DNA of 35,830 nucleotides, taken from the IMG/VR virus record IMGVR_UViG_3300037293_000142, positions 1-35,830 of that record, one strand, 5' to 3'. Of the stretch, positions 1-35,830 are shown in pieces; positions within the stretch are counted from its first letter, which is position 1; each line of letters opens with the position of its first letter. This DNA is from a virus. A program made the position numbers and the translations under genes. Below the pieces are notes generated by a model that did not search any database, was not told where the DNA came from, and worked only from the letters and a program-made list of their open reading frames with translations.

Positions 1-65
1 CAGTATTGATTATTTCAACCCTTTAAAATCGGCCTTTTGGCATGTACATAAAATTTAGCGTTTCA

Positions 66-79
66 GATGTACATTTTTT
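66..79 (+). repeat. Left copy of 14-bp terminal inverted repeat
   Basis: GATGTACATTTTTT here is found exactly in reverse complement at 35720-35733. A second pair, GTACATAA at 44-51 and TTATGTAC at 35778-35785, lies outside it at each end. Mu-type transposases bind several such sites at both termini. The spacing differs between ends (25 bp left, 55 bp right), which is usual for asymmetric Mu ends. Function is inferred from position and symmetry. Confidence 0.5.
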
Positions 80-127
80 AAACCGTTCTCAGGTTGAATA
101 TAATGCTTTCTCACATTACATTTGTGA

Positions 128-236
128 TGTCGTCACTCTTATTACAATCAAACCACAAGTCTGTATGTCTTACCCGGACGGGGCTCTCACGAGTCCGGCT
201 TGTGGCATTGCTATGAGTGACGACAAACGTCCGGGT
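128..236. repeat. Nested inverted repeats at the left end
   Basis: Three nested perfect stems can be read: 128-138 with 215-225 (11 bp, TGTCGTCACTC), 153-159 with 199-205 (7 bp, CCACAAG) and 174-179 with 193-198 (6 bp, CCGGAC). The two inner stems are contiguous on one strand. In addition ACCCGGACG at 172-180 is perfectly complementary to 228-236, outside the outer stem, so a pseudoknot or alternative fold is possible. On the minus strand it directly follows the methylase stop, so it could end or protect the late transcript, but no U-tract follows. It matches no RNA class I recognise. Confidence 0.55.
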
Positions 237-242
237 TATTTT

Positions 243-1046
243 CTACCCGAACAGTCCTGGATCATAGTTCACGGTCAGCACTTCAACCTTACGTTTTGTA
301 CCGCATTTAGAAGCTGATAGCTGCTTTTCATACCTAAAGTTAGTCCAACCATACTTCCGGCTATACTGTTCTAATATGGGTTCGTTATAGCTTGATAAAA
401 CAAACTTGCCCTGTATCGATGCCAGACATTGTAAGAGCCTTTCAAAGTCATCTACCGTATAACCTCCATAATGACCTTGATTAGAGCTTACGTAAGGTGG
501 ATCAACGTAGTGATAGGTAGAAGGCGTATCTCGGCTTTGAATAACCTTAATGGCATCTCCGCACTCAATTTGGACGCGATCCAGCCTGGCAGCAATATCC
601 TCAATGAAAAGAAGCTTCTTATTATAATTACGCTTCTCTATGCCACCACTAGACCTATCGTAGCCCCAGCTCCCAATCTTAGAAGCAAAGCCTTGATTTG
701 TAAGTAACCAGAATGACCAAGCCCTGGTTACTTCATCAAACAAATGTGGATTCTCATAAATGACTTTTGCGTCCTGATAACACTTCCTTGAATGAAGTGT
801 AGACTGAACCATTTTATTAAGCTCTGAGAAGTTCTCTTTGAACTGAACATAGAAATTCACAACAGCACCGTTGGTGTCATTGATCACTTCGAATTTAGAA
901 GGCTTCTTATCAAACAGATAGGCCAGACCACCAGCAAAAGACTCTGTGTAGCCTTTATGTTCCGGTGCTATTTCACGTAAATGAGGAAGCATTGATTGCT
1001 TACCTCCATAGTAAGTAATTGGGGTTTTAATGTGCGTCTTACGCAT
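243..1046 (-). CDS. dam: DNA adenine methyltransferase, D12 (Dam) class
   Basis: A 267-residue D12-class N6-adenine methyltransferase, which transfers methyl groups from S-adenosylmethionine to adenine in duplex DNA. The N-terminal YYGGK motif (residues 12-16) and FAGG (37-40) form the SAM-binding part, and the catalytic DPPY motif is at 182-185. The length is typical for Dam-like enzymes. Recognition of GATC is usual in this class but cannot be read from the sequence. It is the last gene of the leftward late unit, downstream of the fibre genes, which is where Mu carries its own DNA-modification gene mom. Its likely role is protection of phage DNA from host restriction. The start is the first ATG, 70 bp after the fibre gene. 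Confidence 0.93.
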   Translation of the reverse strand: MRKTHIKTPITYYGGKQSMLPHLREIAPEHKGYTESFAGGLAYLFDKKPSKFEVINDTNGAVVNFYVQFKENFSELNKMVQSTLHSRKCYQDAKVIYENPHLFDEVTRAWSFWLLTNQGFASKIGSWGYDRSSGGIEKRNYNKKLLFIEDIAARLDRVQIECGDAIKVIQSRDTPSTYHYVDPPYVSSNQGHYGGYTVDDFERLLQCLASIQGKFVLSSYNEPILEQYSRKYGWTNFRYEKQLSASKCGTKRKVEVLTVNYDPGLFG

Positions 1047-1116
1047 GCAGTTGTTGTTTTGAAATTAGACATATTTAAACTGCTGAAGGACGACAAAGAC
1101 CCCAGTTAAATTTCGG

Positions 1117-2058
1117 TTAAGAATTAAAGAAAGTAATATTGATGAATAGTTCTGAAGGAATTCGGGTGCCATCCATTATAGGAATTGTAATTGTACCATC
1201 ATTATTGATACCAATCACATAAGGCACACCTCTACCACTATCGTCACCATAGTAAAACGCGCTTTCTATCGCATTGGTAGCTAAATTTATAGGTGATCGA
1301 TAGCCTACAGGAAGCGTTGCTAGAGTTCTGTTAGCACTAGAGGCTCCATCGTTAATAACCCTTAATGCTACTTGAACCAATCCGTTATTATCTTTCTTCA
1401 GACGACTGGAATTATCGACATTCCAATTCAGACCTTCCGTATAATTAGTGTGATCCAAAGTAGTAACACCAAGGCTTGTTTTTAAAGCCAATTGAGAGGT
1501 GACAGTAGCAGCAAAATCCTCATCGTCACCCAAAGCGGCCTGAAGCTCTAAAAGCGTGTCAAATGCGCCTCCTGCACCTCCTAATATTGAATCTTTCAAG
1601 GCGGTAAGCTTTGCCTCGATATCTAGTAGAACGGTCATCTTGTCGACCAAATAAACTAGATCTGCATAATCCACATCTGCGCTACCTGAAGCCGCAAAGC
1701 TTAAAACCATTTTGCGGTCAAAATGAGTATTGGCAGTAGTGAAATTACTGAGCTTTGAAGGCTGACCAATTGCCGTTTGTGAAAGGGTTAAAACAGGCAC
1801 GTTGCCACCTGAGTTACCAGTAATTCCATCACAAAGAAACACTTCGCCTTCATGATAAATTGCGCCTGAAGATATTTCCCAATCAGGAGCTCCAGCAACA
1901 GCCTTTAACCCATAAATAACCGTGTAATCCCCGTCTGAAGCTCCAAGACCTAATACAATAGGTTTTATAGATTCCAACAGGGCGTCTTGATGTAGTTTGT
2001 GTGAGGTTCTGGCAAACTCTTGCGCGATGCCAGGAGCTTGAAAAGTAAGTTTCTTCAT
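1117..2058 (-). CDS. Putative tail fibre protein
   Basis: A 313-residue protein at the distal end of the tail operon, next to the methylase. The N-terminal half is Gly/Ala/Thr-rich and beta-like. Residues about 145-190 form a helical stretch (tail-fibre-like shaft with an LxxALGDDEDF motif), and the C-terminal part is rich in Gly, Asn and Ser, as in receptor-binding fibre tips. The start ATG overlaps the stop of the preceding gene in an ATGA arrangement, indicating translational coupling. No enzymatic motif is visible. The call rests on position and composition, and a collar or adaptor role is possible. Confidence 0.55.
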   Translation of the reverse strand: MKKLTFQAPGIAQEFARTSHKLHQDALLESIKPIVLGLGASDGDYTVIYGLKAVAGAPDWEISSGAIYHEGEVFLCDGITGNSGGNVPVLTLSQTAIGQPSKLSNFTTANTHFDRKMVLSFAASGSADVDYADLVYLVDKMTVLLDIEAKLTALKDSILGGAGGAFDTLLELQAALGDDEDFAATVTSQLALKTSLGVTTLDHTNYTEGLNWNVDNSSRLKKDNNGLVQVALRVINDGASSANRTLATLPVGYRSPINLATNAIESAFYYGDDSGRGVPYVIGINNDGTITIPIMDGTRIPSELFINITFFNS

Positions 2059-2528
2059 ATCTCTTCTATTGTGTAAGTCATTCCGGCTACAGCGTATTTC
2101 TGTACAAGCCCTTTTATTTGAATTAAGTCCGCAGCCAATACGACTGGCACCTTTACAATGAAATCAACATCGTTCAGATCAGCCGTTCCACTTTCATCGA
2201 GTAATGGATTTAGGCCGTAGCCTGTATCGCCAAGTAATTGGTTGAATGGATAAGCCGTATCTCCCAATAAATAAGGTACTCCAGAGGGCTGTTGATTCTC
2301 TACTATAATGCCCGGCCCGAAATTGTTGATCAATAGGTTTCTAAGGCTGATAGTTTTACCTGTGTATTTGTATTCGTCCCTCTTTATGGCCACAAAGGAA
2401 TTGAACTCTTCAAACATGGTTTTTAGAGGTTTGAGAATGCCCTTGAGCCATGATGCAATGATAGGCTTGCGCATATCAATCGGCACAAAATCACGGGCAA
2501 AGTTCGCAAAATCAAAATTGAAATTCAT
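2055..2528 (-). CDS. Tail/baseplate-associated protein of unknown function
   Basis: A 157-residue protein in the baseplate-fibre segment, coupled by ATGA overlaps to both neighbours. The first 60 residues are aromatic and basic. The middle contains two similar short motifs, LLGDTAYPFN and LLGDTGYGLN (about residues 87-107), which suggests a small internal repeat. No family is recognised. Position between a J-like protein and the fibre fits a P2 gpI/Mu gp48-like wedge or adaptor role, but this is inferred from order only. Confidence 0.5.
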   Translation of the reverse strand: MNFNFDFANFARDFVPIDMRKPIIASWLKGILKPLKTMFEEFNSFVAIKRDEYKYTGKTISLRNLLINNFGPGIIVENQQPSGVPYLLGDTAYPFNQLLGDTGYGLNPLLDESGTADLNDVDFIVKVPVVLAADLIQIKGLVQKYAVAGMTYTIEEI

Positions 2529-3379
2529 TGTGCTACATAGGTTATAGTGTCTGATAAATCGAAGTCATTGTCAATCTTGTAGTAACCACTCGCTGGGTAG
2601 TACACCCTGTCCACTGGAGCGAATTCACCCAGATCAGTGCGACCCTCGATAGTTTCTTCGTCCACGTTGATCACTCCTTCAGTACCGCGAATGGAAATCA
2701 ATAAATCTAAAGGAAAGAAAGAGCCATCAAAATTAGTGTCGCTGTTCAATGTTTTTAGATGGTTAACGATAGCCGTTTCCACTCTTAATTTGACTGTGGC
2801 GATAGGTACAATTGCATTGTAATACACCGACAAAATCAGCTTCAGCTTGTCACTATTGTCGCTCGTTGCAATCAATCGTTTTTGCGCATACTGGATTTCA
2901 TTCAAATAGCCTTGGAATGCGGTGAGCTCGTCATTGGTCAATTGCGCAGGATCACCAGCCACTTCTTTCGCCACTTTCACCTGTGTACCGAAAATCGAAG
3001 TATTGATAGAGTCCCTTTTGATAATCTGTTTGGTGGCATCTATTACAGCGTATCCATATGAGCCATCAGCATTAAAGATTAGATCATCGCCATATTGAAA
3101 CTTCCTGATCTCTTTATGAAGGCTATCAGCGTTTCCAGGAATCGCTTTCAATTTGTTATCTACCTCTATTTTGAATAGGTCAAAAAACGTCTCCAGGAAA
3201 CTGGCCATGTATGCGAACAACCAAACCAAAAGCCTCCATATTGACACTGGAGAGCCACTGTCAATATCAGCTAGAAGCTGATCAGCATCGTCACCTTCAT
3301 AACCAAGGTCAGTCAAGCTAGCCTGAGATTCTTTCTCTGCTATTATGATATTATACCATTCTTTAGGGGTTCGTGCCAT
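2525..3379 (-). CDS. Putative baseplate wedge protein (gpJ-like position)
   Basis: A 284-residue protein. Its N-terminal WYNIIIAEKE segment and the following helix-rich region resemble the start of J-type baseplate proteins, and its C-terminal half is beta-rich (VNVDEETIEGRTDLGEF and a final YYKIDNDFDLSD stretch). A possible amphipathic or hydrophobic helix is at residues 47-70 (WRLLVWLFAYMASFLETFF). It lies in the order expected for the Mu gp47/P2 gpJ protein, between the wedge gene and the fibre. Similarity to known families is weak by eye, so the role is an inference from context. Confidence 0.5.
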   Translation of the reverse strand: MARTPKEWYNIIIAEKESQASLTDLGYEGDDADQLLADIDSGSPVSIWRLLVWLFAYMASFLETFFDLFKIEVDNKLKAIPGNADSLHKEIRKFQYGDDLIFNADGSYGYAVIDATKQIIKRDSINTSIFGTQVKVAKEVAGDPAQLTNDELTAFQGYLNEIQYAQKRLIATSDNSDKLKLILSVYYNAIVPIATVKLRVETAIVNHLKTLNSDTNFDGSFFPLDLLISIRGTEGVINVDEETIEGRTDLGEFAPVDRVYYPASGYYKIDNDFDLSDTITYVAQ

Positions 3380-3404
3380 CTCACTTATTATTAATTACTG
3401 AACA

Positions 3405-3989
3405 TTATTCCTCTTCATTATTACTGACCAACTCCCTATATTCCCTCACTGTCAGCATTTCAATTTCCAGTGCTGGAAAAGAATCGGCAAACGAAATGAA
3501 ATCGAACATCATATACATGTCTGGCTGAGCCGTTCCTTTTAGTAACGGAAAATAGAGATAACCCTCAATTTCAGACGGCACTACATTGTCTGTCATCCAT
3601 TCGCTCAAAGTGGGTAATGCTCCGAGGGCTGTATTTTCAGCAATACCCATAATGCCTGCTGGTATGGTAGTGGTTAAGAAAGTGGGAGTCGCTTTCACTA
3701 ATAGTTCAATGCTACTAATTATTGATCTCTGATTGCCGTATTTTGTAATTTCTGATGCTTTTAAAGCGTCAAAAACGCCAATTAATACCTCAAGAAATGG
3801 CCAATAATCAAGTTCGAAAAATTCACAGATATTAAGAAAATCAACGTCCTCTATGTCGTAGGTAATGTATCCATCCGTATACCTAGTTTTTTTCGAATCA
3901 GGTAGCAGGTCGCCCATTGCTCTCACAACGGAAGAAACGTTGGTATTTGATCCATATTTTTGCGCTAGTAAATTGAATGTTATTTTCAT
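3405..3989 (-). CDS. Hypothetical tail protein
   Basis: A 194-residue acidic protein in the tail operon whose start overlaps the stop of the upstream gene (ATGA). It has hydrophobic patches but no clear membrane segment or signal peptide. I recognise no domain. Tight coupling within the structural operon makes a virion or assembly role likely. A gap of 25 bp separates it from the next gene. Confidence 0.45.
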   Translation of the reverse strand: MKITFNLLAQKYGSNTNVSSVVRAMGDLLPDSKKTRYTDGYITYDIEDVDFLNICEFFELDYWPFLEVLIGVFDALKASEITKYGNQRSIISSIELLVKATPTFLTTTIPAGIMGIAENTALGALPTLSEWMTDNVVPSEIEGYLYFPLLKGTAQPDMYMMFDFISFADSFPALEIEMLTVREYRELVSNNEEE

Positions 3990-5695
3990 AGTCTAGAAAT
4001 TTCAATTGCTGTTAAAGCTGAATTTGTAATAAGGATTTCTCCTGTGGATGTGAAATACACATAGTCGCTACTGTCTGCGAATGTTATCCATTGTGCCTTT
4101 GTCTTGCTTAGTCCTCTCACTGTAGAATGAACAGACGCAACATTAGGCATTTGAAGGTCAGACGCTCCGTTGAATTGGTTGCCCTGCTTCGCTCCGTTCA
4201 CGAAGCCTACTTTGTTATAAGTAACAGCGTTAGAAGTGATAATTGCGCCTCTATCAATAGCTGATTTGATTTCGTTCGAACTGCCATCTTTATACGACCA
4301 ATAACCATTCACGTGAGCGTAATGGTAGTTATTCGTGGCTGTCCAAATTGTTGGCAATACAGCGTTAGTAATTACAGCATGATTTCCATTGCCAGAATCA
4401 TCCGTTAAGCCTACTCCATTACCTTCCATGCAAGTGTAATGCTGTGTTCCGTTGATTAATAGGTTATAGACCGTTTTAGAACCGCTTGGCGCAATAGTCC
4501 AGTTACCGCCTCCAATGTCTGCAATAGTCCAGTTAACCGTATCATCCGCGCCATTCAAATAGATTGAAACTGGCTCATAATCGAATTGAATTTTCTGTGT
4601 AGTACCGTTCAGCAATAACGCAGTGGCATTCTTTAATTGAGCTCTTAAATTGAGCTTACCTTTATTAACCAATTGATTACCATCACTCCCTAGATTTGGA
4701 TTAGCTAATGAAGCTGCCTTATATACACCACTTACTTCATTGTAACCAAATTCATTCAAATAGGAATACCCCATTCCTTTTGCGTCAGTTTGAATCATGG
4801 ACGTTAATCCATTACTAAAGGATGCACTAATACCGTTCACTAAATCTTTCCAATCCAAACCCGACCCCTCCTTGGCTGGCGCATAGAAATGACATTCTGA
4901 TTTATCAAAGTCGTAGTTTTTTATTTCGCTTTCCGTTAATACTCTATTTATAATGGCAATTTCGCCAATGTCCTCCTGTTCATAATATGTGTCCACATAC
5001 CTTCCAAATTCCATTCTTTGACCTCTAAGAACTCCGTTAAATGGGAAATTATTTGGTTCATACCCATCATTATTAACGTATGGAGCATTACTCGGATAGT
5101 GAACGTCATTAATATAAAAATTAACATTAGTTTCATCCATTGAATTACCTAGTGCATCAATGGTTATGCCAAGCTTATTAAGACCTCCCCCTGTTGGGAA
5201 TGCTCCATTAGGGGCTCTAAATGCGTGGTAGTAACCTGCCCCTGACAATGGGTTGTAACCAATCCTAAACCCAATCCTATCTAATGTAGGGTTTATTTCA
5301 AGCATAAAATATTCATTGATCTGAATAAATACAGTACCAGTACTACCATCCGTATCCAACCAGATAACCATTGAGAAGGGACTCAAGAAGTTATTGAATA
5401 TTGCCTCTAGTCTATATTCAAAATTTATGCGCTGATTAGTCCCATTTGTTCTGAAAAACTGCCTTGCTGCAAACTGAACATCATTACTAATAGGTTCATA
5501 AATCCCACTACCAGTACTATCAACGCCTTTATAGGTTTCGCGACCTGCAAAAACGGGTAATCCAGCACTATTCAATTTTCTAAACCTAGCAGAATGCACC
5601 ACACCCGTAACATCTACAAGAAGGGCTTCTTTGGTTAAAAATAAAGCCTCCGTTTTATCTCTATATGTGGCGTATGAGGGGTTAGTACTGGACAT
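3986..5695 (-). CDS. LamG-like (concanavalin-fold) tail protein
   Basis: A 569-residue protein, the largest in the baseplate-fibre region. Residues about 95-270 look like a laminin-G/concanavalin-type jelly roll, with the hallmark closing segment IGEIAIINRVLTESEI near residue 245-262. Such domains bind carbohydrates. The C-terminal half is Asn/Gly/Thr-rich and contains short W-T-I-A repeats (NWTIADIGG, NWTIAPSGS, near residues 388-405). A surface-binding fibre or adhesin role is likely. It overlaps the upstream gene by 14 bp and the downstream gene by an ATGA. No cleavage or catalytic motif is evident. Confidence 0.6.
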   Translation of the reverse strand: MSSTNPSYATYRDKTEALFLTKEALLVDVTGVVHSARFRKLNSAGLPVFAGRETYKGVDSTGSGIYEPISNDVQFAARQFFRTNGTNQRINFEYRLEAIFNNFLSPFSMVIWLDTDGSTGTVFIQINEYFMLEINPTLDRIGFRIGYNPLSGAGYYHAFRAPNGAFPTGGGLNKLGITIDALGNSMDETNVNFYINDVHYPSNAPYVNNDGYEPNNFPFNGVLRGQRMEFGRYVDTYYEQEDIGEIAIINRVLTESEIKNYDFDKSECHFYAPAKEGSGLDWKDLVNGISASFSNGLTSMIQTDAKGMGYSYLNEFGYNEVSGVYKAASLANPNLGSDGNQLVNKGKLNLRAQLKNATALLLNGTTQKIQFDYEPVSIYLNGADDTVNWTIADIGGGNWTIAPSGSKTVYNLLINGTQHYTCMEGNGVGLTDDSGNGNHAVITNAVLPTIWTATNNYHYAHVNGYWSYKDGSSNEIKSAIDRGAIITSNAVTYNKVGFVNGAKQGNQFNGASDLQMPNVASVHSTVRGLSKTKAQWITFADSSDYVYFTSTGEILITNSALTAIEISRL

Positions 5696-6221
5696 CGTAG
5701 GTTGCGGTTACGAGGTATTGATTATCGGCTACTACTTCTATTTCCAACTTATCTACTTTCAAAGCAACAGTGGACATTATAGGTACTACATTATTCTTAA
5801 AGCTGACTTTCTTTTTCCACCGTGTAGCAATGTTATCATAATGATCTGATGCGTGACTTGTATGATTGAGAATGCAGATATAGACCACATTGTCAGGAAA
5901 AAGGCGTTCATCAGTAGCTACATAGACTGTGCTAAAAGCATGCGGAGCAGCAAAAACAAAGGTTCTACCGCCTGTAGCATCTTGCTTTAGCTTAACTGTG
6001 CAAGTCTTTCCTTTCACTCCATTAGTAAGTACCAATGAGGTAACATTCGCGCCTAAAGTTGTTCCCAAGTCAAAGGAGAAGGTGCTCAGATTATAAGTTA
6101 AAGACCCACTTACTGCGTGGGTAGATGCTGCTTTCAGAACAGGTGCCACGGTAGCATACACTCCATTCCATACATTATTAAGAATAGTATTGATCTGGGC
6201 GAAGGTTCGGTCTAAATTCAT
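5682..6221 (-). CDS. Hypothetical tail fibre-associated protein
   Basis: A 179-residue, Thr/Val-rich, probably beta-sandwich protein. The first 30 residues look helical (oligomerisation or attachment), followed by a series of short alternating strands. It sits between the LysM protein and the LamG protein, with overlaps on both sides. No family recognised; a fibre attachment or minor baseplate role is plausible. Confidence 0.42.
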   Translation of the reverse strand: MNLDRTFAQINTILNNVWNGVYATVAPVLKAASTHAVSGSLTYNLSTFSFDLGTTLGANVTSLVLTNGVKGKTCTVKLKQDATGGRTFVFAAPHAFSTVYVATDERLFPDNVVYICILNHTSHASDHYDNIATRWKKKVSFKNNVVPIMSTVALKVDKLEIEVVADNQYLVTATYDVQY

Positions 6222-6757
6222 TGGTCATACGCTTTTAAAGTAATGGAGTCAAATGAGATCAACAATGTTCCTTCAGATGAATTAAGTCCAGTTTCTTCAA
6301 CCACCTCTTCCTCTTCAACAGTGCCTGTATTCGCATTCAAGCCCTTGGCTGCATAGAAATCGACTACCTTTTGATTGACCGAATAAGAACTATCATATCT
6401 CAATAGTTGCCCAGATAAAAGCTCACTGTCAATTGTGGTCAGTGCAGGGTTGTCTTCAATCAATCGAAGAATACCAGTGATGTCACCGTAAACCTCTATC
6501 GCAATATCCATCAAGGTTTGACCTGAAGAAACTATGTATCGTTTCTTTGTGCTTTTTGGGGCTATGGTCAGATTGTTATTCGATTCGCTTAGATCAAGTG
6601 ATCCATTGTAGTTAAGCACTTGGCCAGGAATCAAGGATTCCGTTAAGGAAACAAGCGAGTTGTCTTCTATGAGCGTAAACATTCCAGTTATATCGCCATA
6701 AGTAGCTATGGCCACATCCATCAAAGTTTGCCCTTCTGTAACGATATACCGTTTCAT
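6218..6757 (-). CDS. Tandem LysM tail protein (tail protein X-like)
   Basis: A 179-residue protein with two LysM-like repeats: RYIVTEGQTLMDVAIATYGD at about residues 3-22 and RYIVSSGQTLMDIAIEVYGD at about 73-92, each followed by a conserved LIEDN and a G-Q-x-L-x-Y strand. LysM modules bind peptidoglycan. In contractile phages the small tail protein X (P2 gpX) carries one such module at the tube tip. Here the domain is duplicated and followed by a Glu-rich linker and a short C-terminal tail. Its position next to the gp25-like wedge and spike supports a baseplate or cell-wall-contact role. Confidence 0.72.
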   Translation of the reverse strand: MKRYIVTEGQTLMDVAIATYGDITGMFTLIEDNSLVSLTESLIPGQVLNYNGSLDLSESNNNLTIAPKSTKKRYIVSSGQTLMDIAIEVYGDITGILRLIEDNPALTTIDSELLSGQLLRYDSSYSVNQKVVDFYAAKGLNANTGTVEEEEVVEETGLNSSEGTLLISFDSITLKAYDQ

Positions 6758-7044
6758 CTCACATCCACTTTAATATCCCCATTACCATCTATGTACACCG
6801 ACTTAAGCGGTATACCAATGGCCTTTACTTGCTTCTTGATCTCATTCAAGAGTCCATCCTTGGAAGCATCTGGGCTCTTCAGGTAGTTGGTAGCATTTAC
6901 ACCAATTGTCGGGAATGGTCTCCACTCTCCAGGCGCGCTTTGGATCACCAGTTTGATGTCTTGGAAGGTGGAGTCACCTACCACGAAATCATTATCTCTG
7001 ATCATCATATCACCGTCATCATCAAGTAGAAAGTCATTCGCCAT
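6754..7044 (-). CDS. Baseplate wedge protein, GPW/gp25-like
   Basis: A 96-residue protein with the short form typical of the W/gp25 family. It contains the acidic N-terminal DDDGD motif and a D-x-x-L-V-I-Q-S-A-P-G-E-W segment (about residues 27-42), followed by a helical NEIKKQVKAIG part. This family forms the inner wedge that nucleates the sheath. It follows the spike gene with an ATG-TGA overlap, the usual V-W order of P2/Mu baseplates. Confidence 0.7.
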   Translation of the reverse strand: MANDFLLDDDGDMMIRDNDFVVGDSTFQDIKLVIQSAPGEWRPFPTIGVNATNYLKSPDASKDGLLNEIKKQVKAIGIPLKSVYIDGNGDIKVDVR

Positions 7045-7619
7045 CAGTGTTTCACTTTATTATTTTCAATCTGTGAATAGTCCCCAAGCTGCTTGCCGAT
7101 AATCGCTGCCTTCAGCGAAGTCTGCAACGCACTCGGAGCACTGTTACCAGGCTCTGGTACCGGAGCTCCATTAATCACCTGAACCAAAGCCTCAACCAAT
7201 TCATTTGTCTTGTTTAACTCATCCCTGAGCGTTGGCGTGATTACCATTCCACCGTTTCCACCACCATTGAAAACATGTCCTTCAGCATTTTGAAAAAGAG
7301 ACATCGAGCCTATTTTCATCTCTATACTTTCCACTTCGCCAATGGCCAGCACATGTACATCCTTTGGATCGTTATTGATCACTGTGGCCAGCACTATGCT
7401 TCCCTCTTTCGGATAAGTTACCAGGTAGTTAACCTGATCATCCACCACGCTGGTTAGCCTGGCCTCGTAAAGAGCTGGACTTCCATCCGTTGGCTCGAGC
7501 TCACAGGTGCGATGCTCTTTATCGACCGATGTCACTTTGGCTTCAACTGTCTGGGTTGGAATGTTTCCCTTCAGCAGTTTGAAAAGCAGCTCTCTTAGTT
7601 CCTGGTGTTTACCCATCAT
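7044..7619 (-). CDS. Baseplate spike protein, gpV/Mu gp45-like
   Basis: A 191-residue protein. Residues about 20-100 look like the OB-fold of central spike proteins (VTSVDKEHRTCELEP, then GSIVLATVIN). The C-terminus ends in the phage spike-associated GDYSQIENNKVKH. It would form the membrane-piercing trimer below the tail tube. No long HxH iron-binding tip repeat is visible, so the tip may be simple. Two adjacent ATGs (7619 and 7616) are possible starts. It overlaps the next gene. Confidence 0.7.
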   Translation of the reverse strand: MMGKHQELRELLFKLLKGNIPTQTVEAKVTSVDKEHRTCELEPTDGSPALYEARLTSVVDDQVNYLVTYPKEGSIVLATVINNDPKDVHVLAIGEVESIEMKIGSMSLFQNAEGHVFNGGGNGGMVITPTLRDELNKTNELVEALVQVINGAPVPEPGNSAPSALQTSLKAAIIGKQLGDYSQIENNKVKH

Positions 7620-8191
7620 TCAAAGAGTTCGAGTTCTACAGGTACTATTTCCCTTGCAGTAATGATGAATGGCTGCGTATCACGGTATCCCTCGAGAGCT
7701 GGAAGCATCACACTCTTTATATAGAGTGAATTGATTCCATGATGAAGGAATAGCGATGAGCTTACCACGTCTAGGTAAGTATCTTCCCTGAAGACAGCCA
7801 ATAGCTCTTCTAACTGAGCGTCTGGAAAGTACCCATCTTTGTTCCAAAGCACACCGCGAAACCTGATGTCCGCCTCTTTAGCTCCAGCCATTTCAACTAC
7901 TGAAGCTCCACCGAAAACTTCCGTTTCTGTGACCTTCTTCACGTAGTTAATATCTACCAGCGGATCAAATGGGAAGGTGTAGTTAATAGCAGCTTCATCA
8001 CCGATTGGAACAGTCACAACCTTGATTTCGTCAAAGGGTTGGTTCTGTAAAAGTGCACCAGGAAGTATCTCCGATTTTGAATAGTCGGGCTCGTAAATCA
8101 AAGCAGCTTCCGACTGAGGGATGTAAACACCCGTTCTTATGCCGAAAGCCGCTCCAATTCTTGCTGATATTTCAATGGTGAACTGTGCCAT
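7616..8191 (-). CDS. Phage tail/baseplate protein, DUF6046-like
   Basis: A 191-residue protein between the tail chaperone and the spike. Its N-terminal IGAAFGIRTGVYIPQSEAAL and middle WNKDGYFPDAQLEELLAVF segments resemble a family I associate with Bacteroidota phages (DUF6046), usually found between tube/tape-measure and spike genes. In Mu this slot holds gp43, a DNA circularisation/hub-associated protein. The ATG at 8191 shares its A with the TAA that ends the frameshifted chaperone extension, so it is coupled to that frame. Confidence 0.5.
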   Translation of the reverse strand: MAQFTIEISARIGAAFGIRTGVYIPQSEAALIYEPDYSKSEILPGALLQNQPFDEIKVVTVPIGDEAAINYTFPFDPLVDINYVKKVTETEVFGGASVVEMAGAKEADIRFRGVLWNKDGYFPDAQLEELLAVFREDTYLDVVSSSLFLHHGINSLYIKSVMLPALEGYRDTQPFIITAREIVPVELELFE

Positions 8192-9077
8192 TACTGTTTC
8201 TTGTAAACTATTCCAGGTATGTGATTTTGTTCCATTAACCAGTTTAACTGCTGAACGTTGAGCGACCAGTCTTCTTCGCTCAACGTTTCAGGATCAATCT
8301 TAAAATGCAGTTTGATCAACGCATTAAAGTGATCTACTTCGGTGAGCTCTGAGGTGAGCGCGATAGCTTTTTTACCCTGCCCTGGCCTCCAACCAGAACC
8401 TCACTTAATGAGTCTACAAAACTCATGAGGTATTTTCTTTCTGTCTTAATGCGTTCATCGCCTTTGATCCAGATCGTATTAACCAACTTTCTAGCAGCAT
8501 CCAAAGGCACTCTGTCCGCTTTGCGCAAGTACTCATTCAAAAGCCCTGGAGAAGGGTGCTTCACCACGCCCTCGATGTACTCTTCATAAGTCTCATCCAA
8601 TGGCACTTCAACCCTGTGAACCACTTGATCAGGAAGCTCTTTAATAGCAGAGTTCTTTTCAACGATCCTGCCTTGGCCACCGACTAGTACTTCTGTCAGC
8701 TGACCCATGAAAGCCATTCGGTATTCGAGACTATCCTTAATTGCAGAATCACCGCCAAGCCAAATAGTATTGATCAGAATTTTACCAGCCCCAATAGGGT
8801 CACGGTCTGACTTGCGTAGGTAGTTGTTAAGTACCCCATCAGCTGGCTCACGAACGTAACCAATAATGTAGTTCTCATAGCTGCCATCCACTGGCACTTC
8901 AAAAGCATGAACTTTCGCTTCGCCATATTGATCCATCCAAGCATCAATGTTTTCCTGCGTAACTGTCACCACCATATGCGTGGTATTTTCGGTTTTTTCC
9001 ATGATAAAAGAGTTTGCTGAATTGAGCCTAGTAGTCAATGTTATGAGCATTAGGCAGATTAGAATTTTGTTTTTCAT
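8191..9077 (-). CDS. Tail assembly chaperone, -1 frameshift product (GT-like)
   Basis: Frameshift form of the tail chaperone. Translation follows the gene that ends at 8334 up to the AAG codon at 8369-8367, slips back one base on A AAA AAG, and continues with GCT at 8367 for 58 codons to TAA at 8193-8191. The extension begins AIALTSELTE, is rich in Trp, Leu and Asp (EEDWSLNVQQLNWL in its middle) and ends in KKQ. It fills 8191-8333, which is otherwise without a gene, and its stop overlaps the next ATG. The product would be 295 residues (270 from the internal start at 9002). Lambda gpG/gpGT and P2 E/E+E' use the same strategy to chaperone the tape measure. The two-frame architecture and heptamer are read directly; frameshifting itself is inferred. 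Confidence 0.75.
8254..8287 (-). repeat. 12-bp perfect hairpin inside chaperone extension
   Basis: AACGTTGAGCGA at 8254-8265 is the exact reverse complement of 8276-8287, with a 10-nt loop. It lies wholly within the 58-codon extension reached by frameshifting. No U-tract follows, so it does not look like a simple terminator. It may affect ribosome pausing or mRNA stability between tail-tube and baseplate genes. Confidence 0.5.
8334..9077 (-). CDS. Tail assembly chaperone, duplicated domain (G-like)
   Basis: A 247-residue protein directly after the tail tube, the position of gpG-type chaperones that coat the tape measure during tail assembly. It consists of two copies of an approximately 84-residue domain (about 56-139 and 153-236), each running from VH..EVP through LRK.DR.P and NTIW to SEVLVGGQGR or TEVLVGGQGR. 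The reading frame ends ten codons after the slippery site. The first 25 residues look like a signal peptide (KNK then a hydrophobic stretch), which is odd for a cytoplasmic chaperone. The ATG at 9002 (MEKTENT) is the more credible start and would leave an 85-bp spacer after the tube gene. Confidence 0.72.
   Translation of the reverse strand: MKNKILICLMLITLTTRLNSANSFIMEKTENTTHMVVTVTQENIDAWMDQYGEAKVHAFEVPVDGSYENYIIGYVREPADGVLNNYLRKSDRDPIGAGKILINTIWLGGDSAIKDSLEYRMAFMGQLTEVLVGGQGRIVEKNSAIKELPDQVVHRVEVPLDETYEEYIEGVVKHPSPGLLNEYLRKADRVPLDAARKLVNTIWIKGDERIKTERKYLMSFVDSLSEVLVGGQGRVKKLSRSPQSSPK
8367..8373 (-). other. -1 frameshift slippery heptamer A AAA AAG (tail chaperone)
   Basis: On the minus strand the sequence reads A AAA AAG, with AAA at 8372-8370 and AAG at 8369-8367 in the zero frame, which is the X XXY YYZ pattern for tandem -1 slippage. 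The -1 frame is open for 58 codons downstream and the zero frame stops after ten codons. A small GCTC/GAGC hairpin follows closely. A perfect 12-bp hairpin lies about 80 nt further on (8254-8287), probably too far to be a classical stimulator. Confidence 0.72.
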
Positions 9078-9087
9078 AATGATTTAT

Positions 9088-9519
9088 TTAAAGGGGTTGG
9101 TTAAAATCGATTTTGGAGCAAATGCCCGGACACTCTTGGTTAATCTCCATATCGCCCTCCTGAGCTCCACGTCCCCAACGCGTCCATTCGAAGTCATATA
9201 TGATATCTTGAAGAGCTACATCACCATTGTCATATATAATAGGGATGTCAAAGGGCTTCAGATCAGTCGGATCGAAACCTTTACCAAATCGATTCTGAAT
9301 AGCCAATTCGATTTGAATACATTCTTCCATTCCAAGAACCATTCGAACATTATCGTAAGTCTTGCGCCCTCGACCTCTTCGATTAGGACTGTTGCCATTG
9401 CCGTAACCATTCTTTTTTTCGTGGTTAACTTCATAGGTTATCTCGGTAATGAAGATTGGAATATTACCCAAAATCACTACATCAATATCCTTCCACCCAT
9501 ATGCTGTTTTTATTGCCAT
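9088..9519 (-). CDS. Putative tail tube protein
   Basis: A 143-residue protein immediately downstream of the sheath, separated by only two bases, and upstream of the frameshifting chaperone. That is the canonical sheath-tube-chaperone order of contractile phages, in which the tube protein polymerises as stacked hexameric rings. A basic, Gly/Arg-rich loop (NGYGNGNSPNRRGRGR, about residues 37-52) interrupts an otherwise beta-type sequence. Identification rests mainly on order and size, since no motif is diagnostic. Confidence 0.6.
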   Translation of the reverse strand: MAIKTAYGWKDIDVVILGNIPIFITEITYEVNHEKKNGYGNGNSPNRRGRGRKTYDNVRMVLGMEECIQIELAIQNRFGKGFDPTDLKPFDIPIIYDNGDVALQDIIYDFEWTRWGRGAQEGDMEINQECPGICSKIDFNQPL

Positions 9520-9521
9520 GA

Positions 9522-10778
9522 TTACAAGTTTCTTACAAGTCCTACTTTCACTTTGATTGATTGCGCACTGCCATAAGGCACGGCTTTAACTGCCATATCG
9601 AGCGTTTCACTCGGAGGCAATAGGTTCGAATTCTTATCGACTAAAACTTCGCGGCCAGATACCTCACCAGCTAAGTCCTGGTCAATTTTCCTTTCGGCTC
9701 TAAGTTTGAAATCGGCCATCACTGCGAGTTGTAACTTACCCGTGTTTGGGTCAACCAGCTGAGGGGATTTAACACGTCCGATCAAGGCCGAGAAGGCACT
9801 TAATACCACCTTATCCATTGTTCTACCAAATCGGATATAAGCCTCGTTCATGTTACCTTCCACGTCTACTTCAATAGGCGTACAAGCATGATCATTGTTC
9901 CATCTGAAGCCGTCAACTCTTGGGTACTTCTGTGCGAATATGTAGCCCTTTTGGTCTATTAAATCCCAATTCTCCTGAGCGGCCATAGCATCAGTATGAT
10001 TGCTGAAGCCAGCGTTTAACCATCGGCCTGATCCTGCATCAGTTAGATTGAATTGCTCCACCCACCCAATATTCTCATGAACATTAGCCAAAGCCACAGT
10101 TCCGAGTGCAGTGCCTACAGCAGCATACTTATTCAGTAATGCATCCTTAGCGGCATAGTCAAAATCTTGAGCGACTACTACATGCACGTTCGGTGCTTTC
10201 ACATCATCGATGTCTCTTAAGTCACCAGCAGCTGCACCATTAGGCGTGAAGGATCGGCCTTCAATGATCACCCTCGTAGGGTACATCTTATCGAATGCCC
10301 AATCTACCAATGCCTGGGCTTTAGGAATGGCGTTCCAAACGTCCTCATCCATGCCGTCAAGTATGGTTGGCGCATATTCATCATCAGGATTCAAAGCGAT
10401 TCCAAACTGGAATGCCTTTCCTTCAGAGTCATTAATGAACTTCTTACCTATCGTTCCGGCTGGATCAACCATGTCCTCCAGAGTAGTACCCTGGGCAACT
10501 CCCATAATATAGAATGGTACATTGCTATCAAGTCCTACCTCATGGTAGAACTCACTGATATGATGGTGCAGCGCAACCTTATTAGTAAGGTCATAAGCTG
10601 CATCGATACCAAGTGTGATTTCAGCATCTGCAATGCTGTTCACCTTGTAAACAGTATTCAGTGCGAACTTATCCGCAACAACCAAAGCAGCTGCAATGAT
10701 ACCGGAGACCCGAAGGTCTCCGATAACTGCTACCACATTGGGCGTTTCTTTGCTTATTAATACTCCCTTTGTAGACAT
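9522..10778 (-). CDS. Contractile tail sheath protein (DUF2586-like)
   Basis: A 418-residue sheath protein, the subunit that forms the contracting outer tail. The N-terminus (VLISKETPNVVAVIGD) and the central region with repeated alpha/beta segments agree with the DUF2586-type sheath of Mu-like phages. The C-terminal domain contains the FGRTMDKVVLSAFSALIGRVKSPQ and DFKLRAERKIDQDLAGEVSG segments expected near the sheath linker arms. The ATG overlaps the previous stop (TAATG). It establishes that the phage is myovirus-like. Confidence 0.8.
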   Translation of the reverse strand: MSTKGVLISKETPNVVAVIGDLRVSGIIAAALVVADKFALNTVYKVNSIADAEITLGIDAAYDLTNKVALHHHISEFYHEVGLDSNVPFYIMGVAQGTTLEDMVDPAGTIGKKFINDSEGKAFQFGIALNPDDEYAPTILDGMDEDVWNAIPKAQALVDWAFDKMYPTRVIIEGRSFTPNGAAAGDLRDIDDVKAPNVHVVVAQDFDYAAKDALLNKYAAVGTALGTVALANVHENIGWVEQFNLTDAGSGRWLNAGFSNHTDAMAAQENWDLIDQKGYIFAQKYPRVDGFRWNNDHACTPIEVDVEGNMNEAYIRFGRTMDKVVLSAFSALIGRVKSPQLVDPNTGKLQLAVMADFKLRAERKIDQDLAGEVSGREVLVDKNSNLLPPSETLDMAVKAVPYGSAQSIKVKVGLVRNL

Positions 10779-11218
10779 TATTCAGGCTTTTGAGGGTTAT
10801 CATTTTGCTTCAGGTGTTCTTCTACCTTGGCCAGTAGATCACCTTCATTGTCCTTGGATGTATATTTCACGCCTTCGCGATCCATCCAGGCTTTGATCTC
10901 GTCTACCTTCCAGTCCTTTACAGGAGTGCCTTCAGGTATCACAACTTGGCCTTCCTCCTTTTTAGGAGTAGTCTTTTTTGACTTGGTAGGAACTGCCTTT
11001 TTCACTGGAGGTTTTTGGCTTCCAGCTTCTGACTTCTGACTTCTGGCTCCTACCTCGTAGTAGTCAGCACGTTTGTGCGTTTGGAGATCATTCTCGTTAC
11101 CGAAAACAGCCTCTAAAGCATTTTTCTTTTCCTTGAAGTATCGGTTCGATCCTATGATCTGATAAACCTCTTCTTGCTTTGGGTTCTTGTCGAATATTAG
11201 TTTAACTCTGGTATCCAT
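10778..11218 (-). CDS. Hypothetical protein with C-terminal HeH/LEM-like domain
   Basis: A 146-residue protein from the ATG at 11218, chosen because it lies one base after the stop of the preceding gene; longer readings begin with TTG. It has a basic N-terminal part, a Lys/Pro/Ser-rich linker (residues about 55-95), and a C-terminal helix-extended loop-helix resembling HeH/LEM (VKDWKVDEIKAWMDREGVKY, near residues 107-126). Such domains bind DNA or protein. The linker is coded by near-tandem copies of AGAAGTC, giving SQKSEAGSQKP, a replication-slippage-prone stretch. It sits between the lysis genes and the sheath, where a head completion or connector protein would be expected, but this is not shown. 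Confidence 0.5.
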   Translation of the reverse strand: MDTRVKLIFDKNPKQEEVYQIIGSNRYFKEKKNALEAVFGNENDLQTHKRADYYEVGARSQKSEAGSQKPPVKKAVPTKSKKTTPKKEEGQVVIPEGTPVKDWKVDEIKAWMDREGVKYTSKDNEGDLLAKVEEHLKQNDNPQKPE

Positions 11219-11219
11219 C

Positions 11220-11474
11220 TTAGTAGCTTTGGAGTTCATCAATTGTTACTTCGCCTGATCCTTTTAGGAATAGATATACCATGATCAGGAATACAATCAG
11301 ACGGATGGTCTGATTTACTAACTTCGCATAGTCCACTTGGCCTTCGCCACCGTCTTTCGAAGTAATGTTTTCTACTAGATCACCCACAACGGGTATCTTC
11401 TTCACACCGGACTTCAGGACGAATCCCAATACCTTGCCGATGCCAGTTTCTTTGAATGGTTTCTTGTTACTCAT
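11220..11474 (-). CDS. Small membrane protein, possible lysis factor
   Basis: An 84-residue protein with a basic amphipathic first half (KETGIGKVLGFVLKSGVKKI) and one strong transmembrane segment at about residues 56-75 (IRLIVFLIMVYLFLKG). It overlaps the endolysin gene through ATGAGTAA, the same eight-base coupling seen in the early operon. Membrane topology plus endolysin and holin neighbours suggest a second holin, antiholin or spanin-like role. The TTG at 11480 is a possible but less likely start. Confidence 0.55.
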   Translation of the reverse strand: MSNKKPFKETGIGKVLGFVLKSGVKKIPVVGDLVENITSKDGGEGQVDYAKLVNQTIRLIVFLIMVYLFLKGSGEVTIDELQSY

Positions 11475-11949
11475 TTTCAAATGGTCTATAATGAACCCTG
11501 TTGTTCTTGTCTCGATAAGCCCTTAGAACTTGCCTTCTGTTTTGGCCAAGTCTCCTTTTGCTCACATGCACCCATGCCGGGTTTTCATCAGTGCCGAATT
11601 CCCAAATCAGTTGATCAAAGTGAAGGTGATCTAGGATGAAGTAGAAGATGTCTTTGTTCGTCACTCCATTGGTATTATACACATCAGCATCAATATCAAT
11701 GGCACATCCATTGCAATGATCTGAGGTTTCACTTCCGCCTAGAGCCGCGTTCAAAACCTTTGATCTGAAGAAGGATGAGATGAATAGGATACCACCAACA
11801 AACTGTCTCACTAGGTCAAATACGGTTTTGCCTACAAATTGCATGTTCCTAAGTTGCTCCTCATTTGGGGTGTTATTAATCCCAAGTCTTTCAGCCGCCT
11901 GGCTCTTCACTGCCTCCTGGTATGATATGTGATTACTGATATCCTTCAT
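11467..11949 (-). CDS. Endolysin, M15-family metallopeptidase
   Basis: A 160-residue zinc peptidase of the M15 (D-Ala-D-Ala carboxypeptidase-like) type, which cleaves peptidoglycan stem peptides during lysis. The zinc site is visible as SDH (H78), HxxxxxxD with D85 in CAIDID, and H128 in AWVHVS. The region between carries the family's FFRS segment (about residues 60-63). There is no signal peptide, so release to the periplasm would depend on the adjacent holin-like membrane proteins. It overlaps the upstream holin gene by four bases (ATGA type). Confidence 0.85.
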   Translation of the reverse strand: MKDISNHISYQEAVKSQAAERLGINNTPNEEQLRNMQFVGKTVFDLVRQFVGGILFISSFFRSKVLNAALGGSETSDHCNGCAIDIDADVYNTNGVTNKDIFYFILDHLHFDQLIWEFGTDENPAWVHVSKRRLGQNRRQVLRAYRDKNNRVHYRPFENE

Positions 11950-12143
11950 TCTTCTTCTTTTTTTTTGGTAGATCGTTTAACCAGGTAACCACCAAGAGCT
12001 CCAGCCACACCACAAGCGAAGGCAGTACCTACTGCTATCAAGAACTCAATTTGTGGATTGGTAAGTCCTACGACTACCAATCCACTTCCAGTGCCGAATA
12101 TGGCTCCAATGAGTTCTTCTATATGTTTGTGCGCTGAATTCAC
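11946..12143 (-). CDS. Putative holin
   Basis: A 65-residue protein with two predicted membrane segments (about residues 10-28 and 31-54, rich in Gly/Ala/Val) and a highly charged C-terminus ending KKKEEE, the usual profile of a class II holin. It lies directly upstream of the M15 endolysin and overlaps it. It would form the membrane hole that releases the endolysin. The call rests on topology and context. Confidence 0.65.
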   Translation of the reverse strand: MNSAHKHIEELIGAIFGTGSGLVVVGLTNPQIEFLIAVGTAFACGVAGALGGYLVKRSTKKKEEE

Positions 12144-12145
12144 GT

Positions 12146-13099
12146 TTAGGCTCCTACAGCTTCAACAATAGAAACAATGCCTCTTTCGTCTTTGCGGTAT
12201 TTATCACCGCCAGCAAGGCAATTTGCAGACATTAGAGTCCCCTGAGCTTCTGCATTGTCGAGGTCTATAAAAACTTTTGCCGACCCTTTAGCTCTGGTGA
12301 CAAATTCATGATTCCACATGATTATGCCCAGATTGTTTGCAGCCCCGCCAGCAAAAGTTACCCCTTCGTCTGTTCCATCATCTTCTGGAACCAACTCCTG
12401 AATCACAGGGGTTGCAGCATTACTATAATGCACACCTAGTGATACTGACCAAACTGTCGCGCCTAATATTGAACCAATTCTACCGGTAGGTACAGCTTTT
12501 TGATCAACCCAATCAGCCGTGGTGAATTCCTCTATTTTAAGCATATCAATAAACATACTTGAAGGCACCATGATGTCTGTCGGAACTAAATCTTGATCCA
12601 AGAAAATTTGAAGACCAGCTAAGAAATCATCATAGATAGGCTTCTTTCTTGTACCCGTAGCCGCTTTGCCTGCCGCTAATCTATTAGCTCCACTCGTTCT
12701 TGCAATATGCGCAGGAAGGGTTGCAGCCCATTGAGTTTTCATGAAGTGACCTATCTGTTCATTAATGCTCTTTTGATGTTCATCAATCGCATTTGATCGC
12801 ATCTCTGGGTTTGATAATGATTCCTCTGTGAAAATCAATAATTCAGGGTCAGACGAAAATTCATGAATGTTGTAATTACCAGCTACAAGCGTTCTTCGGG
12901 TAGCTTCAATTTTATTCGAAACTTTGTTACGTCTCACTTTCGGCTTACCACCTACATTAGATCGCTCGACCGATTTTCCATTCACGTATTTCGAATCATC
13001 TCGTGATCGACTCATCCAAGAATCCTCTGGGAAAATACTCTTTACCAAATCCTTTGCGTAAAGGACTTTCGCGGTTTCTATACTAGTTTGTATATCCAT
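12146..13099 (-). CDS. Major capsid protein
   Basis: A 317-residue protein directly downstream of the protease/scaffold gene, the Mu I-T order. The basic N-terminal arm (about residues 30-75) and the later beta/alpha regions with DIMVPSSMFIDML and GRIGSILGATVWSV match the HK97-type P and A domains in outline. No separate N-terminal pro-peptide can be defined by eye. As the only protein of suitable size behind the protease, it is the best capsid candidate. Confidence 0.75.
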   Translation of the reverse strand: MDIQTSIETAKVLYAKDLVKSIFPEDSWMSRSRDDSKYVNGKSVERSNVGGKPKVRRNKVSNKIEATRRTLVAGNYNIHEFSSDPELLIFTEESLSNPEMRSNAIDEHQKSINEQIGHFMKTQWAATLPAHIARTSGANRLAAGKAATGTRKKPIYDDFLAGLQIFLDQDLVPTDIMVPSSMFIDMLKIEEFTTADWVDQKAVPTGRIGSILGATVWSVSLGVHYSNAATPVIQELVPEDDGTDEGVTFAGGAANNLGIIMWNHEFVTRAKGSAKVFIDLDNAEAQGTLMSANCLAGGDKYRKDERGIVSIVEAVGA

Positions 13100-13105
13100 C
13101 TTAGA

Positions 13106-13600
13106 TTAATATTTGGCTAACAATTCTTTGAAAGTGTCAGGGTCATCATCGGCCAGCCCCAATAAACCTTTGGGGTCTTCCTTTTCCCATTTTGCGTAAT
13201 CCCAGTCCTTACGGGCAGGATCATTACCTACTTTTTTAGGCTTCCTTCTCAGGCTTCCTTCCAAGTCATCTACATCACCAGCATCGGCCAGCATGTCATC
13301 CAACAGGGCAGACACGTCATCCCTGCCATTCTTTTCGGCCAGTTTTTCGTAGTGTGCACCTTGCTTGGCAGTGATTACACCTTTTTTAATGCAAGCTTTC
13401 AACTTGTCATCAAACTCGGTTTCACCTTGAGCGTCCAACTGCGCCTGGAGACTGTCAGCCAAATCGGCTTTTTTCTTCAGCTTTTTCAATTCAGTTTTAA
13501 ACTGACCGATAAGCTCAGAATCCTCCATTGAAGCAGTTACTTCGTCCCCGAATGTGATTCCCACACTAGCGAACATTAAAAGCAATTGTTCTTTCTTCAT
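13106..13600 (-). CDS. Possible nested scaffold protein (Mu gpZ-like)
   Basis: In-frame internal start within the protease gene. ATG at 13600 follows CCAATCAAAA, an AT-rich context typical of Bacteroidota starts, and would give a 164-residue charged helical protein (KTELKKLKKKADLADSLQAQ in its first third). Mu and lambda both produce scaffolds from such nested starts. The linker before it (GGNPPSNKDQSK) marks a domain boundary. There is no direct evidence for use of this start. Confidence 0.4.
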   Translation of the reverse strand: MKKEQLLLMFASVGITFGDEVTASMEDSELIGQFKTELKKLKKKADLADSLQAQLDAQGETEFDDKLKACIKKGVITAKQGAHYEKLAEKNGRDDVSALLDDMLADAGDVDDLEGSLRRKPKKVGNDPARKDWDYAKWEKEDPKGLLGLADDDPDTFKELLAKY

Positions 13601-14266
13601 TTTTGATTGGTCTTTATTTGATGGAGGATTCCCTCCTTTAATGCGTTCGTCATAATGCGCTACCATCTCCTCGTATGAGGCAGATGCTGGCAGTGATTCT
13701 ATGGGGTTTTCACTGTCATACACTTCGTGGATCAGTCCCTCTTCTAAAGCTTCTTCAGCCGTGAACCAAGTATCCTTACCTTCAGCTAGCCAGTTGTCTT
13801 TAACCCACTGTGCGTCATGCTCTGGATGCTTCCAGGCTATGGCCTCAGCATAAATCCCAGCAAGCGTATTGTTCCACTTTTTTAGCTGGAGGGCATACTC
13901 CAATATCTGATTAGCAGATCCTTTAATTCCACCTTTACCTTGGTGCAGCATAAGCCTGGCATGTGTGGCCATTCTTCTCTTCTTTGCTGCCATTAAAAGT
14001 GCGCTGGCCATACTCGCAGCAATGCCTTCCACATCGATATTGACATCGGACTTGCTGCGTTTAGCACGGTTATACATTTGTATGCCCTCTGTTATGCTTC
14101 CGCCTCCTGAGTGGAGCTTCATGTTGATTACCTTATGCTTGCCTTCCAGTGCCGTCAATTCAGTCGAAAATGACACCGCACTAATATCTCCCCACTTGCC
14201 TATATCGCCAATGAGTTGCCATGTTGCAGCTTCACTTTTCGCTATGATTGTCCACCAGTTTTCCAT
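13106..14266 (-). CDS. Prohead protease-scaffold fusion, ClpP/S49-like (Mu gpI-like)
   Basis: A 386-residue protein with two parts. Residues 1-205 are a ClpP-like serine protease: oxyanion region LHSGGGSITEG (51-61), nucleophile S85 in EGIAASMAS and histidine H108 in LMLHQG. It processes the head during maturation. Residues about 223-386 are charged, helical and coiled-coil-like, as in scaffold domains. An internal ATG at 13600 (MKKEQLLL, after an AT-rich stretch) could start a separate 164-residue scaffold, like Mu gpZ nested in gpI. It is the first gene of the leftward late unit. Confidence 0.85.
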   Translation of the reverse strand: MENWWTIIAKSEAATWQLIGDIGKWGDISAVSFSTELTALEGKHKVINMKLHSGGGSITEGIQMYNRAKRSKSDVNIDVEGIAASMASALLMAAKKRRMATHARLMLHQGKGGIKGSANQILEYALQLKKWNNTLAGIYAEAIAWKHPEHDAQWVKDNWLAEGKDTWFTAEEALEEGLIHEVYDSENPIESLPASASYEEMVAHYDERIKGGNPPSNKDQSKMKKEQLLLMFASVGITFGDEVTASMEDSELIGQFKTELKKLKKKADLADSLQAQLDAQGETEFDDKLKACIKKGVITAKQGAHYEKLAEKNGRDDVSALLDDMLADAGDVDDLEGSLRRKPKKVGNDPARKDWDYAKWEKEDPKGLLGLADDDPDTFKELLAKY

Positions 14267-14393
14267 ATGAGATGCTCAAAGAAACGGTCAACTAAGGCAC
14301 AATAAAAGGGCTAATACCCATAATGAGCCGAGATTTCCCATGATGGCGCGAGAGGTCGCATCATGAGATATTGAGGTTAAAAATGACTAATGC
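14267..14393. promoter_or_regulatory. Divergent late control region with 20-bp iterons
   Basis: This 127-bp gap separates the leftward capsid/tail unit from the rightward terminase/portal unit, so it must hold or lie near both late promoters. It contains three direct repeats with an exact 20-bp period at 14317, 14337 and 14357 (CCCATAATGAGCCGAGATTT, CCCATGATGGCGCGAGAGGT and a more divergent third copy). No good TAnnTTTG box is visible for either direction, which fits activator-dependent late promoters as in Mu (protein C). Confidence 0.55.
14317..14376 (+). repeat. Three 20-bp direct repeats (iterons)
   Basis: Copies start at 14317, 14337 and 14357. The shared core is C-x-CAT-x-ATG followed by GAG or GCG-rich sequence and GAGA. 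A 20-bp period is close to two helical turns, so bound proteins would align on one DNA face. The second and third copies also form an imperfect palindrome (CATGATG...CATCATG). It is probably a binding array for a late activator or for the terminase small subunit encoded just downstream. Confidence 0.6.
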
Positions 14394-14834
14394 ATGGCTG
14401 TTATTTGTGACATGGCATTGTCAACAGAAGCAAAACTTGCACAGGCTGAAGACCTGATAATTAACTCCGATCTAAACTATCAGGAGATATGTGAAATAGT
14501 AGGAGTCTCGGACAGGACACTACGAGACTACAGAGAGAATAGCAATGTTGATCAGCTACGCAAATCGGCTAAAACTACTACTCCCAAAATACTAGTCAAG
14601 CTTACAGATTTACTTCTTCAGGAGATGGATAAGGAGAAACCGGATGCAGATCAAATAGTAAAGTATTCCAAGTCGATTGAATACCTGAAGAACAAAGAAC
14701 TGATCCTCTCTGACTACATCAAGATGTTCAGAAGATTTACGGAATGGCTTTTTGTGAGGAATGCTGAAGCAGCCAAAATGCTCAATGTACACATGAAAGA
14801 TTTTATCCACTTCATAATGCACGGACGTGATTAA
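14394..14834 (+). CDS. Terminase small subunit, HTH
   Basis: A 146-residue protein with an N-terminal helix-turn-helix (NYQEICEIVGVSDRTLRDYR, about residues 31-50), the DNA-recognition module of small terminases that start packaging. The rest is helical and Lys/Glu-rich, with KYSKSIEYLKNKELIL near residues 89-104. It precedes and overlaps the large terminase gene by eight bases. The start at 14394 is kept; the ATG at 14412 (MALSTEAK) would also give a complete HTH protein. The iterons just upstream could be its own binding site. Confidence 0.75.
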   Translation: MAVICDMALSTEAKLAQAEDLIINSDLNYQEICEIVGVSDRTLRDYRENSNVDQLRKSAKTTTPKILVKLTDLLLQEMDKEKPDADQIVKYSKSIEYLKNKELILSDYIKMFRRFTEWLFVRNAEAAKMLNVHMKDFIHFIMHGRD

Positions 14835-16356
14835 AGGTATAACCAATAAGGAGTATGATGATTGGTTGAAGTACTGTGATTATGTGCAAGCTTCCACTTC
14901 ACACAAACTGTATGAAAAAAGGCATGAACGCGAGGAGCGTAAAGCCTACCTTCTGAAGCCTGAAAATTACGGTGAGTTCTTTGAGTACTACTTTGCCAAC
15001 TATTGTAATGATGGCAAAAGCAAGTGTTCTAAACACCAGAGGAAGAATGCGCTTCTACTTCATCAGAATAGAATTATCACCCTAATGCAAATTTGGCACA
15101 GGCGAAGTGCCAAGTCCACGCATGCTAATCTTGGCTACCCAACTCAGCTCATGTTCAATGATGAAATATGGTTTGCTGGAGTAATGGGCTACAACGAACC
15201 AAAAGCTGCAAGGCTATTAAAATCCATTCAGGCAGAACTGAGCAAAAACCAAAAGATCATTAATGACTTTGGGGTTCAATATTCTCACGGTGATTGGGCG
15301 AAGGGTGGTTTTACTACTACCAAAGGAGTAGCATTCGAATCTATGTCTTACGTCCAAGACCCAGCAGGTATGTCGAATGGGCCTCATCGTTTCGACTATT
15401 GGTCAGTTGATGATATTGATAACAGAAAGAAAGCACGTAACAAAGTGCTTACTCAGGAGGCGGTTGACAACATTTTGAACAATGCGAAAGCGGCAATGGA
15501 TAAAGACCGCCAGCGCATGGTCATCAGCAATAACCGAAAGGTGAAGGATGGAATAATAGACACCATCATTGGGGAGATCGGTAAGATGAAGGATACAAAA
15601 ATATCAATGGTGAATGCCGTTGATAAAAAGGATCATTCAACATGGCCAGAGAATTATCCCGATGCCTACTGGAAGCGAATCAAAGCAAACGCTACCTACA
15701 GGAATTGGGAGCGTGAGTACATGAATAATCCGGTTGAAGATGGAAAGCTCTTTTTGCCAGAATACTTGCAATGGATTGATGTATTACCTTATGAAGAGTA
15801 CGATGCTCTAATTCTCTATGGTGATCTTTCTTATACCGACACTGGTGACCTGAAGTCCATGCACCTCATTGGCCAGATTGGAAGGGAAATGCACATCCTT
15901 GAAGCTTTCAACAGACAGACAAGTAATACGGAAGCTGCTAAATGGCTCTACGATCTCTATGAAGATAAGCTTCAGAACTTGGATGTGACCTATATGATTG
16001 AAGCCAACTTTATTCAAGAGATGTTCTTGAACGACTTTGATCAAGAGGGTGAGCTAAGAGGCTACTACCTGAATATCCTTCCTGACAAAAGATCAAAGGG
16101 TAACAAGTTCGATCGCATCGAAAATAACCTATTGCCCTATTTCGTGAGACTTCGAGTATTCCTGAATAAGAAGTTCAAATCACACCCTGATTTTCAAAAA
16201 CTGGTAGACTGCCTTTTGGCATTCCAAAAAGGAAGTGGAGCTCCTGATGATCCGCCCGATTCATTAGAGGGTGGTTTCTATGAACTGGCCAAAAGAGCAG
16301 TCAACAATCTAAGCCGCATAAGGCTAATTAAGCACACCAACAACTTTATTGATTAA
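14827..16356 (+). CDS. Terminase large subunit (Mu gp28-like)
   Basis: A 509-residue packaging motor. The ATPase carries a Walker-A-like HRRSAKST at 91-98 and a Walker B YWSVDDID at 191-198, with the coupling ISNN motif at about 233-236. The C-terminal RNase-H-type nuclease domain shows YGDLSYTDTG (D333) and IEANFIQEM (E392). It pumps DNA into the prohead and cuts it; Mu-like phages use headful packaging from integrated copies. The start is GTG, overlapping the previous stop by eight bases (GTGATTAA). Confidence 0.85.
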   Translation: MIKGITNKEYDDWLKYCDYVQASTSHKLYEKRHEREERKAYLLKPENYGEFFEYYFANYCNDGKSKCSKHQRKNALLLHQNRIITLMQIWHRRSAKSTHANLGYPTQLMFNDEIWFAGVMGYNEPKAARLLKSIQAELSKNQKIINDFGVQYSHGDWAKGGFTTTKGVAFESMSYVQDPAGMSNGPHRFDYWSVDDIDNRKKARNKVLTQEAVDNILNNAKAAMDKDRQRMVISNNRKVKDGIIDTIIGEIGKMKDTKISMVNAVDKKDHSTWPENYPDAYWKRIKANATYRNWEREYMNNPVEDGKLFLPEYLQWIDVLPYEEYDALILYGDLSYTDTGDLKSMHLIGQIGREMHILEAFNRQTSNTEAAKWLYDLYEDKLQNLDVTYMIEANFIQEMFLNDFDQEGELRGYYLNILPDKRSKGNKFDRIENNLLPYFVRLRVFLNKKFKSHPDFQKLVDCLLAFQKGSGAPDDPPDSLEGGFYELAKRAVNNLSRIRLIKHTNNFID

Positions 16357-16360
16357 GCAT

Positions 16361-16816
16361 ATGACAGCATTTGTATTTGATAGTGACTACGAAGATATCA
16401 TTGGGGCTGAAGAGCTCGAAGTAATAACTGATGGTGATACGGCCAATTTGAGACAGGCAGAAAGAAAGGCCACCGCCAAGATTAAGAAGTACCTACTCAG
16501 GAAGTACGATGTAGATGCTTTGTTCATGGCCATTAATGAGGCCGATGCTGGAGATGAAGAAAATGATACCAGGGATATCACCTTGGTTGAATACACCATC
16601 TACTTCACGCTGTATATTCTCTTTACTAAAATTGCCAAGCGCAATGTTCCTGAAGACAGGTATGAACAGTACAAAGAGGCTAGGGATTTCTTCAAGGATG
16701 TGCAACAAGATATGATCACTCCGGGCTGGCCATTGAAAGTGAACGAAACCACTGGAGAAGTAAGCTCTCCGGGCATAAGAATGAATAGTGGAACTCCACT
16801 ATCTCATTACTACTAA
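16361..16816 (+). CDS. Mu gp36-like protein (DUF1320)
   Basis: A 151-residue protein from the ATG at 16361, four bases after the terminase stop; a TTG four codons upstream is a weaker choice. It contains the family's repeated acidic loops and helices (TRDITLVEYTIYFTLYILF and RYEQYKEARDFFKDVQQ) and ends in a Gly/Pro/Ser-rich tail. Mu gp36 is a head-tail connection protein of unclear mechanism. The position between terminase and portal agrees. Confidence 0.7.
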   Translation: MTAFVFDSDYEDIIGAEELEVITDGDTANLRQAERKATAKIKKYLLRKYDVDALFMAINEADAGDEENDTRDITLVEYTIYFTLYILFTKIAKRNVPEDRYEQYKEARDFFKDVQQDMITPGWPLKVNETTGEVSSPGIRMNSGTPLSHYY

Positions 16817-16852
16817 AATTATCAACGACAACACGGTTAATTATCGGTTAAA

Positions 16853-18100
16853 ATGAACGCAATAGACAGAATGGTAGCGAAATACGTTGAGAGCCGAAAG
16901 GGGCTTAAAACGCATCTTTCTAAAAAAGAGCAAGACAAGGCTTTTATCAAGCTCCAACGGCTCACAAAATACCTCTCACGAGTGGAAGTAAAGACTTGGA
17001 GAGATGCCCATCAAGCGGCTATCGACATTGAGAACCCAAGGCGTGATTATGCGATGGACGTTTTCGATGACGCCATGCTAGACCCTCACCTGAAGACAGT
17101 ATGCCAAACAAGAGTATTGAATGTGGTGAACACGCCTGGCGAAGTTTACCAGATCGATAACAATGAGGTAAACGAAGACGCTGCCAAACTCTTCGACCGC
17201 ATGTGGTTCTATGACTTCATTAAGCTAACAGTTGAATCTGTGCTATATGGTTATTCTCCAGTCAAGTTCTATATGGGCGAAGGTAAGGACTTGGCTTGGG
17301 AAGTTAAAAAAGTCAGATGCTTCCACCGTGAGCACTTTGTACCTGAATGGCGCGCCATACGAAAAGACCTATCATCGAATGATCTAGTTTACATCGATGA
17401 ACCACCTTTCAATCGTTTTTATATGATCATCGATACTGGTGATCTTGGCTTATTACTTCCATGCTCACGGTTCACCATTTTCAAAAAGTATGCTGTCAAT
17501 CATTGGAGTAGGTATCAAGATATCTTTGGAATACCAGCCAGAACGGCCAAAACGAACAGCCGTGATGATGCTGTTTGGGATAAGCTCGAGAGCCAATTGA
17601 AGGCAATGGGTAATTCTATGAGTGCTGTATTGCCTGAAGGTACCGACTTTCAAATTCATAGCGATACTTCAGCTGACCCTTACAATGTATTCCTTCAGGC
17701 TGCCAAGTTTGCAGATGAGCAAAACTCTAAGATCATTCTCGGCCAGACCATGACCACAGACAACGGCTCTTCTAAGTCACAGTCGGAGGTGCATGAACGG
17801 ACGGCCAGCAATATTACCAAGGCAGATATTCGCCTAGCTGAACACGTAATCAATGATCAGCTATTCCCTTTCTTAATCGATTGGGGATATCCGCTAGAAG
17901 GTATGGCCTATCGTTTTGACCAAAGCTCTAAGCTGAAACTTGCGGACAGTCAGCTTGAAATTGATACATGGGTTTCTCAACAATTCGACATCGATGAGCA
18001 GTATGTTGAAGAAGTGTATGGTGCTAAAATAGTTGGCCGTAAACAGTTCAATCCTTTTCCTGGACAACCAGCAAAACCAGAGCCTACGGGAAAGCAGTAG
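16853..18100 (+). CDS. Portal protein (DUF935, Mu gp29-like)
   Basis: A 415-residue portal protein, the dodecameric ring through which DNA enters the head. It shows the DUF935 features: an early DPHLKTVCQTRVLNV segment (about 77-91), the LLYG/VLYGYSPVKF region, and a long C-terminal half with GQTMTTDNGSSKSQSEVH (about 298-315). The C-terminus is a proline-rich linker (FNPFPGQPAKPEPTGKQ). The last codons contain an in-register G GGA AAG slippery heptamer at 18088-18094, followed by CAG TAG and a stem-loop, indicating a -1 frameshift into the MuF-like gene. Confidence 0.88.
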   Translation: MNAIDRMVAKYVESRKGLKTHLSKKEQDKAFIKLQRLTKYLSRVEVKTWRDAHQAAIDIENPRRDYAMDVFDDAMLDPHLKTVCQTRVLNVVNTPGEVYQIDNNEVNEDAAKLFDRMWFYDFIKLTVESVLYGYSPVKFYMGEGKDLAWEVKKVRCFHREHFVPEWRAIRKDLSSNDLVYIDEPPFNRFYMIIDTGDLGLLLPCSRFTIFKKYAVNHWSRYQDIFGIPARTAKTNSRDDAVWDKLESQLKAMGNSMSAVLPEGTDFQIHSDTSADPYNVFLQAAKFADEQNSKIILGQTMTTDNGSSKSQSEVHERTASNITKADIRLAEHVINDQLFPFLIDWGYPLEGMAYRFDQSSKLKLADSQLEIDTWVSQQFDIDEQYVEEVYGAKIVGRKQFNPFPGQPAKPEPTGKQ

Positions 18101-19389
18101 CCTCCGTTCAATTCCAAGCCATCCGAACGGAGGACATAACAGCGCAACTGGAAGAGCTCTACTTCAGCCATGATCACCATCATGACCCAGTGGCCAGTAT
18201 TGACAAAGCGAAGACACAGGAAATACGCCAGGCGTTTGATCAGCTGGCCGATGACTTCTATAATAGTCAGGAGATCTCCTCATCATTTGCTAGGCTAGTT
18301 ACCAGTACAGGAAACGCATTATTTGAAGGACTCAGTAAACAGTTCACGGGATATAACCAACCTGATCACGCAGCCATTGCATTCATAAGAGCGAACGTGT
18401 TTGCCTTCTCTGGAGCTAAGTCATTAGTGCAAATGAAAGAGCTTTCAAACTTGGTGACCAATAAGAATGAGATCCGCGTATTTTCCGACTACAAGAAGGA
18501 AGCCCTGAAGATAGACGAAAAGTACAACGTGAGGTACATGGAGGCCGAATTCAACACCGTGGTAGCTACTGGCCAAATGTCAAGAAGGTATTGGGAAGTG
18601 CTCGATGATCAGGACGTATTCCCACTATTGAGATGGGATGCCGTGAATGATGATCGAACCCGTCCGGATCATGCCAGGCTTGACAAAGTAACGCTTCCGG
18701 CTAATGATCCATTTTGGACACGCTACTGGCCACCAATAGACCACAACTGTAGATGTGATGTGCAGCAGATGCGTTCTGGCAGAGTAACGCCAAGAGCCAA
18801 CGCCATTCAAGTGGCCAAGGGCGCGGTTAAACGTAACAGTCCATTCTTTGGTAATGCAGCTGCTGATGGTATGGCCATTAAGAAAGACCACAGCTACTTC
18901 ACCAAAAAGGATTACTCATCGCTGAAGGCCGTGGATTACGGTTTGAAAGATGCGGAAACCATCTATGAAAGGGGTGGATTACCAAGGCTTAACCGATCAC
19001 TAACCGATAAGGATCAATGGAATGATCAGTGGGCAAAGTGGTACAAAGACAATGGTGGTACTGAAGGTAAGTTCACGGTTAAGGATATGCTCGATAGGCC
19101 GATCACCTTTGATGCAAAAGCGCGTGACCACATTAAGAGATACCACCTTGGCGCGGATATCATGGACGTGATCCAGAACCCAGACGAAGTGTACAGCCAA
19201 GACCATCAAGGCAAGCAACGGGCTGGCAAGTTCGGTTATCGATACATCAAGTTCTTTAATGATAAGCCAATGGTAGTAGTGGTAGAACCGGACGGTAAAT
19301 CTTTGAGATTAACAACAACATTTGACCCAGAAGTGGGGCAAGTGGCTAAAGAAAGAAAGGGAGTGCTGCACTATGTGGACAGACTATAA
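16853..19389 (+). CDS. Predicted portal-MuF fusion by -1 frameshift
   Basis: If ribosomes slip at G GGA AAG (18088-18094), portal residues 1-414 are joined to 32 codons (AVASVQFQAI...HHHDP) and then the complete 399-residue MuF-like protein, giving about 845 residues. The 32-codon junction contains no ATG, GTG or TTG, and its frame is open back to about 18040, so the reading frame is maintained without a start. The fusion would be a minor component of the portal ring, tethering the MuF protein by a Pro-rich linker. Permanently fused portal-MuF proteins exist in other phages, but I know of none made by frameshifting. The sequence signal is direct; the product is inferred. Confidence 0.65.
18088..18133 (+). 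other. -1 frameshift site: G GGA AAG plus stem-loop
   Basis: Zero-frame codons are ACG GGA AAG CAG TAG. G GGA AAG at 18088-18094 is the heptamer used by lambda G-T. A 6-nt spacer (CAGTAG, containing the stop) is followed by a perfect 9-bp stem, CCTCCGTTC at 18101-18109 with GAACGGAGG at 18125-18133, and a 15-nt loop. This is the textbook arrangement of slippery site, spacer and stimulatory hairpin. The -1 frame continues open to 19389. Confidence 0.72.
18190..19389 (+). CDS. MuF-like minor head protein with C-terminal BECR nuclease-like domain
   Basis: Minor head protein (Mu gp30/SPP1 gp7 type) involved in head morphogenesis and carried with the genome. The MuF core is clear: RWDAVNDDRTRPDHARLD (148-165) and the cysteine motif DHNCRCDV (184-191). 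The C-terminal 100 residues (about 300-399) resemble the phage BECR/EndoU-RelE-like nuclease domains of MuF toxins, with RDHIKRYH (312-319), PDEVY (331-335), YIKFF and MVVVVE strands and a final TTTF. The first usable start is GTG at 18190, but the frame is open through 32 further codons from the portal frameshift site, so it may also be made as a fusion. Nuclease activity is inferred from the fold only. Confidence 0.72.
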   Translation: MASIDKAKTQEIRQAFDQLADDFYNSQEISSSFARLVTSTGNALFEGLSKQFTGYNQPDHAAIAFIRANVFAFSGAKSLVQMKELSNLVTNKNEIRVFSDYKKEALKIDEKYNVRYMEAEFNTVVATGQMSRRYWEVLDDQDVFPLLRWDAVNDDRTRPDHARLDKVTLPANDPFWTRYWPPIDHNCRCDVQQMRSGRVTPRANAIQVAKGAVKRNSPFFGNAAADGMAIKKDHSYFTKKDYSSLKAVDYGLKDAETIYERGGLPRLNRSLTDKDQWNDQWAKWYKDNGGTEGKFTVKDMLDRPITFDAKARDHIKRYHLGADIMDVIQNPDEVYSQDHQGKQRAGKFGYRYIKFFNDKPMVVVVEPDGKSLRLTTTFDPEVGQVAKERKGVLHYVDRL

Positions 19390-19495
19390 AAAAAGCCCAC
19401 CAGAGAACCTAGCGGCTATCACACGGGTGAGGCGTGGTGCTAGTGCTCCTGATGAGCTTGTACAAATATACGGATTTTTAAAATGTAATTTATGA
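19373..19495 (+). CDS. Small protein between MuF and tape measure
   Basis: A 40-residue gene (MWTDYKKSPPENLAAITRVR at the start, ending FLKCNL). It starts 17 bp inside the MuF gene and its TGA overlaps the tape measure ATG as ATGA, a translational-coupling arrangement that argues for a real gene filling the 102-bp gap. It is basic, Pro-containing and has no membrane segment. No family is recognised. Because it directly follows a MuF gene with a nuclease-like tail, an immunity or assembly role could be considered, but there is no direct support. Confidence 0.5.
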   Translation: MWTDYKKSPPENLAAITRVRRGASAPDELVQIYGFLKCNL

Positions 19496-21471
19496 GAGGT
19501 TTAAGAATTGGGATACTCTACGAATTGAAAGACAAACTTTCAGGAGGACTGAACCGCATAAAAGAGCGCATGGGGCAAGTGAACGAACTGCAACAAAGTG
19601 CGCGATTGAAGACAAAGGAATACTTTAATTCATTCAGTAAAGGAGCTAAAGAGGCCATGCCATCGCTTGATAATTTCAAGCTGAAGAACATGGAATTGTT
19701 TGATGCAATTCAGGACCAGGTACCATTCCTTGGCAGGCTCGGAGGACTGCTCAAGAATCCTTATGTACTGGCCATTGGTGCAGCAGTTGCGCTGGGTACG
19801 GCCACTTTCAAGCTTGGCCAAGAAATGTTCCGAGTGTCTGAACAAATAGAACTGAACCAAAAAACGGTTAAAGCTACCTTCGATATTACCGGAAGGGAAC
19901 TTGACGCTACAACCTCCAAGGTAATGGCTTTAAGCAAGGTCATGAACATTGAAGTGAAAGATTTGAGCCTTGCAGCCAACGCCATGCACCGCGAGTATAA
20001 GGATGCTGGAGTAGGCATTGAAGATTCCTTGAACAACATCAAGCTTGGTTTGATCGCTACCAACGGCACGCTCGACCTTCAAGAGATCAAGGAGTATGCA
20101 AGCCAAATGCGTGGAGCTGGTGTTAGTGCTGAAGGCTTAACGTCAATATTGGTAATGAGCAAAAAGGAGGGTGTATTCTCAGATAAAGCAATCGATGCTG
20201 TAAAAGAATTCAGCATTAGGTTGAAGGAAATGACACCAATGGCAGCAAAGGCATTACAAGGCATTGGCTTAAGTGGTGATGAAATACTGAGGCAACTGGA
20301 TAGCGGTGAGAAAAAGGTATTTGATGTGCTCAGGGATGTTTCAGCAGCAATGGGCGAAGTGAACACCCAAGCCCGACAAACCGCAATAGCCGATCTCTTT
20401 GGTGGCCCAGGTGAGGACTTGGGAGAAAGAATGCTCCTAAAGTTTAAGGACATGAATCTCAACCTCAAAGATATGGTTGATTTATCAGATCCTCTTATTG
20501 CAAGAACAGTGAAACGGCTAGAGCTTGAAGAGAAGATTGCAAGTGCTCAAGGAGATAGTGCTAAGTTCTTCAATAACATGAGGCATAGTTACGAAGACTT
20601 CACTGATAGTATTCGATTGGGCTTTTTTGATGTTATGAGTGGCCTTTTCGGTTCAGACAACAGGGCTGGAAGGTTGTTTGACGAGCAAAAAAACAAAGTC
20701 TTTGGTTTAGAAAAAGCACTAAACCCATTACTTAAAGAGTACGCTGATGTAGAAGAGGCGATCAAGAAAGGTGCAGATAGGCAGTCGGAGTTAAATACAC
20801 TGACAAACAAGATTCTCGAGATACTACCAAACGCAGCGACTGGTTTTGATAGGTTCGGAAAGGCCACTGGCCTTTCCATAGACAAAGCAAAAGAGCTACT
20901 TGGTGTAGAAAAGGAACTCTTTAAGCTTAGAAACCAAGACCTGCTACAGAGCAATGCTAATGAAATTCAAAAGCTTGAAATGCGTACCAATAACATCACG
21001 AACTCATTAAACAGGGGTTACGATGTAGAATATTACATGCAGGGTAAGACCAAAAAGGACTTTGATTTTAAGCAAAGGTTAGCAGAGCAGTCAGCAGCCA
21101 ATTCAGAACTATATAGTAAGCTGAAGCTTCAAAAGACGTTAGGCGGAAAACTAACACCTGAGCAAGAAAATCTTCTTGGAATGTTTGCAGGAAGAGAAGC
21201 CTTTGAAGCGCATAATAAGGCTACAAACCCTAGTGCTGAAAACCCAGATGGAACTGTAACCCCTGATGGATCAGGAGGCTCTTCTATATCGGCAATGGTA
21301 GGCAGTGCAGTGCAACAAAAGAGCCTCACGGTACATATTCAGAACCTAAATGAGGGTGGAATAACTGTGAACACCAAAAACCTGAAGGAAGGCGGTACAG
21401 AGGTAGAAGAAAAGTTTACCGAAATGCTCATAAACGCCATCAGAAACATGGAAAGGGGTGTAGGCCAATGA
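19492..21471 (+). CDS. Tail tape measure protein
   Basis: A 659-residue protein that sets tail length and is ejected with DNA. The N-terminal part has coiled-coil helices (KDKLSGGLNRIKERMGQVNEL) and a hydrophobic segment at about residues 87-105 (KNPYVLAIGAAVALGTATF). Residues about 115-330 form the TP901-type core (EVKDLSLAANAMHREYKDAG, ASQMRGAGVSAEGL). The C-terminus is Gly/Ser-rich, then polar. Unusually it lies on the strand opposite to the sheath, tube and chaperone genes. By the usual empirical relation of about 0.15 nm per residue, a tail near 100 nm would be expected. Confidence 0.85.
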   Translation: MRGLRIGILYELKDKLSGGLNRIKERMGQVNELQQSARLKTKEYFNSFSKGAKEAMPSLDNFKLKNMELFDAIQDQVPFLGRLGGLLKNPYVLAIGAAVALGTATFKLGQEMFRVSEQIELNQKTVKATFDITGRELDATTSKVMALSKVMNIEVKDLSLAANAMHREYKDAGVGIEDSLNNIKLGLIATNGTLDLQEIKEYASQMRGAGVSAEGLTSILVMSKKEGVFSDKAIDAVKEFSIRLKEMTPMAAKALQGIGLSGDEILRQLDSGEKKVFDVLRDVSAAMGEVNTQARQTAIADLFGGPGEDLGERMLLKFKDMNLNLKDMVDLSDPLIARTVKRLELEEKIASAQGDSAKFFNNMRHSYEDFTDSIRLGFFDVMSGLFGSDNRAGRLFDEQKNKVFGLEKALNPLLKEYADVEEAIKKGADRQSELNTLTNKILEILPNAATGFDRFGKATGLSIDKAKELLGVEKELFKLRNQDLLQSNANEIQKLEMRTNNITNSLNRGYDVEYYMQGKTKKDFDFKQRLAEQSAANSELYSKLKLQKTLGGKLTPEQENLLGMFAGREAFEAHNKATNPSAENPDGTVTPDGSGGSSISAMVGSAVQQKSLTVHIQNLNEGGITVNTKNLKEGGTEVEEKFTEMLINAIRNMERGVGQ

Positions 21472-22022
21472 GCTACAGAGAGTCATTTAGGGTTCAGCAG
21501 GCATTGAACCGAGTATACAAACGTACCCCTTCATTAGTGGGCGGTACAGCTGTAGGCTTCTATAAAGATCGATTTCGGTTTCAGGCTTGGCAAGATGAAA
21601 CGCGTGAGGCATGGCCAGAACGAAGAGGTAAAGACAAAAACAAGAAACGAAGGCGATTGCTCACGAAAACGGGAAGGCTCAAACGATCCATCAGAGTGGT
21701 GTCGAAAGGTAGAAACCATGTGTTTGTCGGCACTGATGTTCCTTACGCTCAGGCGCACAATGAAGGCTTTAAAGGCAAGGTGAATCAAAATGTTTCTGGA
21801 CATACGGTAAAGGAACATAAGCGCAGGTCACATACCAGAGATGGCCGTAGAGTCAAGGCTCAGGTAGTGCGATCGCACCGGAAGAAATCCTTCACCAGAA
21901 CAATTGATCAAAATATTGAAAAACGCCAATTCATGGGTAAATCTACCTTTCTAAACAGGAGGATGGAAAGGGTGTTGGAGTTTGAAATCAACAAGGAATT
22001 GAGATTCTTAAAGAGTATATAA
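21468..22022 (+). CDS. Virion morphogenesis/tail completion protein (Mu G, P2 gpS-like)
   Basis: A 184-residue, strongly basic protein of the phage virion morphogenesis family. It shows the family segments LLTKTGRLKRSIRV (about 64-77) and VFVGTDVPYAQAHNEG (about 85-100). It completes the tail-head junction. A basic loop (KGKDKNKKRRR, about 54-62) and an Arg/Lys-rich insertion (about 115-140) may bind DNA. It is coupled to the tape measure by ATGA and to the next gene by TAATG. Confidence 0.8.
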   Translation: MSYRESFRVQQALNRVYKRTPSLVGGTAVGFYKDRFRFQAWQDETREAWPERRGKDKNKKRRRLLTKTGRLKRSIRVVSKGRNHVFVGTDVPYAQAHNEGFKGKVNQNVSGHTVKEHKRRSHTRDGRRVKAQVVRSHRKKSFTRTIDQNIEKRQFMGKSTFLNRRMERVLEFEINKELRFLKSI

Positions 22023-22600
22023 TGGACGAAATATATCTAGCAATATCAGACGAGCTCTTGAGTGTAGCTGCTAAAAACTACATGGAGGGATTAGGTTTAA
22101 AGCCTATAAAGCATGTGGCACTGTTCAATAATCAGTATCGATACGAAAAGGAAGAAAACGGCTATTTTCTGCCAGCCGTGTTCATCGAGTTTCCCGGTGC
22201 ATTATTCCGACACAAAGGGCGCAAGGTGGACGCTGTGGAAGATAGGGTAAGAATCCACATCGAGCAATCAAACTATGCTGACAGCGCGGCTAACAGCCAA
22301 AACAGGGCAAAGGCTATGGTGGTACTCAAAACCATTAGAGCCATTAGCACGGTATTGCTATCAATTGAATCGGAATTATTCGGAAGCTTTTACGCTGTGT
22401 CCAGGGAACTGGACTCTGATCATGGTAATGCTCCGGTGCATATCTTAGAATTTCAATTCCAGTATACTGATGACTCGACCGATAAATACAAAGATTACGT
22501 CAAGTCTGATCCTGAAAATACCAAGCTGGAGGTAAGCAAGCAGCTGGTTGAAAAACTAGAACCTGAAGATCAGGAGGGTGAGAATCCTTATTCAATTTAA
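22022..22600 (+). CDS. Putative tail terminator (Mu gp37-like)
   Basis: A 192-residue protein at the end of the rightward late unit, following gpG. Length, alpha/beta pattern (FLPAVFIEFPGALFRHKG and the HILEFQFQYTDD strand) and order match the Mu gp37/lambda gpU-type tail terminator, which caps the tube. The acidic Glu-rich C-terminus (KLEPEDQEGENPYSI) is longer than needed. The call is by order and fold impression. Confidence 0.55.
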   Translation: MDEIYLAISDELLSVAAKNYMEGLGLKPIKHVALFNNQYRYEKEENGYFLPAVFIEFPGALFRHKGRKVDAVEDRVRIHIEQSNYADSAANSQNRAKAMVVLKTIRAISTVLLSIESELFGSFYAVSRELDSDHGNAPVHILEFQFQYTDDSTDKYKDYVKSDPENTKLEVSKQLVEKLEPEDQEGENPYSI

Positions 22601-22601
22601 T

Positions 22602-22642
22602 TCCCCCTTAGTATCCCGAAGTTTCGGGAGGGGCTAGGGGGA
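22602..22642. terminator. Bidirectional terminator between convergent units
   Basis: TCCCCCTTAG...CTAGGGGGA with an inner CCCGAA/TTCGGG (22615-22620 with 22623-22628) forms a long GC-rich hairpin directly between the rightward tail terminator gene and the leftward small gene ending at 22645. Short T-rich flanks lie on both sides (the AATTTAATT before and GATTTC after). It would end both transcripts. Confidence 0.75.
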
Positions 22643-22644
22643 TT

Positions 22645-22827
22645 TCAACTACTCTTTAGTATAGTCTGAACCCTTTTGATACTAAGATAATACTTAGCGG
22701 CTGTTTTACTACAGGCAATATTGAAACGTGCAGCAGCTGTGGCATGATCATCAGCTTCTTTGTAGAATTTATTAAAGTCCTGGGCGAGGTCTTCGTTTCT
22801 TTTGGCCATTGTCTCTTTATTCCTCAT
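22645..22827 (-). CDS. Small basic protein, unknown
   Basis: A 60-residue Lys/Ala-rich helical protein (DDHATAAARFNIACSKTAAK). Its ATG overlaps the stop of the baseplate hub gene (ATGA), which supports it as a translationally coupled real gene. It is the last gene of the leftward unit before the terminator. No family is recognised. Small size and charge would suit a DNA-binding regulator or an assembly factor. Confidence 0.5.
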   Translation of the reverse strand: MRNKETMAKRNEDLAQDFNKFYKEADDHATAAARFNIACSKTAAKYYLSIKRVQTILKSS

Positions 22828-23861
22828 TCCGATACCTTTTCGCCCATGGTTAAAGTTCGGGTAATCCTTGGTTCTTCAGTAAAAACCCATTCTGTAGCTT
22901 CTACCCTGTACCTACCATTTTCTTGAGTGTAAATAGGATCCTCAATTACAACGGTATCGCTGTGCCTAATATAGGGCACTCCAAAAGTGGAAAGCGTTCC
23001 ATAAAACCCATCGTACTTTTTGTCGGTAAGTTCTTTTTCCAAGCTGGCCCTGGCCATGGCTTCGGTTATGCTGCCATCAAAATTTCTTGTCTGTACCACG
23101 CCATCCGGATCCCCCACTTCAAATATTTGCTTTTGTCCGTTTTTGCGGTTTATTATGCCTTTTAGCCTTAACCGTACGTCTTCAGCCAAGCGGTATTCCA
23201 AGTTCCAGTCTATTACGTTTAGCCCCGTTCTTAAAATAGGTTTTTTGGGCTGAACAATGCCAGTGTAACTAAAGCCAACCACTAAAACAGGTTTTACCAA
23301 CAGATCGGGGCTATGCTTAAAGTAAGTAGTAATGGCAAATTGTTCCCTCAGTTTTAGCAGTATTTGTAGCGGTGTGGCATCTTTTGCCGTAAAATCAAAG
23401 GCATCCTTCAAGTTTTGGTCTAATACCTCTAGGTTGAATGTAAAGCCCTTTTCGGTGTAAGCCTTCAGGTTGGGCCCTGCTATAATTTCATTCACCAGTT
23501 GGCGCAAGGTTACGCCCTTCCAGCTTTTGTTAAAGGTATCAAGCGTAAGCAAATAGCCGTAATCTTCGCATTCAATTTCAATAGGAATGTTCTTTTTAAC
23601 CAAGCGCACAAAGCCCCTAAACTCTACCCTTTTATTAGGTTTGTAGCCTGCCACAATTACCACTGGGTCGCCCTTCTTAATTACATTGGGCAGTTGGGTA
23701 AGAGTGCTGTCATCTTGTTTTACCCTAATGTTTCGGGGCATCCAAATACGGCAAGTGTCCGTAATTTCGCGCCAACCGCTCATTACGCGCACCTTATGCA
23801 CCTTGCTAAATTCCTTTAGATTGCCTATAAAAACGGTGATTTCAGGTGCAAAGAATGACAT
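22824..23861 (-). CDS. Baseplate hub protein, gpD/Mu gp44-like
   Basis: A 345-residue late-control-D/gp27-type hub protein that forms the tube-baseplate interface around the spike. It contains VRVMSGWREITDTCRIWMP near the start, GDPVVIVAGYKPNKRVEFRGFV (about 65-86) and a C-terminal HSDTVVIEDPIYTQENGRYRVE segment with beta-barrel character. ATG at 23861 is preferred over the TTG one codon upstream. It is displaced from the other baseplate genes (3-8 kb), in a separate leftward unit with a small downstream gene. Confidence 0.75.
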   Translation of the reverse strand: MSFFAPEITVFIGNLKEFSKVHKVRVMSGWREITDTCRIWMPRNIRVKQDDSTLTQLPNVIKKGDPVVIVAGYKPNKRVEFRGFVRLVKKNIPIEIECEDYGYLLTLDTFNKSWKGVTLRQLVNEIIAGPNLKAYTEKGFTFNLEVLDQNLKDAFDFTAKDATPLQILLKLREQFAITTYFKHSPDLLVKPVLVVGFSYTGIVQPKKPILRTGLNVIDWNLEYRLAEDVRLRLKGIINRKNGQKQIFEVGDPDGVVQTRNFDGSITEAMARASLEKELTDKKYDGFYGTLSTFGVPYIRHSDTVVIEDPIYTQENGRYRVEATEWVFTEEPRITRTLTMGEKVSE

Positions 23862-23889
23862 CAATGCAAAAAAACGGATTATATTGCAG

Positions 23890-23905
23890 CATTCCGATAA
23901 CGGAA
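23890..23905. repeat. Short hairpin between cargo gene and hub gene
   Basis: ATTCCG-ATAA-CGGAAT (6-bp perfect stem) lies in the 45-bp gap between the AT-rich gene and the baseplate hub gene. On the minus strand it precedes a TTTTTTT run at about 23868-23874, so it may be a weak intrinsic terminator or attenuator separating the two genes. Confidence 0.4.
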
Positions 23906-23909
23906 TCGT

Positions 23910-24482
23910 TTACAAATCAATTTCCGAGTTTTTAAAATGTGTTGAGATTTGTTCTTTATAGAAACTATCAAACAACTTTTCATCATTAAGCTTATTAAAA
24001 AAAATCATAAATTTCTTACTTCTTAATAACTGTTCATCTTCTGATAGCTCATAGTTTCTTGATGTTTCTACTCTTCTAGCTATTTTAGCCATATCAAGTA
24101 AATCCTTCTTGAAAGGTGTAATGAATTTGAGAAATTCTTCATGATACACCTCGTATTCTTCAAGTCCGTAAATTTTATAAACACCTCCATCAAAATTCCC
24201 CTCTAAACATCCTTTTAACTCTGCCATTCTGGCTTGAGCGGCCAGCCCTATTATTTCATTCCAAAGAGTCATAAGTCTACAATACACCTCTTCGTCTTTT
24301 TTAATATCTTTTTTGCCATAGTCCCAGTATCGAATTGCTAGTTCCATATTATACATGCCTATTTCCTTGAGACTTGGCTTTTCAATTTTGATCTTCGAAT
24401 TAGACTTTGTCTGTGTAGAAGACCCATTAGAAATTAGAATCAGAAAAAGTAGAAGGATTACAATGAATATTACAAAGCCCAT
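23910..24482 (-). CDS. AT-rich membrane-anchored protein, probable cargo (moron)
   Basis: A 190-residue protein with an N-terminal hydrophobic segment (GFVIFIVILLLFLILIS, residues 2-18), probably a membrane anchor with the rest outside the cytoplasm, and no obvious lipobox. The remainder is helical and Glu/Lys/Tyr-rich (KKDIKKDEEVYCRLMTLW, about 57-74). No family recognised. The coding DNA is visibly AT-richer than its neighbours, and the gene has its own candidate promoter (24508-24538) and lies just outside the early terminator. This is the usual setting of a prophage cargo gene expressed in the lysogen. A superinfection or surface-modification role is only a guess. Confidence 0.5.
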   Translation of the reverse strand: MGFVIFIVILLLFLILISNGSSTQTKSNSKIKIEKPSLKEIGMYNMELAIRYWDYGKKDIKKDEEVYCRLMTLWNEIIGLAAQARMAELKGCLEGNFDGGVYKIYGLEEYEVYHEEFLKFITPFKKDLLDMAKIARRVETSRNYELSEDEQLLRSKKFMIFFNKLNDEKLFDSFYKEQISTHFKNSEIDL

Positions 24483-24507
24483 AAATGTGATATTGTGTGT
24501 TTTTTCT

Positions 24508-24538
24508 CTAATTTAGATTTAAATTTGAATCCAAACAA
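24508..24538 (-). promoter_or_regulatory. Candidate Bacteroidota-type promoter
   Basis: On the minus strand TTG (24538-24536), then a 20-bp spacer, then TAAATTAG (24515-24508), one mismatch from TAnnTTTG. It would read into the AT-rich membrane gene starting at 24482. Its upstream end touches the early terminator stem. Confidence 0.35.
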
Positions 24539-24570
24539 AAAACCCCGGTCTTGTCGTCCCGGGGTTTTTT
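24537..24570. terminator. Early operon terminator
   Basis: AAAAAACCCCGG...CCGGGGTTTTTT is a GC-rich stem flanked by A and T runs on both strands, a classical bidirectional intrinsic terminator. It lies four bases beyond the stop of the last early gene (24575) and separates the early operon from the hub/cargo unit. Confidence 0.9.
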
Positions 24571-24574
24571 CATT

Positions 24575-24772
24575 TTAAGCTGGCTGGCAAAGCGTATCCC
24601 TAATAAATTTCAGGTAATACAAGTGACCAGCAGCGGCCTCACTGGGCGGTTCATTCGCCATCAATGCATACCTGGCATAATCATACATCAGTTCGTCCAA
24701 AATATGGAAGAGCTCTTCTGGCTGTACTTCGTTATAAAGTACTTTCAGGCTTTCCGTTGAGTATGTTGCCAT
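24575..24772 (-). CDS. Small protein, last early gene
   Basis: A 65-residue acidic helical protein (EELFHILDELMYDYARYALM, about 19-38) with no recognised domain. It is the final gene of the early operon before the strong terminator. Its ATG follows a perfect GGAGGT four bases upstream, unusual for this phage, and lies two bases past the BRO gene stop. Confidence 0.5.
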   Translation of the reverse strand: MATYSTESLKVLYNEVQPEELFHILDELMYDYARYALMANEPPSEAAAGHLYYLKFIRDTLCQPA

Positions 24773-24774
24773 AA

Positions 24775-25482
24775 TTACCTCCCTGTTTCATATAACGAAA
24801 CCAAAGGCTGGTTCATAATGCGCGTAAGCTTATCGGTATTATGGTTCAAGAATCGGCTACCGCTCAGTATCAACTGCATGCCAGTTCTGGTAGTACACCA
24901 TGCCGGCATGGTATTGCCATGAAACCTAATTTTACAGCATAAATCGGGAAATTGCTTCACCTTGGTCATGCATTCGGTAGAAACGCCAATGGCCTTGTGA
25001 ATATCGTTAATGCTGTACCAATCCACATTTTCTATATGGATGCTCTTCACATTACAACCATTGAGCTGTACAAGCTGAAACGGTGTTTGCCTTGCATCAT
25101 GCACCTTTTGCATGCGCTTTACCACCGTAGGCGTATAGCGCCCAGTCTTCCTTATTTGTGGAAGTACCTCGCTGGTTACCCATTTGCGAAAAACTTTCGC
25201 CTCAGGCTTTCTACTCTTGAAAATAAGATGGTACAATCCTGACTCATTCACCACTTGCATTTCCTGATCACCAGAGGGTGTAGCTAAAACCGACACCCCC
25301 TTCTCATCATCATCAAGTTTTGCAAGTGCGTCACGGCTATTCTTGATATCAAGAATATCACAGACATCTTTTGCACAAAAGTAGGGCTGTTTGTTCATCA
25401 GTACTGTTCTTACATTTTGATCAGTAGGATTGAACGTGTAAATGTGTGGCAGTAAGTTGCCAGCTTTCTTTTCTGTTAGCAT
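24775..25482 (-). CDS. BRO-family antirepressor-like protein
   Basis: A 235-residue protein. Residues about 20-110 form a Bro-N domain: PYFCAKDVCDILDIKNSRDAL, VVNESGLYHLIFKSRKPEAK and FRKWVTSEVLPQIRKTGRY, which binds DNA in phage antirepressors. The C-terminal half (about 120-225) looks like a second, degenerate Bro-like or KilA-C type region, with WYSINDIHKAIGVS. It has its own upstream region with a TATATTTG box (25651-25644) and a highly structured leader. It may modulate the repressor or act as a late regulator. Confidence 0.8.
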   Translation of the reverse strand: MLTEKKAGNLLPHIYTFNPTDQNVRTVLMNKQPYFCAKDVCDILDIKNSRDALAKLDDDEKGVSVLATPSGDQEMQVVNESGLYHLIFKSRKPEAKVFRKWVTSEVLPQIRKTGRYTPTVVKRMQKVHDARQTPFQLVQLNGCNVKSIHIENVDWYSINDIHKAIGVSTECMTKVKQFPDLCCKIRFHGNTMPAWCTTRTGMQLILSGSRFLNHNTDKLTRIMNQPLVSLYETGR

Positions 25483-25670
25483 GTCGAAAAGTTGTTAAAC
25501 AAGGAAAACCCCACTACTTAGGTGTGCTAACACGACTACAAGAGTCGGATTTCCCTTTGTTTCCTCGGGGACACCGTATAGGGGGCTTCCTATATTGTTA
25601 AATAAAAAGATTCAAGATTGCTCTTGCATCGTGTTAGCAAGAGCAAATATAAACGTTTTCGTTAACTTTT
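25483..25670 (-). promoter_or_regulatory. Structured leader and promoter before BRO gene
   Basis: A 188-bp gap between the DnaC-like and BRO genes. On the minus strand TATATTTG (25651-25644) matches the Bacteroidota -7 box, though no TTG is seen at -33. The transcript would then hold hairpins GCTCTTGC/GCAAGAGC (25620-25644) and TATAGG/CCTATA (25577-25594), a GGTGT/ACACC stem (25571-25575 with 25521-25525) enclosing CGACT/AGTCG (25533-25547), and a CCCC/GGGG pairing (25567-25570 with 25509-25512) that would cross it as a pseudoknot. GCTAACACGA at 25526-25535 is also complementary to 25629-25638. It may be a regulatory RNA leader or attenuator. Confidence 0.45.
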
Positions 25671-26477
25671 CTACTTTCTTCTATCCGGAGCTTCAGGCGC
25701 GTAGGCAATTACATTGAACATTTGGCGCATTCGGCTCTTTATACGGTTACCGTAATTGCTCTCAATATCTGTAGCAGTAAGGTTGGTGGTTACGTGTGCC
25801 ATGCCTCTCATTTTGTTGTCAGCATACAGCGTGTCCAGTATTTCAATCATAATATTGGAGGCTTTTCCAAAGTGCCGGGCTTCGGTTTCAAATCCCAAAT
25901 CGTCAAAACACCAGGCTAATTCTGTCTGGCCAAAGAAGGCCGTTTTAATATGGTTGTAGCGAGGTTTTACATACATATCAAACATCTTGTAACCGTTCTT
26001 GCTGTATTCTCGAGCTATGTCTACACAGCGCGCAAACACAAAGCTTTGCTTTTGATTATGCTGGAATACGTGCATTACAGAAGACTTTCCACAACCCACA
26101 TTGCCCTGAAGCAATATTCCTTTGTTCAAGCTGTAACCATCGTTTAACCGCTCAAACCTAGGGTCATTTGTAAAGTACAGACAAAGAGCTTCAATGATTG
26201 GGCGCGTATAATCGTCTATCACAAAGCCTTCACCATTATGTGCTTTGTAGCTGTGCAAGAAGTGATTCATCATTTCTTTAGCCGTGAGCTTCACGATTTT
26301 AGGCTCTTCTTGCAATTGCTCCCAGTACTTCTGTCTGTGTTCGGCTTGCTTCTTTTTGGTAATGGCCAAGTCGATCATTTCGGCAATTTCTTCTTTTGAA
26401 AAGTGCTCTTCAGAGCTTGCCAAAACTTCGTCCAGGTTCAGCTTTGGTTGCGGATGAAGGTCTTTTGGTGTTTTCAT
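25671..26477 (-). CDS. DnaC-like helicase loader ATPase
   Basis: A 268-residue AAA+ protein of the DnaC/IstB type. It has Walker A GNVGCGKS (125-132), Walker B WCFDDLG (189-195), a sensor TTNL (230-233) and SRMRQM with an arginine-finger candidate (248-253). The N-terminal 115 residues are helical and would contact a replicative helicase. It would recruit host DnaB to strand-transfer intermediates during replicative transposition. It overlaps the preceding gene by 68 bp. Confidence 0.85.
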   Translation of the reverse strand: MKTPKDLHPQPKLNLDEVLASSEEHFSKEEIAEMIDLAITKKKQAEHRQKYWEQLQEEPKIVKLTAKEMMNHFLHSYKAHNGEGFVIDDYTRPIIEALCLYFTNDPRFERLNDGYSLNKGILLQGNVGCGKSSVMHVFQHNQKQSFVFARCVDIAREYSKNGYKMFDMYVKPRYNHIKTAFFGQTELAWCFDDLGFETEARHFGKASNIMIEILDTLYADNKMRGMAHVTTNLTATDIESNYGNRIKSRMRQMFNVIAYAPEAPDRRK

Positions 26478-26880
26478 GCTTATGCTTTAATCGGTCTATA
26501 ATTTCTTCGATGCTTTCGTTAATCTGGCCTATCTGTACGCGCCCCTTTAGGTAGGGAGTCAGATCATCCCAGTGATCCAGTATGTACTGCCAGAACAAAA
26601 GCGCTTTATCTTCGCTGCCATTTGCTTTAGGTAAGGATATTAAGTAGGCAATAATGGCCTTCATGGTTTCGCCAGCCTTACCCGACCATCGAGGTTTTGA
26701 TCCTCTCTTTTCCCTCATTTGGAAGTAGGCATCAACAAAGCTTTGATAGTGCGGTGTAGCCTTTTTTTCGGCCTCCAGCTTGTACAGGCTCTTGGTAATG
26801 GCCATAAACATTTCACTGTCCTGATCGGCCAGAGCTGCGCGCTTTTTGCAGAATGTTATTTGTGCGTTAAGGTCAAACAT
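26410..26880 (-). CDS. Hypothetical early protein, possible replication partner
   Basis: A 156-residue basic, mainly helical protein from ATG at 26880, chosen because ATGTTTGA overlaps the upstream stop in the eight-base pattern repeated in this operon (26937 would overlap by 65 bp). The middle, KPRWSGKAGETMKAIIAYLI and FWQYILDHWDDL, has a compact helical look. It precedes and strongly overlaps the DnaC-like loader, a common place for a replisome organiser, but no DNA-binding motif is identified. Confidence 0.5.
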   Translation of the reverse strand: MFDLNAQITFCKKRAALADQDSEMFMAITKSLYKLEAEKKATPHYQSFVDAYFQMREKRGSKPRWSGKAGETMKAIIAYLISLPKANGSEDKALLFWQYILDHWDDLTPYLKGRVQIGQINESIEEIIDRLKHKHENTKRPSSATKAEPGRSFGKL

Positions 26881-27148
26881 TGGCTTTCTTTTTTCTGGCC
26901 ATTTCGTTCCGGTACCGGGCTTCCACTTGGGTAACAATGGGCTTCAATTCCTTTTCAAACAGAAAAGGTAAGATCACCTTTCTTGGGTTGTTCGATCCAA
27001 TGTTCTGGATAAACTCATTGATCCGGGCATTGTCAGCTGTACCGTCCTTTTTCACGTAGCCCAAGAGGCTCAAATAGTGAACTATCTTACCGATCATCTT
27101 GGTTTCGGCTTCGGTGTAAACCCGTTTTCCGTTGCTAAACTTCACCAT
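26873..27148 (-). CDS. Hypothetical early protein
   Basis: A 91-residue basic protein with alternating helices (KIVHYLSLLGYVKKDGTADN) and a Lys/Arg-rich C-terminus (RYRNEMARKKKANV). It overlaps its upstream neighbour by 14 bp and the next by eight bases. No family recognised. Confidence 0.48.
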   Translation of the reverse strand: MVKFSNGKRVYTEAETKMIGKIVHYLSLLGYVKKDGTADNARINEFIQNIGSNNPRKVILPFLFEKELKPIVTQVEARYRNEMARKKKANV

Positions 27149-27320
27149 TGTTCAGTGCCTTTACTTTGTCATCTAATAGTTGCTCATGCTCCCAAATCGT
27201 TAAATCACTGATTGGAGTAGTAAGTATTACCAGACTGAAGCTTTCGCCTATTCTGGTAGAAAGGTATCTCAGCCCTTCGTCAAGCTCGTGTACTTCCATA
27301 TTTGGGTATTTGTTAATCAT
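27135..27320 (-). CDS. Small hypothetical early protein
   Basis: A 61-residue protein of unknown function. It overlaps the next gene by 14 bp and has a short helix-strand pattern (EGLRYLSTRIGESFSLVILT). A 7-bp inverted repeat (27324-27330 with 27362-27368) lies just upstream, in the 56-bp spacer before it. Confidence 0.42.
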   Translation of the reverse strand: MINKYPNMEVHELDEGLRYLSTRIGESFSLVILTTPISDLTIWEHEQLLDDKVKALNNGEV

Positions 27321-27376
27321 TGTCTCACTGCCAGTATTGCTCCGGATTATGCCTACACATACAGTGAGAGTACTTT

Positions 27377-27610
27377 TTAAGCTTCTTCTAATTCTGCCTT
27401 CAGCAAGTGAAGCGACATGCCAGCACCTGAGCGTTTTAAAATTGCATTATAACCCTCTTCATCGGCCAGTCCCACAGCACTTCCCAGAACCTGTAAGTCA
27501 ACGCTATTCAGCGCATTTGTGGTGCTAATTTTCACATCTCCACTTTTAGATATTGATACTTCGCTATCAAAGATCATTTCGATAGTTCCTTTTAAATCGT
27601 CTGTCATCAT
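27377..27610 (-). CDS. Small hypothetical early protein
   Basis: A 77-residue acidic protein with two parts, an N-terminal DLKGTIEMIFDSEVSISKSG and a C-terminal helix SLHLLKAELEEA. It is one of several small early genes with no recognised family. It begins with two adjacent ATGs. Confidence 0.45.
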   Translation of the reverse strand: MMTDDLKGTIEMIFDSEVSISKSGDVKISTTNALNSVDLQVLGSAVGLADEEGYNAILKRSGAGMSLHLLKAELEEA

Positions 27611-27634
27611 TCTGTTTTTAAAATAGTTAAATAC

Positions 27635-27832
27635 TTATTTCTGTACACCTCTAAGGTGCTTTAGCGTTGACTCAAAGAAGGTAAGTCTACCTTGAGCTAT
27701 CTTCTTTACCTGAGCGTTTGTAGCGGTCAGTACCTCTTGCTTTGTGCTTTTCACAATGCGCTCCCACTGGTCGATTAATGAAGCCGCTTCCTTTTGGGCT
27801 TTTACATGCTCTAATGGATTCTCGCTATTCAT
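27635..27832 (-). CDS. Small hypothetical early protein with SD start
   Basis: A 65-residue basic helical protein (KEAASLIDQWERIVKSTKQE). Its ATG overlaps the previous stop as ATGAATAG and follows GGAGGT four bases upstream. No known family. Coiled-coil-like heptads are suggested but short. Confidence 0.5.
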   Translation of the reverse strand: MNSENPLEHVKAQKEAASLIDQWERIVKSTKQEVLTATNAQVKKIAQGRLTFFESTLKHLRGVQK

Positions 27833-28268
27833 TATTACCTCCTTGGATATGGTGAAAAACCTCTAATATTGGGCTCTCTTTAACTTCAGGCACGGTAAAC
27901 GTTACCAGCATGTTATTCAAGCTCTCTTTCACCCTGTTGTGCGCCTCATCTACAGAGTGGGCGGTTACAAGCATCACATTGGTGATCTTCTTTTCCTTGC
28001 CACTGTCTATATCAACAGCAGAGTAGCATACCTTGGCTTGGTAGAACTGATCTGCATCGTCATACTCAAATATTTCCGTGATTTGGGTTTTCGTGATGGC
28101 CGTTACTTGAAATTCACCCATTACGCGCTGGCCGATCTCATCGTAAATTTTAGCCTCAGCTTCTGTAAATGATAGTGCATCACACACATACTTTTCGGTC
28201 ACTATTTTTGTATGACCTTGGTCGTTTTCTTTAGTGTACTTTACAGTACATTGATACCATGTTTTCAT
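27825..28268 (-). CDS. DUF4494 family protein
   Basis: A 147-residue protein with the DUF4494 pattern: WYQCTVKYTKENDQG at the N-terminus, LSFTEAEAKIYDEIG (about 32-46) and a C-terminal VMLVTAHSVDEAHNRVKE. It is common in Bacteroidota phages and mobile elements. Function is unknown. Its C-terminal codons supply the GGAGGT used by the next gene. Confidence 0.7.
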   Translation of the reverse strand: MKTWYQCTVKYTKENDQGHTKIVTEKYVCDALSFTEAEAKIYDEIGQRVMGEFQVTAITKTQITEIFEYDDADQFYQAKVCYSAVDIDSGKEKKITNVMLVTAHSVDEAHNRVKESLNNMLVTFTVPEVKESPILEVFHHIQGGNNE

Positions 28269-28270
28269 AA

Positions 28271-28948
28271 TTATTCGCTTTTAATGTTACTCCAGTTTAA
28301 TTGTACGGTGAGCTTTTCACCTTCAGCATCTACTTGGTGAAAGCGGATGTAATGCTTTGTAGACTTCTCTGTCCAGGCTTCTTTAAAGCCTTCCACGCCA
28401 GCCGTAAACAGTGGGTGACCGATTTCTTTTTCCATGCTGTACAGCTTCGCAATGTTATTCGGGTCATAATCCTCGTTTCTGCTTTTCTCCAGTAGCTTAG
28501 AAATCATATTGTAAGCCTTCTTATCACGCTTCTTGACCGTTTGCTCTAACCATTGCTTAATCTTTTGTGCAGCAGGTATTGCGCGTTCATCATAGCTGAA
28601 TACTCGGTGGTTGCAATACTCCACACCATGCGTATTTTCTTCGTTCCAAATGGTGAAAGTGCCTTTATTGTCAGACCTTACATCACCGTACTCCTTCAGT
28701 TGCTCATAGAAATCGTTGAGTTTTTCTGTGGCCTCTCGTTTGAATTCCACCATGTCCATGTGAATGCTCACCGCGTTTGCAAAGAGTGCTTCCACTAGGT
28801 TGAATTTGCTAGTTTCATACGCTTCTTTGGCTTTTACCGCAGCCTTGCGTTCCTTTTCCTTTTTTTGTTCCAGGGCACGTTCCAACACATCTGCTGGAAT
28901 GCTTGAAAGATCAAATTCAGGGGCTTTTTCTATTGTTTCTGTATTCAT
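28271..28948 (-). CDS. DUF3164 family early protein
   Basis: A 225-residue protein with a long N-terminal helical/coiled-coil part rich in Lys/Glu (about 25-60), then the DUF3164 core GDVRSDNKGTFTIWNEEN (about 92-109) and KLLEKSRNEDYDPNNIAKLY (about 150-169). The family occurs in the early region of Mu-like phages next to transposition genes, with no proven function. It is in the same leftward early operon. Confidence 0.68.
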   Translation of the reverse strand: MNTETIEKAPEFDLSSIPADVLERALEQKKEKERKAAVKAKEAYETSKFNLVEALFANAVSIHMDMVEFKREATEKLNDFYEQLKEYGDVRSDNKGTFTIWNEENTHGVEYCNHRVFSYDERAIPAAQKIKQWLEQTVKKRDKKAYNMISKLLEKSRNEDYDPNNIAKLYSMEKEIGHPLFTAGVEGFKEAWTEKSTKHYIRFHQVDAEGEKLTVQLNWSNIKSE

Positions 28949-28965
28949 TTTAAAAGGGTTTTTAG

Positions 28966-29202
28966 TTATAAATCGTTTGAATGTTTGCAGTTGAAATCAC
29001 ACTTTCTAAGTGCTTTTGAGCATCGGCACGGAGGCCAATCATTGAGGTTTGGCTTGTTCAGGCATTCGCCATCACAGTCAAACTTCTCTTTATAGAGTTC
29101 ACAGATGCAAGGCGGATCATCATGGCCTTGAGTAGGGGCTGATGGCCTTGGATATAATGAAACTACCAAGGCCACTAAAATCATTACTCCCACGACAATC
29201 AT
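28966..29202 (-). CDS. Small membrane-anchored Cys-rich protein
   Basis: A 78-residue protein with an N-terminal membrane segment (VVGVMILVALVVSLY, residues 3-17) and eight cysteines outside it. The pattern is PPCIC then CDGEC, followed by PPCRC then CDFNC, a duplicated CxC...CxxxC unit separated by about 25 residues. This could hold two metal or disulfide centres. No known family is recognised. Location in the early operon suggests an early membrane effect such as exclusion or envelope modification, which is speculative. Confidence 0.5.
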   Translation of the reverse strand: MIVVGVMILVALVVSLYPRPSAPTQGHDDPPCICELYKEKFDCDGECLNKPNLNDWPPCRCSKALRKCDFNCKHSNDL

Positions 29203-29561
29203 TGTAAAATCGGGTTAAGTGCTATGCCAAGGGTTTGGGCTTCGGTTTCTATTAATTTGATGTCCCTGTCTATAATCATCAAACCTTCTTCCATGTCCAG
29301 ATCATAGCTGGCTAGTGAGTCAATTCTTACACTGAGCGTTTTCCTTTTCGTATACAGTTCGGTTAAATCCTTACTAGCCAAGTGCTGGTATTGATCCTCG
29401 TATACTTTCAATTGCTCTTTGGCTTCCTGAAGCTCTTGTTCGCGTTGATCGCGCAATGGATAACACCATTTGTCTTGATCAAGGGCGTTCAACCTCTTTT
29501 GCCGTTCAGCGACTACCATTCGCTGAAGCTTTACAATGCCGTAGGCCGTATTTCTTTTCAT
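29199..29561 (-). CDS. Hypothetical early coiled-coil protein
   Basis: A 120-residue protein that is almost wholly helical, with charged heptads in REQELQEAKEQLKVYEDQYQ (about 39-58) and in DRDIKLIETEAQTLG near the C-terminus. No function known. It shares an ATGA-type overlap with its downstream neighbour. Confidence 0.5.
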   Translation of the reverse strand: MKRNTAYGIVKLQRMVVAERQKRLNALDQDKWCYPLRDQREQELQEAKEQLKVYEDQYQHLASKDLTELYTKRKTLSVRIDSLASYDLDMEEGLMIIDRDIKLIETEAQTLGIALNPILQ

Positions 29562-29932
29562 AATTGGTTGGTTAAAGGTTGGTTAGATTGCTTTTTGATA
29601 AGGCGATGATAGCCCTCCATGATCACCCTGTTAGGGCGGTACGCTAAGGTTTTAGGGTTGTGAATAGCCGTATAAACCTTCATGTCTGCATTGCGTCCCT
29701 TAAAGCGGTTGGCAAAGCGTAAATCAGTGGTATGCCATACTTGCATCCACCATGCCCAGAAGTCTGGAAGCTGTTCCATAAGCTTCCGTTCTTCTATCAA
29801 TTCAGTGCCTATCCAGTGTTCCAGGAATACGCAGCCGGATTCCATCCTGAGCCAAAACAGGCGTTCCTGCTCAATGTCCAGAATAGTGCATATCTCATTA
29901 TCTAAGGCTATAAATGCGCTTTGCTTTATCAT
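29558..29932 (-). CDS. Hypothetical early protein
   Basis: A 124-residue protein with a Trp-rich middle (QLPDFWAWWMQVWHTTDL, about 54-71) and a basic C-terminus. It lies between the P-loop ATPase and the coiled-coil protein and overlaps both. No family recognised. Confidence 0.45.
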   Translation of the reverse strand: MIKQSAFIALDNEICTILDIEQERLFWLRMESGCVFLEHWIGTELIEERKLMEQLPDFWAWWMQVWHTTDLRFANRFKGRNADMKVYTAIHNPKTLAYRPNRVIMEGYHRLIKKQSNQPLTNQL

Positions 29933-30564
29933 GACAGTAGATTTAATTGAGTTCCTTTGGAAGGTTTCTTCTCCCAGATCACGTATTCATCAGTCGGACC
30001 ATATCGGCCAATCACATCGGTCTTAAAGTCCGCTATACCTACCACTGCGCCCACCATAAAGGCTATTTTGTTACCGAAGTAGTCATCGGCTACCCAGTCA
30101 CGGCCTTTCTTCTGACCCCAACAAATGATGATGAAGCTTTTGCGAGGGAAGGTTTCAATCAATGTTTGATACTGTAATTTGGTCAGCTTCATGTAATCGA
30201 GTGAATCGATTACCACTATCTTATAATAGGTAGATTTCAGTTTTTCAACCAGTTCTTCAAAGCTGAATCCATCCCCTAGAAACATCTTACCAGCCACTTC
30301 CTTCATGTCCACGCGCTTGTATGCGTCCTGAATGGTAACACTGTCACCTTCCTCTCGAGAGGAATAGAATATCTTGTACTTCTTGGCCAGCGATTTGCAA
30401 AGCTTCATTACAAAGCTTGTCTTGCCGTTTTTTCGCTTGCCTATTACAATGATGTGGAACGGGTCTGGCAATCTGCCAAGGGCATCGATAACCCAAGGGT
30501 CTACTTCCTCTAGAACCTTGTAGTTCTTGTTGTAGATGTCCATTACGCCTAATACTCTAGCCAT
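29929..30564 (-). CDS. P-loop ATPase, RecA/DnaB-like or packaging-type
   Basis: A 211-residue NTPase from ATG at 30564 (MARVLGV). This start overlaps the preceding stop as ATGGCTAG with GGAGGT five bases upstream; an ATG 18 bp earlier is possible. Walker A GKRKNGKT (42-49) and Walker B IVVIDS (116-121) are clear, with a C-terminal beta-strand series (SFIIICWGQKKG). The fold is a compact single-domain ATPase. A role with the transposase or in DNA handling is likely, since it follows the transposition genes. Confidence 0.7.
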   Translation of the reverse strand: MARVLGVMDIYNKNYKVLEEVDPWVIDALGRLPDPFHIIVIGKRKNGKTSFVMKLCKSLAKKYKIFYSSREEGDSVTIQDAYKRVDMKEVAGKMFLGDGFSFEELVEKLKSTYYKIVVIDSLDYMKLTKLQYQTLIETFPRKSFIIICWGQKKGRDWVADDYFGNKIAFMVGAVVGIADFKTDVIGRYGPTDEYVIWEKKPSKGTQLNLLS

Positions 30565-30985
30565 GATAAACCTCCTTTCCATCTCTGATGGCCATATTTC
30601 TTACTCTGCTCATTTCGGCCATTCGAATTGTAATCGCGTTGACTCTACCATCTTGAGGCACCCAACATGATTCGTCATTATTCAGCCATTCTATTGCTAC
30701 CTTTTGGCCATAGAGATCCGCTAATTCTTTCGGGTCTGTTAAGCCCGATTTCACTATTACCGACCTTAATACTGGTTCGAATAAATTGGCCTGATTGGCT
30801 TCTTTGTGATCCTTTTCGATGTCTCGGATCAACTTATCAACTTCCGCCTCGATCTTTTTTGCTTCAATCAGCTTTGAGTGTGCATCGAGCTTCATTTCAT
30901 GAGCCCTGAAGTAGGCCTTTTGAGCAGTGCGTAGCTCCTCTACCTTCTTGCTGAAGGCTAATAGGTTATTTCGTTCATTATGCAT
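30557..30985 (-). CDS. Hypothetical early protein with coiled-coil N-terminus
   Basis: A 142-residue protein. Residues about 10-65 are helical and charged (KLIEAKKIEAEVDKLIRDIE), followed by a compact C-terminal half (KVAIEWLNNDESCW, RVNAITIRMAEMSRVRN). Its ATG follows GGGGGT four bases upstream and overlaps the previous stop as ATGCATAA. Function unknown. Confidence 0.5.
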   Translation of the reverse strand: MHNERNNLLAFSKKVEELRTAQKAYFRAHEMKLDAHSKLIEAKKIEAEVDKLIRDIEKDHKEANQANLFEPVLRSVIVKSGLTDPKELADLYGQKVAIEWLNNDESCWVPQDGRVNAITIRMAEMSRVRNMAIRDGKEVYHG

Positions 30986-31151
30986 TTTTACCCCCTTTCT
31001 TTAATTGAGCTTCTATCACTTTTACATCGTCTCCATAGTAGAGGAGAAACAGGCGTTCACTGGCCGAACACCAAGGTTCTGAAAGACTATTCTTTTTGGC
31101 ATACATTTGAATGGCCTTTTCAGTGTACTTTGTGCGAACGTAACTAGCCAT
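30978..31151 (-). CDS. Small early protein, 57 aa
   Basis: A gene too short to stand out on length. It starts at ATG 31151 as ATGGCTAG, overlapping the MuB-like stop by eight bases with GGAGGT four bases upstream, and ends at TAA 30980-30978 overlapping the next ATG. Its product begins MASYVRTKYTEKAIQMYAKK and contains a C-terminal helix (DVKVIEAQLKKGG). It fills an otherwise empty 158-bp gap and is strongly supported by the coupling on both sides. No family recognised. Confidence 0.65.
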   Translation of the reverse strand: MASYVRTKYTEKAIQMYAKKNSLSEPWCSASERLFLLYYGDDVKVIEAQLKKGGKNA

Positions 31152-32058
31152 TTGTACCTCCTTTGCTTAGTTTTCTTTTGTAATCATCTATTCCGGCCTT
31201 CACTTCTCTAAAGCTTCCGGTAAAGTTGTTAATCAGGGTTTGGATCACTTCTGGTGAAGTGATGCCGTTCAATTCGCATATGGCCGTTATATCACTCTTC
31301 ATTTCCTTTTCCAGTAATGGGTTAGAAACTAGGTATTTTGCACCGCCACGGTCATATATCTCTTGGCAGTCCTGACGGGCATTGTTAACCCCTCTTTTAA
31401 GCTCAACCTTAAGGTTCTCGCCACCGCAAAGGATGATTCCCAAAGCCCCCTCAGTCATTTCGTAGAGCGAGAATATTTGGGCCTTGCTGCCTTCAGGCAT
31501 GCGGTTGTATTCGTCAAAAAACATCGCTGGCTTCAGGTGCTTAATACTCATGATGTGATCCGCGATTTCTTCCAGTGTGCTGAAAGTGTTCTGAACTCCT
31601 CCCGTTAGGTTGAGTGCTTTCTTAATTTGGCCTACAAGTACCTTTTGCGTCCAACTTTTGTGACACTTGAAGTACCAACTGCGGTTAGCATGGTCGAACT
31701 GGTAGGCTTTTAAAGCGGTTGATTTGCCCTTGCCAAACCTATCGGAGATGATTCGCATAATGCTGGCATCCGAGACATGCTTACACATGTTGTAATAGCG
31801 TTTAAAGTTGGTCGCTCCTCTATGAATCTTCCAGCTTTCCTCATGAAAGTCGTAGTTTACCCAATTGGCAAACCTTACCCACATGTCTTCGCTTACGCTT
31901 TCAGTGCGCCATTTCTCATCATCGTGAACTAGCTTGTTCACCGTGCTTTTGTTGGCTCCAACCTGATTGCCCACTTGGTCAAGGCTCATTTTGAACTGTG
32001 CCTTGCGTTCTTTCACCTTACTGGCGATGTTTTCCTTATCTTTGTCGGTGACGATCAT
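31144..32058 (-). CDS. MuB-like transposition ATPase
   Basis: A 304-residue AAA+ protein that binds target DNA and activates the transposase. The N-terminal HTH (MSLDQVGNQVGANKSTVNKL, about 24-43) is the MuB-type domain. The P-loop region reads DRFGKGKS (106-113), with Asp in place of the first glycine, and Walker B is MFFDE (179-183). ATG at 32058 is chosen over TTG at 32082 because it follows an A/T-rich stretch and gives the usual length. It directly follows the transposase module. It could still bind ATP despite the altered P-loop glycine. Confidence 0.85.
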   Translation of the reverse strand: MIVTDKDKENIASKVKERKAQFKMSLDQVGNQVGANKSTVNKLVHDDEKWRTESVSEDMWVRFANWVNYDFHEESWKIHRGATNFKRYYNMCKHVSDASIMRIISDRFGKGKSTALKAYQFDHANRSWYFKCHKSWTQKVLVGQIKKALNLTGGVQNTFSTLEEIADHIMSIKHLKPAMFFDEYNRMPEGSKAQIFSLYEMTEGALGIILCGGENLKVELKRGVNNARQDCQEIYDRGGAKYLVSNPLLEKEMKSDITAICELNGITSPEVIQTLINNFTGSFREVKAGIDDYKRKLSKGGTNG

Positions 32059-32090
32059 AATTTTTACAGTTTTAATTGTCAAATATTCAG

Positions 32091-32116
32091 AGCCTGGTAG
32101 TTGCTGCTATCAGGCT
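32091..32116. repeat. Hairpin upstream of MuB-like gene
   Basis: AGCCTG-x-TAG-ttgctg-CTA-x-CAGGCT forms a 9-bp stem with one mismatch and a 6-nt loop in the 61-bp gap between the small gene and the MuB-like start. It may set the relative expression of transposase and B by slowing transcription or mRNA decay. Confidence 0.4.
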
Positions 32117-32119
32117 TTA

Positions 32120-32326
32120 TTATGCGTATTGAATTAGATCGATGTAGCGATCCACTAATTCATCGTACTTCTTGCTCATTGATGGTGGCATTAAGTCCCA
32201 GTCTATCTGCGATTCCTGGTTAATGTCATCGAGCTCAATCGCTCTCGATCTGTTGTCATTGTCAATGGCCGCTTCAAAAGCTTTTAGCCATTGTTCTGCT
32301 TGGTCTCTTTGTGTCATATCACTCAT
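32120..32326 (-). CDS. Small acidic protein between transposase and MuB-like gene
   Basis: A 68-residue acidic helical protein from ATG at 32326 (MSDMTQRDQ), one base past the transposase stop; an ATG six codons upstream would overlap. Residues end in DRYIDLIQYA. It is inserted between the A and B genes, which are adjacent in Mu. Function unknown. Confidence 0.5.
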   Translation of the reverse strand: MSDMTQRDQAEQWLKAFEAAIDNDNRSRAIELDDINQESQIDWDLMPPSMSKKYDELVDRYIDLIQYA

Positions 32327-32327
32327 T

Positions 32328-34472
32328 TTAATCGTATAAATCATCGTCTAATGAACCGCTCACTGTCAGTTCCTCACCCTCATCAATTGCATGGTCGTAT
32401 AAATCATCTTCCTCGTGCGCGCGCTCGATTGTCGTGTCCAGGCTTTTCATAAAGTTCTTGGCATCGTTCAGGTAGCCTTTATTCGTGCCGTCAAGTGTGA
32501 ACATGCTTTTTAATATGCCCTGAGCCTCTACAGAAGTCTGAACCATCATGTCATCCGTAACCTGAATTGTCTTTTCGTGACGGGCTACTACTTCACCTGT
32601 GAGTGCTTTGTGGAATCTTAGTTTTTGATAAAGCAGATGACGGCCTTCAGGGCGATCTTTCATGTCCATAATGCAACCAGGCACATGCACATCAATAGGT
32701 AGGTAATAGGTCTTTTTGCGGACTGGGTGATCCACTCTAATCACGTTCAAGTCCTCCGGTAAATATTTCACTCGGAGTTCACGTGCACCATACAATTCCA
32801 TGTATTCATTAACCTTCTCATCGGTGTCTTGCCAGTTCATCCAGTGGCGTTCTTCACCATTGATAATCATGGTCAAACCTTCGTTGGTAAATTGGTAAGT
32901 GTCGCGCCTGTAGACTCCGAAAATGTCAATCAGTTCTTGGTGTCCGGCTATGCGTACTTTTTGGGTTTCTTTCAATGCCTCAATCCAGCTTTCAAAGCGA
33001 GGCATTCCTATTTTTTTGATAACAGCCTGTCTGAATTCGTTAAGGCTATGGTTGATCTGTGGGATGATCATTTCCTCATCGGGGAACTCGGCCTTTTCCC
33101 TGTCCAAAAATTCGCGGTTAGGCTGATTGCTTTCGGTTCTGTTGGTGATGTTACAGCCACTCCAATTCGGGTATTGCTTAAGGATTCTTGTACCCGAAAA
33201 ACGCGAAAACACTTGTTCAATTAGCTTCGCTCTTGGGTTACCTACTCCAGCAGGTGTAAAGTAGACGGCAATCTTCTCATAATAGTCCTGAAGGGTCTTT
33301 TTGGCGAAGTTGTCCATCCTTATTTGCCAAGGCATCATGCCTGTGTTTAGAATGGCATTTTTCCACGCCTGAAGGATAAGCTCAGCACTCTCAGTTTCAC
33401 CGATTGCCCAGCCTACAGGTAGGTCATTGTAGGCATCCGTAATAAGGTAGACTACCTTTCTATTCCAGTAGGTGGTTTTCTTCTTACCGTCCTTGTATTG
33501 CACCTTTTTGAAGTAGAGCTCCCAAGGTGAACCGTCACCTTCCCATAAGTAACCAGGGCGCGAAGGTCTATCGCGGTGAATGACCGGAAGCACTTGGTTT
33601 CGAAAGCCTTTAGTACCGTTTCTGAAGGCCGTCCCCTGCACCTGTATGCCTTCATCCTTGGCGTAGTTGCGTACAGTTCGTTCACTTATCTCTGGCCAGC
33701 CGTACAGCTTGCCTATTTTGTTGTATTCGTCCGCAACCCATACAAGGTCACGGTTCTGCCAGCTTGCAAACAGTCGGGTCAGTGTTTCCTTCTGTTGTTC
33801 CGTCTCTATTTTGACGTTATTCCGTTGGCCTAAATTCTTTGGTACAAGTCCAATCCATCCCTCATTTTTGTAGGCTGTAAAGGCGCGTTGGAAGTGTCTA
33901 AAATTAGCAGACCAAAAGAATTGCATGCCTCCAATCTTATTGCCTTCATCATCTAACCGAGGTTTAACCTGGTCATGATTTTGTATAGCTTCCTGAAGGG
34001 CTGGCTTAGAGTCGTAACCATACTGCTGCACCTTGCTAGGCTTCACATCCTGAAACCATTTACAGATAGCACATGCCTTCGCAATTTCAATCACCTTCAA
34101 AGGGAATTTCGGATCGGTGCGATCCCAAAAGTCTAATTCTTGAATGGCTTTGTGCTCGTTGAAATCAATCTCCCAGAATTCGGAGATATCACGATGGTTA
34201 GTTTGGGTTAAGAGTTGCGCTTCTCTTTGGATTTTCTCGCTCTGGACGATAGCGTAAGGATCGCCAATATTAGTAGTGATAGCATCTTTGTATTTCTGGT
34301 TTAGTGAATCGTATTTAATCAGCTTGCGTCTCTTGTCTTCAGGGTCGGGAATAGCCTGGAAGTTCGGATGACCTTGTGAAATAAGGTTCCTGATCCTTCC
34401 TTCAGAGTTGAGTGATAAATCAACTATTACCTGAAAGGGTATATACAATATGTCATTAACCGGCTTCGGCAT
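32328..34472 (-). CDS. MuA-like DDE transposase
   Basis: A 714-residue transposase catalysing replicative transposition. The N-terminal part (1-60, IPFQVIVDLSLNSEGRIRNL) resembles the Mu DNA-binding/HTH region. The integrase core holds the catalytic triad D313 (WEGDGS), D387 (IRMDNFAK) and E419 (KLIEQVF), with a YLITDAYNDLPVGWAIG strand between the first two. The C-terminal third contains the beta-barrel-like Mu C-terminal region (about 540-620) and an acidic tail. It acts at the end repeats found at both ends of the window with the MuB-like ATPase. Confidence 0.92.
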   Translation of the reverse strand: MPKPVNDILYIPFQVIVDLSLNSEGRIRNLISQGHPNFQAIPDPEDKRRKLIKYDSLNQKYKDAITTNIGDPYAIVQSEKIQREAQLLTQTNHRDISEFWEIDFNEHKAIQELDFWDRTDPKFPLKVIEIAKACAICKWFQDVKPSKVQQYGYDSKPALQEAIQNHDQVKPRLDDEGNKIGGMQFFWSANFRHFQRAFTAYKNEGWIGLVPKNLGQRNNVKIETEQQKETLTRLFASWQNRDLVWVADEYNKIGKLYGWPEISERTVRNYAKDEGIQVQGTAFRNGTKGFRNQVLPVIHRDRPSRPGYLWEGDGSPWELYFKKVQYKDGKKKTTYWNRKVVYLITDAYNDLPVGWAIGETESAELILQAWKNAILNTGMMPWQIRMDNFAKKTLQDYYEKIAVYFTPAGVGNPRAKLIEQVFSRFSGTRILKQYPNWSGCNITNRTESNQPNREFLDREKAEFPDEEMIIPQINHSLNEFRQAVIKKIGMPRFESWIEALKETQKVRIAGHQELIDIFGVYRRDTYQFTNEGLTMIINGEERHWMNWQDTDEKVNEYMELYGARELRVKYLPEDLNVIRVDHPVRKKTYYLPIDVHVPGCIMDMKDRPEGRHLLYQKLRFHKALTGEVVARHEKTIQVTDDMMVQTSVEAQGILKSMFTLDGTNKGYLNDAKNFMKSLDTTIERAHEEDDLYDHAIDEGEELTVSGSLDDDLYD

Positions 34473-34501
34473 GAGTATTCAGGTTCTAATGATAGGTTGG
34501 G

Positions 34502-34705
34502 TTAGGCTTTTGACTCCTCGAGGGTTTTTTCTTTGATACCGAGAATAGCATCTCTTATTTCCTCCTCGGTAGCCTGGTACCGCTGACCAGCATTGTTATT
34601 GAGTGATTTAGATGTTCGTACTGCACCGTCAGAAGTGTCATGTACGAAGGCGACCAAACTAGCTGGAATTCTAAGAGGTCTGGTGTAGTAGTCTTTTTTT
34701 GCCAT
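34502..34705 (-). CDS. Small early protein in Ner position
   Basis: A 67-residue protein, the first gene of the early operon, adjacent to the operator region and divergent from the repressor. In Mu that slot encodes Ner, a small DNA-binding repressor of early transcription. Residues about 8-20 (RPLRIPASLVAFV) and a C-terminal helix EEEIRDAILGIKEKTL are visible, but no clear HTH. The Ner equivalence is by position only. Confidence 0.5.
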   Translation of the reverse strand: MAKKDYYTRPLRIPASLVAFVHDTSDGAVRTSKSLNNNAGQRYQATEEEIRDAILGIKEKTLEESKA

Positions 34706-34807
34706 ATTTGTAAATGGGTTAATAAATTAGCGAACTCGTTTACAATTATGTAGATAATTTTCTATATATGCAACCTCAAAAATAGATAAGAATCGACATT
34801 CTTTTTT
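34706..34807. promoter_or_regulatory. Early/repressor operator-promoter region
   Basis: This 102-bp gap lies between the divergent early operon and the repressor. Two 16-bp palindromes share the 6-4-6 form: AATTAT-GTAG-ATAATT at 34744-34759 and AAGAAT-CGAC-ATTCTT at 34788-34803, the latter ending four bases before the repressor ATG. A TTGTAAA/TTTACAA pair (34708-34714 with 34739-34745) spans another part. On the minus strand TATTTTTG (34784-34777) fits the Bacteroidota -7 box for the early promoter. Operators controlled by the repressor are expected here. Confidence 0.6.
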
Positions 34808-35683
34808 ATGTCACAGATAATCAACAGGTTACAAGATTACATATTGTCGAAAAAAATCAGCACTCGGCAACTCGAAATAGCTATTGGGGCTTCCAATGGA
34901 GCGATATCGCGTGCTTTTAAGAATGGAACTGACATTCAAAGCAAGTGGATTTCGAAAGTTGTCGATACTTACAGTGACCTAGATGTGAATTGGCTGATTA
35001 CCGGAGAAGGTGAAATGATAAAGGGGAGTGACCTAAACGTTACCCAAAGGGGTGACCTAAATGTGACGAATGACGAAGAAAGTACATATTTTAAAAAAAA
35101 TGTACTTTCTGAATTTCACTATAAAGAACCTATAGTGATAACTGTCGATATAACGAACAACGAGGTTATACCCATTACAAACATAAAGGCCGCTGCTGGA
35201 GGTGGATATGTAAACACGGAAGAATTAACCTCTGAAGACGTTATAAAGCTACCTAACCATATGCTTAAGGCAGGGAATCACCTCTGTATACGCATTAAAG
35301 GCAATAGTATGGCACCTACCTTGCAAGATGGCGGTTATGTTGTGGTTAAGTCTGTAGAGCGGTCAGAATGGAAGTATATACCCGATGAACGCATCTACAT
35401 CGTAGTAGACACTGAAGGCATGACCTATTTAAAGAGGGTCAAGAACCGTTTTGATCAAGGCTTTGTCGTTTTATGCTCAGATAACCCAGATAAGCCCACT
35501 TATCCAAATTTTAACCTTCAGGAAAGTGAATTAATGAGTATCTGGTATGTGGAATGGTATATGAGTGCAAAGATGCCCAATGTACATGATCAGTTTTATA
35601 GCAAAGTAAGCCGCTTAGAAGACGGTTTAGACCAACTTACACAGGAGTTCTCTACCATCAAACGGAAGTTTCTGGACAAATAA
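34808..35683 (+). CDS. Phage repressor, HTH plus S24 peptidase
   Basis: A 291-residue CI/LexA-type repressor that maintains lysogeny. The N-terminal HTH is at about 16-40 (ISTRQLEIAIGASNGAISRA). The C-terminal S24 domain shows the self-cleavage Ala-Gly (A130-G131 in IKAAAGGG), the nucleophile S167 in GNSMAPT and the lysine K209 in YLKRV, so RecA-stimulated cleavage after DNA damage is likely. The linker contains two DLNVT copies coded by a 24-bp tandem repeat (35028 and 35052). A C-terminal helix of about 30 residues, possibly coiled coil, follows the peptidase. Confidence 0.9.
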   Translation: MSQIINRLQDYILSKKISTRQLEIAIGASNGAISRAFKNGTDIQSKWISKVVDTYSDLDVNWLITGEGEMIKGSDLNVTQRGDLNVTNDEESTYFKKNVLSEFHYKEPIVITVDITNNEVIPITNIKAAAGGGYVNTEELTSEDVIKLPNHMLKAGNHLCIRIKGNSMAPTLQDGGYVVVKSVERSEWKYIPDERIYIVVDTEGMTYLKRVKNRFDQGFVVLCSDNPDKPTYPNFNLQESELMSIWYVEWYMSAKMPNVHDQFYSKVSRLEDGLDQLTQEFSTIKRKFLDK

Positions 35684-35830
35684 CAAGGCGTGCGACTAGC
35701 CAATCCGAACCAAATCGGAAAAAAATGTACATCGACCCAAATCAAAAACCGCCCACACTTTAAAAAACCGCCCATTATTATGTACTCTTTGACTTACCCC
35801 CCTTGATATTCTCCAAGCCAGAGCTGATCC
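35684..35830. other. Right prophage end, no gene
   Basis: No gene is seen. AAAAAATGTACATC at 35720-35733 and TTATGTAC at 35778-35785 are the reverse complements of left-end sequences. Two direct copies of AAAAACCGCCCA occur at 35744-35755 and 35763-35774, 19 bp apart. The element probably ends near 35786, and the last 44 bases may be host sequence. Confidence 0.45.
35744..35774 (+). repeat. Two 12-bp direct repeats at right end
   Basis: AAAAACCGCCCA at 35744-35755 and 35763-35774 (19-bp period). They lie between the two inverted end motifs and could be extra transposase-binding sites, making the right end stronger than the left. The pair is a direct observation; the role is inferred from position. 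Confidence 0.5.

What the first reader, a model, noticed from the sequence alone, without database searches (positions are those of the whole stretch)
18088..18133. Predicted programmed -1 frameshift making a portal-MuF fusion
The last portal codons are ACG GGA AAG CAG TAG. G GGA AAG is in the correct register, followed after 6 nt by a perfect 9-bp stem-loop (18101-18109 with 18125-18133). The -1 frame is open from about 18040 to 19389 and has no ATG, GTG or TTG before 18190. Slippage would join portal residues 1-414 through a Pro-rich tail to the MuF-like protein (about 845 residues). A minority of portal subunits could then carry MuF with its nuclease-like domain. Fused portal-MuF genes exist, but I know of no frameshift-made version.
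Basis: partly seen in the sequence, partly recalled or inferred. Interest (0 to 1): 0.9.

Follow-up and report, generated by a model that had tools for sequence, protein, structure and literature searches.

The report
Frameshift-made portal–MuF fusion in Bacteroidota phages
Mu-like phages of Bacteroidota bacteria carry a conserved ribosome-slip signal at the end of their portal gene that should make only some portal subunits carry the MuF head protein, often with a toxin-like domain, and about a dozen times in evolution the signal was kept while the roles of normal and slipped reading were swapped.

Summary
Comparative evidence makes the guess a strong case. The nearest relative (portal 54% identical) has the same layout with a different heptamer (C CCA AAG) and a different perfect stem. 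Of 131 portal clusters (85% identity), 81 have MuF in the -1 frame with an in-register slippery heptamer at the portal end (mostly T TTT TTC, 6 nt, GC-rich covarying stem). In 15 clusters with an in-frame portal-MuF fusion, a heptamer sits in the linker and slippage would stop 0-30 codons later, giving portal alone: the dnaX arrangement. The tree needs at least 12 changes between the two polarities. A hold-out sample agreed (30 + 9 of 47). Best reading: programmed -1 frameshifting sets the ratio of portal to portal-MuF, placing few MuF copies (PBECR2 nuclease-like here) in the portal ring. No report of this was found in the held literature. Frameshifting itself was not measured; products, ratio and ring composition remain inferred.

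The parts
16853..18100 (+). Portal protein gene (Mu gp29-like, Portal_Mu PF06074), 415 aa; zero-frame product
   Evidence: Pfam PF06074 E 1.6e-66; PHROG 113 portal protein
18088..18094 (+). Slippery heptamer G_GGA_AAG in portal register
   Evidence: same position as C_CCA_AAG in L001 and T_TTT_TTC / A_AAT_TTT / A_AAA_AAG in relatives
18098..18100 (+). Zero-frame stop TAG, inside the 6-nt spacer between heptamer and stem
18101..18133 (+). Stimulatory stem-loop: arms 18101-18109 and 18125-18133, 15-nt loop
   Evidence: stem of different sequence at the same spacing in L001 (5-6 nt) and relatives; covariation
18043..19389 (+). Open -1 frame; the fusion uses 18094-19386 plus stop (431 aa after the slip)
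18094..18189 (+). MuF N-terminal segment reached only by slippage (no ATG/GTG/TTG); contains HDHHHDPVAS matching HDHDHPTAS of L001
18544..18762 (+). MuF domain (Phage_Mu_F PF04233; residues 168-240 of P0002)
   Evidence: E 3.1e-10
19078..19374 (+). C-terminal PBECR2 nuclease-like domain (PF18810; residues 346-444 of P0002)
   Evidence: E 1e-11

Best explanation
This is a programmed -1 ribosomal frameshift site. Some ribosomes read G_GGA_AAG CAG TAG and end the 415-aa portal protein; a fraction paused by the stem 6 nt downstream slip back one base on G_GGA_AAG and continue into the MuF frame, making an 845-aa portal-MuF fusion. Portal subunits of both kinds would co-assemble in the twelve-fold portal ring, so the slip rate sets how many MuF copies, each with its C-terminal nuclease-like domain, hang from the ring into the head. 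In related phages the same element is found with polarity reversed: normal decoding gives the fusion and slippage, followed by an early stop, gives portal alone. Shown: sequence element, register, spacing, conservation, covariation, polarity swaps. Inferred: that ribosomes slip, the ratio, mixed rings, what MuF does in the head.
For: Anatomy exactly as for known -1 sites. Nearest relative L001: C_CCA_AAG, TAG, and an unrelated 10-11-bp stem at the same spacing, MuF in -1 with no start before a residue motif shared with the window. -1-frame junctions in 60 clusters hold 72 in-register heptamers against 4.1 expected from the portal bodies, and 45 heptamer+stem combinations against 0.23; junctions where MuF is in another frame hold 1 against 0.55. 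At sites encoding Phe-Phe, 38 of 38 are T|TTT TTC, elsewhere in the same portals 1 of 21 (Fisher 8e-15). Stem covariation: 20 cells changed on both sides against 6.5 in shuffles, 0/500. MuF frames without any start for 336-654 nt are still coding: L158 against L160 differ 9/6/27 by codon position. Reverse polarity in 15 of 20 fused clusters: 22 heptamers with a -1 stop within 30 codons in linkers against 2.7 expected, 8 with stem against 0.1. At least 12 polarity changes on the portal tree. Hold-out drawn later: 30 of the -1 type, 9 reversed, 6 separate, 2 plain fused. G_GGA_AAG and C_CCA_AAG are highly shift-prone in E. coli (PMC5009743).
Against: No protein or reporter data. 26 of 81 -1 clusters lack a strong perfect stem, among them several A-rich ones where a heptamer could be chance. 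In 6 of 81 clusters an ATG lies near the portal stop, so separate MuF synthesis is possible there. 5 fused clusters have no heptamer, and 11 clade members are separate genes, so the mechanism is dispensable in some lineages. Host of the window is unknown; shift-proneness is known for E. coli ribosomes.
Confidence: 0.93

Rival explanations
1. MuF is made as a separate protein from an internal start (GTG 18190, or a non-AUG start such as ATA 18136 behind the GGAGG in the 3' stem arm), by re-initiation after the portal stop.
For: GTG exists at 18190; GGAGG at 18129-18133; true separate MuF genes with an ATG at the portal stop are the rule among clusters without the element (24 of 30 clusters).
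Against: GTG 18190 would cut off residues conserved with L001; L001 has no GGAGG there; first starts in -1 type clusters scatter from before the stop to +654 nt; ATG near the stop in only 6 of 81. It explains neither heptamer, stem, register, nor the reversed-polarity genes.
Confidence: 0.04
2. Transcriptional slippage on homopolymer runs, not ribosomal frameshifting, yields the second frame.
For: Runs of nine or more A at the junction in L006, L041, L157-L160; bacterial RNA polymerase slips on runs of 9 A or T (PMC5009743).
Against: Window, L001 and most relatives have no such run (GGGAAAG, CCCAAAG, AAATTTT, TTTTTTC); a conserved stem about 6 nt downstream is a ribosomal, not polymerase, signature.
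Confidence: 0.03
3. Sequencing or assembly error, or a decayed fusion gene: portal and MuF are one gene broken by an indel.
For: In-frame fusions exist in relatives.
Against: Same frame relation and element in 81 clusters from isolates, prophages and metagenomes, with compensating stem changes.
Confidence: 0.005
4. The site slips, but the fusion is mainly a way to make MuF, later cut from portal by a protease, so mixed rings do not occur in the finished virion. (A variant of the best explanation, not exclusive with slippage.)
For: Phage head proteins are often processed (general knowledge); a ClpP-like protease gene lies at 13106-14266 (assignment from its sequence and place, not tested).
Against: Repeated in-frame fusions keep portal and MuF joined, and the reversed genes keep a way to make portal alone, which cleavage would make needless.
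Confidence: 0.2

Closest known systems
Lambda gpG/gpGT tail-chaperone -1 frameshift
   Same: [quoted passage not shown] GGGAAAG is the slippery site of the same system in TP901-1 (PMC4493119) and, from my own knowledge, in lambda
   Different: There the products are tail chaperones absent from virions; here a portal ring component and a head MuF protein, with a strong conserved stem
dnaX tau/gamma -1 frameshift
   Same: Slippery heptamer plus stem; both polarities known in different bacteria (PMC5009743); here both polarities occur repeatedly
   Different: Unrelated proteins; here the longer product is usually the slipped one
In-frame portal-MuF fusion genes (Microbacterium phages EA3, EA5, EA8, EB)
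   Same: Same two functions in one chain (PMC7302621)
   Different: Genomic fusion, no frameshift reported; not examined here for a slip-out signal
SPP1 gp7 bound to portal gp6
   Same: [quoted passage not shown]
   Different: Separate gene, non-covalent binding
Frameshift-extended virion proteins (phage A2 major head protein, SPP1 gp17.1*)
   Same: A share of a virion subunit gets a C-terminal extension by frameshift (PMC5009743 reference list, PMC6316719)
   Different: Other proteins; SPP1 gp17.1* uses +1
MuF polymorphic toxins, incl. Bxa of a Bacteroides prophage
   Same: MuF domain plus variable C-terminal toxin domains (PMC5576092, PMC11699363); among 49 MuFs here CdiA_C 8, PBECR2 7, Gln_amidase 2
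   Different: Those papers describe MuF as a gene of its own and do not mention a frameshift

Membership tests
Programmed -1 ribosomal frameshift site | X_XXY_YYZ heptamer in the register of the upstream ORF | tested here: met
Programmed -1 ribosomal frameshift site | Downstream stimulatory structure at 5-9 nt | tested here: met
   6-nt spacer, 9-bp stem
Programmed -1 ribosomal frameshift site | Long open -1 frame without its own start | tested here: met
Programmed -1 ribosomal frameshift site | Conservation beyond chance, covarying stem | tested here: met
Programmed -1 ribosomal frameshift site | Trans-frame product and measured efficiency | not testable with these tools
   needs reporter or mass spectrometry
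Mu-type portal protein (PF06074) | Profile match over gathering score | tested here: met
   225 bits against 23.9
MuF superfamily (PF04233) | Profile match; gene directly after portal | tested here: met
   41 bits against 29.6
MuF polymorphic toxins | C-terminal toxin-type domain | tested here: met
   PBECR2, 45.5 bits against 27.1; activity not tested
MuF polymorphic toxins | Immunity gene next to it | tested here: inconclusive
   Only a 57-aa ORF 19322-19495 overlaps the end; L001 has no equivalent on that strand

The most novel reading that the evidence does not exclude
In a major clade of Bacteroidota Mu-like phages the portal ring is by rule a mixed ring of plain and MuF-bearing subunits whose ratio is set by frameshifting. 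The ratio, not the polarity, is under selection: the signal has been kept while normal and slipped products swapped roles about a dozen times. It thereby meters MuF cargo, including toxin-type domains, per virion.
Probability: 0.65. Interest if true: 0.9.

Novelty: new variant of a known kind. Interest (0 to 1): 0.85.

Why it matters
The role of MuF is unknown and, where counted (SPP1 gp7), it sits in the head in one or two copies; how a twelve-fold portal recruits so few is open. A frameshift-set covalent fusion gives a direct answer for a widespread phage group (Portal_Mu in 44 of 395 sampled Bacteroidota genomes; not all of the frameshift type), and makes stoichiometry testable by one silent mutation. 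It also shows that MuF genes in these phages, including toxin-type ones, are mis-annotated at the N-terminus, and it offers a rare natural series of repeated polarity reversals of one frameshift signal.

Tried and rejected
Non-AUG initiation behind GGAGG was considered and dropped, since L001 lacks the GGAGG. Neisseria/Haemophilus-type Mu portals (L016-L035) served as a negative control: MuF is often in -1 there too, but through an ATGA overlap with no heptamer, so the -1 frame alone is not evidence. Structure prediction of the fusion was left out, since it cannot decide between fusion and separate chains. L066 looked like a +1 case, but its portal frame ends early just upstream; it was not counted as evidence.

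Full report
The window is a 35.8-kb IMG/VR virus record of a Mu-like phage. Portal (PF06074, 16853-18100) is followed by an open frame in -1 that holds a MuF domain and a PBECR2 nuclease-like domain.

Observation. All stated facts are right: G_GGA_AAG 18088-18094 in register, TAG at 18098, 6-nt spacer, 9-bp stem 18101-18109/18125-18133 (-14.9 kcal/mol, z -3.8), -1 frame open 18043-19386, first start GTG 18190, fusion of 845 aa (97.3 kDa). The heptamer occurs once in the window where about 5 are expected by chance.

Nearest relative. L001 (portal 54%, MuF about 51% identical) reads GCC CCA AAG CAA TAG followed by a perfect stem CCCTGGGATC-tgatatc-GATCCCAGGG. Heptamer register, stop position and stem spacing are kept while the heptamer and stem sequences differ. 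The MuF frame lacks a start before GTG 3043, yet HDHDHPTAS upstream matches HDHHHDPVAS of the window, likewise largely upstream of its GTG.

Wider survey. Loci came from phage records, viral and genome contigs and genome searches in Bacteroidota. Recurrent forms: T_TTT_TTC, one codon, stop, then at once a GC-rich stem (Prevotella, Paraprevotella, Muribaculaceae and kin); T_TTT_TTC + 6 nt + stem with the stop 42-51 nt after the heptamer start (hankyphage-like); A_AAT_TTT + stem; A_AAA_AAG; G_GGA_AAG; poly-A in Flavobacterium phage fF4 and Peternella. In Elizabethkingia phage TCUEAP3 the MuF gene is annotated 275 nt late for want of a start.

Statistics. Using portal bodies as background (141 heptamers, 8 with hairpin, in 26,302 codons), -1-frame junctions of 60 clusters have 72 heptamers (4.1 expected) and 45 with hairpin (0.23 expected); 16 clusters with MuF in another frame have 1 (0.55 expected). 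Phe-Phe codons at the site are always T|TTT TTC (38/38) but rarely so elsewhere in the same genes (1/21). In 21 distinct sequences of one form the 8-bp stem is paired in 90% of cells, with 20 double changes against 6.5 in shuffles (0/500), and pairing collapses when one arm is slid by one base. The Poisson values treat clusters as independent; they are related, so significance is overstated, but the variety of heptamers and stems does not depend on that.

Reversed polarity. In the in-frame fused genes of Porphyromonas phage010a (L007), L044 and L182 the same T_TTT_TTC + 6 nt + GCCCCG..CGGGGC lies in the portal/MuF linker, and slipping would end translation after 18-30 codons. Further cases: A_AAT_TTT AAT A, where slippage meets TAA at once (L147, L239, L240), and A_AAA_AAG CCT GA / CCT AG with a stop one codon later (L213, L246). 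In all, 15 of 20 fused clusters have a heptamer with a near -1 stop; 22 such sites against 2.7 expected. Sister pairs of opposite polarity with the same heptamer include L044/L235 and L239/L145.

Phylogeny. On a portal tree of 125 rows a clade of 106 (SH-aLRT 100) contains 75 of the -1 type, 15 reversed, 11 separate and 5 plain fused; outside it 17 of 19 are separate genes. The two polarities need at least 12 changes (quick search, deep forks uncertain).

Hold-out. After the pattern had been described, 47 further clusters were drawn from two orders: 30 of the -1 type, 9 reversed, 6 separate, 2 plain fused. The list of accepted heptamers was widened slightly in the final tally (AAATTTC and a few others), which affects one cluster.

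Mechanism. From established knowledge portals are twelve-fold rings whose C-terminal parts face the head interior; SPP1 gp7 (MuF) binds the portal in one to two copies (PMC5576092). A slip-made C-terminal MuF extension would put a controlled number of MuF domains on the ring. Keeping the signal through polarity reversals implies that both portal alone and portal-MuF are needed. PMC5009743 notes for dnaX that such reversal is easy when efficiency is near one half, so the slip rate here may be high rather than low; this was not measured. Among 49 MuFs, C-termini vary (CdiA_C 8, PBECR2 7, LPD3 5, Gln_amidase 2), in line with MuF polymorphic toxins (PMC5576092, PMC11699363).

Literature. Ten full-text searches and targeted reading found portal-MuF gene fusions (PMC7302621) and frameshifts in other phage genes, but no frameshift joining portal and MuF. 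The library lacks most subscription papers and preprints, so priority is not proven.

Limits. No expression data; the perfect-stem search misses bulged or pseudoknotted structures; A-rich heptamers in AT-rich genomes may include chance cases; the window's host is not known.

Noticed in passing
[quoted passage not shown] the -1 frame runs 143 nt past the stop. Looks like the usual tail-chaperone (G/GT type) frameshift.
   Followed up: partly
window 243-16356 and 19492-22600: The structural module is split between strands: head, sheath/tube and baseplate genes mostly on -, terminase, portal, MuF and tape-measure genes on + (assignments by eye).
   Followed up: no
window 19322-19495: 57-aa ORF (TTG) overlapping the end of MuF and the start of the tape-measure gene; could be a small immunity-type gene or chance. 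L001 has no equivalent on that strand.
   Followed up: partly
window 8334-9077: Protein has two similar halves (VHAFEVPVDGSYENYI / VHRVEVPLDETYEEYI), an internal duplication.
   Followed up: no
L157-L160, L248-L249: A separate Bacteroidota lineage outside the main clade has A-run heptamers (A_AAA_AAG in L157-L160; A_AAA_AAA in L248-L249) at the portal end and MuF with no start codon for 147-654 nt; apparently an independent origin of the same solution, possibly by transcriptional slippage.
   Followed up: partly
L174, L179, L180, L205, L223: In-frame portal-MuF fusions without a slippery heptamer in the linker; either all subunits carry MuF or portal alone is made another way.
   Followed up: partly
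L045 3628-3907; L041 3760-3862: Public annotations start MuF 275 nt (TCUEAP3) and 99 nt (Peternella) after the portal stop, as expected if the true N-terminus is reached by frameshift.
   Followed up: yes
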